A DNA stretch of 52,718 nucleotides, taken from NCBI GenBank assembly GCA_023512255.1, contig JAILZY010000019.1, positions 1 to 52,718 of the forward strand, in the 5' to 3' direction. The position numbers and the translations under genes were made by a program. The notes under the pieces were generated by a model. That model had not been told where the DNA came from, did not search any database, and saw only the letters and a list, made by a program, of their open reading frames with translations. Below, in pieces: positions 1 through 52,718 of this stretch (the first letter of the stretch is position 1; the number at the start of each line of letters is the position of its first letter). This DNA comes from a bacterium (GTDB taxonomy: Bacteria; SZUA-182; DTGQ01).

Positions 1-120
1 GGAACCCTTTTGAAAAAGGGTTCCTTCCAAACCATCCTCCTAAAACTTTAATTAATATTAATTAAAGTTTTAGGAAAGGGGTTAGAGGGGAAAACCCTTT
101 TTCAAAAGGGTTTTCCCCTC
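1..120. repeat. Repeat A, copy 1 (three consecutive hairpins)
   Basis: Three back-to-back palindromes: GGAACCC...GGGTTCC at 1-24, an AT-rich stem opening CCTAAAAC at 39-74, and AGGGGAAAACCC...GGGTTTTCCCCT at 86-119. The same 120-base arrangement recurs in the same orientation at 4984-5104, and a shortened form is at 17368-17413. The middle stem differs between the two long copies but stays paired, which suggests selection on structure. The third hairpin runs into the 3' end of the minus-strand gene at 82-387 and gives it its stop codon. The copy may start left of the window edge, since the other copies share a few more bases upstream. Confidence 0.85.
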
Positions 121-387
121 CTTACGCATCGCCCTTCGAATGACGTAGGGATTCATCCCCAGCATGGTGCAGATATTGCGGAAACTGAATAGATAGTCGA
201 AATTATCTATCTCTATCCAATAGAGCGCAGCCTCTCTGCCATCATTATTGACAATATCCAGCAAGGCTTGATCCAAAATCGCTTCGGCTAGGGCCTTGAT
301 CTGTGGTGGGATAGACTCTTGCCGAAATTCATCCAGGTATTCTTTTTCCAGTTGAATAGGCTCAATGTTATCAATGCTCATATTCAT
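82..387 (-). CDS. Small prophage protein, possible HTH, unknown function
   Basis: I do not recognise a family for this 101-residue product. The ATG at 387 is preferred over the upstream GTG at 402 because GGAGG lies 8 bases before it. The first half is acidic and probably helical. Residues around FRNICTMLGMNPYVIRRAMRK look like a small helix-turn-helix, so DNA binding is possible but unproven. The last ten residues (KTLLKKGFPL) are encoded by the repeat A hairpin, as is the stop codon, so the native C-terminus has probably been replaced or extended by repeat insertion. It follows the 403-624 gene by 15 bases and is probably part of the prophage late transcript. Confidence 0.55.
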   Translation of the reverse strand: MNMSIDNIEPIQLEKEYLDEFRQESIPPQIKALAEAILDQALLDIVNNDGREAALYWIEIDNFDYLFSFRNICTMLGMNPYVIRRAMRKEGKTLLKKGFPL

Positions 388-402
388 AACCCATACCTCC
401 AC

Positions 403-624
403 TTAAATCTCAAAATGCCCTCTTCCCCTTGTCCCCTGCCTCAGCCTGTGCTGAATATGTTCCTGCCACCAATCCTCAAGCATCTTCTGATCAGCCTCAT
501 AAGCAGAATTATACTTATCTCCCTTAGTAATGGGAGCCCCTAAGGCTATGTAGGTGTTTACCTTTCTCCAGCCGGTACCAAAAAAACCAGCGATAGCCTG
601 TTTGCCAACCAATGGACGACCCAT
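403..624 (-). CDS. Small MerR/Nu1-like DNA-binding protein
   Basis: A 73-residue product when started at the ATG at 624, which has GGAGGG 8 bases upstream; a longer reading from 660 has no such site. The N-terminus (MGRPLVGKQAIAGFFGTGWRKV) followed by NTYIALGAPI resembles the winged-helix fold of MerR-type regulators and phage Nu1-like small terminase subunits: a helix-turn-helix followed by a turn that selects the recognition helix. The rest is charged (EDWWQEHIQHRLRQ). It lies directly downstream of the tape-measure gene, an unusual place for a packaging subunit, so a regulatory role is equally possible. The assignment rests on pattern resemblance only. Confidence 0.5.
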   Translation of the reverse strand: MGRPLVGKQAIAGFFGTGWRKVNTYIALGAPITKGDKYNSAYEADQKMLEDWWQEHIQHRLRQGTRGRGHFEI

Positions 625-685
625 GAAATTATCCCTCCTCTCTCTCTTGCTTGTAATCACCTATATTCTTCCTTCTAATCTAGGT

Positions 686-2770
686 TTAAAGCCTTGATCC
701 TAGCTTCTTGACCACGGCTGGATCATCCAGACTCTGGATGATCTGCTGTTTGATCACCTGGCCATCGACGATTACCTGCACAGTGATCTGGGCAGACTCT
801 TTAAGATCTTGCAGCATTGGAGAAAGAGCCCGGCTAACCTCCTGGCCAATCGACTGAGCTGAAGTTTCTGTTAGGCTGCCCTCAGACAGCTTCCGGGCGC
901 TCTGTACCCAGGGGATGGCCTCCACTGCGGCCCGCATTGAAGCAAGCTCACTCCCATAGTCAGCGCTCACCTGCTGGCGCCAGGGAAGATAAGATGAGGT
1001 TATGAAATGAGCATAGCGGGAAAAAGCAGCCGGATCAGCCAGGGCACTTGCATAGAGCTCACTCTTTAAGCTCTCGATCTTGCCAAGACTATTTTGTGGG
1101 GCAAAGGTGGTGTCAAGCTGCATCAGAAAATTGTCCACCGGCCCTAAGATCGCGGCCGTGTTTTGCTCCATCGCCTGAGTATTGAGCCCAAGGGCAGCCG
1201 AAAATCCCTGGAAGGTAGCGTTGAGAGTTTCCCAGATAGGTTCAAATCGCTCCATTGCGCTATTAATTCCGCTAGCCAGATCAATCAGATATCCTTGCGT
1301 CTCCTCAAGCGACATCTGGCCGCTCACATAGGCACGGAGTATATCAGAGATCACTGGCTTGCCCTCCCCGCCGTAGAAAGCTGGGAAAATAGTTGGGAAA
1401 AATTCTTGTTCAGAGAATCCCTTAATCAAGGCCTCACTCACGCTGCCCAAGATGCTTTGCTTGAAGCGCTGCTCAAAGGTTTTATATTCTCCGCTATCAA
1501 GTGAGGCTGAGAAAGCCTCAGCCAGCCCCTTGGTTACGATATCGAAGATACCGCTGATCTTCTGGTTGAGCTCAGCAAAAAATTTCTGCCAGGCAGCCGG
1601 AGTATCCGGCGAGGTGAAGGCCAGCTTGCCCGTAGTGTAGGCGCCAGGCAAAACGGTTTTGGCAAACTCTTCAAGATGCGGCCAATATCCTGCCCAATCT
1701 TCAGGATTCAAGGTTTGAGGCAGCACAGAGCCGACAAGCTGGTACCAAAGCCGAAAAATACTGCTCGGCATTATCCCTGATCGGCCAACAGGGGTAAAGA
1801 GAGGCTGGCTGGCTAGAAAAGCCTCAAATGCAGCCGGCGCCTGATCAGGTGGAAGACTCAAAAGCTGGTTAAATTTCCATTCATAATATAGCTCGCCGAC
1901 TTCTCGCCCAAATGGAACATAGCCAAGGAGGCCTTTCTCAATAGTATCCAAAAATAAGGTTTTAAAATCGCTGATAAAGTCAGGGCCTAGAATCTGGCTC
2001 AAAGCTTGGCCTGAGGCAAAGGCCGTCTTAGCTATTCCTTGAGCAGTCTGCTCACGCAAGATGGCATCCAGCGACCAGCCTGCTCCTCCAAGGCTAAAGG
2101 TTATCTCAGGTATTCTGCCACCTTGGCCGGCCATAAGCGCTATTCTTTTCATGAAATCAATCTGGCTTTGCCACACCTCTTGAGCGGCCTGAATCACCTG
2201 AGGCTGCCGATCCATATTGCGCCAGGTCTCAGCCACTAACTTAATTTGGCCGTCGATGGTCTCCCAGAGCAGGTTGAAGGAAGGAAGCCTTGGGGCTTCC
2301 TCCTTGGCCTTGTGCAAAAGCGCATCTATGAGACTGCGGCCATAGCCAGCCAAAGCCTGCGGCATAAGCCCAGCGCCTAAAGCACTCAGCAGAGCATTTT
2401 CCAACCCCCTGGCCGCAGCAGCAGGCGCACTATTTATCCTTCTATCCTGCAAATACCTTCCAATCTCGTTGGCAGTTGAGCTACGGACCGAAAAGCTCTG
2501 AAGCTCGCCGCTGATCGAAGGGTCAATCTTTAGCGAGCCTAGGGCCGCAGCCAAATCGGCTGCGGCCCCTTTCTGAAGGAGGAGATTCTCCCCGACTCTG
2601 GATAGAGCCGTGCGGAGTCTATTGAGCTTTTCTGATGCCTCATCAGTTTTATTTCCCGTATCCTCAATGGCCTGACCAAACTCCCTAATTACCCTGACTG
2701 AATCACTATTATCCAACCTGACCGAATTGCTATTCTCTAATTTGAGGTTTAAACCTAACTCACGATTCAT
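686..2770 (-). CDS. Phage tail tape-measure-like protein
   Basis: A 694-residue protein placed immediately after the tail-chaperone frameshift pair, the conserved position of the tape-measure gene in long-tailed phages. Residues 1-110 are helical with N-terminal sequence LNLKLENSNSVRLDNSDSVRV and a coiled-coil-like stretch. The centre is Ala/Leu/Phe-rich with amphipathic segments, and the C-terminus (SALSPMLQDL, then ITVQVIVDGQVIKQQI) looks like the beta-rich end found in tape measures. No peptidase or lysozyme domain is evident. The start overlaps the end of the frameshifted chaperone reading frame by 11 bases, so translation is probably coupled. The length implies a tail on the order of 100 nm by the usual residue-to-length rule (inference). 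Confidence 0.7.
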   Translation of the reverse strand: MNRELGLNLKLENSNSVRLDNSDSVRVIREFGQAIEDTGNKTDEASEKLNRLRTALSRVGENLLLQKGAAADLAAALGSLKIDPSISGELQSFSVRSSTANEIGRYLQDRRINSAPAAAARGLENALLSALGAGLMPQALAGYGRSLIDALLHKAKEEAPRLPSFNLLWETIDGQIKLVAETWRNMDRQPQVIQAAQEVWQSQIDFMKRIALMAGQGGRIPEITFSLGGAGWSLDAILREQTAQGIAKTAFASGQALSQILGPDFISDFKTLFLDTIEKGLLGYVPFGREVGELYYEWKFNQLLSLPPDQAPAAFEAFLASQPLFTPVGRSGIMPSSIFRLWYQLVGSVLPQTLNPEDWAGYWPHLEEFAKTVLPGAYTTGKLAFTSPDTPAAWQKFFAELNQKISGIFDIVTKGLAEAFSASLDSGEYKTFEQRFKQSILGSVSEALIKGFSEQEFFPTIFPAFYGGEGKPVISDILRAYVSGQMSLEETQGYLIDLASGINSAMERFEPIWETLNATFQGFSAALGLNTQAMEQNTAAILGPVDNFLMQLDTTFAPQNSLGKIESLKSELYASALADPAAFSRYAHFITSSYLPWRQQVSADYGSELASMRAAVEAIPWVQSARKLSEGSLTETSAQSIGQEVSRALSPMLQDLKESAQITVQVIVDGQVIKQQIIQSLDDPAVVKKLGSRL

Positions 2771-3502
2771 GATCTTGACTCATCTCCTGGCGCAAAAATC
2801 TTTCCACTCTCCTGATCTTGTAAATAATCTCTAGTTGCTCTTCAGCGGGAAGAGCCATAAGGTCCATGACCCGGGTCAAAAATACATAGTCTATTGTGCC
2901 GCTCATTCCATCCCTAGCCTCAAAGCAAAGGTCATGAACCTCAAGGCAGGTTTCATTGGCCACCAAAAGCCGCGGCGGCTTTCGGCCCGGATATCTGCTC
3001 TCACAATCATCACAAGGTGCGGCGGCTGAAAGCCGAGCGAATCTATTCTGGCATCTGGCGCAATAAGCTTGATTTTCGCCGCACTCGGCTATTCGCCAGC
3101 GCCAGAAGTCTATGAGTTTTTTACCTCATCCTCCACTTCTAGCTGCCGCCTCGCCTGGGCATCGAGGCAGGCTGCGGCCACCAAATTCGTGAAGCCCGGG
3201 AACTGCTCGATCAGCTTAAGCTTAGTTTCCTCACTGAATGGAATTGGCTGGCCTCTGCCATCCTTGAGCTCCCAGTCGATGACTTGATGCTGGAAGATCT
3301 TGGGCAGGTAAATATCAGGATCAATATTTCCCCGGCTACTGCCTTCCGCCTCACGGCGAATGCGGCGAAGCTCGGATCTAGTCAAGGGCTTAATCTTGAT
3401 TCTAAATCGTAGCCCCTCGTATTCTGATTTTTCGAATACCCTATGATTTCCATCAATCCAGACTCCTCCCTCTTGCTGATTAAGATCAAGTAGCAGATCC
3501 AT
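2760..3502 (-). CDS. Tail assembly chaperone, -1 frameshift fusion (GT-type)
   Basis: Predicted 247-residue fusion made when ribosomes slip back one base at 3116-3122. The first 129 residues are those of the 3110-3502 product. The -1 frame is then open without a stop from 3116 to 2760 and adds 118 residues. That extension begins LIDFWRWRIAECGENQAYC and carries cysteines spaced C-x6-C-x2-C-x12-C-x2-C, ending in CDDC, a probable zinc ribbon. The remaining part is acidic and helical. Only 68 residues of this extension follow a start codon (GTG at 2966), and that shorter reading would cut off the zinc ribbon, which argues for the fusion. Lambda G/GT and many other tail modules use the same arrangement just upstream of the tape measure. 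Confidence 0.82.
3110..3502 (-). CDS. Tail assembly chaperone, short form (G-type)
   Basis: A 130-residue protein, ATG at 3502 preceded by AGGAGAG. It is acidic and mostly helical, without signal or membrane segments (LLLDLNQQEGGVWI at the start, LTRSELRRIRREAEG in the middle, QARRQLEVEDEVKNS at the end). Its position between the tail-tube gene and the tape measure matches the short tail-chaperone protein, which coats the tape measure before tube polymerisation. It stops at TAG 3110-3112, only one codon beyond a slippery heptamer, so it is the majority product of a programmed frameshift. No sequence family is claimed; the call rests on gene order plus the frameshift signal. Confidence 0.75.
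   Translation of the reverse strand: MDLLLDLNQQEGGVWIDGNHRVFEKSEYEGLRFRIKIKPLTRSELRRIRREAEGSSRGNIDPDIYLPKIFQHQVIDWELKDGRGQPIPFSEETKLKLIEQFPGFTNLVAAACLDAQARRQLEVEDEVKNS
3116..3122 (-). promoter_or_regulatory. Programmed -1 frameshift site A AAA AAC
   Basis: On the minus strand the chaperone gene reads GTA AAA AAC TCA TAG. The heptamer A AAA AAC is in the zero frame exactly as required for X XXY YYZ tandem slippage and is one of the most efficient bacterial -1 sites. After slippage reading resumes CTC ATA GAC and remains open to 2760. The zero-frame stop comes one codon after the heptamer. No strong downstream pseudoknot was confirmed by eye. Confidence 0.85.
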
Positions 3503-3526
3503 GGCTTGCTCTCTCCTTTCTCTTTT

Positions 3527-4480
3527 TTAGTCATAACTTGCCTGACCGTTAACCAACACTACCCGAAAATCACTGGCTGCGACTGCGCTCTGATAGTAGC
3601 CGATAAAGCTCAAATCCAGATAAGCTCCCCCTGGCCCTTCAATTGCCGGTGATTCATGGCTATACTCGATCTCATCAGCCAGAAAGCTTATAGAATGAGC
3701 CCCATGAGTGCAGGTTACTGAAAGTGAGCTTTTGGTATGACTTCTCCCCTTAGCAATGAGGGTGTCAGCATCAAACAGGCCGCGGATCCTACCCTCAAGA
3801 GCAGGTGCGCCCTCGCTGGCTATCGTTCCCTCACCGCTGCCGACTAGACCAAAGCCGATAACGGTATTATTTTGGAAGTTGAAACTGATCTCCTCCAGGG
3901 TATCTATAGCGGATCCCCCTTCAGTGGCCGCGGCATCACAATTGTTGAAGATGATCGCTGGTCTGCTAAGATCAGATGCTGGCGGCTCCTGATACGAGCT
4001 TTCCCGGTATTCTTCCTTAGCGGCAATGATCGACAGCCGATAGCGCAGTTGCCCCCCGCCGCCAAAGCTGATGCTGAATCCGGCTGCCTTACAGCCGCGG
4101 TAGAGATAAAATCTGTTCTCATCAGGCCAGCCCTTTTCAAGCAGAAACGAAGGTGTAGCTGAACCTATCTTAAAGGTATGGGTATACGGATCAGAGGAGC
4201 CAGTGGTGGTCGGTGCTCCGAAAACCGCCTTGAGAATATAGCCGATAGCGATCAAATCAAGTGGACCAACTAAATTGCCGCTCACGGCTTTATTTGGGTA
4301 GAGCGGCTTGGCTGCATGTCGGCCAGCCCCAAGGAGGCTTGAGGCTTGAGGCTTTTGCTCCACTCTCAGATCGCACGAGTTAAAGGGGAGTCTGATGGCT
4401 GCCGCCGAAGCTGGCAGCGTTTTAAATGCTGGTTCAAAATCAAGCAGCACCTGGCTGCTGGCATTCGTTGCCCAACCCAT
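3527..4480 (-). CDS. Phage tail tube protein
   Basis: A 317-residue protein starting at the ATG at 4480, which has a strong GGAAGGAG site 8 bases upstream; an extended reading from 4540 overlaps the previous gene and lacks this. The sequence is beta-rich and Gly/Ser-rich, with LVGPLDLIAIGYILKAVFG, a motif region PYTHTFKIG and repeated strand-forming segments (FSISFGGGGQLRYRLS, EISFNFQNNTV, AYLDLSFIGYY). These features fit tail-tube proteins of Mu-like and other myo- or siphophages, which also sit right before the chaperone pair. No tail-sheath gene (typically near 400-500 residues) is present next to it, so a non-contractile tail is more likely (inference). Confidence 0.72.
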   Translation of the reverse strand: MGWATNASSQVLLDFEPAFKTLPASAAAIRLPFNSCDLRVEQKPQASSLLGAGRHAAKPLYPNKAVSGNLVGPLDLIAIGYILKAVFGAPTTTGSSDPYTHTFKIGSATPSFLLEKGWPDENRFYLYRGCKAAGFSISFGGGGQLRYRLSIIAAKEEYRESSYQEPPASDLSRPAIIFNNCDAAATEGGSAIDTLEEISFNFQNNTVIGFGLVGSGEGTIASEGAPALEGRIRGLFDADTLIAKGRSHTKSSLSVTCTHGAHSISFLADEIEYSHESPAIEGPGGAYLDLSFIGYYQSAVAASDFRVVLVNGQASYD

Positions 4481-4511
4481 AATGGTAACTCCTTCCAAAG
4501 TCTTGCCCGTC

Positions 4512-4949
4512 TTACCAGTTCTTGTGGATGGTAAAGACAAAGGTTACGGTTTTCTTCTGAATCATCTCGTTCTTATCCCCGAAAAATTGGCTGGGATCTT
4601 CCGAGATGGGAAAAACATTCTGCACACCGACAAGATCGAATCTCTGGTCAATCAGACTGGCAATCACATCATGAGCAATCGCTAGCACACCGTGAGTGCC
4701 TATGAGTGATTCTTCAGGTTTTAAAATTCGCTGAAAGATGCTTACTCTGACCTCAGCGTACTGGAGATAATTCCTGGCCAGCATCTGCTCATTCCTGATG
4801 GCGCCATCTTTGATGACGATAGCCGGAAAATTGCCCGAAGGTGGAAGAAAATTCTCATCGCTGGCAATCGAGATATCACTATCCCGTATATAGCTCAGAG
4901 TTTCGTCGGCCTGAAGATGCGCTTTAATTGCTTTAAGGAGCTCTCTCAT
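4512..4949 (-). CDS. Phage neck/tail-completion-type protein
   Basis: A 145-residue protein when started at MRELLKAIKAHLQADETL (ATG at 4949). A longer reading from 5018 would take its first residues (MVWKEPFFKRVP) from the repeat A hairpin and is probably artefactual. Features include IPAIVIKDG-like central strands (FPAIVIKDGAIRN), a conserved-looking VRVSIFQRI strand and a C-terminal KKTVTFVFTIHKNW strand. That pattern is typical of tail terminator or head-tail joining proteins, which lie between the gp36-type protein and the tail tube. The assignment is by position and fold-like pattern, not a recognised family signature. Repeat A copy 2 lies immediately upstream and might affect its transcription. 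Confidence 0.55.
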   Translation of the reverse strand: MRELLKAIKAHLQADETLSYIRDSDISIASDENFLPPSGNFPAIVIKDGAIRNEQMLARNYLQYAEVRVSIFQRILKPEESLIGTHGVLAIAHDVIASLIDQRFDLVGVQNVFPISEDPSQFFGDKNEMIQKKTVTFVFTIHKNW

Positions 4950-4983
4950 AGATAAACCAATCTCTGATTTTGTGATTTTGGAA

Positions 4984-5104
4984 GGAACCCTTTTGAAAAA
5001 GGGTTCCTTCCAAACCATCCTCCTAAAACTTTAATAACATAGCTATTAAAGTTTTAGGAAAAGGGGTATTAGGGGAAAACCCTTTTTCAAAAGGGTTTTC
5101 CCCT
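4984..5104. repeat. Repeat A, copy 2
   Basis: Same three-hairpin unit as at 1-120, same orientation. The middle stem here opens CCTAAAACTTTAATA and closes TATTAAAGTTTTAGG, against a longer TTAATTAA stem in copy 1, so the loop region changed while pairing was kept. A 21-base piece of the third hairpin plus AAATTT is duplicated in tandem just after it (about 5090-5131). The copy separates the 5144-5425 gene from the neck gene. Confidence 0.85.
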
Positions 5105-5143
5105 AAATTTAAAGGGTTTTCCCCTAAATTTAATCCATCCAGA

Positions 5144-5425
5144 CTACATCAGGTGAATATAAAGCTTTCCGCCGCTTATGGTTACGATATTAATTCCCTG
5201 AACTCCCCGGCGATCGAGCCTTCGCTCTTCAATGGCCTGACTCTCACTATGAGGAGCGCCGGCCAGGGCCCGTATCTTCCACAGCATATTGCCGAGGCTA
5301 TCCCGAATTTCAAGATCATCATTGGCTGCCCCTGGGTGCCATTCAAGGCTTTTGATATCATAGACACCCGATCTGCTCTCAACACTGTCGATTTCCATTG
5401 GATTCTTAGTCCAATCATTGGCCAT
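5144..5425 (-). CDS. Small prophage structural-module protein, unknown
   Basis: A 93-residue protein with GGAG upstream of ATG 5425. I do not recognise it. It has predicted beta-strand alternation (YDIKSLEWHPGAANDDLEIRD, MLWKIRAL, VQGINIVTISGGKLYIHLM), which suggests a small beta-barrel such as a decoration or head-tail joining protein. It lies 62 bases after the gp36-type gene and before repeat A copy 2, within the prophage head-to-tail transition. There are no membrane segments or cysteines. Confidence 0.6.
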   Translation of the reverse strand: MANDWTKNPMEIDSVESRSGVYDIKSLEWHPGAANDDLEIRDSLGNMLWKIRALAGAPHSESQAIEERRLDRRGVQGINIVTISGGKLYIHLM

Positions 5426-5486
5426 AGGGTCTTTCTCCTATCTCTCTTTGGCGAGGTTGATCTCTGGGTTACTCTTCAAACAAAAT

Positions 5487-6155
5487 CTAATATCTATCCA
5501 ATGTCCCGAAAGATCCATTACTGATGCGGCCAAGCGAGAAGATTCGATCTTGCCTGCTGCCTGTAGCCGCCGGCCCTAGATGGCGACTTTCCGCTGGAGC
5601 ATCAGCGCCCAGGGAAGCAACCCCCTGGGCCACATTCTCAAGGAATCTGAGCGCGGCCCTGTAGCGCTCCTGCCACTCGCCAGCTAAAAATCCCCGGCGT
5701 CGGAAGTAGAGATTGTAGATAGCCAGATCAACAGCGATCTTTCGGACAATGGCCGGCACAGTCAAAAGCGGCAGCTCATAGCGCCCGGCAAGATAGCTCT
5801 CGATCTCAGCCTCAGCATCAGCTATGGCCCGCTCAATCACCGAAGGGTTAATGGTATTTAACTCCCTGACCAAAGCCCCGTCAGGGTGAGGTGCCGGCGT
5901 GGTTCTATTCACTCCTCGCACACAGCCGAGGAGCTGATTGCCGCTTTTGCCGCCATAGTCTATCTGCTCAGAATCGATCTCCAGTCTGCCAGAGTCAGGA
6001 AAGCCGCTAGTGTCAATGAGCGCAATCACTTCTTGGGCAGCATCAATTTCCCCGCTCAGATGGCCTGAAGCAAGATGGCTCCGATCATCGGTCAACTGAA
6101 TGAGCTCATCCTCTGGTATCCACTCTTTTAAATACTCAAGGCTACAGTAAGCCAT
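5487..6155 (-). CDS. Mu gp36-like (DUF1320) protein with inserted domain
   Basis: A 222-residue protein with GGAG before ATG 6155. The two ends match the gp36/DUF1320 pattern: N-terminal LKEWIPEDELIQLTDD, then AIADAEAEIESYLAGRYELPL with the typical VPAIVRKIAVDLAIYNLYFRR segment, and a C-terminal ALRFLENVAQGVASLG. Between them, residues about 30-105 form an insertion with the phrases DTSGFPDSGRLEIDSEQIDY and LLGCVRGVNRTTPAPH. This small beta-domain motif is seen in other phage structural proteins. Normal gp36 homologues are about 140 residues, so this is a domain-insertion variant. It probably acts at the head-tail junction. Confidence 0.75.
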   Translation of the reverse strand: MAYCSLEYLKEWIPEDELIQLTDDRSHLASGHLSGEIDAAQEVIALIDTSGFPDSGRLEIDSEQIDYGGKSGNQLLGCVRGVNRTTPAPHPDGALVRELNTINPSVIERAIADAEAEIESYLAGRYELPLLTVPAIVRKIAVDLAIYNLYFRRRGFLAGEWQERYRAALRFLENVAQGVASLGADAPAESRHLGPAATGSRQDRIFSLGRISNGSFGTLDRY

Positions 6156-6191
6156 AATTAGCTTTCTCCTGCTTTTTCTGGCTACCAGCTA

Positions 6192-7172
6192 CTAGCTGGC
6201 GATGGTGTTGTACCACAGATAGCCAAGGTCTGGCCCGGTCTGGATGATGCAGACATTTTCTTTCACCTCATACACATCCTGATTTTCAGCCGGCTCATTC
6301 CAGACCCTAGTGCTTCGAGCCAGCCCGCTCGGATAAAGCACCCTGACCTGATAGCCGGCACTTGGAGTCTTAAGCCCCGGCACCCCTGGCCGATAGAAGA
6401 GGAAAGCCGCTCCCTTGCCGGCATTCTTTTCCCATATTCTGGCTGCGGTAAAATCGCTTCCATCCTTTTTCTCCTGGGCTCCGGAGTAGATAGCTCCGCC
6501 AATCAGGACCTCATCCAGATCAAAGAGCGCGGCAATCAGCTCAGCCGAGATAATGCCCCGCTGAGTGTATTTGATTCGCTCAAGCACCGTAGTTTCCATT
6601 TTTAGCTCCTTCAGGGTATTTGAAGAAAGCATCAGGGCATTAGGCCTAAAACCGGTATTGCTCTCGATCCGGTCAATGGCAGTCTCAACATCCCTGATAA
6701 AGGTATTGCCTGCCCCAGCCGCCCATCTGCCTTGCGCATCCTCCCCTCCTGGCAGATCAGACCAGGTGCTGGTGAAAACAACCTCAGCCACTCGCCGCTC
6801 TTTTTTCAGGTCGATCTTCATGGTGCAAAATTCAATAGCATCCTGCTCCGGCTGCAAGGGTGGGGTATTTGGCAAGGTGGCCAATTGCCGATCCTCTTCG
6901 GTTACTTCCTTGGCAAAGGCATACTCGGTGGCCTTAATGGCTACGGTGTCGATCTTATAGCCGCCTCTGGCTGACCTTGTTCCTGGGGCTCTTATGGCCG
7001 CCTCATCCCGGAACCAGTCACTTTTGAGATACCGGCCGATTCTGGTCTCGGGCGAAGGTGAGTCAATGATCGGAAAGACCCGATCGGCAATATAGGCGCG
7101 GTTTCGGTAGCAAAGAGAAACATTGGCTAGCGGCCCAGAGACTAATAAACTTCGTACATCTGGCTGTCCCAT
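6192..7172 (-). CDS. Phage major capsid protein
   Basis: A 326-residue protein with GAGGAG before ATG 7172. The N-terminus (LANVSLCYRNRAYIADRVFPII) followed by RIGRYLKSDWFRDEAAIRAPG, then IKATEYAFAKEVTEE, matches the major-capsid type found next to DUF935 portals: a short N-arm, then an HK97-fold core including WSDLPGGEDAQGRW and FRPNALMLSSNTLKEL. The C-terminal segment (ENVCIIQTGPDLGYLWYNTI) is also typical of this group. Its place between the decoration protein and the gp36-type gene is the canonical head-module order. The protein is expected to form the capsid lattice around the scaffold encoded from 8929. Confidence 0.82.
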   Translation of the reverse strand: MGQPDVRSLLVSGPLANVSLCYRNRAYIADRVFPIIDSPSPETRIGRYLKSDWFRDEAAIRAPGTRSARGGYKIDTVAIKATEYAFAKEVTEEDRQLATLPNTPPLQPEQDAIEFCTMKIDLKKERRVAEVVFTSTWSDLPGGEDAQGRWAAGAGNTFIRDVETAIDRIESNTGFRPNALMLSSNTLKELKMETTVLERIKYTQRGIISAELIAALFDLDEVLIGGAIYSGAQEKKDGSDFTAARIWEKNAGKGAAFLFYRPGVPGLKTPSAGYQVRVLYPSGLARSTRVWNEPAENQDVYEVKENVCIIQTGPDLGYLWYNTIAS

Positions 7173-7329
7173 GAATTTTTCTCCTCTCTTCTTATGTAGG
7201 CAGTGGGGTTTTGGTAAGATTTAATCTATCTTCTCCACTGATCCTGATAACGAATTGATTGATAATTGCTGTGATATTTGCTTGCTGATATTTGCTATAG
7301 CTTGTGCGAATTTTACTTTTAGTAATTAC

Positions 7330-8103
7330 TTAATGGACTCCTGCCCCAAGACTGTAAATGGTTGCCGTTGACTCATCATTCATAACCCAGAGAAAGCGCC
7401 GGCTGTTATTCTGAGCCACAGATGCCGTGCCGGATATGGTTATCCCTGAGCCGGCAGTCAGGGTAATGGTCTCGGCCGCATCGGCCGCGTTCCGAATGAC
7501 AAATTCAAAGCTCACGCCAGCCACACTGCCGCTATATCCAGCCTCAGTCAGGGCCGCAGCCATTTGGGCAGCTGAGGGAGTCTGATCAGAGCGATTGGCT
7601 CCATTTGGATCTCGAATAATCAGCCCACCAAGCAATTGAGCAGCCGTATAGGCGACATCGCCAGCAGTATTGATGGTTGAAACACTGCTTCGGCCAATAG
7701 GGGTTTGGGGATCGTAGGGAATAGGCCCGATCAGCTCCACTGCGCACAGCTCATCTTCGGCCTGCGCAGGCTCAAGAACCCGGGCCCTGGCCAGCTTCCA
7801 ACCATCGCCCACGGCAGCCTCGGCCTTGCCTGCATCGGCCGCGCTGACGTATTCTGGCTTGACAAAGGTGCCTGGGCCAAGGGCAGAGGCTGCTACCAGC
7901 TTGCTCTTTCCAATCAGCATGACACTGCCTGCCTGACCGCTGGTGGGTGCATCCTGTAGGATGCCGAGGGCTCGTTCATTATTTGAATCCGGCAGGCGGA
8001 TTTTCCCTGTGGTCGGATCAAGAACCACAAAATGATATTGGTAATTTGACAAATCTTCTGCAGCTTGAAAGGAAAGTCTAAGAACGGCATTTTCAGTACT
8101 CAT
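7330..8103 (-). CDS. Capsid decoration/cement-type protein
   Basis: A 257-residue protein with AAGGAG before ATG 8103. The first ~120 residues resemble DUF2190-type capsid cement proteins: VVLDPTTGKIRLPDSNNERALGILQDAPTSG, VMLIGKSKLVAASALGPGTFVKP and a closing CAVELIGPI strand. The second half (from about residue 145) is a separate beta-rich domain with VSFEFVIRNAADAAETITLTAGSG and a C-terminal RRFLWVMNDESTATIYSLG. Such a tail resembles the extra beta-domain seen in some decoration proteins. It would bind the outside of the capsid or stabilise hexamers. A 157-base spacer separates it from the capsid gene. Confidence 0.68.
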   Translation of the reverse strand: MSTENAVLRLSFQAAEDLSNYQYHFVVLDPTTGKIRLPDSNNERALGILQDAPTSGQAGSVMLIGKSKLVAASALGPGTFVKPEYVSAADAGKAEAAVGDGWKLARARVLEPAQAEDELCAVELIGPIPYDPQTPIGRSSVSTINTAGDVAYTAAQLLGGLIIRDPNGANRSDQTPSAAQMAAALTEAGYSGSVAGVSFEFVIRNAADAAETITLTAGSGITISGTASVAQNNSRRFLWVMNDESTATIYSLGAGVH

Positions 8104-8308
8104 CTTTCTTTCTCCTTAAAACCTTTTTCTCTCCTTAAAACCTTTTTTTCTCCTTAACCTTGGATACCTTACCGTAACCTCAAATACGTTACCGGGCAAT
8201 TACTTCAATTAGTTATGCAATAATTACTTATGCAATTACTTAATCTACTTGCAATTACTTACAATTAAGGCCCAATTAAGTCCGCTGCTCGGTGCGGCTT
8301 CTCATTCC

Positions 8309-8929
8309 CTATAGCCCCCGCCCAAGACGAATCTCCTGCTCATACTCTCTGACCAGGTCAGGATTTTCTCTCTGAACCTCACTGAAGGCGAGGCTATAGT
8401 CTAGCCTTGGATTGCTCTTCATTTTGGCGGCAATCAGATCGCTCAAAACTTGTCCAGCACTGCCTGAGGCAGCGACATTTTTAGCCCTGGTGGCCCACTC
8501 ACTGAAATTGACTACTCGGGGCAGCTCCTGTAAAAACGAGCAAAACCACTGATACGGGCTCTCATTTTTCCCCTCGGCAAAGGAAAACTCTCTCTCAGCA
8601 TCAAGCTGTTCCATGAATTGAGCAAGCCCCATCCGCTCCCAAGCCGGCAGCAGTTTGCCGGCCGCAAGCTGTTGTGAGATAAACTCTTTGATTTGCTGGC
8701 GCCGAGCGGCCATCTTCTCCCTTTGTCTGGCTTCAGCAAATTCTCTGGCTGCATCACGACGGCCCTGCTCTCTGGCTTCATCAATTTTCTTGGCCGCCTC
8801 ATCAGCTACCTGATTCAGCCGCTCGGAAAACTCCAATAAGCTTGCTTTGAGCTTTTCCTCAAATTCAGTCCTAAGCTGCTCCCGCTCCTGATCGAGGAGA
8901 GCCTTCATTTGCTCCTCGCTATAGGTCAT
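8309..8929 (-). CDS. Scaffold protein from internal in-frame start
   Basis: Within the protease gene, ATG at 8929 (MTYSEEQMKALLDQEREQL, residue 196 of the long form) is preceded by GAAGGAGG with 8 bases of spacing, a better site than that of the full-length gene. Initiation there would give a 206-residue coiled-coil scaffold with the same C-terminus. Mu I/Z and lambda C/Nu3 use this nested arrangement. The predicted coiled coil covers roughly residues 5-100 of the short form. Confidence 0.72.
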   Translation of the reverse strand: MTYSEEQMKALLDQEREQLRTEFEEKLKASLLEFSERLNQVADEAAKKIDEAREQGRRDAAREFAEARQREKMAARRQQIKEFISQQLAAGKLLPAWERMGLAQFMEQLDAEREFSFAEGKNESPYQWFCSFLQELPRVVNFSEWATRAKNVAASGSAGQVLSDLIAAKMKSNPRLDYSLAFSEVQRENPDLVREYEQEIRLGRGL

Positions 8930-9514
8930 GGCGCCATCCTCCTTCTGTTGTTGACTTGCGGTTAGATTGATTGCCCTATTTGTGATTACTGCTCCTGCTC
9001 CTACTCCTTTTTCCGTTTCTTCTTCTTCACCTCTAGCTGAAGGTGCCAGAGAGTCGGAAAAAAACAGACTGTATTCGCCCTCGGCAAATTTTAGGTCAGC
9101 TAACCCCTTAACTGCCGGCGGCATACCGCCTAAAAAGCCCACATGCCGAAGCCGCCCATCGGGGTAAAAGCTGGCCGAGCGCTTTTTGTACAGCCCCTGC
9201 CGAACCGCTTGGGCAAACTCTGGCACAACATCACGAAATTTGGCCAAAAGCACATTGATAAGCCGGCCATCCTTGAGCCTTTGAACCCCTTTTTTGAGCG
9301 CACTTACCCAGCCGAAAGCCGGAGAGTTATCCCCGGGGTGCCCGACGGTGATCGGCGGCTCGTGATATTCAGGATCAAAGGTTTGAACTGCTTTATCAAT
9401 CAGCTCATCTCCGTTATGCTCGCGGCCGCAGCTGTCGATCTGCTTTCCGCCGGCAAAAATCGGCACCCAATCGTCAAAACCTGAAAAATCCCTGCTCAAT
9501 GGATCGCTACTCAC
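8309..9514 (-). CDS. Mu gpI-like prohead protease fused to scaffold
   Basis: A 401-residue protein with start GTG at 9514, 11 bases after AGGAGG. Residues 1-145 match the Mu I-type prohead protease: FDDWVPIFAGGKQID, then PPITVGHPGDNSPAFGWV, and RSASFYPDGRLRHVGFLGG with PPAVKGL. Residues 196-401 are a charged coiled coil (repeated Glu/Gln/Ala/Arg, e.g. LRTEFEEKLKASL and AAREFAEARQREKMAARR) and serve as the internal scaffold. After assembly the protease is expected to degrade the scaffold. An internal ribosome site at 8929 probably yields the scaffold alone. No Mu gp30-like minor head gene lies between portal and protease. Confidence 0.8.
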   Translation of the reverse strand: MSSDPLSRDFSGFDDWVPIFAGGKQIDSCGREHNGDELIDKAVQTFDPEYHEPPITVGHPGDNSPAFGWVSALKKGVQRLKDGRLINVLLAKFRDVVPEFAQAVRQGLYKKRSASFYPDGRLRHVGFLGGMPPAVKGLADLKFAEGEYSLFFSDSLAPSARGEEEETEKGVGAGAVITNRAINLTASQQQKEDGAMTYSEEQMKALLDQEREQLRTEFEEKLKASLLEFSERLNQVADEAAKKIDEAREQGRRDAAREFAEARQREKMAARRQQIKEFISQQLAAGKLLPAWERMGLAQFMEQLDAEREFSFAEGKNESPYQWFCSFLQELPRVVNFSEWATRAKNVAASGSAGQVLSDLIAAKMKSNPRLDYSLAFSEVQRENPDLVREYEQEIRLGRGL

Positions 9515-9609
9515 TTGTTTTTCATCCTCCTTTCTCTTGATTTACCTGATTTGCCTTATCTTGTAGCTTGTCTTGTCCCTTGCCTTGTCCCTTTCTTGAG
9601 TTACCTTAA

Positions 9610-10851
9610 TCAGTCTTGTTGACCTCCACCGCTTACCACCTCCTCACCCTCTGTGGGCTGAGGCAGGCCGTAGGTTTCATAAAAATAGTTTTTGGCCACT
9701 GGCAGCCCGATCTCTTGGACCAAGGTCTTATCAATCTGGCTTCGGGCAAAAAGGTCTGGCTTTTTACCGGCATGAGTTACCAGTCTTGGGTAGCTGGTTA
9801 CGCCGGGAAAGTTATAGTCAACAATCCAGGGAATTAGCACTCGGCTCAAGTAAGCATCGAGCAGGTCCGCATCAGCCTCGATGATATCCTGCCGCACCTG
9901 CTCGTGAATCTGGCTGGCGGCATAAGAGCCTCGGCTGGCAACTTCAGTGGTCAGGGTCTGGCCGAGGACCACCTTGGAGATCTGCTGATCAAAGTACTCA
10001 CAAGCGCTCCTGTATGAGCCATCGCCCTGCCGTGAGGCCTCCATAAGCTCGATGGACATAGAGTCTGGGATAACAATTCCGGTCTCGGTTCTGATGGCAT
10101 CAATGGCTTCTAAGAGCTTCCCCCGCTGCTCCGAGGCCTGAGGAGGGTATTTGCCAACCGGGGTCGGCATGCTGAATTTCTCCATGAAAATGACCCAAAA
10201 TTTTATCCCATGTTTCTTGAACCAGACCGGCCACCAAAGCTTTTGTCCAAGCCCCTGGCCGTAAGGGTTGTCGCTGTCGCCGTATTGGAAGATGAGAAAT
10301 TTGCGATCAGGGAGCGGCTCTCCACTCACTCGAGACTCCGGGGTAAGAAGCCGCGGCTCTCGCTCCAGAGTAAAGCAAAAGCGCCGCGGGTGCTTGCCTA
10401 AGAACTGATCAATGACAATATGCCCATCCCGCACCTTCCATATAATTTCCGCCCCCCAGTAGCCGTAGAGAATCGCCTGCAAGAGCTCCAGCCTCAGTTG
10501 ATCAAAATTGCAGCTCATCAGCACGTCTTCAACAAATCGAGCAATCTCAATATCTTGCTGGCTCACCTCCCTGACCGCACCTCTCCTCCTGACATAATCC
10601 CCAGCCGGCTGGACGCTCCATTCCTTGCCCACCACAGCCAAATAGCGGGTTTGCAGCACTGCGGCCGTATGGGCATCGCGGGCAATCTCATCGTAGAGCC
10701 TGATTCCACGGCCACGGGATTCGCTGAGCAGCACCGGATCCGGATTTTCAAGCCGCCCAATCCAGCCGCCGAAAAGATCAAGGTCTTTGTCAACCGTGGC
10801 GATTTCCTTATTCACTACAAGATTTGGAGATACCTCTCGTTTGCCTGTCAT
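9610..10851 (-). CDS. DUF935 (Mu gp29-like) portal protein
   Basis: A 413-residue protein with AAGGAG before ATG 10851. It shows the DUF935 pattern: an N-terminal LDLFGGWIGRLENPDPVLL, LYDEIARDAHTAAVLQTRYLAVVGKEW with WSVQPAG, a middle LQAILYGYWGAEIIW, and FMEKFSMPTPVGKYPP near residue 230. The C-terminal part has ASQIHEQVRQDIIEADADLLD, then LIPWIVDYNFPG, the usual portal stem region. It forms the dodecameric ring through which terminase packages DNA. It lies downstream of the large terminase after a spacer of 226 bases with duplicated segments, and upstream of the protease/scaffold gene. Confidence 0.88.
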   Translation of the reverse strand: MTGKREVSPNLVVNKEIATVDKDLDLFGGWIGRLENPDPVLLSESRGRGIRLYDEIARDAHTAAVLQTRYLAVVGKEWSVQPAGDYVRRRGAVREVSQQDIEIARFVEDVLMSCNFDQLRLELLQAILYGYWGAEIIWKVRDGHIVIDQFLGKHPRRFCFTLEREPRLLTPESRVSGEPLPDRKFLIFQYGDSDNPYGQGLGQKLWWPVWFKKHGIKFWVIFMEKFSMPTPVGKYPPQASEQRGKLLEAIDAIRTETGIVIPDSMSIELMEASRQGDGSYRSACEYFDQQISKVVLGQTLTTEVASRGSYAASQIHEQVRQDIIEADADLLDAYLSRVLIPWIVDYNFPGVTSYPRLVTHAGKKPDLFARSQIDKTLVQEIGLPVAKNYFYETYGLPQPTEGEEVVSGGGQQD

Positions 10852-10867
10852 ATAGATAACTCCTTAA

Positions 10868-11090
10868 GTCAAAGCTCTATTCATTGCCTTGCCTGCCGTT
10901 CAAAATTATTCAGTGCCTTGGTCTCATTGCCTTGGTCAAAGCTCTATTCATTGCCTTGCCTGCCGTATTACCTTATCTGCCATTGCCTGCCATATAGATA
11001 ACTCCTTAACTCCTTAAGTCAAAATAACTCCCTAGCCAAAAACTATTCTCAATATTCTCAAAAACTATTCATTATTCTCAAAAACTATTC
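10868..11090. repeat. Spacer made of short direct duplications
   Basis: The portal-terminase spacer carries repeated blocks: TCAAAGCTCTATTCATTGCC at about 10869 and again at about 10936, ATATAGATAACTCCTTAA at about 10851 and 10990, and ATTCTCAAAAACTATTCATT twice near 11055-11090, the last reaching the terminase stop region. No gene is seen here. The pattern is shared by other spacers in the window. Confidence 0.75.
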
Positions 11091-12649
11091 ATTGCCCTGA
11101 CGTAATCGCACTTTCGATGAGTGCTCTCAAAATCAAAATAAGCAGTGCGGGTGCGAAAATACCCAAGGGACATGCTGAGCATATCAGCCTGATCCGCTAT
11201 AGCTGACAAGGGGAAATGGGTAATCTCCTGCAGGAAATCCGCAAGCCAAGGGGCTCGGTCCGGCAGCCACACCAGCCCCGCCTCAATGGCCGGGCTCTCT
11301 TGGGCCAGGCGGGTGATTTTGTCCGCACACGGCGATGAGGGAAGGAGGGGAAGCGAGCACTCCATCGGCAGATCCTGCAAGAGTGATGAGCCTGTAGATT
11401 TATCCTCAATCAAGATCACATTGGGTGAGAATTTCTCAGCCAGCGCCCGAACCATGCGCTTCCCCTCCGGGTAAGTTAGCCAATCTCGGAAAACATCAAC
11501 CAGATAATAGCCCGTTTTGGTTCTTACCCAAGTGCCGCAAACCCAAGGGCAATTAATGAGCTCATCAGCCTTTTGGGCCGTATCCCAAGCCTGCACAACC
11601 TCAAGCCACTGATCGGATGACGGAAGCCTTTGATAAGTGCGAAACCAGGTAAGGTGCACCAGCCCTCCTTTTGAGGGCACAGGGTTTTGCTGTAATTGCC
11701 CGGCAGTGCCAAAGGTGCCAAGCATTCGTTTTTGCTCCGCTAACCACTCCCGATCAAACCGTTCCGGCCAGAGAAGCTCACCCTCTTGAGTGCGCGGATC
11801 CTGCACCCCCAGGCAGGTTATGCAGCGCCGCTCAGGCTCAAACTCCATCGGAAAGCAAAGATGCTCCCAGCCTCCCTCCCGAAGCACATGGCCGGTGAGG
11901 TCATCCTCATGAAGCCGCTGCATGATAATGACAATGGCCGATCGCTTTGGGTCATTTAGCCTGGTGAAAAGCTCCTGATCGAAGGTATCAAGGGCATTTT
12001 GCCGCTCAACATTAGAAAACATCGCCTGTTTGGTGTTATGGGGATCATCAATGATCAAAATATCCCCTCCCTCTCCGGTTACTCCTGAGGTCATGCCAAA
12101 GGCTACCCGACACCCCGTTCGGTTATTCTCGTATCTGGTCTTTTGGTTCTGATCCGAGGTGAAGCGAAAGCGATCTCCCCAGCCTGTCTGAAACCAAGAA
12201 GACATCATAATCCGCCGAGATTTCAGACAATCGCGAGTCGCCAGGGCATCCTTGTGCGATCCGGTCAAAAAGCGCTTGGTCGGATCCTGCAGCCAAACCC
12301 ACACCGGCCACATCACCGAGACAATGGTTGACTTTGAGGTCCGATAGGGCACATTGATCACCAGCCGGGTGATCTCCCCGCGAGTTACTGCCTCAAGGTG
12401 TCGGCAGATAGAGTCAATGTGCCAGTTGCCTATAAACTTTCGCCCCGGCTCTATCACCGGCCAGGCCGCCTCAATAAACGCCCGAAGCGACCCTTGAGCC
12501 CGATCATAGGCCTCCTGCTCAGCCGCTGAAAGCCCGCCGCGGCTGCCATTATCCCCAGGCGCGGCCAAAGCCACTAGACCCAGCTTGGCCTCATCCTGCC
12601 TCCTGCCCATTTCTCCTGCTGCCTCCTGCTCTTTTATCCTCTTCTTCAT
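11078..12649 (-). CDS. Phage terminase large subunit
   Basis: A 523-residue protein when started at ATG 12649 (MKKRIKEQEAAGEMG), which has GGAGG 9 bases upstream. A longer reading from 12820 would begin inside the terminator at 12783-12828 and is rejected. The N-terminal ATPase has RLVINVPYRTSKSTIVSVMW in the Walker A position (TSKST, a deviant P-loop) and GDILIIDDPHN as Walker B. The C-terminal RNase-H-like nuclease has VVQAWDTAQK and VILIEDKSTGSSLLQDL, with acidic residues suited to two-metal cleavage. It packages phage DNA together with the portal. No adjacent small subunit was identified upstream. Confidence 0.9.
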   Translation of the reverse strand: MKKRIKEQEAAGEMGRRQDEAKLGLVALAAPGDNGSRGGLSAAEQEAYDRAQGSLRAFIEAAWPVIEPGRKFIGNWHIDSICRHLEAVTRGEITRLVINVPYRTSKSTIVSVMWPVWVWLQDPTKRFLTGSHKDALATRDCLKSRRIMMSSWFQTGWGDRFRFTSDQNQKTRYENNRTGCRVAFGMTSGVTGEGGDILIIDDPHNTKQAMFSNVERQNALDTFDQELFTRLNDPKRSAIVIIMQRLHEDDLTGHVLREGGWEHLCFPMEFEPERRCITCLGVQDPRTQEGELLWPERFDREWLAEQKRMLGTFGTAGQLQQNPVPSKGGLVHLTWFRTYQRLPSSDQWLEVVQAWDTAQKADELINCPWVCGTWVRTKTGYYLVDVFRDWLTYPEGKRMVRALAEKFSPNVILIEDKSTGSSLLQDLPMECSLPLLPSSPCADKITRLAQESPAIEAGLVWLPDRAPWLADFLQEITHFPLSAIADQADMLSMSLGYFRTRTAYFDFESTHRKCDYVRAMNSF

Positions 12650-12782
12650 TCTTGTTATCCTCCAGGTTGTTTCTTCTGCCGGAGCCCCCCTTGACTGCTC
12701 CGGGATAATTCCCCAGATTACAGCAGCTTGCAGCCAAAAACAAAAATGCAGTAAACAAAAATTGCAGCCTAAAACCAGCCTA

Positions 12783-12828
12783 AAACAAAAAAGCCCGGTC
12801 AAACCATTTTCTGGTTTCAACCGGGCTT
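12783..12828 (-). terminator. Rho-independent terminator (minus strand)
   Basis: Stem AAGCCCGGT plus AAACCA at 12791-12806 pairs with TGGTTT plus ACCGGGCTT at 12812-12828. On the minus strand it is followed by TTTTTTGTTTT. It would stop transcripts entering from the right, upstream of the terminase ribosome site, so the prophage packaging operon needs a promoter between here and 12662 or antitermination. Confidence 0.85.
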
Positions 12829-12891
12829 CAAGATCCGCTTTACGAAAAAAGCGTCTTTCAGTAACCGATATTAGAAAATTTTGCTGCTAAA

Positions 12892-13049
12892 TGGTTCTTT
12901 CGCTAAGTGCGTAAACAAGTTGCGCAGCAGATCAATTACGCTATCAAGTGTAGCGTGTACGCTATCAAGTGTAGCGTGCGGATAAGCTAATTGTAGACGC
13001 GGACCTTGTGTCCGCCCTTATTGCGCACTTTGTTAGCGAAAAGACCACT
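12892..13049 (+). repeat. Repeat D, copy 1 (MITE-like, TTTCGCTAA ends)
   Basis: Ends are inverted: GGTTCTTTCGCTAAGTGCGT at the left and GCGCACTTTGTTAGCGAAAA plus GACCAC at the right. Inside is a 20-base palindromic segment (ACGCTATCAAGTGTAGCGT) present twice in tandem. Related copies are at 23974-24090, 25870-25986 (reverse) and 45681-45770. There is no coding capacity. Confidence 0.82.
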
Positions 13050-13926
13050 ATTTTGTTATTGTGTTATTGTGTTATTGTGTTTTTATTATGCTAGTTCTTA
13101 ATTATCTTCTTCTCACCTCATGCTATGTTGTTCTTAATTATTTTATTCTTATCTTATTCTTATCTCATCTTTGATACTTTATACATATGCTCTTTTATTT
13201 TTACTATATCAAATATCAATTGAAAATGCAAGTATTATTTTTCGGATTATAAAAAAAATTTTTATTGCCATTCTCTTCAAGATTGGATGATTAGTAAATA
13301 ATTTTTAGAGATAGTCAAATATTTTTTAGACATTCTCTCTTAAAAATGGTAAAATTAATATAAATTAGTCTTTATATATTTTATAAATAATTTATAAAAT
13401 ATAACTTATTGTATTTTAATGTTAATATTCATAAGCATACATTGGCAGTCAGCTTTATCCCCCCTGACTATCTTCTTCACCCAAAAGGGAAATCCCCAAA
13501 CGGGAAGAGAAAGATTGAAGATCTTGCCCCGCTCTCCACCCTCTTTTCAACCCAGAGCTCATCCTCTTTGGGAGAAGTTAACTCCTCTTTGGGGAAAGTT
13601 AAGTCAACTTATTATAAGTCGACTTATTAATATAACCTAAGTCACCTTTAATCTATCTAGGGCAGCAAATAAGGCTTCTTTCTATCCTCAAGATGGTGAA
13701 GCTATCTCAGTCAGGTAGTGAATAAACATCCGGCCATAATAAATTATGGATAAGCACCTCGCTTGTCCAGCGCAGGCGAGCCGCTTGTGCTACCTGAGTA
13801 AATTACAGATCTTTATGGTCGGGGTAAATTACAGATCTTTATGGTCGGGCACTTAGAGCCTGTCTAAAAACAACAGAATTGCAATCTTTTAGAATTGCAA
13901 TCTTTGGTTTTTGAAGGAGAAATAGT
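13050..13926. other. Gene-free AT-rich boundary region
   Basis: I find no supportable gene in these 877 bases. 13050-13420 is very AT-rich with repeated TTATTGTG and TTATTCTTA runs. 13560-13640 holds AGTTAACTCC/AGTTAAGTC and TAAGTCGACTTA palindromes. 13797-13850 has two tandem copies of TAAATTACAGATCTTTATGG. The region separates the prophage module from the secreted-protein operon and may hold the prophage right boundary and the promoter of the next gene, but I cannot identify an att site. Confidence 0.6.
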
Positions 13927-16125
13927 ATGAGAAAATTTTTAAGCCACGCAAAACCTCACCTATTTTTTCTGCTTCAATTAGCCATTCTCAGCTTGGTCGG
14001 CTTTCAGCTTACCTCGCCCTGCCTTGCCGACACCAATGTCGGCGGCTATATCAGGACCAACACTGTCTGGACCGCGGACAAAAGCCCCTATGTCCTAACC
14101 AGCTCAATCATTGTCAACCCTGGTGTAACCCTGACCATTCACCCTGGGGTTGAGGTCAGGCTAGATGAAGGCAAGGGCATTCAGGTAGATGGCACCCTGA
14201 TCGCCCGAGGAACAGAGCAGGCTAAGATTATATTTACCAACAGCACAGTGAATAAACCTTGGGGATACATCTTATTTACCGATAGCAGTCAGGATGCCCG
14301 CTTCGATAATAAAGGCGCTTATGTCGACGGCTCGATCCTGGAATACTGCATTGTGGAGTATGCTAATGGCAAAGACAGAGAAGGAGCTATTGTCTGCGAA
14401 AAGGCCTCACCCTTTATTAACTATTGTCAGATCAGAAACAACGCCACCTCAGGTCTAAGGGTAAAGGCCGCATCCGGTCTGATAGTAGCCAATAGCACTA
14501 TAGAAAAAAATACCTCATCCTCTAATGATGGTGGTGGAATTAAGGCTACTGACAATAGCTCGCTGACCATTACCTCATGCGCTATCAGCAATAACACAGC
14601 AAGTGGCTCTGGCGGCGGGGTATATTGCTCCTCTGGCACTTTGACCATAAATTCAAGCCAGATCAGCAATAACACAGCAAATAGCTCTGGCGGCGGGGTA
14701 TATTGCTACGCCTCCTCCTCCTCTGGCACTTTGACCATAACTTCAAGCCAGATCAGCAATAACACAGCAAATGGCTCTGGCGGCGGGGTATATTGCTACT
14801 CTGGCACTTTGACCATAACTTCAAGCCAGATCAGCAATAACACAGCAAGCCGCGATGGCGGCGGGGTATGTTGCGACTCTGGCACTTTAACCATAACTTC
14901 AAGCCAGATCAGCAATAACACAGCAAGTGGCTCTGGCGGCGGGGTATATTGCTCTGGCACTTTGACCATAACTTCAAGCCAGATCAGCAATAACACAGCA
15001 AGCCGCTCTGGCGGCGGGGTATGTTGTTCCTCCTCCTACTCTGTCACTTTGACCATAAGTTCAAGCCAGATCAGCAATAACAAAGCAAGTGGCGACGGCA
15101 GCGGGGTATATTGCTACGCCTCCGGCTCTTACTCCTCCTCTGTCATTTTGACCATAACTTCCTCGGTCATCAGCAGCAACACGGCCTCTAACACCAGCGG
15201 CAATGCTCAGGGTGGTGGAATTTGGGTCAGCAACGGCAATAAGGTTCAGATCTCCTACAGCTTGATTATGGATAATTCAGCCAATAAGATGGCGGCTATG
15301 TATTGCCAAGGCAGCGGCTCAGGTAGCTCCTTAAAGCTTGTCGGCAATACCTTTGTCGGCAATAAGGGGAGTGGTGAGGCTTTCTATATCACAAAATTTA
15401 TCAGCTATACTATTAATCACAATAATTTCTGCAACCAAAACATCAAATATGAGTTCTATCGCGATGATCCTTCAACCTCATCAGTAGCTGATGCTGCCCA
15501 AAACTACTGGTGCACAGAGGATGAAAATGAAATTAGCGAGCGGATTTTTGACTTTTGGGACGACAGCAGCAAGGCTCGGATAGAATACTACCCCTTCCTG
15601 ACAGTGCCAGATCCGAATGCTCCCCTGCCTACATTCTATAAAGACAGCGACCAGGATAACTACGGAGATACCAGCCAAGCTGTCCAGGCGCTTGAGGCTC
15701 CCCAAGGCTATGTGAATATCCCTGGAGATTGCAACGACCGGAACAAAGACATCCACCCCGGAGCTCCTGAGCTTTGCAATGGGCTAGATGATGACTGTGA
15801 TGGTCAGGTGGATGAAAACCTGACCCAGCTTTGCCCGGATGGTAAAACCACAGCCACCTGCCAGAATGGTCAGTGGATTGGCTGCTCCACCACCCCACCG
15901 CCTCCCCCTCCGTCAATCCTTTGCGGTGATGCCGATGGCAACGGCAGTGTGGATATTGGCGATGCCCTGCTGATTGCCGAGTATGATGTCGGCCTAAAAA
16001 GTTCATCACAACTGCCTGGCTTTAAGGGCTGCGATGTCAATAAGGATGGGGTAGTGGACCTTTGCGATGCTCTGATGATCGCTGAATACGATGTGGGTCT
16101 TGTCCAAAAGCTTGAATGCAAATGA
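13927..16125 (+). CDS. Secreted beta-helix protein with MopE-like motif and dockerin
   Basis: A 732-residue protein with AAGGAG before ATG 13927. Residues 1-35 are a signal peptide (LFFLLQLAILSLVGFQL, ending in CLADT). Residues ~40-560 form a right-handed parallel beta-helix, with eight near-identical units of the type LTITSSQISNNTASGSGGGVYC between residues 213 and 435. Residues ~568-631 are the putative metal-binding MopE-type motif (DSDQDNYGD, GDCNDRNKDIHPGAPELCNGLDDDCDGQVDENL in pieces). A Pro-rich linker follows. Residues ~664-728 form a dockerin with two calcium loops, DADGNGSVDIGDAL and DVNKDGVVDLCDAL. It is likely exported and bound through the dockerin to a cohesin such as the next gene's product. 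Confidence 0.85.
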   Translation: MRKFLSHAKPHLFFLLQLAILSLVGFQLTSPCLADTNVGGYIRTNTVWTADKSPYVLTSSIIVNPGVTLTIHPGVEVRLDEGKGIQVDGTLIARGTEQAKIIFTNSTVNKPWGYILFTDSSQDARFDNKGAYVDGSILEYCIVEYANGKDREGAIVCEKASPFINYCQIRNNATSGLRVKAASGLIVANSTIEKNTSSSNDGGGIKATDNSSLTITSCAISNNTASGSGGGVYCSSGTLTINSSQISNNTANSSGGGVYCYASSSSGTLTITSSQISNNTANGSGGGVYCYSGTLTITSSQISNNTASRDGGGVCCDSGTLTITSSQISNNTASGSGGGVYCSGTLTITSSQISNNTASRSGGGVCCSSSYSVTLTISSSQISNNKASGDGSGVYCYASGSYSSSVILTITSSVISSNTASNTSGNAQGGGIWVSNGNKVQISYSLIMDNSANKMAAMYCQGSGSGSSLKLVGNTFVGNKGSGEAFYITKFISYTINHNNFCNQNIKYEFYRDDPSTSSVADAAQNYWCTEDENEISERIFDFWDDSSKARIEYYPFLTVPDPNAPLPTFYKDSDQDNYGDTSQAVQALEAPQGYVNIPGDCNDRNKDIHPGAPELCNGLDDDCDGQVDENLTQLCPDGKTTATCQNGQWIGCSTTPPPPPPSILCGDADGNGSVDIGDALLIAEYDVGLKSSSQLPGFKGCDVNKDGVVDLCDALMIAEYDVGLVQKLECK
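14563..15232 (+). repeat. In-frame tandem repeat in the beta-helix gene
   Basis: Eight units of about 75-100 bases with nearly invariant cores (ACTTTGACCATAACTTCAAG, then CCAGATCAGCAATAACACAG). All length differences are multiples of three and are confined to short Ser/Tyr/Ala-coding inserts (TCC/TCT/GCC codons) between units. The high nucleotide identity suggests recent expansion or gene conversion. Confidence 0.9.
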
Positions 16126-16153
16126 TAGGGTATTCTAAGAGGAGGTGATCTTG

Positions 16154-17353
16154 ATGATGAAGCTAATAAGGTCAAAGGCAAGGTCAAAAGCGAGCTTGAA
16201 AGTCTCGGCTTGGTTACTGCTTTGCAGTCTCTGCTTAGCCCTGGGCAGCTTACCTTGTGGCCCCCGCTGGTTTTTGGGGGCCGCGGACCTTTGGGCAGCT
16301 TATAACAATGCTGCCTTCTGGGCAGACGGGGCAGGGCAGAAGGTGAGCACGCTAAGCGTGTCAAAGGGTGATGAGATTCGGCTGATACTAAAGGCTGAGG
16401 TGCCAGCCTCAAAGGTCTTGCGGCTTTATAAATTCACTGTCGGCTACGATCAGAAGCTGGTGTCTGTGGTTGAGGCCAAAAAGCCGGAAGGAAACAGCTT
16501 TTCTGGCTCTATCAGCACCAAAACCGCAGGCGAGGTGGTATTTAATGGCTTTAGCACTGATGGAGTGAGCGGCCCGACCACAGTCAGCCTGCTGGAGCTG
16601 AAGCTTAAGAGCTTGGCCACGGGAAGCCTTAGCCTGAGTGCTCAGGTGAATAACTTTGGCTACGATGGTGGGGATCAATTCCCACCCACTATGCAGGCGG
16701 CCCAAATCAGCATTGAAGAGGGTGGGATCATACCTCCTCCCCAGCCGCCCCAGTGCAGCGAGGATGATTCAGGAGCAGTGGACATTCAGGGAAGTAAGGG
16801 AAGAATAGGGGGTGTGGCTCGAATTGTGGTCAGGATTCAGAATGCCCCTGATAAGATTGCCGCACTTGGCCTGAGAGTCAAGTATGATCCTGCGGTGTTC
16901 GAATATTCAGGTTTTGAGCCGGGAGAATTGACCAGATCGTTTGATCAGTTTAATGTCAATCCTGATCCTGATAGCCCCGGCCAGCTTATCATCGGAGGGC
17001 TGTCTACCGCCAGCAGCCTTGCTCAGGGGACAAGCGGCAGTCTGGTAGAGCTGAAATTTAAGGTCAAGGGCGGCCAGGAAAATCTGTGCTATAACTTCCA
17101 GGTCGAGAAACTGAAGGATGATATCGCTAGATTTTCCGCCAGCGGAGGCTGCTTCTGTATCAAAACCTGCAATGGAGACCTCAACGGGGATGGACAAATT
17201 ACTCCGGTTGATGCTCTGACTGCCTTCAAGTGCTATCTGAAATTAGGCCCCTGCCCTGATTGCACTGATGTTACTGAAGATGGTGAGGTTACTCCGGCTG
17301 ATGCCCTGTGCATATTCAAAAAGTATCTTGGCTTTCAATCCTGCCTGGATTAG
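16154..17353 (+). CDS. Secreted cohesin-dockerin protein
   Basis: A 399-residue protein started at ATG 16154, 8 bases after GGAGG. Residues ~1-45 include a signal peptide (SAWLLLCSLCLALGSLPCG). A first cohesin-like domain follows (VSTLSVSKGDEIRLILKAEV ... VVFNGFSTDGVSGPT). The second, at about residues 200-330, is clearer (IGGVARIVVRIQNAPDKIAALG, VKYDPAVFEYSGFEPGEL, LVELKFKVKGG). The C-terminal dockerin has two calcium loops (DLNGDGQITPVDAL and DVTEDGEVTPADAL). It starts 28 bases after the beta-helix gene, so the two are probably co-transcribed. A protein with both modules could link dockerin partners and be linked itself, like a small scaffoldin. No carbohydrate-binding or glycoside hydrolase domain is present, so a non-cellulosomal role is likely. 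Confidence 0.85.
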   Translation: MMKLIRSKARSKASLKVSAWLLLCSLCLALGSLPCGPRWFLGAADLWAAYNNAAFWADGAGQKVSTLSVSKGDEIRLILKAEVPASKVLRLYKFTVGYDQKLVSVVEAKKPEGNSFSGSISTKTAGEVVFNGFSTDGVSGPTTVSLLELKLKSLATGSLSLSAQVNNFGYDGGDQFPPTMQAAQISIEEGGIIPPPQPPQCSEDDSGAVDIQGSKGRIGGVARIVVRIQNAPDKIAALGLRVKYDPAVFEYSGFEPGELTRSFDQFNVNPDPDSPGQLIIGGLSTASSLAQGTSGSLVELKFKVKGGQENLCYNFQVEKLKDDIARFSASGGCFCIKTCNGDLNGDGQITPVDALTAFKCYLKLGPCPDCTDVTEDGEVTPADALCIFKKYLGFQSCLD

Positions 17354-17367
17354 ATTTTTGGTTGGAA

Positions 17368-17413
17368 GGAACCCTTTTGAAAAAGGGTTTTCCCCTTATA
17401 AGGGTTTTCCCCT
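17368..17413. repeat. Repeat A, partial copy 3 between convergent genes
   Basis: GGAACCCTTTTGAAAAAGGG at 17368-17387 followed by two TTTTCCCC blocks, so only part of the three-hairpin unit. It lies between the ends of the cohesin gene (+) and the aminoacylase gene (-). The last residues and stop of the minus-strand gene are inside it. It may act as a bidirectional terminator. Confidence 0.75.
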
Positions 17414-19075
17414 CATATTTCCCTCCATCCGCAAGATTCTGCCCTGCCCAGGGTGGATGGTGCCATTCTCATCAAGGGCGATGCGGCCATTAATTATTAC
17501 TAGCCGAATGCCGGCGGGGTAGCGGAAAGGGTCCTGATAGCTGGCCTGATCGGCGATCTTAGCTGGGTCAAACAGCACAAAGTCAGCCCTCATCCCCACC
17601 TTGATCAGGCCGCGGTCTTGAAGCCCAAGTTTTTGGCAGGCAAGGGCGCTCATCTTGCGCACAGCCTCCTCAAGGGTTAGGATTTTTCTCTCTCGGCAAA
17701 ATTCTCCAAACACTCGGCAAAAGGTGCCAAAGGCCCGCGGGTGGGGCTTTCCGATCCGCAAGGGGCCATCCGCTGCTCTTGAGCTGCTGTCTGAGCCGAT
17801 CATAGCCAGAGGATGCCTAAGGATTCTCACCAGGTTATCATTGCTCATGGCAAATTGGATAATCTCAACATCGGTCCGCTCATCATGCAGAAGATCAAGG
17901 GCAGCCTCGATCCAGGATTTCCCCTGGCATTGGGCGATTTGAGCCAGGGTGAGCCCCTCCAAGGCTTTGTGGGCCTTGCTGGCCAAAAGGGAGATGAGGA
18001 TCGAGGAGGCCGCCTTCTCATCCGGCAGTGCGCTGAGAAGCTGCTGGGCAATCTTTGGCCTGAGCGAGCGGTCAATCAGCCGCTGGACAATGGCCTCACT
18101 GCCTCCGCTCTGAGCCCAGTCAGGCAGCAGGGACTGAAGGCTAGTCTGGACAGCCAGGTAAGGATAGCGATCAAAGTTGACCTTGAGCCCTGCACTGCTG
18201 GCTGAGTCGATCATGGCCAGGGCCTGATCAAGTTTCTCCCAATTCTTTTGGCCGAAGGTCTTAAGGTGAGAGATCTGCAAAGATACTCCACTTTCTTTAG
18301 CTATAGCCAGGATCTCTTCCAGTGCCTCCAGCAGGCGATCCCCCTCATTTCTGATATGGCAGCTCAGGATACCTCCCGCCCGGCTGACTCGGCTAGCCAG
18401 CCTGATCAGCTCATCTTTTTTGGCAAAGCAGGCCGGAGCATAGTACAGCCCGCTAGATAAACCAAAAGCACCGCAGGCCAAGGCCTCATCAAGCCAGGAT
18501 TCCATAAGGGCCATCTGCTGGCTCGATGGCTCTTGATCCGAAAATCCCATAGCTGAGGCCCGCAAGGTGTTGTGGCCAATGAGGAAAACATAGTTGAGGG
18601 TAAGAGCGCTAAGTTCAACCACCTTGAGGTATTCGGGAAAGGAGCGCCAGGTGAGAGCAAGGCCGTAGAGCTTCTCATACTCCCTGCTGCGCTCCTCAAG
18701 CAGGGGAGAGAAGACCGGGGCAGCCGAATAGCCACAGTTGCCTACTACCTCAGTGGTTATTCCCTGCCGCAGTTTGCTCTCGGCCCGATGATCTATCAAC
18801 AGGGTATAGTCTGAGTGGCCGTGGATGTCCACAAAGCCGGGTGAGAGGACAAGCCCCTGGGCATCAATGACCCGAACCCGGCTGCTCTGGTCGGCTTCTA
18901 CCATGCCACGGCCATCATCCCCCCTGCGGCCATCATCGCCACCGTCGTGGCTACTTAGGCGGCCAATCCAGGCTATCCGCTCTCCGCTGATGCCCACGTC
19001 GCCTAGATAGGCAGGCTGGCCTGTGCCGTCAACAATCAGGGCGCCTCGAATCAAAAGATCGTATTGTGGGCTCAA
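17396..19075 (-). CDS. N-acyl-D-amino-acid deacylase (D-aminoacylase)
   Basis: A 559-residue amidohydrolase. Seen: LLIRGALIVDGTG at the start, PGFVDIHGHSDYTLLID with the HxH metal motif, GITTEVVGNCGYS, SGLYYAPA and CHIRNEGDRLLEALEE, then QISHLKTFGQKNW. The C-terminal IGSDSSS and HPRAFGTF complete the family pattern. It hydrolyses N-acyl-D-amino acids to free D-amino acids. An Asp/Gly/Arg-rich insert sits near residues 43-58. The start is TTG at 19075, just 8 bases past the stop of the transglycosylase gene, implying translational coupling. The C-terminus (MRGKPL) lies in repeat A. Together with the transglycosylase and NagA upstream it fits peptidoglycan turnover. Confidence 0.87.
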   Translation of the reverse strand: MSPQYDLLIRGALIVDGTGQPAYLGDVGISGERIAWIGRLSSHDGGDDGRRGDDGRGMVEADQSSRVRVIDAQGLVLSPGFVDIHGHSDYTLLIDHRAESKLRQGITTEVVGNCGYSAAPVFSPLLEERSREYEKLYGLALTWRSFPEYLKVVELSALTLNYVFLIGHNTLRASAMGFSDQEPSSQQMALMESWLDEALACGAFGLSSGLYYAPACFAKKDELIRLASRVSRAGGILSCHIRNEGDRLLEALEEILAIAKESGVSLQISHLKTFGQKNWEKLDQALAMIDSASSAGLKVNFDRYPYLAVQTSLQSLLPDWAQSGGSEAIVQRLIDRSLRPKIAQQLLSALPDEKAASSILISLLASKAHKALEGLTLAQIAQCQGKSWIEAALDLLHDERTDVEIIQFAMSNDNLVRILRHPLAMIGSDSSSRAADGPLRIGKPHPRAFGTFCRVFGEFCRERKILTLEEAVRKMSALACQKLGLQDRGLIKVGMRADFVLFDPAKIADQASYQDPFRYPAGIRLVIINGRIALDENGTIHPGQGRILRMEGNMRGKPL

Positions 19076-19083
19076 AAGGCAGT

Positions 19084-21711
19084 CTACCCCCCTTCTCCGC
19101 TCTGCTCTCCAGCCTGCTGCCCGCTCTGCTGCCCAGTCTGCTGTCCACTTTGCTCTATGCTCTGCTGCCCGCTCTGCTGATAGGTAAGTGGTCTTGTTTC
19201 TCCACTGCCGGCCTGCTCATTCTCCTCCTCCTGGCTCTTGACCTCCTGTGGTGCCGAGGAAGGGGACCCTGGAGCCTCAGAGCGGCTATTATACAGCCGC
19301 AGATAGCAGCCATAATTTCTTAGCACCCTTTTCACATAGTTTCTCGTTTCCTTGTAGGAGAGCATTTCCACAAATTCATCCACTTCAGCCGTGCGGTATT
19401 GATTGCGCCACCTTTTCAAGGTTTCCTCCCCGGCATTATACGAGATTAGGGTATAGATCAGATTGCCGTCAAACCGCCGAAGCAGATCAGCCAGATACCA
19501 GCAGCCAAGGGCAATATTGATCTGCGGGTCATAGAGCTGCTCAGGCTCGATCCTCTGGCCTCCGAAGGCGTTTATTCGGCTGGCGATCATCCTGGCCGTA
19601 GAGGGCAAAATCTGCATCAGCCCATAGGCATTGGCACAGGACAGGCTAAAGGGGTCAAACATGCTCTCCTGCCGCATGAGAGCGCATACCAGGAGGGGAT
19701 CAAGGCCGTAGCGGCTTGAGTATTCGGCAATATAGTCCCAATAATAGAGAGGATAGAGCAGCTCAAGGACATCCGAATAGCTTTCTGAGCTTCCTTGTCG
19801 GGCAAGCGCCTGCTGACAGCGCGAGGCGGCCAGGATCGCTTCACGGCTCATGTCCGCTTGCCGGGCCAGTTTACTAAGACCGTACCAGTAGCCAGGGTCT
19901 GATTCTCTGGCCTCAATCAGGATCTTGATCTCTCCGATCGCCTCTTCTCTAAGGCGGTATTCCAGAAGTTTTTTGGCCCGGATAAGGTGAAAGCGGACAT
20001 CCTCGGAATAGTTTACCTGACTGCTTTCGGCCCGCCTCGAAAAAGATGCAGCCAGAGGGGGGGGAGCAGCCGCCATTTTTTCAGCCCGCTGCCTTGCCCA
20101 CCAGGTGTAGTAGGAATAGTAGCTATCGGTGATTATCGCCCGATAGAGAGTGCGGGCTGTCTCAGGGTCTTGAGCTTTTTCCGCTGACCTAGCCTGCCAG
20201 TACAAAAATTGGTGTCTGTCTGGAGGCTCATCAACCTTACTCAGGCCATCTTTGAACCGCTGCCTGGCTTCCTGGAATTTTCCCTGCTGATAAAATCCCC
20301 AGCCGATCCTCCATCGGGACTCAGTGGCAAAACTGCTCTTGGGAAAATTCCTGACCAGATTTTCGTAAGCCTCGATCGCCTGCGGGTAGTTTCGGTTCTG
20401 TTCATGAATTCTACCCAAAAAATACCAGGCCTTGTCTGCTGCTCCAGCTTTGGTGCCAAAGCTTTTTATGAGCTTTTGGTAAGCCTCGATCGCCTCGCTG
20501 TCCCGATCGCGGTTCCAGAGGCTGTTGCCAATGATAAGCAGGGCTTCGGCCACATCATCTGAGCCGGGATAGAGCCTGACCAGGCGGCGCAGGGTTTCCA
20601 AAGCCTCATCCTCCCGGCCAAGCTTTGTCTGGCATCGAGCCTCCTGAAAGAGGAGATGCGCCCGGCAGTTCGGAGAAAGTGATGACTGCTGCTTTCGAAG
20701 CTGGGCAATCCGCCGCAGGGCCTCTTCATAGCTGCGAGCTGTGATCTTGGCCTCGATCATAGCCATATGATCCTCTTCGGAAAAGCTCAAGGGGGGAAGA
20801 TTATATTCTTTCTCTAGCTCCTGGTTGCACATAGTACTCAAGCGGGCGTATTCACCATCAGGAAATTGGATCAAAATTTTCTTTAAGATAACTCTAGCCT
20901 CGGTCCAATTCTTTTCATCAATCAAAGAGAGGGCTATCTGAAAAAGAATATACTCTTTTTTTTCAGGCACAAGATCAAGGGCTTTTTGGTAGTAACTCCT
21001 CGCCTGGGTATATTTTTTGAGGAAGAAAAAAAGATCGGCTATTTTAAGCACAGCCTTGGGGAAGAATCTGCTCTGCGGATAATGAGAGCTGAGCTTTTCG
21101 AAGGTGGCAATAGCCTGCCGCTGATCGCCAAGCTCTTCCAAAGATCTGGCTAGATAGTAGAGGACATAGTCCATCAGATCGGGATTCTCAAGGCTAGCAG
21201 CCTCAAGATAGCGCCTGGCCACAGGATAGTTTCCCCGGTGAAACTCCCTGACTCCTCGGCAGAAATTGTTGTCTACTGGGGGAGGGGCGGCTTTTAGGGA
21301 GTTATTCTTTTTTTGAGCTGATCTTAAGCTCTTCAGAGAGCTATTATTTTGAGCTGATCCGGGTGGGCTATTCTTTTTAGCTGATCCGGAGCGGTCGCTT
21401 TTACTGGCTTTTGATACCCTCTGCCGGCTGCTACTGCTAAGGCGCCGGGCAAAGCAGGAATCAGGTCGAAAGATCGACCAAGCCGCAGCCAACCCAATCA
21501 CCAGTCCAAGGATCAGAAAGGTCTTCAAGGAGATCGTCCGATGAGCCAACCCCAGAAATCCCTTATTCGGGGATATACTCTGATTATTATTATTGATATT
21601 GGATATATTCTGGTTATTAATCTTGTGATTATTGATCTTGGAAGTATTGTTATTGATCTTAAATTTATTAATTTTGATCGTCTTATTGATTTTGATCGCC
21701 ATCCTGATCAC
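19084..21711 (-). CDS. TPR-containing lytic transglycosylase (Slt-type)
   Basis: An 875-residue protein. The reading shown starts at GTG 21711; ATG at 21702 is an alternative. Residues 1-55 are a Lys/Ile/Asn-rich repetitive tail, residues ~62-82 a membrane anchor or signal segment (LKTFLILGLVIGLAAAWSI), and residues ~150-640 TPR-like helices (e.g. ARRYLEAASLENPDLMDYVL, GRIHEQNRNYPQAIEAYENL). Residues ~665-805 are the SLT lysozyme-like domain, with catalytic Glu682 in ALMRQES, then NAYGLMQILPSTA and TLISYNAGEE. The C-terminal 30 residues are Gln/Ser/Gly repeats (SGQQ). It cleaves glycan strands to 1,6-anhydro products in the periplasm. Neighbouring nagA and D-aminoacylase suggest wall recycling. 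Confidence 0.88.
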   Translation of the reverse strand: MIRMAIKINKTIKINKFKINNNTSKINNHKINNQNISNINNNNQSISPNKGFLGLAHRTISLKTFLILGLVIGLAAAWSIFRPDSCFARRLSSSSRQRVSKASKSDRSGSAKKNSPPGSAQNNSSLKSLRSAQKKNNSLKAAPPPVDNNFCRGVREFHRGNYPVARRYLEAASLENPDLMDYVLYYLARSLEELGDQRQAIATFEKLSSHYPQSRFFPKAVLKIADLFFFLKKYTQARSYYQKALDLVPEKKEYILFQIALSLIDEKNWTEARVILKKILIQFPDGEYARLSTMCNQELEKEYNLPPLSFSEEDHMAMIEAKITARSYEEALRRIAQLRKQQSSLSPNCRAHLLFQEARCQTKLGREDEALETLRRLVRLYPGSDDVAEALLIIGNSLWNRDRDSEAIEAYQKLIKSFGTKAGAADKAWYFLGRIHEQNRNYPQAIEAYENLVRNFPKSSFATESRWRIGWGFYQQGKFQEARQRFKDGLSKVDEPPDRHQFLYWQARSAEKAQDPETARTLYRAIITDSYYSYYTWWARQRAEKMAAAPPPLAASFSRRAESSQVNYSEDVRFHLIRAKKLLEYRLREEAIGEIKILIEARESDPGYWYGLSKLARQADMSREAILAASRCQQALARQGSSESYSDVLELLYPLYYWDYIAEYSSRYGLDPLLVCALMRQESMFDPFSLSCANAYGLMQILPSTARMIASRINAFGGQRIEPEQLYDPQINIALGCWYLADLLRRFDGNLIYTLISYNAGEETLKRWRNQYRTAEVDEFVEMLSYKETRNYVKRVLRNYGCYLRLYNSRSEAPGSPSSAPQEVKSQEEENEQAGSGETRPLTYQQSGQQSIEQSGQQTGQQSGQQAGEQSGEGG

Positions 21712-21794
21712 CCTGCACCTTGCGGGCCGCTACTTAGCGGGGCGGAATACAAGGCTCGCCCCTGGCAGCCGATCACCCCGCATCTTGCCTGCCG

Positions 21795-22958
21795 CTACCT
21801 TTTGAGAAATTTTCCACCAACCATAACCATTTCGACTCTCAGCGACTGCTCATCCATGATCACAAGATCAGCATCTCTTCCCGCAGCCAAAAGCCCTTTT
21901 CGGCTCTCAAGGCCAAGCAAAGTGGCTGGATTCAAGGTCGCCAACCGGATAGCCTGTCTCAGGCTACAGCCTGTAGCAGCCTGAAAGATATGAATAGCCT
22001 TATCCAGAGTTACCACGCTGCCTGCAAGTTGCTCTGAATCGCTGGTCAGCACTCTGTCCCCATCAACCCTGACCGCTCTGCCCCAGAGTTGATACTCACC
22101 CGGCGGCAGCCCTACAACTGGACTAGCATCGGTAATAAGTATCACTCCCCCATCTCCCTTCTGCCGCCACAAAAGCCGCATAAGCATAGGATGAACATGC
22201 TGGCCATCAGCAATAATATCGGCTGATAGGCTTTCCATATCCAGGGCCGCGCCAGTAGCTGCCGGCTCCCGCTGATGCAGCCCCCGAAGGGCATTGAAGG
22301 TGTGGGTAACATGCCTAAGCCCTTCACGGACTGCCTGCTCGACCTCCAAATAGGTGGCGTTAGAATGCCCGATCGAGACAACCACCTGGTGCTGAGCCAG
22401 CCAGCGGATCACCTCTTTTGAATAAGGCAATTCTGGTGCCAGAGTAATCATTTTAACCGTTCCCGCAGAATAATTAAGTAAAGATTTAACCTTTTCGACA
22501 GAAGGAGTACATAAATAGTGCTCATTATGTACTCCCCGATAAACAGCGTTCAAAAACGGCCCTTCCAGATGAATGCCCAGGAAGGAGGAAGCGTAGCCAG
22601 CACTCATCCAGGCCGCTGGCAGATGCTCTAAGATTGAGCGCAGCTTCTGCTCAGGCAGTGAGATCAGGGTAGGCAAGAATGAGGTTGTGCCATGAGCAAG
22701 GTGAAAATCAACGATTTTGCGGATCGAATCAGGATCTTCTGATTCAGTAAAATCGCACCCTCTGGCTCCATGAAGGTGAAGATCAATAAAACCAGGGCAG
22801 ATGATTTTTCCCCCGGCATCAAAAACCGCCGTCTCCTCAGGAAGAGGGATCTTTTCCGCCTGACCAATCTCCTGTATCTTTCCATCCTTGATCAGGAGGC
22901 GGCCATTTTCGATCTCCTTAAGAGGAGTGATGATTCTACCATTGATAAGGGTAAGCAT
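21795..22958 (-). CDS. nagA: N-acetylglucosamine-6-phosphate deacetylase
   Basis: A 387-residue protein when started at ATG 22958 (MLTLINGRIITPL); a TTG five codons earlier is also open. Family signatures in order are CPGFIDLHLHGARGCDFTE, GTTSFLPTLISLP, LGIHLEGPFLNAVYRGVHN with the catalytic-site Glu, VSIGHSNATYLEVEQA, VTHTFNALRGLHQREP, and ILITDASPVVGLPPGEYQLWG. It removes the acetyl group from GlcNAc-6-phosphate to give glucosamine-6-phosphate, in the cytoplasm. It lies 83 bases before the transglycosylase gene on the same strand and likely heads a nagA-slt-D-aminoacylase operon. No nagB is in the window. Confidence 0.93.
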   Translation of the reverse strand: MLTLINGRIITPLKEIENGRLLIKDGKIQEIGQAEKIPLPEETAVFDAGGKIICPGFIDLHLHGARGCDFTESEDPDSIRKIVDFHLAHGTTSFLPTLISLPEQKLRSILEHLPAAWMSAGYASSFLGIHLEGPFLNAVYRGVHNEHYLCTPSVEKVKSLLNYSAGTVKMITLAPELPYSKEVIRWLAQHQVVVSIGHSNATYLEVEQAVREGLRHVTHTFNALRGLHQREPAATGAALDMESLSADIIADGQHVHPMLMRLLWRQKGDGGVILITDASPVVGLPPGEYQLWGRAVRVDGDRVLTSDSEQLAGSVVTLDKAIHIFQAATGCSLRQAIRLATLNPATLLGLESRKGLLAAGRDADLVIMDEQSLRVEMVMVGGKFLKR

Positions 22959-23042
22959 TATCGGCAACCACAATCGGCTTTCGAGAAAGAGGCGCGAGGA
23001 GTCTCTCTTTTTAGCCGGGGGTATAATTTTTACCCCATGATT

Positions 23043-23126
23043 TTATCCTAGAGTCATGATCTAGGGGTATACCTAGAGTCATAATCTAGGGTCATACCTG
23101 GAGTCGTTATCTAGGGTCATAATTTA
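23043..23126. repeat. Degenerate tandem repeat in spacer
   Basis: Four imperfect units of the form CCTAGAGTCATGATCTAGGG fill the spacer between the adenosine-kinase-type gene and nagA. Each unit is itself partly palindromic (CTAG...CTAG). No coding potential. Confidence 0.7.
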
Positions 23127-23127
23127 G

Positions 23128-23610
23128 TCATAATTTATATGACAGTTTTCGCAAAAGGCTGTGTCTAGCCTGGCGGTCTTTTTCCTGCTCAATCCCCTTT
23201 GGCCGATAGCCGTCGATGACCCCCATCACTCCCCGGCCTTGGGCAGTCTCGGCAATGACTACCTCGACAGGATTGGCAGTAGCGCAAAAGATCGAGCAGA
23301 CCTCAGGACAGGCCTTGATGGCATTGAGTACATTAATTGGAAAAGCGTCCTTGAGAAAGATAAGGAAGAGATGTCCAGCCGCGATCTTTTCCAGATTAGC
23401 CACGGCAGCCTCCTGCAAGGCCTGATCATTGCCCTCGAACCGAATCAGGCAATCACCGGAGGCCTCGGTAAAGGCCAGGCCGAATTTAGCCTGGGGGCAG
23501 CTGCTGCGCATAATTTCGTACAAATCCTCAACGGTTTTGATAAAGTGCGTCTGGCCGAAAATACAGTTGCACCCTTGCGGGATTGATATTGTAACCGTCT
23601 GAAATTCCAT
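23128..23610 (-). CDS. Adenosine-specific kinase family protein (DUF355)
   Basis: A 160-residue protein at normal family length. Seen: VTISIPQGCNCIFGQTHFIKTVEDLYEIM, then KFGLAFTEASGDCLIRFEGND, GHLFLIFLKDAFPINVLNAIK, and VCSIFCATANPVEVVIAETAQGRGVMGVIDG. This whole-length pattern is that of the adenosine-specific kinase/DUF355 family first described from thermophiles, although the in vivo role is not well established. No signal or membrane segment. It lies upstream of nagA on the same strand, but the spacer of degenerate repeats makes co-transcription uncertain. Confidence 0.85.
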   Translation of the reverse strand: MEFQTVTISIPQGCNCIFGQTHFIKTVEDLYEIMRSSCPQAKFGLAFTEASGDCLIRFEGNDQALQEAAVANLEKIAAGHLFLIFLKDAFPINVLNAIKACPEVCSIFCATANPVEVVIAETAQGRGVMGVIDGYRPKGIEQEKDRQARHSLLRKLSYKL

Positions 23611-23973
23611 ATCTTTATCTTCCCCCTTATTAAGCTTAAATTCTATGTAACCTTATAAAATTCTATGCTCTTGAAATTCTATACTCTTAACTCATGAGAT
23701 AGTTCTTATCTCATTCTATTCGAGAAACTTTCGAGCTGTCAATGAGAAATATCCGATCTAAAAAACAGGCTTTACAGACGTAATAAACAGGCTTTACAGG
23801 CGGCGGCAAAAGTAGTATCTTCAGCTCATCACATTATGGCGCGGGCGGCGTAATTGTAGTTTTTATTACGAATAAAAATTTATAAATAACAATAAGTTAC
23901 AAAAATAGCTCGATCAAGTCTATTCCTTGATAGCTGTAAGAGATGAGGCTATTGTTATGATCTTATCACTCTA
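23611..23973. other. Gene-free spacer
   Basis: No supportable gene. It contains AATTCTATGCTCTTGAAATTC-type stutters near 23640-23690, an AACTCATGAG palindrome at about 23692 that also occurs in the promoter at 26056-26085, and a duplicated ACAGGCTTTACAG segment near 23766-23800. Confidence 0.55.
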
Positions 23974-24090
23974 TGGTTTTTTCACTAAGTGCGTAACACA
24001 ACTTGTGCAGGGGATCAATTACGCTATCAATTGTAGCTCGCGGACCTTGTGCCGCCGCATCTTGCGCACTTTGGTAGCGAAAAGATCACT
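23974..24090 (+). repeat. Repeat D, copy 2
   Basis: Left end TGGTTTTTTCACTAAGTGCG and right end TTGCGCACTTTGGTAGCGAA with AAGATCACT are inverted. Internally ACGCTATCAATTGTAGC is present once. A 10-base direct repeat TCACTCTATG flanks the element (23966-23975 and 24086-24095) and may be a target duplication merged with the end sequence. Confidence 0.8.
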
Positions 24091-24119
24091 CTATGTGGGG
24101 GAGGGTAAATTAAATAGTC

Positions 24120-24347
24120 ATGGAAGATGAAAAAAAGGTATTAGAAAGAGAAATAGAACACCTTAACGAGGAGATCAAAGCTCTTGGGTATCAGCTCAGT
24201 GGGCTGCTGCACGTGGATTGCTCTTTTGGGGTCTGCTCATTTAATCCTGAAACAGATAATGTTCAGGAAAAGTTGAGGGAGGTTCAGGAGAAGAAAGCTC
24301 TGCTGGATCGGCTGAAACAAAATATCAACTCCTGTCTGAGAAAATAA
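24120..24347 (+). CDS. Small coiled-coil protein, unknown
   Basis: A 75-residue acidic protein starting MEDEKKVLEREIEHL and ending NINSCLRK. It is nearly all heptad-like helix except for a central VDCSFGVCSFNPETDN segment with two cysteines spaced C-x4-C. I do not recognise it. The start is 26 bases after the flank of repeat D copy 2, which may carry the promoter. A GGAGGG lies too far upstream (about 14 bases) to be an ideal ribosome site. Confidence 0.55.
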   Translation: MEDEKKVLEREIEHLNEEIKALGYQLSGLLHVDCSFGVCSFNPETDNVQEKLREVQEKKALLDRLKQNINSCLRK

Positions 24348-24389
24348 CATAGGCAAAAATAAGCAAACCAGCTCTCAATGTATGTGGGT

Positions 24390-24570
24390 TAATCCTTATG
24401 CCAGAGGGAATGCTGTTGATCCGACAAGGTGTAAAAACTGCGGGCAAGGTTAATCCTTATGCCAGAGGGAATGCTTGATTGCATTTTAAAATCAATCAGT
24501 TAACTTTCACAAAATGTGCGAGTTAACATTCTGGAATATAAAGCTTTTCAGGTGTTCGCTCTGATTCAGG
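24390..24570 (+). repeat. Repeat B, copy 1 with duplicated end
   Basis: 24451-24570 matches the reverse complement of 38471-38594 over about 120 bases (shared stretches include ATTTTAAAATCAATCAG, AACTTTCACAAAATGTG and GGAATATAAAGCTTTTCAGG). Its first 25 bases (TAATCCTTATGCCAGAGGGA) also occur at 24390-24414 as a direct repeat. A perfect 9-bp stem with 3-base loop (ATCAATGCC/GGCATTGAT) follows at 24574-24594. Confidence 0.85.
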
Positions 24571-24619
24571 TTAATCAATGCCGGTGGCATTGATGCAAGC
24601 CCGAAGGCAAAACCAGCTC

Positions 24620-25555
24620 TCAGTGTGAGGGGGAGTCTGCCGGCCGGCCGTCGCCGATAATGTGCCTGGCTGCCAACCCTAGAGCAAGCCAGACCGCAAT
24701 ACCCACAAGGCCGGTAAAACCACCAAGTACAGGGTTCATCTCTGGAAACAGGATTCGCCAAAGGCCATAGATCTGGCTATTGAAAACACCGTGCACCCAA
24801 CTAGCCAGGATGACACTTTGGTAGTGAATGGTTAGCTCATTGATGAACATTCCAACCGCAATGGTTACTCCGACAAAGGTGATGATTCCAAGGAGCGGAT
24901 AGCCAGGATAGTCGAATCCAACCCAAATGAGAGGAGCATGCCAAAGCCCCCAGATAATACCGAGCACAAGGTGCGCTTTGATCTTGCCAAGGGGGAGCAG
25001 CCGAGGCAGCAGATAGCCACGCCAGCCGCATTCCTCACCAAAGGCCAGCAGGCCATTGACCAAGGGAGCAAAAACTGTGCTGACTACAAATAGCTCCACC
25101 AGGAGGCTGGCTGGAGAAGAGGGAAGCTGGGCTGATGGCCCCTGTGGCTTAAAGGAGATCCCTTGAAGGGAGCGCCCGGCTTGGGCAGCAGTCTGGGTGA
25201 TTAGGTGTAGCCTTTGCAGGGTAAGATCAGGCTGTCCTAGACCAATGAGCCAGCTTAGGCCATAGACTAGCCCAAAGCACATCGGAATAACCAGAGCCGA
25301 AAAACAGTATGGCTTCCACGAGCTGCCAAATTTAAAATAATTCCCTTCGAATCCCTCATGAGTGATAAAGTTAGCCGTGATGATCGTAGCCAGCGTCGGC
25401 ACCCACATAAGGACGGCAATAATATTCCCTGCCCAAGCCGAGGGAGGATCGCTAAGGCGAAAACCTGTCAGGATAAGCCCCCCTTCGATGGCATAGGTAA
25501 GGCCAAAGGTAAGGAATAAAAACGAAAAAATCCCCTTTCGGTCAAGACTGCTCAT
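24620..25555 (-). CDS. CPBP family intramembrane metalloprotease
   Basis: A 311-residue membrane protein with about eight hydrophobic segments. The CPBP/Abi motifs are intact: EECGWRG with Glu174-Glu175 and Arg179, LWHAP with His206, and WVHGVFN with His255 and Asn259. These residues form the active site of Rce1-type intramembrane glutamic/metal-dependent proteases. The bacterial substrates are generally unknown; roles in bacteriocin immunity or protein processing have been proposed. It stands alone on the minus strand between repeat clusters, and no bacteriocin-like gene is visible next to it. Confidence 0.88.
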   Translation of the reverse strand: MSSLDRKGIFSFLFLTFGLTYAIEGGLILTGFRLSDPPSAWAGNIIAVLMWVPTLATIITANFITHEGFEGNYFKFGSSWKPYCFSALVIPMCFGLVYGLSWLIGLGQPDLTLQRLHLITQTAAQAGRSLQGISFKPQGPSAQLPSSPASLLVELFVVSTVFAPLVNGLLAFGEECGWRGYLLPRLLPLGKIKAHLVLGIIWGLWHAPLIWVGFDYPGYPLLGIITFVGVTIAVGMFINELTIHYQSVILASWVHGVFNSQIYGLWRILFPEMNPVLGGFTGLVGIAVWLALGLAARHIIGDGRPADSPSH

Positions 25556-26055
25556 AGCTCAAATTTCCCATAAGCTATATTATTTAGACATATCTTTACT
25601 ATTTAGCCATATTTTTAGCCATGTTAGCCATGTCTTTGCTTTTTGGCCACTTTTCCCTCTTTTTGGGGAGATGTTTCAGGGTATTTAAGATATTTACTCA
25701 AAGATATTATAGAACCTTATCTCTCTAAAAGCCATTAGTTTAAATAGTTTTCTCGCCAGGTGCGAAAGCATATCCAAATTATTACCAAATCAATTGTGTA
25801 AGGGCAGCACCCCTTTTTGGCCCGCGCAAAATAAAATCGCTTATTCTGTTAGCCAGAGGGATTGCTAAATGGTCTTTTCGCTAATAAAATACGCAAGCTG
25901 CGGCGGCACAATGTTCGCACCTCTACAATTGATAGCGCAATTGATCCGCTGTGCATCTGTGTTACGCACTTAGCGAAAAAACCACTAAATAATTGACAAT
26001 AATTGTGAACTAACAGGCATCTTTGATCGTTATTTAATATATTTTAAATAAAAAT
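25556..26055. other. Gene-free spacer with repeat debris
   Basis: No supportable gene. 25600-25680 has duplicated TTAGCCATG and CTTTTTGG(CC) phrases. 25741-25868 includes a decayed repeat D-like end (TTTTCTCGCCAGGTGCG) and a 19-base fragment of repeat B (GTTAGCCAGAGGGATTGCT at about 25849). Repeat D copy 3 follows at 25870-25986. Confidence 0.6.
25870..25986 (-). repeat. Repeat D, copy 3 (reverse orientation)
   Basis: Reads as the reverse complement of copies 1, 2 and 4: GGTCTTTTCGCTAATAAAAT at the left and TTACGCACTTAGCGAAAAAA plus CCACT at the right, with the internal CAATTGATAGCGCAATTGAT palindromic core. Confidence 0.8.
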
Positions 26056-26085
26056 TTGACTTAACTCATGAGTTAGTGGTATAAT
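26056..26085 (+). promoter_or_regulatory. Strong sigma70-type promoter with palindromic operator
   Basis: TTGACT at 26056-26061, an 18-base spacer, then a perfect TATAAT at 26080-26085. The spacer contains the perfect 14-base palindrome TAACTCATGAGTTA (26062-26075), well placed for a dimeric repressor. It precedes the 26141 gene by about 50 bases. Confidence 0.8.
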
Positions 26086-26140
26086 ATAAACAGTGAAAAT
26101 CAGCTATGATTCTTCTTACTTCTTATAAGATTGAGCTATT

Positions 26141-26560
26141 TTGGGTATTAATAAAAGATTTCCTAGTGTTCCTGACAATTGGGAACATTTCACCCTGTGT
26201 GTAATGTTTCATCTGTTTCTACCATTATTATCTCTTCTATTGGAAAGAATATTTAATGGGAAGATAAGCGATGCCTCCTTATCACTATCTTCTTCTATAT
26301 ATTCGATATCAATTGGCACCTCATCGCGCAATAAAATTTTATTTGGCCTAGGTATTATGATTAGCCTTATATCTGCATCTATATTTGGGGCAGTAATAAA
26401 AAATAATCATGTAGCCTCATGCCAGTGGCTCTGTTTCTCTTGTATCATCTTTCTATTATTTTTTCATGGCATAGAAAGATATAACACCCACGTGGTAGAT
26501 AAAATTCCCTTCTGGCGGTGGGAATATCAAAATAACATGCCGAAAAGTAAGCGTAAATAA
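26141..26560 (+). CDS. Small membrane protein, unknown
   Basis: A 139-residue protein with a TTG start in this reading; no better in-frame start was found after the promoter. At least three hydrophobic segments are visible: LCVMFHLFLPLLSLLLE, GLGIMISLISASIFGAVI, and CQWLCFSCIIFLLFFHGIE. The C-terminus is basic (NMPKSKRK) and probably cytoplasmic. I do not recognise a family. It is the first gene after the promoter at 26056-26085 and is followed by two more same-strand genes, so it probably begins a small operon. Confidence 0.6.
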   Translation: MGINKRFPSVPDNWEHFTLCVMFHLFLPLLSLLLERIFNGKISDASLSLSSSIYSISIGTSSRNKILFGLGIMISLISASIFGAVIKNNHVASCQWLCFSCIIFLLFFHGIERYNTHVVDKIPFWRWEYQNNMPKSKRK

Positions 26561-26611
26561 TAGCAATAATAGTCAAGAGGTAAGTACCAAAAATTTCAGG
26601 AGTTATTAATT

Positions 26612-27022
26612 ATGAGCGGGAGAGAATTATTTGTTTTTGTGATGGGCTTAGCGGGGGCAGGCTGTAGCTTGGCTGCTGTAATCATCAGCTTAAGAGATAC
26701 TATTCGAAAGATAAGAGCAAAGAAAAAGTTAGCGGAAATTTTAGCTCAAGATTCTGAATGCCAAAGGATTATTGCTAATGCTAAAACGAAAAAAACCAAT
26801 AGAGAAACCAATAATGAAATAGAACCATTAGATGCTTATTATGAAATAAAGGCTTATGAAAAATGCCTCAAGCGCGGCCTGCAACAACTTTCCGAGTCCG
26901 AAAAACAATATATCAATGAAGGGCTTTATCAGCCATCCGAAGCAGGCCGAAGAGCTTACATTAAAACCATACTTTCGAGCTGCCAGCTGAAAGTTAATAA
27001 CCAGGTGGAAGTTCATAATTAG
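26612..27022 (+). CDS. Small single-pass membrane protein, unknown
   Basis: A 136-residue protein with AGGAG 10 bases before ATG 26612. One membrane helix at residues ~5-25 (LFVFVMGLAGAGCSLAAVIIS) is followed by a basic stretch (RKIRAKKKLAEIL) and a soluble helical domain with AYEKCLKRGLQQLSESEKQYI and AGRRAYIKTILSS. The topology suggests an N-terminal anchor with the domain in the cytoplasm by the positive-inside rule. No family recognised. It lies between the polytopic membrane protein and the TPR protein. Confidence 0.65.
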   Translation: MSGRELFVFVMGLAGAGCSLAAVIISLRDTIRKIRAKKKLAEILAQDSECQRIIANAKTKKTNRETNNEIEPLDAYYEIKAYEKCLKRGLQQLSESEKQYINEGLYQPSEAGRRAYIKTILSSCQLKVNNQVEVHN

Positions 27023-27034
27023 CAAATCTCAGCA

Positions 27035-28402
27035 ATGTTTCAGATAATCAACACAAAGCACGATCACGATGCCGATCATGATCGGGAGCCTCATTCTGAT
27101 CGGTCAGCGGCCGCGGCCCTGGCCACAAACTCTCAAAAAGCAGAGTCTTTCTACTGCCTGTCGCTAGCGGTCTTGTGCCATTGGCTGTCTATCTTTGATA
27201 GTAGGCCGAGGCTTAGTTGGCCAAATGCCCACCATCATGACCAGCGCTTTGATTCACTCCGGTTGTCCTGCGCTCCGCTCTGGTTGTCCTGCGGCCATCA
27301 GGCTCAATATGCCCAAGGTCTGGGTGCTAAGCATTATTCTAACTATTTATCCCCGGCCCAAAGTCTTGATTATCCGGCCAGCAGGTTGTGCGATCTTAAG
27401 AGTCCATATACTAAGGCCACATCGCTCTATCGCCAGACTCTGGAAATTAGGGAGAGTCATCTTGGCTCAGATTATCCTGATGCGGCCAGAGATCTCGACC
27501 GTATGGCTATGCTCTACTACATTCAGGGTAAATACGTCGATGCCGAGCTACTTTACCGCCGGACGCTGGCCAAGCTAAGGCAACTCCTTGGGCCCGATCA
27601 TCCTACCATAACCAATACGCTTATTGGCCTGGCTACGGTCTGCTTCACTCAGGGCAAGTATAAAGAAGCCGAGCAGCTTTATCAGCAGGTTTTAGCCATA
27701 AGGGAAAAAAACCTTAATCCAGACCATCAGGATATAGCCGCAAGTCTCAATAACCTGGTCAGGCTCTATAACCTTCAGGGTAGATACCAAGATGCCTTGC
27801 AGCTATCGAAGCGGGTTTTAGCCATCAGGGAGAAGGCCTTTGGACCTGATCATCCGGGGGTGGCTCAAAGCCTCAACAATTTGGCAGAACTTTATTGCAG
27901 TCAGGGAAAATATACCGAAGCAGAGGAGCTACACCGGCGGGCACTAGCCATCAGAGAAAAAACCCTTGGTCCAACGCATCCTGACCTTGCTCAAAGCCTT
28001 AATAATCTGGCTGCACTCTATAGTATTCAGGGAAGATATACCGAAGCAGAGGAGCTGCACCGGCGGGCACTAGCCATCAGAGAAAAAACCCTTTGTCCAA
28101 CGCATCCTGACCTTATCCAAAGCCTCAATAATCTAGCCGCACTCTTCTATAGCCAAGGCAGGTATGAAGAGGCAAAGCAGCTTTGCAGACGGATTTTGGC
28201 CATCAGGGAGAAAACCCTTGGCCCAGACCATCCTGATATGGCCGCCTGCCTCGAAAGCTATGCCGATCTTTTGCGCAAGAGCGAAGACCAAAAGAGCGAA
28301 GAGGCCGAAAAAATCAAAGCCCAAGCCGCGGCTATACTGGCTAGGGGCCTCGGCTGGGGCCAGCAGAGCATCAAGAGGAAAAATCGGCAGACTAAAAAAT
28401 AA
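27035..28402 (+). CDS. Kinesin-light-chain-type TPR protein
   Basis: A 455-residue protein whose C-terminal ~320 residues are seven 42-residue TPR units of the type YTEAEELHRRALAIREKTLG followed by PTHPDLAQSLNNLAALYS. Units five and six are nearly identical in DNA as well (27917-28042 and 28043-28168). The first ~115 residues contain no TPR and are odd in composition (HDHDADHDREPH, many Cys/Trp/Ser), and no ribosome site precedes ATG 27035. The true N-terminus may therefore be different or frameshifted. TPR_12 arrays usually act as protein-binding scaffolds. It follows the two membrane proteins by 12 bases and is likely co-transcribed. Confidence 0.75.
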   Translation: MFQIINTKHDHDADHDREPHSDRSAAAALATNSQKAESFYCLSLAVLCHWLSIFDSRPRLSWPNAHHHDQRFDSLRLSCAPLWLSCGHQAQYAQGLGAKHYSNYLSPAQSLDYPASRLCDLKSPYTKATSLYRQTLEIRESHLGSDYPDAARDLDRMAMLYYIQGKYVDAELLYRRTLAKLRQLLGPDHPTITNTLIGLATVCFTQGKYKEAEQLYQQVLAIREKNLNPDHQDIAASLNNLVRLYNLQGRYQDALQLSKRVLAIREKAFGPDHPGVAQSLNNLAELYCSQGKYTEAEELHRRALAIREKTLGPTHPDLAQSLNNLAALYSIQGRYTEAEELHRRALAIREKTLCPTHPDLIQSLNNLAALFYSQGRYEEAKQLCRRILAIREKTLGPDHPDMAACLESYADLLRKSEDQKSEEAEKIKAQAAAILARGLGWGQQSIKRKNRQTKK

Positions 28403-28678
28403 ACCCAATATGCCTAGCAGACACCAACAAGGGAAAGTTCTGAAGAAAAGATAAAGTTCTGAAGAAAGATAGTGGAATTTCAATTCTATTGACTCAAAAA
28501 TAACCCCACCCACTATGCTAACTCTCACCTCCCTAACCTGAAAATAGCCGACAAGTAATTCCAGAAAAGATTTTAGAGCATGGCCATGCTCTTCGAAGGC
28601 GCAAAGCACTTATTCAAATATGAATCATGTATTACGTATTGTATTCACTATAAATCATGTATTAACACATATTAAGAG

Positions 28679-29557
28679 ATGAGTTTTCTAGCCCTAACCA
28701 TTATCGCCTTCTCCGGCCTGCTTCACGCTCTGTGGAGCTTTTTTGTTAAAAAAAGCCACCATAAGCTCGTCTTTCTCTGGCTAATGTTTGCCACAACCTC
28801 ACTAATTTTAACTGCTCTTTACCTAATCTACTTCAGGCGATTCGGATTTCTGTCACCTTCCGCTTTAAGATATGCCCTGCTTACGGTCTGCGGCTACTTT
28901 ATCTATCAGGTGGCGGCTGGGAAAGCTTATGAGATGGAAGATATGTCCTTGGTTTACCCCTTGACCATGTCCGCCCCTCTCTTTGTCCCTCTCTGGGCCC
29001 GGATACTTATCGGTGAGAGGCTAACTATGAGAGGGATAGCTGGAATTGTCCTATGTATGGTGGCCGTCTATATAATACCCTTGCAGAGCTTGCGTCTTGA
29101 GGCCATTACCAGGCCCTTTACTCACCTCAAGCGTCAGGGAGTGAGGCTTGCCCTCTTGGCCGCTATAGCTGATTCGGTCAGCAATGTGATCAACAAAATG
29201 GGCTTAACTAGTACCAATGCCTTTGTGTTCGCTTATTTTGTCATTGCTTGCACCAATGTTCTACTAGGGCTGCTATGTCTTCTGCACACCAGGCTGAGGA
29301 GGGAAATCGTTAAGACCATAAGACTGGATAAAAAATATATTATCCTGGCTGGAATTATTTTTGCAGCAGCATTTCCCACCTTCCAACTTGGGGTGTCTCT
29401 AGCTAAAGTGTCTTATGCCGTACCCAGTCGAAGGATCAGCATACTGTTCGGAGTCTTATTCGGGGTCCTTTTTCTCAAGGAAAGACAGGCTGCCAGAGTA
29501 AGAATAGTTGGCTCCATTCTGCTGCTTTTGGGCATCTGGCTGATGAAAATCGGATGA
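28679..29557 (+). CDS. EamA/DMT superfamily transporter
   Basis: A 292-residue protein with about ten membrane helices, two EamA halves. Seen: AFSGLLHALWSFFVKKS at the start, GKAYEMEDMSLVYPLTMSAPLFVPLWA at the end of the first half with typical LIGERLTMRGIAGIVL, and in the second half KVSYAVPSRRISILFGVLFGVLFLKER, the conserved motif before the last helix. Substrates of the family include amino acids and metabolites and cannot be predicted here. It stands alone; a strong hairpin with T-run lies about 155 bases after its stop. Confidence 0.85.
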   Translation: MSFLALTIIAFSGLLHALWSFFVKKSHHKLVFLWLMFATTSLILTALYLIYFRRFGFLSPSALRYALLTVCGYFIYQVAAGKAYEMEDMSLVYPLTMSAPLFVPLWARILIGERLTMRGIAGIVLCMVAVYIIPLQSLRLEAITRPFTHLKRQGVRLALLAAIADSVSNVINKMGLTSTNAFVFAYFVIACTNVLLGLLCLLHTRLRREIVKTIRLDKKYIILAGIIFAAAFPTFQLGVSLAKVSYAVPSRRISILFGVLFGVLFLKERQAARVRIVGSILLLLGIWLMKIG

Positions 29558-29712
29558 TGAGAGAGAATAGGCTTGCTGCTTGGATCTGAAATACTTAATT
29601 CTTGGCCTAAGAGAGATAAATAATCAGAATAATACTAAAAAGAGAATTTTTTTCCGAAGACGGGGGGCTCCCCTGCCGATAAAAATAGGTGGGTATAGGG
29701 TTTTTTGATGCT

Positions 29713-29774
29713 CGGCTAATGGCTTATTTTTTATCCTTGCGGAGGAGAGGATAAAAGACCATTAGCCGTTTTTT
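29713..29774 (+). terminator. Long hairpin followed by T6
   Basis: CGGCTAATGG at 29713-29722 pairs with CCATTAGCCG at 29759-29768, and an inner TTTTATCC (29729-29736) pairs with GGATAAAA (29749-29756). TTTTTT follows at 29769-29774. It is probably the terminator of the EamA transporter gene. The sequence just before it (a GGGG...CCCC hairpin near 29664, then GGTGGGTATAGGG) could belong to a larger leader-type structure, which I could not identify. The rest of the 29558-30064 spacer shows nothing clear. Confidence 0.8.
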
Positions 29775-30064
29775 GTTGCTTTTTCTCTCGCTTTTTCTTC
29801 CCCCGCTTTTTACTGCTCTACTCCTCATCTGCCAAAATGGGTGTTGTCATCTGCCAGCAATCAAAAAGCGAAGTGATCTGTCAGTAAAGTTTATAATTGC
29901 AATAAGATAAAGCCACGGTTATAATAGGGGCCAAAAGAGCGCTTAAAACTTTTGATTTTTTAGCTCCACCTTATCACAGGCATACATAAAAGCTAAAGGA
30001 GAGGGGAGTAGTAATGCTTGGGCCTGGTGTGCGCCTGGTGTCTTTTTGAAGGGAGAAAGCCCGC

Positions 30065-30940
30065 GTGAGTGAAGTTTTACTGAGCCTGATCCTGATCTTG
30101 CTGCTCATCTTAATCTTTTTATTCCTAAAAGGCGGCAGAAGTGGAGATGATGTAGAGTCTGCCATCTCAAAAGCTTGGGTGAAATTAGGCCTTGACGACA
30201 AGGTAGGTATGCTCACTACTTATGCTCGCGATATTCGGGACAACTACAAGTCTCTTGAGCAAATGCTTCGAGTCTGCACCGAGCGGGCTTCGCTAGGTGA
30301 GCTTAGCCTAGAGACGATTCTGGCCGATCAACTGCCTCCGGATATGTTTGGCATTCGAAAAAAAATCCTGGATGGTAAAATCCCCGATGCCTATATTCGC
30401 TCGACTGTAGGGATTATTTGCATTGATGCTAAATTCCCCTTAGATAATTACCGTAAAGCCTTAGAGCAGAAAAACCCATCTGAAAGAGAGGCTTTTGAGA
30501 AGCAGTTTTCTAGGGATGCTGAGAGGCATTTGAAAAAAATCCTCGATGATTATGTCTGTCCAGAAAAAGGTTCTGCTGAATTTGCCTTTGCCTATATTCC
30601 ATCGGAAGGGGTCTACTATTGGCTGATCAATAAGCAGTATGAGATGCTTCGTGATTTTGCCAAAAAGGGAGTCCAGACCGTATCTCCTCTGACCCTTTCG
30701 CACAAGATTGAGCTGATTAAAGCAGGGGTCCACGCCAAAAAGCTTTCCGAGGAGGCTGAGATGGTTAGGGAAAATCTCTGGAAGATTTCACGGGGATTTC
30801 GAGAAATTGATGAAAAGTGGCGGATATTCTACGAAACACACCTCAAAAATGCCGGCAGGAAGGCTGAGGAGCTAGATTGTGCCTACCAAAGGCTCAGGGA
30901 AGAATTTGAGCGGATTTCAAAGCTATCGGAAGGAGAATAA
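30065..30940 (+). CDS. rmuC: RmuC-like DNA recombination protein
   Basis: A 291-residue protein with GTG start at 30065, 9 bases after AGGGAG. Residues 3-23 are a membrane anchor (VLLSLILILLLILIFLFL). The nuclease-like core shows the RmuC pattern: SLGELSLETILADQLPP, then ICIDAKFPLDNYRKAL with the catalytic-type DAK, and FAYIPSEGVYYWLIN and VQTVSPLTLSHKIELI. It is shorter than E. coli RmuC because the long N-terminal coiled coil is missing, as in many other bacteria. RmuC limits recombination at inverted repeats, which is notable in a palindrome-rich genome (inference). The YgjP-type gene follows immediately. Confidence 0.85.
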   Translation: MSEVLLSLILILLLILIFLFLKGGRSGDDVESAISKAWVKLGLDDKVGMLTTYARDIRDNYKSLEQMLRVCTERASLGELSLETILADQLPPDMFGIRKKILDGKIPDAYIRSTVGIICIDAKFPLDNYRKALEQKNPSEREAFEKQFSRDAERHLKKILDDYVCPEKGSAEFAFAYIPSEGVYYWLINKQYEMLRDFAKKGVQTVSPLTLSHKIELIKAGVHAKKLSEEAEMVRENLWKISRGFREIDEKWRIFYETHLKNAGRKAEELDCAYQRLREEFERISKLSEGE

Positions 30941-30987
30941 CCATCAATCGGCAGGAGAAGCTTTATCGGGTAAAATTTGGCCATCAG

Positions 30988-31755
30988 GTGATCGAATTTT
31001 CCATCAGACGAAGCATCCGCAAGACTGTTGGCATTCTTGTTCATCCGGTCAGGGGTGTGATCGTCAGCGCTCACCCTAATCTTAGCCTTAAGGAATTGCG
31101 GGCAATTGTGCTCAAGCGGGCAGAGTGGATCATCAGGAAACAAAATCTGTTAAAAAATAGCGCCACCCTTCACCCTACCAAAAGATTCGTTGAGGGCGAG
31201 CAGCTCTGGTATCTTGGAAAGCAATACCCCTTGCGCATCACCAATGATAAGCATGATAAGCATTGTAAGGAGAAGCACTCTTGCCATGGCGCAAGTGAGC
31301 ACTACTGCACTAGCAGCAATCTTTTGCCCACAATCACCTTTTCCGGTGAGGCATTTTGGATTTTCCTTCCCCCTGGAATCAGGCAGAAAGAGCAAGAGGA
31401 ATCACTTCTCCGCTCAGCTCTTGTGCGCTGGTATTCGGCTCAGGCCGAAGCGCTCATTCGGCAGCGAATTGAAATCTACCGCTCGGCAGTAGCGACTTCA
31501 CATCCCCTCATCGTCCGGGTCCGTCAGCAGAAATGCTGCTGGGGAAGCTGCACAGCCAAAAATGCTCTTCATTTCAACTGGAGGCTCATTCTCTCACCCT
31601 TGCCGATTATCGACTATGTGGTCGTTCACGAGCTTTGTCATTTGAAAATAAAAAACCACTCTCGGCAGTTCTGGAGCCTGGTTGGCTCGATTATCCCTGA
31701 TTATAAAGAGCGAAGAGCTTGGCTTCGACAAAATGGCCGGCAGCTGGATATTTAA
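30988..31755 (+). CDS. YgjP/WLM-type zinc metallopeptidase (DUF45)
   Basis: A 255-residue reading from GTG 30988. The core matches the YgjP/DUF45 family: IEFSIRRSIRKTVGILVHPVRG, LKRAEWIIRKQ, then CCWGSCTAKNALHFNWRLILSPLPIIDYVVVHELCHLKIKNHSRQFWSLV with the HExxH-like HELCH and the distal His of NHSRQFW. Reading upstream in frame gives more plausible family sequence (QEKLYRVKFGHQV) from an ATC at 30943 that lies 7 bases after AGGAG, so the true start may be the non-standard ATC. There is an unusual His-rich insertion at residues ~80-115 (KHDKHCKEKHSC). Confidence 0.85.
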   Translation: MIEFSIRRSIRKTVGILVHPVRGVIVSAHPNLSLKELRAIVLKRAEWIIRKQNLLKNSATLHPTKRFVEGEQLWYLGKQYPLRITNDKHDKHCKEKHSCHGASEHYCTSSNLLPTITFSGEAFWIFLPPGIRQKEQEESLLRSALVRWYSAQAEALIRQRIEIYRSAVATSHPLIVRVRQQKCCWGSCTAKNALHFNWRLILSPLPIIDYVVVHELCHLKIKNHSRQFWSLVGSIIPDYKERRAWLRQNGRQLDI

Positions 31756-31934
31756 CCTGCCAAGAAAAAAGTGGGTATTCCCTTCCCTAAATCACTCCTT
31801 ATTCTTGAATCACTCCTTAGTTAACGTTCCCCATCTTTTGTGGGAGGCTTATATACTCTCCTTTTATAAGTATTTGATATTTTTGAATATTGCTAGATTT
31901 TCAGGCCATTGTCCTGGGGTAGGAAATTGCCAGA
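31756..31934. other. Gene-free spacer before the RAM/trp cluster
   Basis: No supportable gene. It holds the stutter AATCACTCCTTA repeated near 31786-31823 and low-complexity TTTTG/TCTTTTGG runs further right (about 31990-32045). Confidence 0.5.
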
Positions 31935-31979
31935 TTGACAGGGTTGGTAACAATAAGATATACTCTTTGTCTCAAAGAG
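31935..31979 (+). promoter_or_regulatory. Promoter with operator-like palindrome
   Basis: TTGACA at 31935-31940, an 18-base spacer and TATACT at 31959-31964. Overlapping its downstream edge is CTCTTTG-TCT-CAAAGAG (31963-31979), a 7-bp inverted repeat at the expected start point. It is about 105 bases upstream of the RAM-domain gene and is the only good promoter seen before the trpC-trpF genes. Confidence 0.72.
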
Positions 31980-32083
31980 AATCTGAGGTGTTTTTGTCTT
32001 TTGGTGTTTTTATCTTTTGGTTTATATTTGTCTTTTTTTATATTATGGTGCTTTCCCGATAACATAGAAGGAGCCATTAGAAT

Positions 32084-32365
32084 ATGATCACGGCACTGGT
32101 AATGATTGATTGTGAGATGGGTAAGGTTCATCAGGTGGCCGAAGAGCTGGTCAACCTGGATGGTATTGCTGAAGTATACTCTGTATCTGGCGAGCATGAT
32201 ATCATGGCCATTATTCGGGTAAAGGAGTATGATCTGCTGGCTAAGCTGGTATCACAGGATATCGCTAGCATCAGCGGCATCACCAAGACAAGCACTCATA
32301 TGGCCTTTCGCTGCTACTCAAAGCATGATATGGAGAGAATGTGGTCGGATTTTCTGGGAACGTAA
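32084..32365 (+). CDS. Stand-alone AsnC/Lrp ligand-binding (RAM) domain protein
   Basis: A 93-residue protein with AAGGAG 12 bases before ATG 32084. The whole length is an AsnC-type RAM domain: ALVMIDCEMGKVHQVAEEL, VYSVSGEHDIMAIIRVKEYD, ISGITKTSTHMAFRCYS. The DNA-binding domain of Lrp is absent. Such single-domain proteins bind amino acids and can modulate full-length Lrp proteins or enzymes. It is placed 12 bases before trpC in the same operon, so a sensor for an aromatic or related amino acid controlling this cluster is a reasonable guess. Confidence 0.85.
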   Translation: MITALVMIDCEMGKVHQVAEELVNLDGIAEVYSVSGEHDIMAIIRVKEYDLLAKLVSQDIASISGITKTSTHMAFRCYSKHDMERMWSDFLGT

Positions 32366-32377
32366 GGTGAAAACAGC

Positions 32378-33169
32378 ATGACCCAGGTGGGTGAGCGTCG
32401 TCAGCCTCATCAGGCGGGTACTGAGGCGGATGGGAAGCTAAAGTCTCAAGGGGGGAAGCATCTGCTCTCTAGGGCGATTCTAAGAGCGAAGGAGCGGGCT
32501 GAGATCCCGCTCATAGCTGATATCAAACCTATTTCTCCCCGTGATGGTGATCTGATGAAGCAGCGTAACCCTCGAGAGCTAGCCAGGGCGCTGGAGCGAG
32601 CCGGAGCCTGCGCTCTTTCAGTAGTAACCGAACCAAAGTATTTCGGCGGCCAGCTCAGGATGCTGGCCGAGGTTGCCCAGGCAGTCTCAGTGCCGGTTCT
32701 GAGGAAGGATTTCATCTCTTCAGCCGAGCAGATTGAGGAGTCTGCCGCCGCTGGTGCAGCTGCTGTTCTCCTCATTTTAGCCACGATCCCGGACGTTCTC
32801 CTACCCGATCTCTATCAGCGGACGATCGAACTTGACCTAGAAGCGGTGCTTGAAATCCACACTCGCCAAGAGCTTGAGCAGGCACTAGCTCTTTCTCCCC
32901 CTCCGACTATTATCGGTATCAATAACCGGGACATCCGAAACCTTGAAAAGGACTGCGGCACGGTGCGTCTGACCGAAAAGCTAGCTCCGCTAATTCCAGA
33001 CTCAGTGGTAACTATTTCTGAAAGTTCGCTGCGCACGCCTGAAGATATGAGGCGGGCTCTTGATGCTGGAGCAGATGCGGTGCTTGTGGGAACAGCCATT
33101 CTGCAATCGGATGATCCGGCTGGCCACCTTGCCGATTTGCTCAGCCGAATCAGAGGAGCAGGCCGATGA
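32378..33169 (+). CDS. trpC: Indole-3-glycerol-phosphate synthase
   Basis: A 263-residue TIM-barrel protein. Seen: PLIADIKPISPRDGDL, VTEPKYFGG, VPVLRKDFISSAEQI, LEAVLEIHTRQEL, IGINNRDIRNLEKD, VTISESSLRTPEDM and ADAVLVGTAIL. Mapped to characterised IGPS enzymes, the general acid/base set is kept as Lys50, Lys110, Glu159, Asn182/183 and Ser216. The Glu of the usual AEIK motif is Asp48 here (ADIK), and ESGI is ESSL. It would convert carboxyphenylamino-deoxyribulose phosphate to indole glycerol phosphate. It overlaps trpF by 4 bases (ATGA). No trpA, trpB, trpE or trpG lies in the window. Confidence 0.85.
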   Translation: MTQVGERRQPHQAGTEADGKLKSQGGKHLLSRAILRAKERAEIPLIADIKPISPRDGDLMKQRNPRELARALERAGACALSVVTEPKYFGGQLRMLAEVAQAVSVPVLRKDFISSAEQIEESAAAGAAAVLLILATIPDVLLPDLYQRTIELDLEAVLEIHTRQELEQALALSPPPTIIGINNRDIRNLEKDCGTVRLTEKLAPLIPDSVVTISESSLRTPEDMRRALDAGADAVLVGTAILQSDDPAGHLADLLSRIRGAGR

Positions 33170-33849
33170 CCAGGGTCAAGATCTGTGGCCTCATGAGCCG
33201 CACCGACATTGATATGGCTGTGGCCGCGGGAGCTGATGCCCTTGGCTTTGTTACCGAGTATCCCGTGCCTGTGCCCTGGAACCTCGATCGGAATAGGGCT
33301 GCCGAGCTAGTGGCTCAAGTTCCGCCTTTTGTAACCACAACGGCTGTTGTAGGTGGCTCGGTAAAGGACATGGTTGACATAGCCCTTTGGGTCAGACCTC
33401 ATTTTCTACAGCTCCACGGCGATGAAACCATAGAAGAGATTCGGGCTGTATGTCAGGCGCTAGGAGGCACAGGCATCAAGGTCTTGAAGGCTCTTCGGAT
33501 TGATGTGGATAGCGGCCAGGCCCGCTTCTCCCATCCTGATCCCATAGAGGCCTGCCGCCTATTGGCCAAAGTTGGCTTAGCCGGGCTAGTGATTGATTCC
33601 AAAACCTCCAGTCGACCAGCAGGCACAGGAGTTACGCTGGATTGGCAAAGGCTGCGAGGTGTGTCAGCCACTATCTCACTGCCCCTGATCCTGGCCGGAG
33701 GATTGAATGCCCAGAATGTCGGCCAGGCTATTGCTGTGGTGCGGCCCTATGCGGTTGATGTGATCAGCGGCGTAGAAAAGGAGCCGGGGGTAAAGGATGG
33801 GCAATTGATGCGCGATTTCGTCAAGGCCGCCAAAGAGGCCACAGGCTAA
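33166..33849 (+). CDS. trpF: Phosphoribosylanthranilate isomerase
   Basis: A 227-residue protein. Seen: TRVKICGLMSRTDIDMA with the catalytic-type Cys7, AAGADALGFVTEYPVPVPWNL (bacterial homologues usually have a shorter FYPKSPR-type loop here), VRPHFLQLHGDE, GLVIDSKTSSRPAGTGVTLDW containing the general-acid Asp, and PLILAGGLNAQNV. It catalyses the Amadori rearrangement of N-(5-phosphoribosyl)anthranilate. The altered PVPVPWNL loop is in the substrate-facing half of the barrel. Translation is coupled to trpC by a 4-base overlap. A spacer of about 106 bases with duplicated TATATGGGTNTAATGAA separates it from the RibD-C gene. Confidence 0.86.
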   Translation: MTRVKICGLMSRTDIDMAVAAGADALGFVTEYPVPVPWNLDRNRAAELVAQVPPFVTTTAVVGGSVKDMVDIALWVRPHFLQLHGDETIEEIRAVCQALGGTGIKVLKALRIDVDSGQARFSHPDPIEACRLLAKVGLAGLVIDSKTSSRPAGTGVTLDWQRLRGVSATISLPLILAGGLNAQNVGQAIAVVRPYAVDVISGVEKEPGVKDGQLMRDFVKAAKEATG

Positions 33850-33955
33850 GGATGGCCAAAAATAGACAAGCTTGCGGGGGCGATCATCAGCATCTGCGGT
33901 ATTATATGGGTGTAATGAATATTTATATGGGTCTAATGAAGATGAATAATAGAGA

Positions 33956-34666
33956 ATGGATAATAGGGATATGAATAGACCCTACACTTTTATGCTGGTA
34001 GCTGTCAGCCTGGATGGGAAGATCTCCCCTCGGCGCCGTCCCGGACAGCCCAATCCCATCGGCCCATCCCTAATCAATCCTGAGATCATGAAATTACATA
34101 ATTCACAACGAGCCAAGACAGATGGCATCATGGTAGGGCTAAACTCCATCCTGCTCGATGATTCTCGTCTGACCCTACGGGATCAGGCCGAAGGCCGAAA
34201 TCCTACCCGTATTGTGCTAGACGGCCTGGCCGAGATTCCGCTCACAGCCAGGGTGCTGAACTGTCAAGAGGCTCCAACCATTATCGCCGTAACCAAAGAT
34301 GCACCGGCTGAGCGGGTCAAAGCCTTCCAAGAGCGCGGGGCACAAATAATAACCTCTGGCCGTGGCCGATATGTGAACCTGCCGCATCTAATGCGCACCC
34401 TGTATGAGCAGTTCGGAATCAGGCGCCTTTTGGTTGAAGGCGGTGGCACGGTTCATCAGTCGATGATCGCCGCTGGCCTCTATGACGAGCTTCATCTGAT
34501 TATCTGCCCCTTTGTCATCGGCGGATCATCCTCTATCAGCCCGGTGGAAAGAAGCTCTTTCTGGCCGAAAGGCCAGGTGCCGGTATTCAAACTTGATAAG
34601 GCTGAAGTACTTGGCGACTATCTGTATGTGATCTATAAACCAGGAGAGATTTCTGGCAGGCAGTAG
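33956..34666 (+). CDS. RibD C-terminal-type reductase (DHFR family)
   Basis: A 236-residue protein. Seen: YTFMLVAVSLDGKISPRR, HNSQRAKTDGIMVGLNSILLDDSRLTLR, NPTRIVLDG, GIRRLLVEGGGTVHQSMIAAGLYDELHLIICPFVIGG. This is the RibD_C fold, which uses NADPH to reduce the ribosylamino-pyrimidinone to a ribitylamine in riboflavin synthesis. The deaminase half of RibD is absent and no other rib gene is in the window. Its position between trpF and a divergent trpD therefore points to a related reduction on another N-ribosylated substrate, or to an orphan riboflavin step. The start is ATG 33956; ATG 33971 (MNRPYTF) is possible. Confidence 0.82.
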   Translation: MDNRDMNRPYTFMLVAVSLDGKISPRRRPGQPNPIGPSLINPEIMKLHNSQRAKTDGIMVGLNSILLDDSRLTLRDQAEGRNPTRIVLDGLAEIPLTARVLNCQEAPTIIAVTKDAPAERVKAFQERGAQIITSGRGRYVNLPHLMRTLYEQFGIRRLLVEGGGTVHQSMIAAGLYDELHLIICPFVIGGSSSISPVERSSFWPKGQVPVFKLDKAEVLGDYLYVIYKPGEISGRQ

Positions 34667-34720
34667 CGGGACAAAAAATGAGATAGGTAACACTCAATAA
34701 TTAATTTAACAAAAGTGAAG

Positions 34721-34883
34721 TATACTCGTTCAAGTTAAGTTTTGATTGGCATGAATATTGATAATCACGTCAATGAACATATTTTTTATGGTAAATTAAA
34801 TACAATATTGAAATAAACTATAAATTTTCACCAAAATAGCTAATCAAAAATCGTGCCTAGGAAAACCAAAGTTGAAGCACTAT
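34721..34883 (+). repeat. Repeat C, copy 1 (with inverted ends)
   Basis: Matches 47569-47729 over about 162 bases (shared stretches: CAATGAACATATTTTTTATG, AATATTGAAATAAAC, ATAAATTTTC, CCAAAATAGCTAATCAA). The left end TATACTCGTTCAAGTTAAGT and the reverse complement of the right end TATAGTGCTTCAACTTTGGT are imperfect inverted repeats, as expected of a MITE. It lies just upstream of the trpD-like gene. Confidence 0.85.
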
Positions 34884-34912
34884 ACACCTAATATAGTTTA
34901 AGGGAGCATGGT

Positions 34913-36028
34913 ATGGAAACAAAAGAAGATCGGTGGAGGAAATTTGGAGCCATTGTTGTTCGGCTGACACGGGGTGAGAATATTACCAGAGAGGAGGCGC
35001 GAGAGTGCTGGAGGCAGATCTGTGAAGAAGAGCAGAGTGATTTGCAGCAGGGTGCCTTTATTGCCGCGCTCCGCGCCAAGCCTGAGACACCAGAAGAGGT
35101 GGCCGGCACCTTCGAGGCTCTCTATGAGTATGATACCTTGAAGGTGAAGGTGAATACACCCGAGCCCCTGATCGACAATTGCGGCACAGGCGCCGATACC
35201 TTGAAAACGATGAATATCAGCACCGGTGCGGCTATCATCGCCGCTTCCCTGGGGCTGTATGTGGTTCGACATGCGGCCCGAGCCATTTCATCCAACTGTG
35301 GAGCCATTGATGTCATCGAGGCCTTGGGGATAAATGTTGAGTCTGCCCCTGAGGTCCCGAAAAAGAGCATCGAGCAGGCAGGCATCTGCGCCTGGAACGC
35401 CTTTTTACCCACCGTGCATCCGAAGACCTTGGCCAGGGTCCTTTCGCAGATAAGGTTCGGCTCAACCATCAACCTAGTAGGGCCACTGCTCAATCCCACC
35501 ATGCCGACCTTCAAGGTCATGGGTGTACCTAACCAGCAGATGATCGACATTGAAGCCAAGACCTTGCGGGAGCTTGGATTTAAGAGAGCTTTTGTCATGC
35601 ATGGCCTGGATGATGAATCGGGCAAGGGGATGGATGAGCTCTCTACCCTTGGAGTAACCCATGTGGCTGAGCTGGCTGAGGATGGAACGATTGAAAATTA
35701 CAGCCTGACCCCTGAGTATTTTGGCTTAAAGCGGGCGAAATTCGAGGACATTGCTTCAAGCCGTAATGTGCACCAAGATGCCCTCAGCCTGCTACGGGTA
35801 CTAGCTGGCAAAGATAGCGGCCCACGGTTTGACATAATCTGCCTGAATGCTGCCCCTCTGCTCTACATTACCGGCAAGGCCAAAGACCTGCGTACAGGAG
35901 TTGAGATGGCCAAAAGTGCTGTAGCCGATGGCCGGGCTTTGAACAAGCTGCGGGAGTGGGTCAGGTGGCAGAATGAAAAACCAGAAGATGGCTTGCCGAA
36001 GCTTGAAGCCATGATCAACCAGCTTTGA
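34913..36028 (+). CDS. Anthranilate phosphoribosyltransferase-like protein, divergent
   Basis: A 371-residue protein with AGGGAG before ATG 34913. It keeps the TrpD fold: N-terminal helical domain, MNISTGAAIIAASLGL, SSNCGAIDVIEALGI, PTVHPKTLARVLSQIRFGSTINLVGPLLNP, and MDELSTLGVTHVAEL with the metal-binding Asp-Glu. Signature positions differ from normal enzymes: the PRPP loop GTGGD is GTGAD (91-95), and KHGNR is RHAAR (119-123), which removes the Asn that contacts anthranilate. The aromatic acceptor may thus not be anthranilate. It lies with trpC, trpF and a RibD-C reductase but after repeat C copy 1, so it may be transcribed separately. Confidence 0.83.
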   Translation: METKEDRWRKFGAIVVRLTRGENITREEARECWRQICEEEQSDLQQGAFIAALRAKPETPEEVAGTFEALYEYDTLKVKVNTPEPLIDNCGTGADTLKTMNISTGAAIIAASLGLYVVRHAARAISSNCGAIDVIEALGINVESAPEVPKKSIEQAGICAWNAFLPTVHPKTLARVLSQIRFGSTINLVGPLLNPTMPTFKVMGVPNQQMIDIEAKTLRELGFKRAFVMHGLDDESGKGMDELSTLGVTHVAELAEDGTIENYSLTPEYFGLKRAKFEDIASSRNVHQDALSLLRVLAGKDSGPRFDIICLNAAPLLYITGKAKDLRTGVEMAKSAVADGRALNKLREWVRWQNEKPEDGLPKLEAMINQL

Positions 36029-36126
36029 GTATAATTTTGAGTATAATTAATCTATGAGTATTAATTAATCTGATTGATCTAACCACACAAAGATTCAAGG
36101 AAAACAGCACCTAAGAGACACCATTT

Positions 36127-38343
36127 ATGAAAGTACGGTATTCAAGCTGCTATTTTTGCACCAGCAAGGGCTGCGCCATGAAGGTCATGGTTGATGGGGA
36201 GCGGATCGAGCGAGTAGTCGTTGATACCAAAGCCCCAGTTACTCCGGAGGGCTTCTGCGTGCGGCCAACCCTGGCTAGGGAATATCAGGAGCACCCTTTT
36301 CGGCTAAACTATCCCTTAAAACGCCGAGCAGAGCGCGGGGCCAATCAGTGGGAGGAAATCTCTTGGGATCAGGCCTTCGATGAAATTGCGGCTAAACTTG
36401 CTAGCATTCGCCAGCGCTACGGTGCAGAAAGCCTGGCTACCAGCTCAGGTACAGGCCGAGGGGCGTGGGATTTTGCCAAAAGCCGGTTCATGAACCTGTT
36501 TGGCAGCCCGAACCGTTTTGGCGCGGTTACGATATGCTATGGACCGCGCAGCATGGTCTGGTTCACTACCTTTGGCGGATCAGTTGTGCCGGACCAAAAA
36601 CCTGACAAGACTAAGCTGGCCGTGCTCTGGGGCCGCAATCCCCATGAGGGGGGACCTTCAACCTGGCACAGCTTTAAAAAGGCAAAGCAATTTGGCGCTC
36701 GGACCATGGTTGTTGATCCCCGCTGCACTGAGCCAGCGCGGCAGGCTGACTGGTGGGTACAGCTAAAGCCCGGCACCGATGCTGCCCTGGCCCTTGGGCT
36801 AATGCAGGTTATCATTGAAGAGGGGCTCTACGATCGGGAATTTGTTGATAGCCACACCTTTGGCTTTTCCCAGTTGAGGGAGCGAGTCAAGGAGTATCCT
36901 CCTGAGCGGGTAGCTAAAATAACGGGCTTGTCTGCCTGGAAGGTGAGAGAAACAGCGCGCTTTTTGGCTGCTCACCAGCCATCGACCATGGTCATTGGCG
37001 TGGCTGCCGAACACAGTGCCCCAAACAGCATTCAGTCCGTTCGGGCCATCAATCTTTTGTTTGCTATCGTCGGCAGCATCGACCGAGAGGGAGGCAACCT
37101 GATCACAGGACCCTGCTCAGGATTCATCCCTGATGCAGCCATGGAGCTAAACCATATGCTCTCGCCCCAGCAGCGGGCAAAACAAATCGGAAGCGATCGC
37201 TTTCGGCTGCTGAGCTACCCCGGCTGGGAACTCGTTGAAGAGCAGATGCGCAAAAAATGGGGGGAGCGGCATCCTGCGGCAGTCTATCTAAACTGCCTGG
37301 CTCACGCGCCTAGCGTATTCCGAGCCATGCTGACTGAAAAGCCTTATCCGGTGAAAGCCCTCATTGTGACGGCAAGCAATCCCCTTCTCTCATACCCTAA
37401 TACCGGCCTTGTCTACAAGGCGCTTTTAGCTACTGAGCTTCTGGTAACCTTCGATATCACCTGGACCCCTACGGCACTGATTTCAGACTATGTGCTGCCG
37501 GCTGCCTGCTGGCTAGAGCGGCCCGATATGGGTAACTTCGCCTCAGCAGGTGCTTATCCCCTGGTGCAGATCGGCGAAGCAGCCTTGCCTGCCCGTGTTC
37601 CGGGCAAATACGAGCGCCTCAATGACTATGAATTCTGGCGTGGACTTGGTCTTCGGTTAGGGCAAGAAGAATACTGGCCGTGGGAAACCTTCGAGCAGGT
37701 CTGGGAATACCGGCTGCGGGAAATCATGGATCGCCGCGAAGTCAAAACGCTTTCAGAATTCATCCATCAGCAGCGCTGGGAGCTAGATACTCCCAAAGCC
37801 GGCTTGTGTAGCCAGGGGCCTCTAGCAACCCCATCCGGCAAGGTGGAGCTCTACTCTACTATCTTCGAGCGCCTCGGCTATGATCCCCTGCCAGACTACC
37901 TAGAGCCGGACAAATTGGATGATGAGACCAGGCGCCAATATCCACTCCTCAATATCAGCGGCTGTCGGACCATTCCCTTCCATCACAGCGAATTTCGCCA
38001 TGTTCAGGGATTTCGCCGCCTACATCCTGAGCCGATTGTCGAAATCCATGTAGACCTTGCCCGCAGAAAAGGCATTGCCGATGGTGACTGGGTCTGGATC
38101 GAAACCCCACTTGGCCGAGTGAAGCAGCGGGCTCGGCTGACCACATCATTCAATCCTGGCTATATCAGTACTCAACATGGCTGGTGGTTTCCAGAGATGC
38201 CGGCCGAGCAGCCCTCACTCCACGGGCTGTGGGAGGCAAACATCAATGTAACCATTGATGATGACCCTGAAAAGTGTGATCCTATCTCTGGCGGCTGGCC
38301 CCTCAAGGGACAATACCTCCGCTGTCGCATCAGGAAGGCATGA
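36127..38343 (+). CDS. Molybdopterin (Mo/W-bisPGD) oxidoreductase, catalytic subunit
   Basis: A 738-residue protein. A [4Fe-4S] site is formed by Cys8, Cys11, Cys16 and Cys44. The probable Mo/W ligand is Cys137 in TICYGPRSM. Typical family segments are EISWDQAFDEIAAKL, VVDPRCTEPARQADWWVQLKPGTDAALALG, EKPYPVKALIVTASNPLLSYPN, LISDYVLPAACWLERP and LATPSGKVELYS, and a C-terminal molydop-binding domain with QHGWWFPE. Overall it recalls the acetylene hydratase/thiosulfate-reductase-like branch, but the catalytic Asp next to the second Cys of acetylene hydratase is Thr12 here. It has no Tat signal, so it is cytoplasmic, and no electron-transfer or membrane subunit adjoins it. Confidence 0.9.
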   Translation: MKVRYSSCYFCTSKGCAMKVMVDGERIERVVVDTKAPVTPEGFCVRPTLAREYQEHPFRLNYPLKRRAERGANQWEEISWDQAFDEIAAKLASIRQRYGAESLATSSGTGRGAWDFAKSRFMNLFGSPNRFGAVTICYGPRSMVWFTTFGGSVVPDQKPDKTKLAVLWGRNPHEGGPSTWHSFKKAKQFGARTMVVDPRCTEPARQADWWVQLKPGTDAALALGLMQVIIEEGLYDREFVDSHTFGFSQLRERVKEYPPERVAKITGLSAWKVRETARFLAAHQPSTMVIGVAAEHSAPNSIQSVRAINLLFAIVGSIDREGGNLITGPCSGFIPDAAMELNHMLSPQQRAKQIGSDRFRLLSYPGWELVEEQMRKKWGERHPAAVYLNCLAHAPSVFRAMLTEKPYPVKALIVTASNPLLSYPNTGLVYKALLATELLVTFDITWTPTALISDYVLPAACWLERPDMGNFASAGAYPLVQIGEAALPARVPGKYERLNDYEFWRGLGLRLGQEEYWPWETFEQVWEYRLREIMDRREVKTLSEFIHQQRWELDTPKAGLCSQGPLATPSGKVELYSTIFERLGYDPLPDYLEPDKLDDETRRQYPLLNISGCRTIPFHHSEFRHVQGFRRLHPEPIVEIHVDLARRKGIADGDWVWIETPLGRVKQRARLTTSFNPGYISTQHGWWFPEMPAEQPSLHGLWEANINVTIDDDPEKCDPISGGWPLKGQYLRCRIRKA

Positions 38344-38470
38344 GATGGCGAATTAAAAAATACTATACTTTTCGCTTTTTCTCTGAACCCTTGATTTTAC
38401 TAGGCCCTTGATTTTACTAGGTTTGATATGAAAGATAACTTTCAAAAATTTCAAGACATGGAAAGATTTA
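38344..38470. repeat. Spacer with perfect 17-base tandem duplication
   Basis: CCCTTGATTTTACTAGG occurs twice without a gap (38388-38404 and 38405-38421). The spacer between the molybdo-enzyme and MFS genes (38344-38719) holds no gene, only this and repeat B copy 2. Confidence 0.9.
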
Positions 38471-38594
38471 TCCTGAAATCCAGAGCGATCACCTGAAAAG
38501 CTTTATATTCCAGAATATTAAACTCACACATTTTGTGAAAGTTAGCTGATTGATTTTAAAATGTAATCTGGCATTCTCTCTGGCATAAGATTTA
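38471..38594 (-). repeat. Repeat B, copy 2 (reverse orientation)
   Basis: Reverse complement of 24451-24570 over about 120 bases with scattered substitutions; includes CTGAAAAGCTTTATATTCCA and CACATTTTGTGAAAGTTAGC. It is in the spacer upstream of the MFS gene and carries no reading frame of note. Confidence 0.85.
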
Positions 38595-38719
38595 GGCAAA
38601 AGTGTAGCAAATATCCCGCTCGCCCCAAGGAGCGGACTTTAGTAGAAGGGGTAGGCTTCTGCGGCAGGAAGGCTGTACAGAGGAAGGCTATAACTTATGA
38701 AAGATATGAAAAATAGGGC

Positions 38720-40054
38720 ATGAGCAAAAGTGAGAATCTAGCAGATACACCCACAGAAGCCCTTCGCTACCGCTGGCTTATTTTCTCCATCCTAGCTCTC
38801 AGCTACATTCTAGTCTACTTTCATAGGCTATGTCCAGCCGTTGTGGCTGAGGAGATGATGCACGATCTTAAGGCCAGCGGAGTTTTGCTGGGGCTTCTTG
38901 GCTCAGCCTATTTTTACCCATACGCCCTGATGCAATTGCCAGCCGGACTGCTTGCTGACTCATGGGGACCACGAAAGACCATGGCCACGTTTTTCATCGC
39001 TGCTTGCCTGGGTTCGGTTATCCTGGGCAGGGCACCATCGCTTTTTTGGGCTATGGTCGGGAGAACCTTAGTCGGAGTTGGAGTATCGGTACTCTTTGTG
39101 CCTACCATGAAGATTCTGGCCGAGTGGTTTGATCAGAGGGAATTTGCTACCATGGCTGGCATCCTGATCGCTATGGGTGGAGTCGGATCAATTACGGCCA
39201 CAACTCCACTGGCTTACTTGAGTCGGGCTGTAGGCTGGCGCAGCTCCTTTGTCATTGTGGGGCTGATCACTCTGGCCTTGGGGATTTTGCTCTGGCTCAT
39301 CGTCAGGGATCGGCCTGAGGATCTGGGCTGGCCATCAGTCCATGCGGCGTCGGCCTATGCTGGTACTGTTGTTGAGCAGTCTCCAGGCAGAAGCAACCTA
39401 TGGCAGGGGGTGAAAAGGGTGCTAGGCTGTGTATTTTTTTGGCCCCTGGCTATTTGGCTTTTCTTCGGCTGTGCAGTATTTTTTGCCTTCATCGGACTAT
39501 GGGGAGGCCCATACCTCATGCACGTCTATGGTCTGAGCAAACCGCAGGCAGGCAATATCCTGATGATGTCAGCCATCGGGATGGTGGTCGGAAGCCCTCT
39601 TTTGAGTTTTCTTTCAAACCGGCTGCTCAAGGGAAGAAAGCCTGTACTAGTTATGGCTAGCGGGATGACAGTTCTCATAACCGCGATTTTGACTACTTTC
39701 ACTGACCGGCTCCCCCTAACATGCCTATATCTGCTCTGCTTTTTCACCGGCATATTCGCTAATGCCATTGTGGCTGTAGGTTTCACAGCCACCAAGGAAC
39801 TTTTCCCAGTCAGCATGGCCGGAACATCCACTGGGTTAGCTAATTTTTTCCCTTTCCTGGGCGGAGCCCTCCTTCAGCCCCTCATGGGATATCTGCTTGA
39901 GCAGCAGGCCAGATGGAGTGGGCCAAACAGTCGCACCTTCACCCCAGCAGGCTATCGCCATGCCTTTGCTGCCATGCTCATCTGGGCCATGATCGCTTTC
40001 GGAGCCAGTTTGTTCATCAAAGAAACATTTACTGAAAAAAGGCAGAGGGTATGA
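38720..40054 (+). CDS. MFS transporter
   Basis: A 444-residue protein with about twelve membrane helices. The start of the family pattern is ILALSYILVYFHRLCPAVVAEEM, followed by GSAYFYPYALMQLPAGLLADSWGPRKTM (the DxxGxR loop between helices 2 and 3) and VLFVPTMKILAEWFDQREFATMAGIL. The second half has GSPLLSFLSNRLLKGRKPV and a final FAAMLIWAMIAFG helix. This pattern resembles organic-acid or phosphate-ester symporters of the MFS. It follows the molybdo-enzyme on the same strand after a repeat-containing spacer and may move its substrate, which is inference from location. Confidence 0.88.
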   Translation: MSKSENLADTPTEALRYRWLIFSILALSYILVYFHRLCPAVVAEEMMHDLKASGVLLGLLGSAYFYPYALMQLPAGLLADSWGPRKTMATFFIAACLGSVILGRAPSLFWAMVGRTLVGVGVSVLFVPTMKILAEWFDQREFATMAGILIAMGGVGSITATTPLAYLSRAVGWRSSFVIVGLITLALGILLWLIVRDRPEDLGWPSVHAASAYAGTVVEQSPGRSNLWQGVKRVLGCVFFWPLAIWLFFGCAVFFAFIGLWGGPYLMHVYGLSKPQAGNILMMSAIGMVVGSPLLSFLSNRLLKGRKPVLVMASGMTVLITAILTTFTDRLPLTCLYLLCFFTGIFANAIVAVGFTATKELFPVSMAGTSTGLANFFPFLGGALLQPLMGYLLEQQARWSGPNSRTFTPAGYRHAFAAMLIWAMIAFGASLFIKETFTEKRQRV

Positions 40055-40076
40055 AGTGAAATGGAAATAAGCTTGG

Positions 40077-40574
40077 CTATTTTATATCCTCGCCGGTTGA
40101 TTGAATTTTGATCTTATTGTCTTGCATATAGGCCCTGATTCTTCTTTCATGATTTTTATCTTCTTTATTCAATTTTTGCAGGGTCTTTAAAATTTCAGAT
40201 CCTTCGGTCTGCTCCATCGCCTTCTGAAAATGGAGCTCACCGGCAAATCTCTCAACCATCAGGGCAGTATTAAATGCAGTCTCTCTTGAAGGGGGATGTG
40301 ATGAAAACTCAGCGATCATCTGCTGAAGATGACGATTGACATCCACCAACGGCGGCAGTGAATCGCAAATCAGCTCTAGCGGAAATCGATCAGCATCAAA
40401 AAAAGCATCTCGCGCCGCTTTCAGCAAAGAAGAGTGGTTTATCTCCTCCATCTTCAACGTCCACCAAAAGTCTTTATCTTCTTCAAAAAATTGACAAAAC
40501 AATCCATATAGCTCAGAAACATTTAGTTCGAGAGCAATTGATTCTTCTATAATTTTTTCAAGTAGTTCGGCCAA
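40077..40574 (-). CDS. Rubrerythrin/ferritin-like diiron protein
   Basis: A 165-residue helical protein. Ligand-like residues appear in the expected order for a four-helix diiron bundle: Glu residues in IEESIALELNVSELY, ExxH in KMEEINHSSLL, a Glu pair in VERFAGELHFQKAM, and a second acidic/His pair in NKEDKNHERRI. There is no rubredoxin-type C-x2-C domain, so it is ferritin-like only. It may take part in peroxide or iron handling. It is convergent with the MFS gene with 22 bases between their ends, and 22 bases separate it from the HTH protein upstream on its own strand. Confidence 0.75.
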   Translation of the reverse strand: MAELLEKIIEESIALELNVSELYGLFCQFFEEDKDFWWTLKMEEINHSSLLKAARDAFFDADRFPLELICDSLPPLVDVNRHLQQMIAEFSSHPPSRETAFNTALMVERFAGELHFQKAMEQTEGSEILKTLQKLNKEDKNHERRIRAYMQDNKIKIQSTGEDIK

Positions 40575-40596
40575 GGGTACCTTCTTTCAACCTACC

Positions 40597-41244
40597 CTAT
40601 TTTTTCTGCTTATTACTAGCACCGTAGAGAATTTCAAAATGAGCTTTGGCCTGCTGGAAATCAATACCAAGATATTCGGCATAAGCACGCAAAAAACCGA
40701 CAATGTAGACCCGCCCTGGAAATTTGCTATATTCGCCATTTTCAAGATCTGTCAGGGCATGGACACTAATCATGGTAGCCTCTGAAATCTCCTGAAGGGA
40801 GACACCTTTTCGCTCTCTGAGCTTTTTCAAATAGTGGGGGTCTGAAATATCCGGTGGAGGCTCGCTGGATTTTGCTTCTTCAGCCTTATCATTATTAGCA
40901 GATAAATTCAGACTGCGGGAAGAAGTTGAATATCGTCCCTTCATCTCCTCACTCTGAGCTACCATCATCGCTGGCTGCTTCTCCTGTATCCTTCGCTGGT
41001 CCGCTAGCCCAATCCGATAGTCATATTTTGCTCGCTCGCGATCATCCATCAGAATCCGATAAGCCTTTTCGATACGCTGTAAAATCTGCATTCTTTCCGT
41101 TTCCGAAACAACCGAATAGGTGGCTAGAGAATCTTCCTGATAGGTTTGGCAGGCGAGGTTATAGGCCTTTTGAATTTCATCCTTGCTGGCTGTTACTTCC
41201 ACGTTAAGTAACTCATAATAATTCATTTCTTCTACTCTTTTCAT
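40597..41244 (-). CDS. Degenerate J-domain / RodZ-type HTH protein
   Basis: A 215-residue protein. Residues ~8-85 are J-domain-like (MNYYELLNVEVTASKDEIQKAYN ... IEKAYRILMDDRERAKYDYRI), but the HPD tripeptide required to stimulate Hsp70 is replaced (YQEDSLATY region). Residues ~130-210 are a RodZ/HTH_25 type helix-turn-helix (LKKLRERKGVSLQEISEATMI, then VYIVGFLRAYAEYLGID). No membrane segment or RodZ periplasmic tail is present. The combination, directly upstream of a ferritin-like gene and downstream of a MinD-like ATPase gene on the same strand, suggests a cytoplasmic regulator or localisation factor rather than a chaperone partner. Confidence 0.82.
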   Translation of the reverse strand: MKRVEEMNYYELLNVEVTASKDEIQKAYNLACQTYQEDSLATYSVVSETERMQILQRIEKAYRILMDDRERAKYDYRIGLADQRRIQEKQPAMMVAQSEEMKGRYSTSSRSLNLSANNDKAEEAKSSEPPPDISDPHYLKKLRERKGVSLQEISEATMISVHALTDLENGEYSKFPGRVYIVGFLRAYAEYLGIDFQQAKAHFEILYGASNKQKK

Positions 41245-41290
41245 TACTTTTATACCTCTTCGAGGGAAATTTCCACTTCTTGGCCGCTAT

Positions 41291-42250
41291 CTATCCAAGA
41301 AAGCTATCCACAATATTTCGGATACAAACCGCAGCTCCACTATTAGGATATTCCTGAAATAAAGGGACCCGTTTTCTGGCCGATAATTTTACCCGATCAT
41401 CGTAGGTGACATATCCGATGTAGTTCAAATTCACTCCCAGATATTTGCGAGTTACATCACGAATCGAATCACCTGCCTGAATATCAGCTTGGGAACGAAC
41501 CTGATTCATAATTAATCGCGGCCTAAAACTTAAGATCTCATCCACCATTATTTCCGCTGCCGGTGGATCAAGTTGATAAATCTTTTCCACTAGTTCATAG
41601 ATAGTTCGAAATCCCCCTGCCTCTCTCGGATAAGCAGCCTTTTCTATTAGCGGCTGATAGGGAGTATTCTGAAATCTTCGCATCAATTTACGGTTTAAAC
41701 AACTTCTGACAAATCGGTACATATTTTCAATAGAGGTCGGCTCAGGTACGGCAACGAGCAGTCCATTGTCAGAAATAAGGAAAAAATCAATATTATTATA
41801 ACCAGTACCAGCTCCAACATCAAGAATAATGTATTCAAAGTCAAGTTCTTTTATCTGTTGAATAAGATTTTCCTTAAGTTGGTTACTGATATTAGCTAGT
41901 CCGAGTACTTCATTGGCATCACTAATTAGGTAAAGGTTTTTATACTGAGTAACCACTAGAGCATCAGACAAGCGAGCGGTCCGGTTTCTGAGAAAATCAG
42001 CTAAGGTGATGGGAGCTGGCGTAACCCCAAGATAAGAGTGGAGATTACCGCTGCCAAGGTCAGCATCAATGATGACTACACGCTTGTCCCGCCGGGCCAA
42101 TTGAACGGCAATGCTTGAGGCGATAATACTTTTCCCCGTACCTCCCTTGCCTCCGGCTACAGCCCAGATCTTCTTAGTGGTTTTTTCTTGTTTATTTTTT
42201 TCAGGTTGTTTCCCTTCGTTTTCTGATTTTTGAAAGAATCTTGCTAACAT
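41291..42250 (-). CDS. MinD/ParA-like P-loop ATPase
   Basis: A 319-residue protein. The deviant Walker A motif KGGTGKS lies in IWAVAGGKGGTGKSIIASSIA, followed by RRDKRVVIIDADLGSGNLHSYLG, and Walker B-like EYIILDVGAGTGYNNIDFF. The N-terminal ~28 residues are Lys/Glu-rich. There is no clear C-terminal amphipathic membrane-targeting helix as in MinD; the C-terminus is SGAAVCIRNIVDSFLG. It resembles FlhG/MinD-type ATPases that place cellular machines. It is 46 bases upstream of the J/HTH gene, so the two probably work together. No minC, minE or flagellar gene is in the window. Confidence 0.85.
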   Translation of the reverse strand: MLARFFQKSENEGKQPEKNKQEKTTKKIWAVAGGKGGTGKSIIASSIAVQLARRDKRVVIIDADLGSGNLHSYLGVTPAPITLADFLRNRTARLSDALVVTQYKNLYLISDANEVLGLANISNQLKENLIQQIKELDFEYIILDVGAGTGYNNIDFFLISDNGLLVAVPEPTSIENMYRFVRSCLNRKLMRRFQNTPYQPLIEKAAYPREAGGFRTIYELVEKIYQLDPPAAEIMVDEILSFRPRLIMNQVRSQADIQAGDSIRDVTRKYLGVNLNYIGYVTYDDRVKLSARKRVPLFQEYPNSGAAVCIRNIVDSFLG

Positions 42251-42291
42251 AAACTCTCTCTGCTGTTCTTCACTTCTTACGGTGAGTTTTC

Positions 42292-43353
42292 CTATGCCTG
42301 ATAAAAAAATCTTTCAATCCCCTTCTCCTGGCAAGCTTGGCTGGCTATGGACACCGTAGATCCAGCAGCAATGGTGCCTCCCCGAAGAAAACAGCCTCCC
42401 TCAACCCGCACTTCATCTTCCAGGACGACATCAACAATCCGACAAAAAGGCCCAATCTGACAGCTTCTGCCGATAGAGGATCGACCTTCGATCAGGCAAC
42501 AGGGCCAGATCACCGTGTCCTGACCAACCTGGATGCCATAATCAATATAAGTAGTATCTGGGTCAATAAGGGTAACGCCACTCTCCATAAGCTGAGCGGC
42601 TATTCTCTGACGAATGATGCGGCTGGCCTCAGCCAGATCCATCCTGGTATTGATTCCAAGCACGGTCCGATAATCGGCCGCCTTAAGAGCCTGCACAGAC
42701 TTTCCTTCCTGACGCAGGATAGCCACCGAATCGGTCAGATAATACTCTCCCTTGGCATTGTGATTGTTGATTTTGCTTAACGCGGCATAGAGAGAGCGAG
42801 CATTGAAGCAGTATATTCCGGAGTTGATTTCAGTAATTTTCTTCTGCTCTGAGGAGGCATCTTTCTCTTCCACAATTCCCAGAACCTCTCCTCCCTCACC
42901 CCGGACAATGCGGCCATAGCCAAAAGGATTTGGCACATCACTGCTCAAAAGGGTACAGTCAGCCTTCATCTTTTGATGGAATTGGATCAGGCCGCTTAGT
43001 TCATCAGGAGTCAAAAGCGGGGTATCTCCATTTAAAATCAGCACCGTACCTGAAAAATCAGCCAAAATTCCCCTGGTTTGGGACACCGCATGAGCTGTTC
43101 CCAACTGCTCTTTTTGATAGACGAATTCCACCCCGGCCACATCCTTAAGCTCTCTTTGAATCTTATCTGCCTGGTAGCCAACCACAACAATTACTGGCCG
43201 GGCCTTGATCAAAGCCACCAGGTCAGTGATGTAGCGAATAATTGGCCGGCCACACAAGGGATGGAGCACCTTGCTGAGTTGAGATTTCATTCGAGTACTC
43301 TGGCCTGCGGCTAGGATAACGGCGGCGCAATCGGATTGACTCATTTCACTCAT
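42292..43353 (-). CDS. GlmU-like N-acetylglucosamine-1-phosphate uridylyltransferase
   Basis: A 353-residue protein. The N-terminal nucleotidyltransferase has AAVILAAGQSTRMKSQLSKVLHPLCGRP, QLGTAHAVSQTR, VLILNGDTPLL, FGYGRIVRG and IVEEKDAS, plus ITEINSGIYCFN, all typical of GlmU. The C-terminal part is only about 100 residues, with left-handed beta-helix-like repeats (DYGIQVGQDTVIWPCCLIEG, SIGRSCQIGPF), and lacks the acetyltransferase end of full GlmU (about 450 residues). It therefore likely makes UDP-GlcNAc from GlcNAc-1-phosphate, with acetylation done elsewhere. It would draw on the same amino-sugar pool as nagA. Confidence 0.85.
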   Translation of the reverse strand: MSEMSQSDCAAVILAAGQSTRMKSQLSKVLHPLCGRPIIRYITDLVALIKARPVIVVVGYQADKIQRELKDVAGVEFVYQKEQLGTAHAVSQTRGILADFSGTVLILNGDTPLLTPDELSGLIQFHQKMKADCTLLSSDVPNPFGYGRIVRGEGGEVLGIVEEKDASSEQKKITEINSGIYCFNARSLYAALSKINNHNAKGEYYLTDSVAILRQEGKSVQALKAADYRTVLGINTRMDLAEASRIIRQRIAAQLMESGVTLIDPDTTYIDYGIQVGQDTVIWPCCLIEGRSSIGRSCQIGPFCRIVDVVLEDEVRVEGGCFLRGGTIAAGSTVSIASQACQEKGIERFFYQA

Positions 43354-43398
43354 AGTCCCCCTATTCTCGAATCCTCCTATCCCTGCTCTCGAATCCCC

Positions 43399-44454
43399 TC
43401 AGCAGCAGAGTACTAACTTGGCCTGGGCCACCTTTCTCAAACCCTCGCTGTAGGGTGGATAGATAATTCCCCACTCAGTTATCAGAGCACTGACGTAGCT
43501 TGCTGGAGTAACGTCAAAAGCAGGATTGGCCACGGCTATTTTTTCAGGAGCAATCCGGATGCCGAAAATAGTAGTTACTTCCTCATGGCTTCTTTCCTCG
43601 ATCGGAATTTCCTCGCCGGTTGGCAAACTAAGATCCAGGGTAGAGGTCGGAGCAGCCACATAAAGGGGAATATTATGGGCTTTGGCTAAAATCCCCAGAG
43701 AGTAAGTTCCGATCTTATTGGCTACATCCCCATTGGCCGCTATTCTGTCTGCTCCAACAATGACCAGATCAATTTTACCCTGCTGCATGAAATAGCCAGC
43801 CATGTTATCGGTGATGAGCGTGGCCGGAATCTCCTCCTTCACTAACTCCCAAGCTGTCAGCCGAGCCCCTTGTAGAAAGGGTCTAGTTTCATCCACGTAA
43901 ACGGAGATATTTTTCCCAGCCTCATGGGCAGCTCGGATAACTCCTAGAGCGGTGCCGTATCCGGCAGTGGCTAAGGCTCCGGCATTACAGTGGGTCAAAA
44001 TACGTGCTCCAGGCGGTATCAGAGGCTCGCCCTGCCGGCCGATCTCCTGATTGGTTCTAAGATCTGCCTCAACCATCTCAAGGGCTTTGTGCCTGATAGC
44101 CTCTTTGAGCTCAGCCACACTGCTACTGCTGTGGCCGCGAGCTACCTCCTTAAGCTGCTTGATCGCCCAGCTAAGGTTAACCGCTGTCGGACGGGTGCGG
44201 GAAAATTCATCGCAGATCAGATCCATCTCCCGATAAAAGGTCTCCTGATCCTGGCAGCAGATACTTTGGACTCCAAGCGCAATCCCAAGAGCTGTAGCCA
44301 GGCCAATAGCCGGCGCCCCCCGAATATTCATCCTGGAGATAGCAGCTACAACCTCCCGATAAGTAAAACAGTCAAGATACCTCTCCTCGTGCGGCAGCCT
44401 GACCTGATCCAGGATGCGGATAAAGTTGCCTCTCCATTCAATACTTTTTATCAA
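43399..44454 (-). CDS. mtnA: Methylthioribose-1-phosphate isomerase
   Basis: A 351-residue protein. Signatures: NIRGAPAIGLATALGIALG, NLSWAIKQL, ILTHCNAGALATAGYGTALGVIRAAHE with the active-site Cys, VYVDETRPFLQGARLTAWEL, and IVGADRIAANGDVANKIGTYSLG with the catalytic Asp. It converts methylthioribose-1-phosphate to methylthioribulose-1-phosphate in methionine salvage, and related enzymes serve other ribose-1-phosphate substrates. No other mtn gene is in the window. The spacer to the GlmU-like gene carries duplicated CTCGAATCC (43363-43400). It ends the set of genes that starts with YggT. Confidence 0.93.
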   Translation of the reverse strand: MIKSIEWRGNFIRILDQVRLPHEERYLDCFTYREVVAAISRMNIRGAPAIGLATALGIALGVQSICCQDQETFYREMDLICDEFSRTRPTAVNLSWAIKQLKEVARGHSSSSVAELKEAIRHKALEMVEADLRTNQEIGRQGEPLIPPGARILTHCNAGALATAGYGTALGVIRAAHEAGKNISVYVDETRPFLQGARLTAWELVKEEIPATLITDNMAGYFMQQGKIDLVIVGADRIAANGDVANKIGTYSLGILAKAHNIPLYVAAPTSTLDLSLPTGEEIPIEERSHEEVTTIFGIRIAPEKIAVANPAFDVTPASYVSALITEWGIIYPPYSEGLRKVAQAKLVLCC

Positions 44455-44460
44455 ACCTAC

Positions 44461-44793
44461 TCATCTCCCTGAAAGAGATAACCTCAGCCGCTGCCAGCAG
44501 CTATCCTGATCTAGGCCAGCAATTCGAATAACTTTGGACCGGCCTTTTTCCCTTCCAGTAATTGATACCTGTGAGCTAGCTACGCCAAGCACTTTGGCCA
44601 GAAATTTAATACATTCTCTATTTGCTTTACCATCAACCGGAGGGGCATTAATCCTGATCTTGACTATCTCATCCCTGATTTCAACCAGCTCGTTCTTCCC
44701 AGCGCTCGGCTGAACTCGAACCGAAAGGGTAGCACCCTCAGTAGCTTTTGGGGGTAAGGGCAGCTTCCCCCTTTTTTTCTCCAAACTCTTCAT
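44461..44793 (-). CDS. YggU family (DUF167) protein
   Basis: A 110-residue protein; the DUF167 core is GATLSVRVQPSAGKNELVEI, IRINAPPVDGKANRECIKFLAKVLGVASSQVSITGREKGRSKVIRI. The role is not established, although homologues are often linked to the yggT/division cluster, as here. The start shown overlaps the end of the DivIVA gene by 56 bases, so a shorter form is possible, but the core is intact either way. It precedes mtnA by 6 bases. Confidence 0.88.
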   Translation of the reverse strand: MKSLEKKRGKLPLPPKATEGATLSVRVQPSAGKNELVEIRDEIVKIRINAPPVDGKANRECIKFLAKVLGVASSQVSITGREKGRSKVIRIAGLDQDSCWQRLRLSLSGR

Positions 44794-45229
44794 CTTCTTC
44801 CATCAGCAATCTACCATACATTTCGAGGGTTGATTGCACCTTAGCCTTAAATTGCTGATAAATATTTTTAAGATCCTGAATCTGCTCCAAAATTTGATTC
44901 TTTTTCTGATTCGCCTCCTCCAGAATTTTTTCAGCTTTCAATTCCGCCTCCCTGATCATTAATTCCGCTTCCCGATTAGCATTCTCCAGCACCTTTTCCG
45001 AGCTACTCTGGGCGATCATAAGAACATCCTTGATCATTTCCTCCCGCTCGATCAGCTTCTCTTTTTTCCCTCGCTCCTCCTCAAGCTGTTGCTGAATCTG
45101 GCGATTCTCCTTCAAGATCTCCTGAAACTCTATCGACAGAAGATCCAAAAAATCAATAACCTCTTTCTTACTAAATCCTGGCCATCCTGTTTTAAAGCGC
45201 TTTTCCCGTATTTCTAATGGAGTAATCAT
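44738..45229 (-). CDS. DivIVA-domain protein
   Basis: A 163-residue protein. The N-terminal lipid-binding motif region of DivIVA is clear: ITPLEIREKRFKTGWPGFSKKEVIDFLDLLS. Residues ~35-145 are a long coiled coil (e.g. EILKENRQIQQQLEEERGKK, LENANREAELMIREAELKAE). DivIVA proteins sense membrane curvature and recruit partners to poles or septa; the shorter form here matches those found next to yggT in Gram-negative-type and Firmicute genomes. It lies 31 bases after yggT. Confidence 0.9.
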   Translation of the reverse strand: MITPLEIREKRFKTGWPGFSKKEVIDFLDLLSIEFQEILKENRQIQQQLEEERGKKEKLIEREEMIKDVLMIAQSSSEKVLENANREAELMIREAELKAEKILEEANQKKNQILEQIQDLKNIYQQFKAKVQSTLEMYGRLLMEEDEEFGEKKGEAALTPKSY

Positions 45230-45260
45230 TCGTTATTATCCATCTCTATTACAGGCTTAT

Positions 45261-45560
45261 CTACTTCAGCCGAATAGCTATATCTGTCAGGCTGGCAACC
45301 AGAAATTTTTGAATAAAAACACAGATAGCTATAACCACCAATGGCGAAAAATCAATCCCGCCAATCACTATCGGAAGATGTCGCCTGATAAAACGCAACA
45401 CAGGCTCAGTCATCTGATGCAGCACTTGTACCACCGGATTGTACGGATCCACATGGAACCAAGAAATCAAGGCTGCAATCACGATAATAAATATATAGAA
45501 AGAAAGAAACATATTAATAATAGCCGCAATGGCCGATAGAAGATTACCCAGAATAAACAT
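45261..45560 (-). CDS. YggT family membrane protein
   Basis: A 99-residue protein with a GAGGGGGG ribosome site. Two membrane segments are visible, LSAIAAIINMFLSFYIFIIVIAALIS in pieces and FSPLVVIAICVFIQKFLVASL, with the family signature FHVDPYNPVVQVLHQMTEPVLRFIRR between them. Homologues are linked to division or osmotic tolerance and to assembly of cytochromes in chloroplasts. It heads the group yggT-divIVA-yggU-mtnA, separated from proC by a spacer filled with repeat D copy 4. Confidence 0.9.
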   Translation of the reverse strand: MFILGNLLSAIAAIINMFLSFYIFIIVIAALISWFHVDPYNPVVQVLHQMTEPVLRFIRRHLPIVIGGIDFSPLVVIAICVFIQKFLVASLTDIAIRLK

Positions 45561-45680
45561 TCTCTTCCCCCCTCACCAAGTCAAAAACCAACCCCTTGAG
45601 AGGCTGATGAATCTGACGATAAAAAGCAGCTTTCAAACAGCCGCTTCGATGTCCGCTCTTTTTGCCCTTAGCCCCCGTTA

Positions 45681-45825
45681 GTGGTTCTTTCGCTAAGTGC
45701 ATAACACAAATGCGCATAGGTACGGACCTTGTGCCCGCCCCCAGCTTGCGCACTTTATTAGCGAAAAGAATTAGCAAAAAGCCCCCTTTAAGCGGTTCTT
45801 TCGCTAACACTTAGCGAAGAGCCTC
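45681..45825 (+). repeat. Repeat D, copy 4 plus adjoining half-copy
   Basis: 45681-45770 has GTGGTTCTTTCGCTAAGTGC on the left and TTGCGCACTTTATTAGCGAA on the right. A further pair of ends without a body, GGTTCTTTCGCTAA-CAC-TTAGCGAAGAGCC, lies at 45794-45824, adjoining the proC stop codon. It looks like an internally deleted or solo-end copy. An 88-codon open frame across this region is only a reading of these palindromes. Confidence 0.82.
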
Positions 45826-46635
45826 TTAGCTCTGACCAAGCTCCTTTGACCGAACTGCGGCTGATCTGACCGCCTCCATGAGGCTGGCCCTGAATCCAGC
45901 CTTCTCCAGAGCATAAATTCCCTGAATGGTCGTGCCTGCCGGTGAAGAAACCATATCCTTCAAAGCAGCAGGATGATAGTTAGCCTCCATCAGGAGCCGG
46001 GCTGTCCCTAGCACGGTTTGGAGAGCAAGCTCCTGGGATATCTTTCTCGGCAATCCCATCAAAACACCTCCATCAGCCAGAGCCTCAATCATGAGAGCTA
46101 CATAAGCAGGCCCGCTGCCGCTCAATCCGGTTACAGCATCAATTAGGCCTTCTTCCACGATGACTACCTTGCCGACCGCAGAAAAGATTTTCTCGGCTGT
46201 AGCCAAGCCCTCCTGATCTGCTCCATCAGAGCAAATAGCACTCATCCCTTCTAACACCAGTGCCGGAGTGTTAGGCATGACTCTGATTATTCTTACTCCC
46301 TCACTCAGACAGGCCCGCAAGGAAGAAAGCCTGACACCGGCCGCGATCGAGATCAGCAGTTTGTTCCCCCCCGCGGCTGCCACCTCGCCTATTTCCTTCA
46401 CTACAGAGTGGATAATCTGAGGCTTGACCGCAAGGATAGTCACCTCGGAGCAGGCCGCAACTTGGCTGTTGCTTTCACTCACAGCAACACCGTAGCGCTC
46501 GCCGATCTGTGCCCGCCGCTTCTGGTTGACATCGGCAATGATGATCTGGTGAGGAGCGGCAAGGTTTGCCTTCAGGATTCCCCTAATCAGGGCCTCTCCC
46601 ATATTCCCGGCCCCGATGAATCCAATAGTGCCCAT
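45826..46635 (-). CDS. proC: Pyrroline-5-carboxylate reductase
   Basis: A 269-residue protein of normal length. Seen: the dinucleotide-binding GTIGFIGAGNMGEALIRGIL, VTILAVKPQIIHSVV, GVRIIRVMPNTPALVLEGMSA, and the C-terminal signature VTGLSGSGPAYVALMIEALADGGVLMGLPR with DMVSSPAGTTIQGIYALEKAGFR. It carries out the last step of proline synthesis using NAD(P)H. The stop codon abuts the half-copy of repeat D. It lies downstream of pgeF with a 128-base spacer in the conserved division-linked neighbourhood. Confidence 0.95.
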   Translation of the reverse strand: MGTIGFIGAGNMGEALIRGILKANLAAPHQIIIADVNQKRRAQIGERYGVAVSESNSQVAACSEVTILAVKPQIIHSVVKEIGEVAAAGGNKLLISIAAGVRLSSLRACLSEGVRIIRVMPNTPALVLEGMSAICSDGADQEGLATAEKIFSAVGKVVIVEEGLIDAVTGLSGSGPAYVALMIEALADGGVLMGLPRKISQELALQTVLGTARLLMEANYHPAALKDMVSSPAGTTIQGIYALEKAGFRASLMEAVRSAAVRSKELGQS

Positions 46636-46763
46636 TTTACCTCTTGCCCGTGTTTTATGCTCTGGCAGTCAGAAAATGCATTTTAGGGTAAATTTAGTAA
46701 AGCCGTAATCTCCCAAATTATACATTTCCTCTCATTCTATTGCAACAAAAAACCTGTGAAACT

Positions 46764-47543
46764 TTAACTCAGGCTGATCATCGAGACCATTCTCCCCGTC
46801 TGCCCCTTGTCCCGACGATAAGAGTAAAACCAGCAAGGCTGACAGAAGGTACACAAATCCAATGACCAGATTCCCTCTCTCGGCACCCCCATTTCCTTGG
46901 CCTGAAGCAGGTTAGCCATCTGCAAGTCAAAGAAGATTTTGCCCTGAACCATCTTGACCACCTCTGTCCAATACGGTAGCTTTATTTTCAGAATTTCAAG
47001 AACATCCTGCTGAATTTCAAAACAGCATGGCTGCAGCGAGGGGCCAAGAAGGATTAGGCAGTCGCCAGGGCTACCACCAAACTCTCTCTGAATGGCCGCC
47101 AGGGCATTCTGCAAGACCCCAAGCACAGTTCCTCTCCAGCCAGCATGCACCGCCCCAATGATTTTTTTGTTGTACTCATAGATCAGAATCGGCAGACAGT
47201 CAGCCGTAACAACCGACAGGGCAACTTCGGCTGATCTGCTGATAGCGCCATCATATTCGCCAGCAGAGAGGCTCGGCAGCGGACCTTGAGCCACAAAGAT
47301 TCGCTCTCCATGCACCTGTCGGATATGGAGAAGGAAAGGAGCTCTGATTCCAAGGGCGCTCCCAAATAGCCTCCTCTGGTGGTCTATGCTCTCCTCTCTG
47401 CTTTGTTTATTGCCAGATGGAATCCTGGCGCTAAATCCATGAATTACCACCCCATCAAGGGCAGGACAAACAAAATAATCAATCCCCCCTCTATGCTTAA
47501 GCAGGTATTTTCCCCCTCCTGATAGGGTTATTTTCGTAGTCAT
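46764..47543 (-). CDS. pgeF: PgeF/YfiH family purine nucleoside phosphorylase-peptidoglycan editing factor
   Basis: A 259-residue protein of the multicopper polyphenol-oxidase-like/YfiH family. Metal-binding residues of the family are present: His in HIRQVHGERIFVAQ, Cys in VVTADCLPILIYE, and His in AVHAGWRGTVLGVL. Later segments (LLGPSLQPCCFEIQQDVLE, then SLDLCTFCQPCWFYSYRRD) are also typical. Family members are reported both as purine nucleoside phosphorylases/adenosine deaminases and as factors that prevent misincorporation in peptidoglycan. The location beside proC, yggT and divIVA is common for this gene. Confidence 0.9.
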   Translation of the reverse strand: MTTKITLSGGGKYLLKHRGGIDYFVCPALDGVVIHGFSARIPSGNKQSREESIDHQRRLFGSALGIRAPFLLHIRQVHGERIFVAQGPLPSLSAGEYDGAISRSAEVALSVVTADCLPILIYEYNKKIIGAVHAGWRGTVLGVLQNALAAIQREFGGSPGDCLILLGPSLQPCCFEIQQDVLEILKIKLPYWTEVVKMVQGKIFFDLQMANLLQAKEMGVPREGIWSLDLCTFCQPCWFYSYRRDKGQTGRMVSMISLS

Positions 47544-47568
47544 CGCTCACCTCCCTTACTGAAAATAA

Positions 47569-47729
47569 TATACTCGTTAAAGTTAGATTTTGATTAGCAT
47601 GAATTATTGATGATAACGCCAATGAACATATTTTTTATGGCAAATTGTAATATTGAAATAAACCATAAATTTTCTCCAAAATAGCTAATCAACAATCATG
47701 CCTGGGAAAACTAAACTTGAAGCGCTATA
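47569..47729 (+). repeat. Repeat C, copy 2
   Basis: Same orientation and about 162 bases as 34721-34883, with scattered substitutions and small indels. Left end TATACTCGTTAAAGTTAG and right end AACTAAACTTGAAGCGCTATA are imperfect inverted repeats. It lies between divergently transcribed pgeF and the receiver gene. Confidence 0.85.
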
Positions 47730-47882
47730 GCTTATTAACATCAATATATTAACATCAATACCCTGAAATACCCTGTTATCATCCTATTCCCAAGGTATGG
47801 CTAACCTCTAGTGCCCTAGCTTTAAAACCAGGATAAGGCTAACTTACCTTCAGTGCTTTTGTCAAATAACAACTGAATTTAT
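47730..47882. other. Spacer with short duplications
   Basis: Contains the stutters ATTAACATCAATA (47734-47760) and ATACCCTGAA (47758-47775). No gene. The promoter of the receiver gene follows. Confidence 0.6.
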
Positions 47883-47910
47883 TTGACATTACCATCTATT
47901 ATGTTATACT
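47883..47910 (+). promoter_or_regulatory. Sigma70-type promoter for the receiver gene
   Basis: TTGACA at 47883-47888, a 16-base spacer and TATACT at 47905-47910, preceded by TG at the extended -10 position (TGTTATACT). The predicted transcript starts near 47917, leaving a leader of about 95 bases. Confidence 0.8.
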
Positions 47911-47934
47911 TGGAACATAAACGAAAAAAATAAG

Positions 47935-47974
47935 TAAACCTGAGAGGGTGGACACTTATACCTCTGCAGGTTTA
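47935..47974 (+). promoter_or_regulatory. Leader hairpin upstream of receiver gene
   Basis: TAAACCTG (47935-47942) with AGAGG (47943-47947) pairs with CCTCT (47961-47965) and CAGGTTTA (47967-47974), leaving a 13-base loop and one bulged G. The stem of about 13 bp in the 5' leader ends 37 bases before the start codon. No T-run follows, so it is not a terminator; it could stabilise the RNA or bind a regulator. Confidence 0.7.
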
Positions 47975-48011
47975 TTCATCTCTATCCTTGAACAGAAGGG
48001 GTGATTAAGGG

Positions 48012-48392
48012 ATGGTCCCTAAAAGAGTACTTGTCGTTGATGATGAACAAAACTCGAGAGAGGGCTTAAGCAAAATTTTAACCAAAGAGGGATATACGGT
48101 TCATACCGCAGAAAATGGCAAAAAAGCTCTCATCGAAGCTGAGAACAATGATTTTGACCTGATCATAACCGACCTTCGTATGCCAGAGATGGATGGCATT
48201 GAGGTCCTTGAAAAATTGAGAAACAAAAATAAGAACATCGGCGTGGTAATTGTTACTGCCTACGGAGAGGTTAACTCTTATCTCAAGGCGATGAATCTAG
48301 GGGCTTTTGAGTATCTGAATAAACCTATCCACCTGGAAGAATTACGCCGGGTGATTAACAAAGCCCTCCATGAAAGCCCTAGTGTATCCTAA
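48012..48392 (+). CDS. Single-domain response regulator (receiver only)
   Basis: A 126-residue CheY-like receiver with AAGGGGTG before ATG 48012. Key residues are all present: Asp10-Asp11 acidic pair (LVVDDEQNSREG), phospho-acceptor Asp54 (IITDLRMPEMDG), Thr82 (VIVTAYG) and Lys104 (YLNKPIHLEEL). It resembles the receiver of NtrC-type regulators but ends right after the receiver, so no output domain is attached. No histidine kinase is in the window. A ferredoxin gene follows 108 bases later and may share the transcript. Confidence 0.93.
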   Translation: MVPKRVLVVDDEQNSREGLSKILTKEGYTVHTAENGKKALIEAENNDFDLIITDLRMPEMDGIEVLEKLRNKNKNIGVVIVTAYGEVNSYLKAMNLGAFEYLNKPIHLEELRRVINKALHESPSVS

Positions 48393-48500
48393 TAAGCCTC
48401 TCATTTTCATGTTGATGGCCCTATATTGGGCGTTGGGGGAGACAATCTCCTCTTTTTGCGGGACAAGCTGGTCCACTAATTGAAAAAGGAGGTGAAAAGA

Positions 48501-48677
48501 ATGCCACCAGTAATCGATACTGAAAAATGCACAGGATGTGGAGTCTGTATCGAAGATTGCCCTAATGAGGTTTTAGTTATGAAAGATGATCATTCAAGCG
48601 TCAGCGATCCAGATGAATGTGTGGAATGCGGAGTATGTGTTGACAACTGTCCTGAGGAGGCAATTACTCTCGCCTAA
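48501..48677 (+). CDS. 2[4Fe-4S] ferredoxin
   Basis: A 58-residue protein started at ATG 48501 because AAGGAGGTG lies at 48487-48494; a TTG reading from 48480 is unlikely. It has two cluster motifs, CTGCGVCIEDCP and CVECGVCVDNCP, each C-x2-C-x2-C-x3-CP, as in clostridial-type ferredoxins. It is small, acidic and cytoplasmic. It probably donates or accepts electrons at low potential for partners not evident nearby; the molybdo-enzyme about 10 kb away is one possibility. A 14-bp hairpin follows its stop at 48700-48745. Confidence 0.95.
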   Translation: MPPVIDTEKCTGCGVCIEDCPNEVLVMKDDHSSVSDPDECVECGVCVDNCPEEAITLA

Positions 48678-48699
48678 GTAACATTTTTTTCTCATTTCT

Positions 48700-48745
48700 C
48701 ACGCTCGGCTCTGATGGCAGAGTAGATCAAGCAGGGCCGGGCGTG
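48700..48745. other. Stem-loop after ferredoxin gene
   Basis: CACGCTCGGCTCTG (48700-48713) pairs with CAGGGCCGGGCGTG (48732-48745) through 14 positions, three of them G-U on the plus-strand RNA. No T-run follows on either strand, so it is a structural 3' end or weak terminator. Confidence 0.65.
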
Positions 48746-48832
48746 AAAATAATCCCTGAATTGATATTTGAATTGATATTTCCTGATTGATTTTATTGAC
48801 TAACCAATTCCTCATGCCCTTTGCCCTATCTC

Positions 48833-49966
48833 CTAGAAAGGAATCAGCTCATACTTCCTTGTCCCAAGGCCGATATCTTCCCCATATTTTAACTGGATCT
48901 GCCAATCCACGTTAGGATGAAGGCCCCGAAACTTATCTCCTCCCCGACCAAAGCCTTTTTTTAAGGCTGTGTGTTTGATTCCCTCACTTGCGTTTATCAA
49001 ATCCACCGAAGCCTGATCAATGGCTACCGGATCATCAGAGGCTAGGATTCCTAGATTGGGAACGATGGGCACATCAGAATGATTGCAGCAGTCACAGTCT
49101 GGAGTAACATTAATGATAAAGTTTATATAAAAGATCGGCAAACCCAGCATCCGAGTTATCCCGTAGACATATTCACAGATTTTTTCCTGAACATTTTGGA
49201 TCGACTCATCCCATCGAATTCTAATATTCTTAGCCGGGCAACTGATCAAGCATTGGCCGCAACCTATGCATTTTTCAGCCTCAATCCAGGCCCGATCATC
49301 CCGCAAGTAAATAGCTCCAGCCACACAGTGGGCAACACACTGGCCACAGCCTCGGCAGTCTCTGGCAATGTAGGGCGCAACCTTTGAATGCATAGAAAGC
49401 TTGCCGCCTTTTGAGGCTAGCCCCATACCCACATTCTTCAGCGCTCCGCCAAAGCCGGTCAGCTCATGCCCCTTAACATGAGACAGACAGATGACACTAT
49501 CCGCCGCGCAGATGCCCAAAGCAATCTCAACCTCCCGGTAGTGCTTAAGGTTAACCGGGACCTTACGCACACTCTCACCTCGCACCCCATCGGCAATAAT
49601 GATCGGAGCCCCAACCACTGAGTAGGAAAATCCGTTGGCCACCGCTGTCTCGATATGACTGATAGCTTCGGCCCGGCCCCCTACATAGACACTGCTTGCA
49701 TCCGTAAGGAATGGTTTTCCACCCTGCCTTTTCACCTCATCCACCAAGGCTCTGACAAACTTGGGATGAATATACCCCCACCCTCCCCGCTCACCGAAAT
49801 GGAGTTTGATAGCTACCAGGCCTTGAAGCCGCAATTTTTCTGTGGCACTCACCCTTTGAGCTTCAAGCAGTGAAGCTAGCTTGGAGAACAGATCCCTGGT
49901 TATCGAAGAGCGAATGTCAATAAAATAAACTTTGGCTGGCGAAATCTTACTCTCTTCTCCCACCAC
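48833..49966 (-). CDS. DUF362 protein with 2[4Fe-4S] domain
   Basis: A 377-residue protein. The DUF362 core shows VAIKLHFGERGGWGYIHPKFVRALVDEVKRQGGKPFLTDAS in pieces, then LSHVKGHELTGFGGALKNVGMGLASKGGK. Two ferredoxin-like motifs follow: CRGCGQCVAHC and CIGCGQCLISCP, and a later CDCC. The C-terminus has GILASDDPVAIDQASVDLIN. Members occur widely in anaerobes and their activity is not firmly known. It has no signal peptide. It lies convergent with the ferredoxin gene and 68 bases downstream of tatA on the same strand. Confidence 0.93.
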   Translation of the reverse strand: MVGEESKISPAKVYFIDIRSSITRDLFSKLASLLEAQRVSATEKLRLQGLVAIKLHFGERGGWGYIHPKFVRALVDEVKRQGGKPFLTDASSVYVGGRAEAISHIETAVANGFSYSVVGAPIIIADGVRGESVRKVPVNLKHYREVEIALGICAADSVICLSHVKGHELTGFGGALKNVGMGLASKGGKLSMHSKVAPYIARDCRGCGQCVAHCVAGAIYLRDDRAWIEAEKCIGCGQCLISCPAKNIRIRWDESIQNVQEKICEYVYGITRMLGLPIFYINFIINVTPDCDCCNHSDVPIVPNLGILASDDPVAIDQASVDLINASEGIKHTALKKGFGRGGDKFRGLHPNVDWQIQLKYGEDIGLGTRKYELIPF

Positions 49967-50034
49967 ACCTCTCTCTCATCAAGCTAATCTCATCAAAAGG
50001 CCGCCATTTAAGGTTCTTCGCTCAGGGGTGATTT

Positions 50035-50283
50035 TCACTCTCCTTGGCGATTTTCACTCTCCTTATGGGTATTTTGGGTGGTTTCAGCGATTTTGTTCCG
50101 CTCTACCTGTGAGCCTCCCGATGATGAGGAGGTAGCATCTTTGAAATTCCGAATCGCCTTTCCAAGTCCACTGCCGATTTCAGGTAGTTTTCCAGCTCCA
50201 AAAATGATCAAAACGATTATTAAAATAACCAACAATTCTGTCAAACCGATTCCAAAGGGCATAATTGCCAGGGGCGTATGCAT
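50035..50283 (-). CDS. tatA: Twin-arginine translocase subunit TatA
   Basis: An 82-residue protein with GGGAGGAG 7 bases before ATG 50283. It has one membrane helix ([19 protein letters not shown]), the hinge [21 protein letters not shown] and a polar amphipathic tail, all typical of TatA/E. The last residues are affected by a 16-base direct duplication (GATTTTCACTCTCCTT at 50030-50045 and 50049-50064) that spans the stop codon. No tatB or tatC is nearby, as often in genomes where tat genes are scattered. Confidence 0.95.
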
Positions 50284-50563
50284 AGCCTTACTCCTCCCTT
50301 CTTACTAAGTAGTTGTGATAGTGATTTTCCTTATCCTACAAACCCCTTGTAACCATTTTTAAGCCTTATTTTTTAATATTAACACATTTGCTGACAAAAT
50401 AAAAATATATTCCCAAGATAATTTTTATTAATAGAGGCTCATTGCCGAGAACACTTATTCATCATACACCTCATACACCTCAAAGGTTATGATAAAAAGT
50501 GGTAGTGAGTCGATTTTATCTATTATTTCATCATCAACATCATTTATATATTTTACTTTTTTC
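50284..50563. other. Gene-free AT-rich spacer between divergent genes
   Basis: No gene seen. It holds a duplicated CATACACCT (50465-50482) and AT-rich sequence before the promoter of the excisionase-like gene. Confidence 0.6.
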
Positions 50564-50592
50564 TTGACTTAATAATAAAAATAATATAAAAT
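50564..50592 (+). promoter_or_regulatory. Promoter for excisionase-like gene
   Basis: TTGACT at 50564-50569 and TAAAAT at 50587-50592 with a 17-base spacer, or TATAAA at 50585-50590 with 15. The leader is about 50 bases, very AT-rich, and has no recognisable ribosome site before ATG 50651. Confidence 0.65.
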
Positions 50593-50650
50593 TATTGTAT
50601 CTTTAAATAAAGATATTTAATATCAATATTAAGTTAAATGAAATTAATAT

Positions 50651-50833
50651 ATGGACGAAGATAAGGTACTTACCACAAAACAGGCCGCTCAATATCTGCA
50701 GACCAGTTTAACTACCATATTCAAGATGATCCGTGAAGGGGAATTGAAGGCTAAGAAGGTTGGCCGCGGTTACCGATTCTTGAGGTCAGAACTGGAAAAG
50801 TTCCTGCGGGGCGAGATAGAGAGCAAAAAATAG
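50651..50833 (+). CDS. Excisionase-family (MerR-like) DNA-binding protein
   Basis: A 60-residue single-domain protein: VLTTKQAAQYLQTSLTTIFKMIREGELKAKKVGRGYRFLRSELEKFL. This is the helix-turn-helix/winged pattern of the excisionase/HTH_17 family, in which the recognition helix reads TTIFKMIREG. The N-terminal domain alone, with no partner domain, is typical of small regulators. No integrase or recombinase is next to it, so an excision role is doubtful and it is more likely a housekeeping or local regulator. No Shine-Dalgarno sequence is seen upstream. Confidence 0.88.
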   Translation: MDEDKVLTTKQAAQYLQTSLTTIFKMIREGELKAKKVGRGYRFLRSELEKFLRGEIESKK

Positions 50834-50904
50834 TCTTGCCATCCCCAACTTGGCAGGACCATTTCTCTGGTCAAAAACAGCCGACGAGGAGAGACCGCGG
50901 ATAA

Positions 50905-51462
50905 TCACTTCCCAGCCTTTGGGAGCAGGTCGAAGCGGAGCAAAACCTCTTGTATTTGCTCATCCAGATTTGTTCCCTTGATTAGATAGCCGCGAGTGAT
51001 CCCCTCCTTGTGCAGGAGTTCTCTGCTACTGGTCAAGATAATACGTCTGCTGCTCCTAGCAGCCATGACGATGAGCTCCTCAGTAAGCTCAGGCTGATAA
51101 AGCACATCGATGTTGAGACTCCTCAAACAGGAGGCTAGTTGGCCAAGTTGAGCATCTACGATAAAGGCAAGCTCTCTCAGTGGCTTTGACCGCAGGCGGC
51201 TCACGGTCGAGATATCGAAGGATTCAAACACCGGATAGAGAGAAATCCGATCTCCACTCTTTACCCGATGGGAAAAATCTACCGATTGGCCATTGATCAG
51301 GATCAGGTCCACCTGAGCAGGCGGAATGCCGAGAGAGATGACAAGCTCTTCTATCGAGGGAGAGTCTTCAATAGGGTGTTCAAACCAGACCTTTCTCTTG
51401 GCTGGCGGAACAAAATCATTGAGCTCTTCATACAATCGAAACCAAGCAGTGTTTTTCTTCAT
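50905..51462 (-). CDS. Mut7-C-like protein with N-terminal ubiquitin-like domain
   Basis: A 185-residue protein. Residues 1-85 fit the Mut7-C ubiquitin-like domain (AWFRLYEELNDF, SPSIEELVISLGIPPAQVDLILINGQ, SGDRISLYPVFESF). Residues ~98-185 fit the PIN-like Mut7-C domain (AFIVDAQLGQLASCLRSLNIDV). The usual LTRDR acidic motif is LTSSR here (IILTSSRELL), and the C-terminal zinc ribbon of full-length members is absent, since the frame stops at KAGK. The nuclease activity is therefore likely reduced or lost. It lies 83 bases downstream of galT on the same strand. Confidence 0.82.
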   Translation of the reverse strand: MKKNTAWFRLYEELNDFVPPAKRKVWFEHPIEDSPSIEELVISLGIPPAQVDLILINGQSVDFSHRVKSGDRISLYPVFESFDISTVSRLRSKPLRELAFIVDAQLGQLASCLRSLNIDVLYQPELTEELIVMAARSSRRIILTSSRELLHKEGITRGYLIKGTNLDEQIQEVLLRFDLLPKAGK

Positions 51463-51545
51463 TTTTCATTGCCTCCAAGCGCTATCTGGTTAATCGGAAA
51501 CAGTGCGCTCACATCCACTTGGTCAAGCGGATATAAACCAGATGC

Positions 51546-52544
51546 TCAGATCTTGACTTCCCGCAAGAATCTGCATGCTTCTTCAGGAGGGGTAGGATTG
51601 ATGTAGAAACCTGTTCCCCATTCAAATCCGGCGACTGCAGTCAGTTTGGGGATGATCTCCATGTGCCAGTGATAGAAGCCGATCTCTTTCTCATAAAAGG
51701 GTGCGGAATGAATGAGAAAGTTATATGGCGGATCATTTAGGGCGGTGGTGATTCGCTGCAAAACACACTTCAGAATCTGGGCAAGAGCCCAGAGCTGATC
51801 TTGAGAGATAGCTTCAAAATAGACGGCATGTCCTTTGGGAATGACCCAAGTTTCAAATGGAAAGCGAGAAGCAAAAGGAGCAAGGGCTATGAAGTGCTGA
51901 TTCTGATCGATCAGCCTAACCTCCATCTCCAGCTCCTGATGAATGATATCGCAAATAATGCATCGGTCTCGGTAGAGATAGTAGGTATTGGTGCCTCGGA
52001 TCTCCTCAACCACCCTTTTGGGAATAACCGGCAGGGCAATGAGTTGAGAGTGCGAATGATCAAGTGAGGCCCCGGCTGCATGGCCGTGATTTTTGAAGAT
52101 CAGGACATACTGAAACCGTGGATCCCGCTTCAGATCAATAACCCGATCCTGATAGGCCTGAATAACCTGAGCAAAATTTTCCAGCGGTAAATTGGCTAGG
52201 GAGAGATCATGATCAGGAGTTTCAATAATAACTTCATGGGCTCCCACCCCATTCATCTGATCATACAGCCCAACTGCCCGCTTATCTAACTCCCCCTCGA
52301 TTTTCAAGGCTGGAAATTTATTCGGCACTACCCTCACCGACCAGCCTGGCGTATTTGGCCTTGTGCCCGACTGTCGATAGGCAAGAACCTCAGGAGGGGT
52401 CTTATCCTCATTGCCGACGCAAAATGGGCAAAAGCCCTTCATTCGCTCCTGCGGCTGAGAAATAAAATCTGATGGCCGCTTAGCCCGCTCCGTGGCAATG
52501 ATAACCCACCGACCAATAATCGGATCCTTACGCAATTCAGGCAA
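51546..52544 (-). CDS. galT: Galactose-1-phosphate uridylyltransferase
   Basis: A 332-residue protein of normal length. Seen: LRKDPIIGRWVIIATERAKRPSDF, zinc-binding CPFC (KGFCPFCVGNEDKTPPEV), WSVRVVPNKFPAL, HEVIIETPDHDLSLANL, and the catalytic-site region NHGHAAGASLDHSHSQLIAL, in which HSHSQ carries the nucleophilic His. The motif has Ser where E. coli GalT has Pro. A second histidine cluster, FYHWHMEIIPKL, is near the C-terminus. It exchanges UMP between UDP-glucose and galactose-1-phosphate. Other gal genes are not in the window. Confidence 0.94.
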   Translation of the reverse strand: MPELRKDPIIGRWVIIATERAKRPSDFISQPQERMKGFCPFCVGNEDKTPPEVLAYRQSGTRPNTPGWSVRVVPNKFPALKIEGELDKRAVGLYDQMNGVGAHEVIIETPDHDLSLANLPLENFAQVIQAYQDRVIDLKRDPRFQYVLIFKNHGHAAGASLDHSHSQLIALPVIPKRVVEEIRGTNTYYLYRDRCIICDIIHQELEMEVRLIDQNQHFIALAPFASRFPFETWVIPKGHAVYFEAISQDQLWALAQILKCVLQRITTALNDPPYNFLIHSAPFYEKEIGFYHWHMEIIPKLTAVAGFEWGTGFYINPTPPEEACRFLREVKI

Positions 52545-52718
52545 CTTGACTGCTCCTTTGTACGAAATTTAAAATAAATTGCTCAAAAATTGCACAATTA
52601 TACAATCAGTTCAGTGAAATGTCAAGAGGAGGAAACTCCAGTCAGATGTTCCCCATGTTGAAAAAATAATGTTGAAAATATAAAGGGGAGGAGAGAAAAT
52701 AAAGAGAGAAGAAAGTTA
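52545..52718. other. Right-edge spacer
   Basis: No gene visible. It carries duplicated ATGTTGAAAA at 52658 and 52671 and a purine-rich AGAGAGAAGAAAG run at the edge. Confidence 0.5.

Follow-up and report, generated by a model that had tools for sequence, protein, structure and literature searches.

A cohesin/dockerin gene pair that may serve as a cargo-plus-adaptor unit of a genus-wide, non-cellulosomal surface network

Two adjacent genes in a 52,718-nucleotide stretch of DNA (hereafter designated the window) encode a β-helix protein that ends in a dockerin and a protein that combines two cohesins with a dockerin of its own. The locus raises the question of whether the two products constitute a complete system, as the original prediction held, or belong to a larger assembly. 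Comparison of the source genome (G000; 3.83 Mb, 97% complete) with that of a sister species (G001) and with other genomes of the phylum leads us to lean, narrowly, toward the second answer. Judged from sequence, the bacterium, which is uncultivated, may carry on its surface a larger cohesin/dockerin network of non-cellulosomal type, in which the pair would form a cargo-plus-adaptor unit. Features of the locus are listed in Table 1.

Table 1 Features of the gene pair, with positions in the window.
Feature	Position	Strand	Basis
Gene 1, putatively secreted β-helix protein; MopE motif, class A dockerin at C-terminus	13927..16125	+	732 aa ORF; domain profiles
Sec signal peptide of gene 1, ending at about ...SPCLA/DT	13927..14034	+	read off sequence
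Tandem array in gene 1, ~78-bp units encoding PMP-type β-helix rungs	14584..15115	+	TRF
MopE-type motif (PF11617) of gene 1	15727..15816	+	54 bits, best of 24 genome matches
Class A dockerin of gene 1, two F-hand repeats DALLIAEYDVGL / DALMIAEYDVGL	15925..16089	+	profile match, alignment
Ribosome-binding site of gene 2, AGGAGGTGAT	16139..16148	+	sequence
Gene 2, putatively secreted Coh1-Coh2-dockerin protein, putative adaptor	16154..17353	+	399 aa; domain profiles, model
Coh1, outlier cohesin in its own clade (100/100 support)	16304..16738	+	profile, tree, fold match
Coh2, genome-wide dyad-type cohesin	16763..17167	+	profile, alignment, tree
Class B dockerin of gene 2, C-terminal ...FQSCLD	17174..17350	+	profile, alignment

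The domain order first read for gene 1 is confirmed by the position of the ORF and by Pfam matches to Beta_helix (E = 2.2e-21), Chlam_PMP repeats (E = 2e-16), Cu-binding_MopE (amino acids 601–630; E = 4.4e-13), and Dockerin_1 (amino acids 667–721; E = 3.4e-7). The domain matches identify the β-helix as right-handed with PMP-type repeats. The C-terminal part of the ortholog in G001 is 79% identical, and its frame is shorter (624 versus 736 amino acids); together with the 78-bp array, the shorter frame suggests that the length of the β-helix varies between the two proteins. Type I dockerins (PF00404) contain two duplicated calcium F-hand repeats and score above a cut-off of 22.9 bits. The gene 1 dockerin scores 30.8 bits, both of its repeats are readable, and its nearest sequence in the PDB is the ScaB dockerin 4uyq_B (E = 5.8e-8). 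The MopE-type motif had been taken as a hint of metal binding, possibly of copper or calcium; for copper we found no support. Gene 1 shares with the copper-binding protein MopE the PF11617 repeat motif only; this Asp/Asn/Cys-rich linker motif is repeated 24 times in the source genome and is not by itself evidence of copper binding. From the pattern of its Asp residues, we infer that the motif is more like a calcium-binding repeat.

The ATG of gene 2, at position 16154, lies 28 bases beyond the stop codon of gene 1 and is preceded by the ribosome-binding site AGGAGGTGAT. Pfam detects Cohesin in two stretches of the product (E = 2.3e-17) and Dockerin_1 (E = 9.7e-6); the dockerin scores 26.1 bits against the cut-off of 22.9. 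Assignment to the cohesin family (PF00963) was based on a profile score over the curated cut-off of 24.1 bits and on the jelly-roll cohesin fold. Coh2 scores 49.8 bits. Coh1 is weak by sequence, at 19.1 bits under the cut-off, and a search of the PDB with its sequence matched no cohesin; cohesins were reached only by fold comparison. A single-sequence AlphaFold2 model of Coh1 alone is all-β (pLDDT 67, pTM 0.61), and 17 of its 17 best matches in the PDB are cohesins. The model of the whole gene 2 product, which is of modest confidence (pLDDT 65.5, pTM 0.40), best matches the two-cohesin chain 3l8q. Because the Coh1 model matches cohesins first and the whole model matches 3l8q, the assignment of two cohesins to gene 2 is right. 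An adaptor scaffoldin unites one or more cohesins with a dockerin of different specificity in one non-catalytic chain. Gene 2 encodes cohesins and a dockerin with no catalytic domain, and their specificities, judged by sequence class, may differ.

Mu-like prophage genes, including those for a portal (PF06074) and a terminase (PF17289), occupy positions 686–12820 of the window and end ~1.1 kb to the left of gene 1. We considered the pair as phage cargo and rejected this possibility because the pair in G001 is flanked by transposase-like fragments and ordinary genes, with no phage genes. Scans for promoters and terminators gave results no better than shuffled sequence.

The source genome does not bear out a minimal two-gene system. 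Cohesin matches in G000 at E < 0.005 number 23, of which 20 exceed the Pfam cut-off, and 20 dockerins exceed theirs; the search for further dockerins that had been proposed as a check thus finds 18 others. Only 1 of 14 control genomes holds a cohesin over the cut-off, compared with 20 matches in G000, which indicates that the cohesins are not there by chance. Cohesins are present in eight of the nine phylum genomes examined. At E ≤ 0.001, these nine genomes contain 21 (G000), 25 (G001), and 0–9 (all others) cohesins. Similarly, gene 2 as a query finds 30 matches in G000, 45 in G001, and at most four in any other member of the phylum. The large cohesin expansion is restricted to the genus of G000 and G001, and the products of genes 1 and 2 are members of a genus-wide set of ~20 cohesin/dockerin proteins that probably link up on the cell surface.

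Alignment places all over-cut-off dockerins of G000 except that of gene 1 in one class, designated class B, with a consensus of ~60 residues (GDLNGDGxITPADALxxFRCYLGxGPCPECADVNxDGxVTPADALCLFRKYLGxPSCLD). Class B proteins usually end in ...PSCLD, and 32 of the 42 class B dockerins in G000 and G001 end no more than ~8 amino acids from the stop codon. Thirteen proteins of G000, including that of gene 2, have the class B dockerin joined to a cohesin almost without a linker, forming a Coh-Doc dyad. The junction is near-constant (GGCFCLKxC-xGDLNGDG), and its cysteines are conserved among the 13 full dyads. A fourteenth dyad has its cohesin interrupted by a DUF333 domain (L046:4803-6194, G000:C26), and the same split is found in the sister species (L091:179-1561, G001:C22). 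A profile of the dyad cassette (A1) matches cellulosomal cohesins and dockerins in the PDB, with type I among the best. The G000 proteins that carry dyads are otherwise unrelated and include a C25 (gingipain-like) protease, a papain-like protease, VWA proteins, a squalene-hopene-cyclase-like toroid, PQQ propellers with Kazal domains, RHS and PKD/Lcl_C proteins, and others. An IMG/VR sequence filed as viral (3300031566_013262; L069:4416-5186) encodes a secreted 256-amino acid protein with a class B dockerin tail that is 61% identical.

In the main rival to a network, the dockerin would act in cis, folding on its own cohesin or on the junction to generate a calcium- and disulfide-stabilized C-terminal cap or sorting tag rather than an intermolecular connector. 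A near-zero linker, conserved cysteines, and a fixed ...SCLD end across unrelated proteins favor such a cap, as do Desulfococcaceae HSG8 and HSG9, where a comparable dyad ends in a like way. However, five to six class B dockerins in G000 and ~16 in G001 have no cohesin beside them, other proteins of both genomes contain cohesins without a dockerin, and a class B dockerin may also be placed at the N-terminus or within the chain. Cohesin and dockerin distances among 12 dyads correlate weakly (Mantel r 0.31, p 0.13; r 0.34, p 0.045 upon removal of one outlier), which speaks clearly for neither cis nor promiscuous pairing. We consider the cis model unlikely and continue to favor dyads as connectors between proteins.

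The cohesin proteins that lack dockerins frequently finish in a tail that is rich in Trp, Ser, and Phe and whose last residue is aromatic (SWYSSWSW, FPTAWSY, WSWKLNW). Examples are L029:5219-8497, L039:1652-2806, and L038:396-6299, and, in G001, L096:5801-9040, L123:3518-4624, and L122:2054-8104. This tail is perhaps a second kind of C-terminal signal.

The dockerin of gene 1 and Coh1 of gene 2 stand apart from the remainder of the set. The dockerins of genes 1 and 2 are of different classes and only 32% identical. Mean identity of the gene 1 (class A) dockerin to class B is 0.31, compared with ~0.6 within class B; it shares 0.89 identity with its ortholog in G001 and 0.55 with a dockerin of G003, which represents another genus of the same family. 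Coh1, its G001 counterpart, and a G003 relative on a long branch group in a clade (100/100 support) that excludes every other cohesin. Class A dockerin and Coh1 co-occur in G000, G001, and G003, and are adjacent in all three. Neither was detected in G002 or G004, both of which were searched for both, and G005–G008, searched with gene 2 only, yielded no match. In G001 (C10), Coh1 is duplicated so that the gene 2 ortholog contains three cohesins. In G003 (C322), ~0.6 kb separate the class A dockerin from the Coh1 match that follows it. There the contig ends within the Coh1 gene, and the dockerin is read in a different frame from the ORF that precedes it. Co-occurrence and adjacency in three genomes are small evidence, which nonetheless points to class A dockerin and Coh1 as a dedicated pair; we give the adaptor reading as a whole slightly better than an even chance. 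Another locus, in which a 785-amino acid β-helix dockerin protein adjoins a 1092-amino acid two-cohesin protein (G000:C122, conserved in G001:C67), was considered as a second case of orthogonal pairs and set aside, because its dockerin is no more than a variant of class B.

These classes bear on the initial model, in which the two proteins form an adhesion polymer by themselves and engage no further partner. The operon-like layout, which is conserved in G001 and partly in G003, agrees with this model. However, Coh2 and the gene 2 dockerin are part of a larger set, as a dozen dyads like theirs occur in G000, and we regard a closed two-protein system as very improbable. Polymerization as such is possible, but because their dockerins fall into different classes, the proteins are unlikely to substitute for each other within a single simple polymer.

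The description of the locus as a surface system with adhesion- or matrix-like domains is supported, and the statement that it contains no enzymes holds for the two genes themselves. It does not extend to the genome set. A C25 protease with a Coh-Doc dyad is found in both species; one further C25-dockerin protein and papain-like proteins also belong to the set. Both species also encode an exported γ-carbonic anhydrase with a C-terminal class B dockerin and no cohesin (L043:1058-2026, G000:C65; L118:4479-5708, G001:C22); the enzyme is Cam-like (PDB 3ou9, E = 1.6e-60). The sister species contains a 770-amino acid frame with a twin-arginine signal, a Ni-CO dehydrogenase, and a C-terminal class B dockerin (G001:C55:103655-105967; L110:2656-4968). 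CO dehydrogenases are normally cytoplasmic. In the G001 protein, the Ni-CO dehydrogenase domain is complete and of the anaerobic type (TIGR01702, 578 bits versus a cut-off of 478), the Cys/His cluster positions are retained in an alignment to 6elq, and a CFGCH motif lies near the N-terminus. G001 further encodes a GEGP-motif diheme protein with a C-terminal class B dockerin (C76; L116:3615-4982). The diheme protein and the dockerin-bearing CO dehydrogenase, both of which have a dockerin but no cohesin, are single-genome observations, and the two CO dehydrogenases of G000 are not of the dockerin-tagged kind. Literature searches returned nothing on point for a dockerin-bearing CO dehydrogenase or for cohesin, dockerin, and MopE motif together.

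Do these enzymes make the set a cellulosome or a related degradative complex? A cellulosome has dockerin-bearing glycoside hydrolases on a scaffoldin, a carbohydrate-binding module in the scaffoldin, and a cell-anchored cohesin. Pfam scans revealed no glycoside hydrolase among the dockerin proteins covered and no carbohydrate-binding module in the cohesin proteins covered; the set is therefore not a cellulosome. A cellulosome-like complex for degradation of protein or organic matter, in which β-helix and HYR/PKD proteins bind and C25 and papain-like proteases catalyze, draws on the proteases of both species and on a published case in Cloacimonadota with dockerin-bearing C25, S8, GH18, and GH57 enzymes (PMC8542988). 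Against it, most members are structural or adhesion-like, carbonic anhydrase and the G001 CO dehydrogenase do not degrade polymers, and dockerin-bearing glycoside hydrolases were not seen, which renders this model rather unlikely. Finally, the cohesin folds may bind a non-dockerin ligand such as a glycan or mineral, with dockerins as mere calcium-binding folding domains. Dockerin-like domains without a visible cohesin partner, including the dockerin-only matches in Phycisphaerales, fit this notion. We consider it improbable in light of the joint expansion of cohesins and dockerins in one genus and their fusion through a fixed junction.

A cohesin on the cell surface, proposed earlier as an object of search, has a candidate in G000. 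A 635-amino acid frame (C134) contains two cohesins behind a lipoprotein-type signal (...SLLAGC; lipobox judged by eye), and G001:C18 encodes its two-cohesin ortholog. The sequence of this lipoprotein makes it a plausible candidate cell anchor in both species. In the network that we favor, gene 1 would display an extended β-helix and its class A dockerin would dock onto Coh1 of gene 2. The Coh2-dockerin dyad would then plug this sub-assembly into the shared class B network, which could chain or branch because most members carry both cohesin and dockerin, and the two-cohesin lipoprotein would hold the network to the cell. One may speculate further, and tentatively, that a standard C-terminal Coh-Doc cassette acts as a universal plug from which the genus builds an extracellular network able to extend itself. 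Such a network would also carry redox enzymes and CO2-handling enzymes (γ-carbonic anhydrase in both species; in one of them, also the exported Ni-CO dehydrogenase and the diheme protein), and orthogonal pairs like genes 1 and 2 would add defined sub-assemblies.

Non-cellulosomal cohesin/dockerin sets have been reported in ANME archaea and their sulfate-reducing partners (PMC9012536, PMC10553843) and in Cloacimonadota (PMC8542988). Genomes reveal such systems but not how they are wired. The genus described here offers a readable case, with one dominant dockerin class, an outlier class tied by gene order to an outlier cohesin, and a candidate lipoprotein anchor, so that a few purified modules would suffice to test the wiring. 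The dockerin tags of carbonic anhydrase (both species) and CO dehydrogenase (sister species) would take scaffolded extracellular enzymes beyond polymer degradation, into the chemistry of gases and carbon.

Gene 2 resembles the adaptor scaffoldins ScaB and ScaC from the complex cellulosomes of Acetivibrio cellulolyticus in joining cohesins and a dockerin in one non-catalytic chain, and the nearest PDB entries, a ScaB dockerin for gene 1 and 3l8q for the gene 2 model, extend the likeness, which here comes from sequence and model. Unlike those cellulosomes, the pair has no cellulases, carbohydrate-binding module, or SLH anchor. Candidatus Stygibacter of the Cloacimonadota likewise has dockerins on gingipain-like C25 proteases, but combines one giant scaffoldin containing carbohydrate-binding modules with dockerin-bearing GH18 and GH57 enzymes (PMC8542988). 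The closest full dyads outside the family in our genome scan are those of Desulfococcaceae HSG8 and HSG9 (phylum Thermodesulfobacteriota), which are C-terminal, 38–44% identical, and end in ...NCLE (HSG8) or ...SCLD (HSG9); they differ from the G000 dyads in a longer cysteine-rich insert between the dockerin repeats. The sets of ANME archaea and sulfate reducers share with ours many cohesin and dockerin proteins, no cellulases, and scaffoldin-like proteins with one dockerin and several cohesins; a role for the sets in the extracellular space of the consortia has been proposed (PMC9012536, PMC10553843). Dockerins in those sets are commonly found on substrate-binding and S-layer proteins, whereas here a constant C-terminal dyad is appended to many unrelated secreted proteins and a lipoprotein is the candidate anchor.

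Follow-up and report, generated by a model that had tools for sequence, protein, structure and literature searches.

The closest described systems to the locus analysed here are the TrpD-TrpF-TrpC segment of tryptophan biosynthesis, the archaeal-type RibD_C reductase, acetylene hydratase and the stand-alone RAM protein of Thermus thermophilus. In Thermus, AnPRT is controlled by tryptophan via RAM; no account of RAM control of AnPRT was found in the open-access literature searched. A review of stand-alone RAM proteins covers the archaeal members only (PMC2995911), and in PMC8620254 trpD and cobT are mentioned only separately. The PriA isomerases provide a precedent for a trp/his isomerase entering specialised metabolism (PMC13055916). 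A keyword search of the open-access literature returned no description of the six-gene operon reported below; the benzene 'Magic' cluster (PMC13101534) was considered as a match and rejected, its text containing no trp, phosphoribosyl or molybdo terms.

Gene order, conservation and canonical counterparts

The window (the whole 52,718-nucleotide stretch of DNA analysed) carries seven intact genes in order on the + strand, as the sequence-only reading had described. These are a stand-alone RAM gene (Lrp/AsnC ligand-binding; 32084-32365, 93 aa, Pfam AsnC_trans_reg E=1e-15), the trpC-like trpC2 (32378-33169, IGPS E=4e-58), the trpF-like trpF2 (33166-33849, PRAI E=9e-30), ribDC for a RibD_C-type reductase, RibDC2 (33956-34666, TIGR01508 E=1e-45), the trpD-like trpD2 (34913-36028), a gene for an acetylene-hydratase-like molybdopterin enzyme, AHL (36127-38343), and an MFS transporter gene (38720-40054, Pfam MFS_1 E=1e-57). 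The trpC2 and trpF2 reading frames overlap by 4 bases, and gaps of 106, 246, 98 and 376 nt lie 5' of ribDC, trpD2, the Mo/W gene and the MFS gene, respectively, whereas in locus L017 the cluster is packed tighter, with every gap at most 2 nt. A promoter-like sequence, TTGACA-N18-TATACT (31935-31964, + strand, 11 of 12 consensus matches), lies 119 nt 5' of the RAM gene and is the top-scoring such site, by consensus match only, in 31700-40300. Its position coincides with the start of the interval delimited in the earlier reading. The inverted repeat CTCTTTGTCTCAAAGAG (31963-31979, + strand) overlaps the end of the -10 box and is a possible operator.

A congeneric genome carries all seven genes in the same order within different flanks, and the six-gene core order RAM-trpC2-trpF2-ribDC-trpD2-AHL recurs in MAGs L017, L019, L022, L023, L024 and L053/L054; L020 and L021/L044-L045 are consistent with this order as far as their contig ends. 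Hosts of the core comprise MAGs labelled Phycisphaerae, several Desulfobacterota/Deltaproteobacteria and Gammaproteobacteria, as well as one complete chromosome (G016). The RAM-trpC-trpF-ribDC-trpD neighbourhood is thus found in the congener and in distant, unrelated anaerobic lineages, and this persistence of order amid other flanks, combined with the distant recurrence of all six genes, argues against a chance arrangement. Among seven hosts, with the congener pair left out, the cluster proteins are 54-83% identical, compared with 41-55% for canonical TrpD, and the congener pair shows a dN/dS of 0.06-0.15. An artefact of MAG contamination is unlikely, because the congener flanks differ and a complete chromosome carries the cluster; a plasmid- or phage-borne unit was rejected, as the plasmids (best match ~35% identity) and viral contigs searched yielded no TrpD2.

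The collection scan for the cluster relied on two strict peptide patterns, and the counts are lower bounds: TrpD2 orthologs occur in at least 2 of 395 genomes in each of two overlapping Desulfobacterota samples, in at least 1 of 392 from the phylum of the Phycisphaerae MAG and in at least 4 of 12 from the phylum of G016, and, within the phylum to which the window belongs, trpC2 occurs in at least 2 of 9 genomes. An exception is MAG L018, where none of the remaining four genes lies near trpD2-AHL and a search for RibDC gave no match. Reading the flanks of the loci yielded no further constant neighbour genes, the transporters being variable. The MFS gene, counted with the cluster in the sequence-only reading, does adjoin it in the window, but lies outside the conserved core and, among the loci examined, is confined to the window's genus (G000 and G002); it is accessory.

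As previously noted, none of trpE, trpG, trpA and trpB is present among the window's larger ORFs. A canonical trpE-G-D-C-F set lies on a separate contig (C79) of the same genome, with trpB elsewhere, and on these grounds a tryptophan biosynthesis operon (chorismate to tryptophan) was rejected as the identity of the cluster. Canonical ribD-ribE-ribBA also lies away from the cluster, making RibDC2 a second RibD_C; the two co-occur in 8 of 9 hosts. RibDC2 is neither with rib genes nor the genome's sole such reductase, and was therefore rejected as the RibD reductase of riboflavin synthesis. On the complete chromosome, a full trpE-G-D-C-F-B-A operon accompanies the cluster.

That the cluster merely provides extra trpC, trpF and trpD copies for ordinary tryptophan synthesis, with an orphan rib gene adjoining, is very hard to credit. 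Its enzymes still match the trpC/F/D families, and TrpD2 passes the TIGR01245 cut-off, but a canonical set exists in the same genome and on the complete chromosome alongside the cluster, the acceptor residues are altered in all orthologs, and RibD_C and AHL are constantly linked across lineages. The second canonical trp set and RibD, together with the distantly conserved neighbourhood, therefore point to a dedicated paralogous pathway and contradict the split or dispersed ordinary pathway that had been held as an alternative. At the level of genomic sequence, the cluster exists, is conserved and co-inherited, and occurs together with both the trp operon and RibD in canonical form. It is reasonably likely that the six genes from RAM to AHL are one horizontally transferred functional unit, forming a dedicated pathway in which the middle steps of tryptophan synthesis would be run on another acceptor.

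Residue changes in TrpD2, TrpF2 and TrpC2

The sequence-only reading had called trpD divergent, and both profile and phylogeny agree: TrpD2 scores 289 bits with TIGR01245, above the cut-off, versus 423 bits for the canonical copy, and TrpD2, its sister TrpD3 and canonical TrpD form three separate well-supported groups, the TrpD2 clade branching apart with support of 99/99. The PRPP/Mg site is fixed in TrpD2 (GTG, D95, N101, S103, D241, E242; the GTGGD motif reads GTGAD). In TrpD, anthranilate is contacted by the Asn of KHGN and the Arg of VRKELG (S. solfataricus N109 and R164); every aligned TrpD2 ortholog instead carries A122 for the Asn and L177 for the Arg, and N122A/S, R177L, R183G and K119R separate both TrpD2 and TrpD3 from canonical TrpD. 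By its residues, TrpD2 is predicted to be a TrpD-family phosphoribosyltransferase with its PRPP/Mg site kept and its acceptor site changed. An AlphaFold model of TrpD2 from eight sequences had a pLDDT of 42 and an unreadable pocket.

According to alignments, TrpF2 is a PRAI-like barrel that keeps the catalytic Cys7 and Asp126 and has an insertion of ~12 aa. Arg36, the contact of TrpF to the anthranilate carboxylate, has given way to P or W (motif PWN) in all aligned orthologs. With the Asn and Arg of TrpD2 and Arg36 of TrpF2 replaced in every ortholog examined, anthranilate is disfavoured and an ortho-carboxylated acceptor becomes less likely.

TrpC2 matches the IGPS profile from position 41 onward only, its first 40 positions being unmatched, and its model (pLDDT 88; residues 1-25 mostly <50) led Foldseek to IGPS; alignment and model together predict an IGPS-like barrel without the N-terminal lid helices. 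Equivalents of K53, K110, E159, N180, E210 and S211 are kept, and E51 is D in 8 of 8 orthologs aligned. The residues that TrpC2 retains for decarboxylative closure suit an ortho-carboxylated acceptor, more so than do the altered positions of TrpD2 and TrpF2. The earlier hypothesis of a pathway that ribosylates an aminoaromatic acid, leading to an indole or a ribityl-arylamine, is partly borne out: the second canonical set and the conserved neighbourhood support a dedicated paralogous pathway, and the proposed acceptor and products stay at the level of hypothesis.

A route resembling that to dihydropterin or dihydroquinoxaline, in which an ortho amine would replace the ortho carboxylate, TrpF2 (by Amadori rearrangement) and TrpC2 (by ring closure) would together imitate what GTP cyclohydrolase I does and RibDC, with its DHFR fold, would reduce the ring, draws on the loss of the carboxylate-contact arginines from TrpD2 and TrpF2 with sugar-phosphate chemistry kept, and on the handling of diaminopyrimidine ribosides by the RibDC family. 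The decarboxylation residues retained in TrpC2 speak against it, and it is considered highly unlikely.

TrpD3 resembles TrpD2 in its acceptor-site changes, an insert before DE and terminal extensions. It adjoins a Zn-dehydrogenase, and the arrangement MDR dehydrogenase-TrpD3-cobT occurs in 4 of 7 loci, with cobS in three of these four and further cob genes in two; at L066 and L055 cobT is not nearby, and L067 is the third locus outside the cobT-linked four. The shared features and cobT linkage could suggest that TrpD2 and TrpD3 take a base precursor of benzimidazole or related type as substrate, the operon making or activating a cobamide lower ligand or analogue. TrpD2 and TrpD3 are just 41-44% identical, however, the flanks read around the six-gene operon showed no cob gene, and the two TrpD3 loci without nearby cobT also weigh against this reading, which is judged improbable. 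The cobT-adjacent TrpD3 clade raises a second, independent question on cobamide-linked chemistry.

Reductase, Mo/W enzyme and proposed pathway

RibDC2 is nearest to the archaeal-type 2,5-diamino-6-ribosylaminopyrimidinone 5'-phosphate reductase (TIGR01508, 155 bits versus a cut-off of 186), with PDB matches 6p8c and 2azn. AHL, of the DMSO-reductase superfamily, contains PF04879, PF00384 and PF01568, each above cut-off ([4Fe-4S], molybdopterin and dinucleotide-binding), and its best match among solved structures is acetylene hydratase (2e7z; 414 bits, full-length). The metal-ligand Cys and FeS cysteines are kept, Lys48 is Arg, and the catalytic Asp13 is T/S in 10 of 10 orthologs, on which ground acetylene hydratase proper was rejected; no signal peptide was seen, in line with the cytoplasmic location given earlier. 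The best PDB match of the RAM protein is 2djw, the T. thermophilus stand-alone RAM (residues 1-84, E=7e-15), and at L043 a RAM gene precedes a second TrpD.

The operon probably makes or processes a compound still without a name. The scheme that follows is inferred throughout, in its reactions and their sequence, in the coupling of RAM to TrpD2 and in the choice of metal. TrpD2 would use PRPP to phosphoribosylate an aromatic or heteroaromatic amine that is not anthranilate, TrpF2 would catalyse an Amadori rearrangement to the 1-amino-1-deoxyribulose 5-phosphate, and the lidless barrel of TrpC2 would close the ring. The RibD_C enzyme would reduce an intermediate of phosphoribosyl type with a pyridine nucleotide, AHL may supply the acceptor or finish the product, and the RAM protein would sense the end product and restrain TrpD2. 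TrpF2 and RibDC would be rivals for one TrpD2 product unless one acts later, which makes the order proposed here tentative. We tentatively propose that the product may be a new N-heterocycle derived from phosphoribose (a cofactor or cofactor precursor resembling an indole, a pterin or a quinoxaline), formed when the TrpD-TrpF-TrpC sequence acts on an acceptor other than anthranilate and completed by a RibD_C reduction and a step of the Mo/W enzyme, and that TrpD2 and the cobT-linked TrpD3 may constitute a new phosphoribosyltransferase family.

Alternatively, the transporters could import an aromatic compound that AHL hydrates, hydroxylates or reduces and that TrpD2, TrpF2, TrpC2 and RibDC convert by phosphoribosylation, for salvage, detoxification or catabolism rather than for a new cofactor. 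In several hosts a transporter follows the cluster, its type differing: the window's genus has MFS, L054 a TrpX-type ABC transporter (PF04392; NF041285 below its cut-off) and L020 an amino-acid-type binding protein. The nearest solved relative of AHL also works on an unusual small molecule. Most hosts, however, have no transporter adjoining the cluster, a RAM sensor combined with PRPP use is typical of biosynthesis, and genes for a CoA ligase, ring cleavage or a hydrolase are not regular neighbours, rendering this conversion scheme unlikely.

Comparison with known systems

It appears that three successive steps of a textbook amino-acid pathway were duplicated, given a changed acceptor site and passed en bloc from one distant lineage to another, in company with a vitamin-type reductase and a Mo/W enzyme, which suggests that anaerobes contain a metabolite not yet described. 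The cluster also provides a test case for the evolution of TrpD acceptor specificity, and the TrpD-RAM pair would represent a small feedback module.

Like the tryptophan TrpD-TrpF-TrpC segment, the cluster comprises the same three families with PRPP and, apart from E51 in TrpC2, catalytic residues kept, the TrpC barrel fold being backed by the model; unlike that segment, it has altered TrpD2 and TrpF2 acceptor sites, a lidless TrpC2 and additional RibD_C and AHL, lacks trpE/G/A/B and coexists with a separate canonical set. RibDC2 is alike in family and length to the archaeal-type RibD_C reductase (TIGR01508; 2azn, 6p8c), but falls below the TIGR01508 cut-off, is linked to trp-like genes and has a complete RibD alongside. 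AHL differs from acetylene hydratase in a genomic context unrelated to acetylene. The cluster RAM, best matched by the Thermus protein, is encoded in association with a TrpD homologue, but its partner would be the divergent TrpD2. Finally, whereas PriA (PMC13055916) is a single dual-substrate isomerase of Actinomycetota, the cluster represents three consecutive trp steps moved jointly.

The gene cluster and its canonical counterparts

The sequence-only reading had described a trp-like cluster without trpE, trpG, trpA or trpB. All seven of its genes are present on the + strand, encoding a RAM-domain protein (32084-32365), TrpC-like TrpC2 (32378-33169), TrpF-like TrpF2 (33166-33849), a RibD_C reductase, RibDC (33956-34666), TrpD-like TrpD2 (34913-36028), an acetylene-hydratase-like molybdopterin enzyme, AHL (36127-38343), and an MFS transporter (38720-40054), and a strong promoter-like site (TTGACA-N18-TATACT) lies at 31935, where that reading began the cluster; its observation was therefore correct. 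An inverted repeat, CTCTTTGTCTCAAAGAG (31963-31979), overlaps the promoter-like site and is a possible operator. Gaps within the six-gene core (RAM to AHL) reach 246 nt in the window; at L017, a locus from another genome, the genes overlap or lie at most 2 nt apart.

The alternative offered by the same reading, a dispersed trp pathway in which these are the sole trpC, trpF and trpD copies, was rejected, as canonical trpE-G-D-C-F genes lie side by side on contig C79 of the source genome (3.83 Mb, 172 contigs, 96.6% complete; the window is one entire contig, C133), with trpB on C117 and a ribD-ribE-ribBA group on C161. The bit score of canonical TrpD is 423, against 289 for TrpD2. Canonical TrpD also occurs in 7 of 9 cluster hosts, and RibDC accompanies canonical RibD in 8 of 9; on the complete chromosome G016, trpE-G-D-C-F-B-A lies at ~0.65 Mb and the cluster at 2.70 Mb.

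Elsewhere in the window, a - strand block (686-12820) encodes a phage tail protein, head-tail adaptor, major head protein, head maturation protease, portal and terminase large subunit, and looks like a prophage or remnant. The + strand at 13927-17353 encodes a dockerin-bearing beta-helix protein and, after it, a protein with both cohesin and dockerin domains, a cellulosome-like pair in the genome of a little-known phylum. A TPR protein with kinesin-light-chain-like tandem repeats is encoded at 27035-28402.

Conservation and probable transfer across lineages

The window's own phylum was represented by nine genomes, and in a congener (G002) the seven genes keep their order between unrelated flanks (identities 76-91%), with dN/dS between the congeners of 0.06-0.15, indicating strong purifying selection. 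Scanning the collection with TrpD2 yielded eight further orthologs (75-82% identical), hosted by MAGs labelled Phycisphaerae, Desulfobacterales, Candidatus Desulfatibia vada, Syntrophobacteria, Deltaproteobacteria (two) and Gammaproteobacteria, and by chromosome CP070719. The full core order was found in five of the eight (L017, L019, L022, L023, L024); a contig edge cuts the cluster at L020, leaving trpF2 as first gene, and in the genome of L021 the first four genes end one contig and trpD2-AHL end another (L044, L045). The exception is L018, where trpD2-AHL follow nrdR and no RibDC match was found. There (2749-7452), trpD2 stands directly behind rpiB-glyA-comEB-nrdR, the usual position of ribD, and the other four cluster genes are absent from the locus. 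Three further copies, two of them complete and one partial, come from the small phylum of G016. Among the loci examined, the MFS gene was found only in the window's genus; at L054, a TrpX-type ABC transporter lies downstream of the cluster in its place. Separately, at the Gammaproteobacteria MAG locus L043 (2302-3844), a RAM-domain gene adjoins the gene for a second TrpD, which belongs to the canonical clade and has a KHGSR motif; this is another RAM-trpD pair.

Across seven hosts, with the congener pair left out, the cluster proteins are 54-83% identical (TrpD2 73-83%), and the canonical TrpD proteins only 41-55%. This higher identity, together with the rare, patchy distribution and a GC content slightly above that of the flanks (52% vs 46%), points to the cluster having spread horizontally as a unit. 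No copy of it turned up among known plasmids or viral contigs.

Altered acceptor sites and the TrpD3 sister clade

In the ortholog alignment, the PRPP/Mg residues of TrpD2 are fixed and its anthranilate contacts are replaced (Asn of KHGN by Ala, Arg of VRKELG by Leu), with further changes of a second Arg to Gly and of Lys to Arg. We take these contacts to be N109/R164 in S. solfataricus and N138/R193 in M. tuberculosis, whose 55-residue spacing agrees with the TrpD alignment. In TrpF2, the catalytic Cys and Asp are unchanged, Arg36 is replaced and ~12 residues have been gained. TrpC2 has no N-terminal lid and carries Asp for Glu51; K53, K110, E159, N180, E210 and S211 are kept. The active sites pull in opposing directions, carboxylate contacts being lost in TrpD2 and TrpF2 whereas the decarboxylation residues are kept in TrpC2.

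A loosened threshold recovered six Desulfobacterota TrpD proteins 41-44% identical to TrpD2, and one more (39%) came from the phylum of the Phycisphaerae MAG. Like TrpD2, these TrpD3 proteins carry the acceptor-site changes, an insert ahead of the Mg-binding DE and terminal extensions; they form a separate, well-supported group. A Zn-dependent dehydrogenase gene lies upstream in 6 of 7 loci and cobT downstream in four (L064, L065, L068, L069), the total of seven including L067, where overlapping reading frames hide the arrangement; cobS follows cobT in three of the four, and at L066 and L055 the dehydrogenase adjoins TrpD3 with no cobT nearby. In the dehydrogenase-TrpD3-cobT operons, a non-canonical TrpD adjoins cobamide lower-ligand genes; that of L064 lies directly 3' of a full trp operon.

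A probable dedicated pathway and its structural relatives

The safest statement is that the cluster encodes a mobile, dedicated pathway in which paralogs of TrpD-TrpF-TrpC, with a changed acceptor, are joined by a RibD_C reductase and a Mo/W enzyme, probably under the control of the RAM protein; its substrate, product and step order are what we infer. A keyword search of the open-access literature (subscription journals being outside its scope) found no description of the cluster.

The TrpC2 model (pLDDT 88) matches IGPS structures, including the N-terminally truncated 2c3z; RibDC is closest to the archaeal-type reductases 6p8c and 2azn, and the RAM protein to 2djw of Thermus. For AHL, acetylene hydratase 2e7z is by far the best match (414 bits; runner-up 232), and the metal-ligand Cys is common to both, whereas Asp13 is not kept in AHL. 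The component families are all known; what appears new is their combination, along with the changed TrpD clade.
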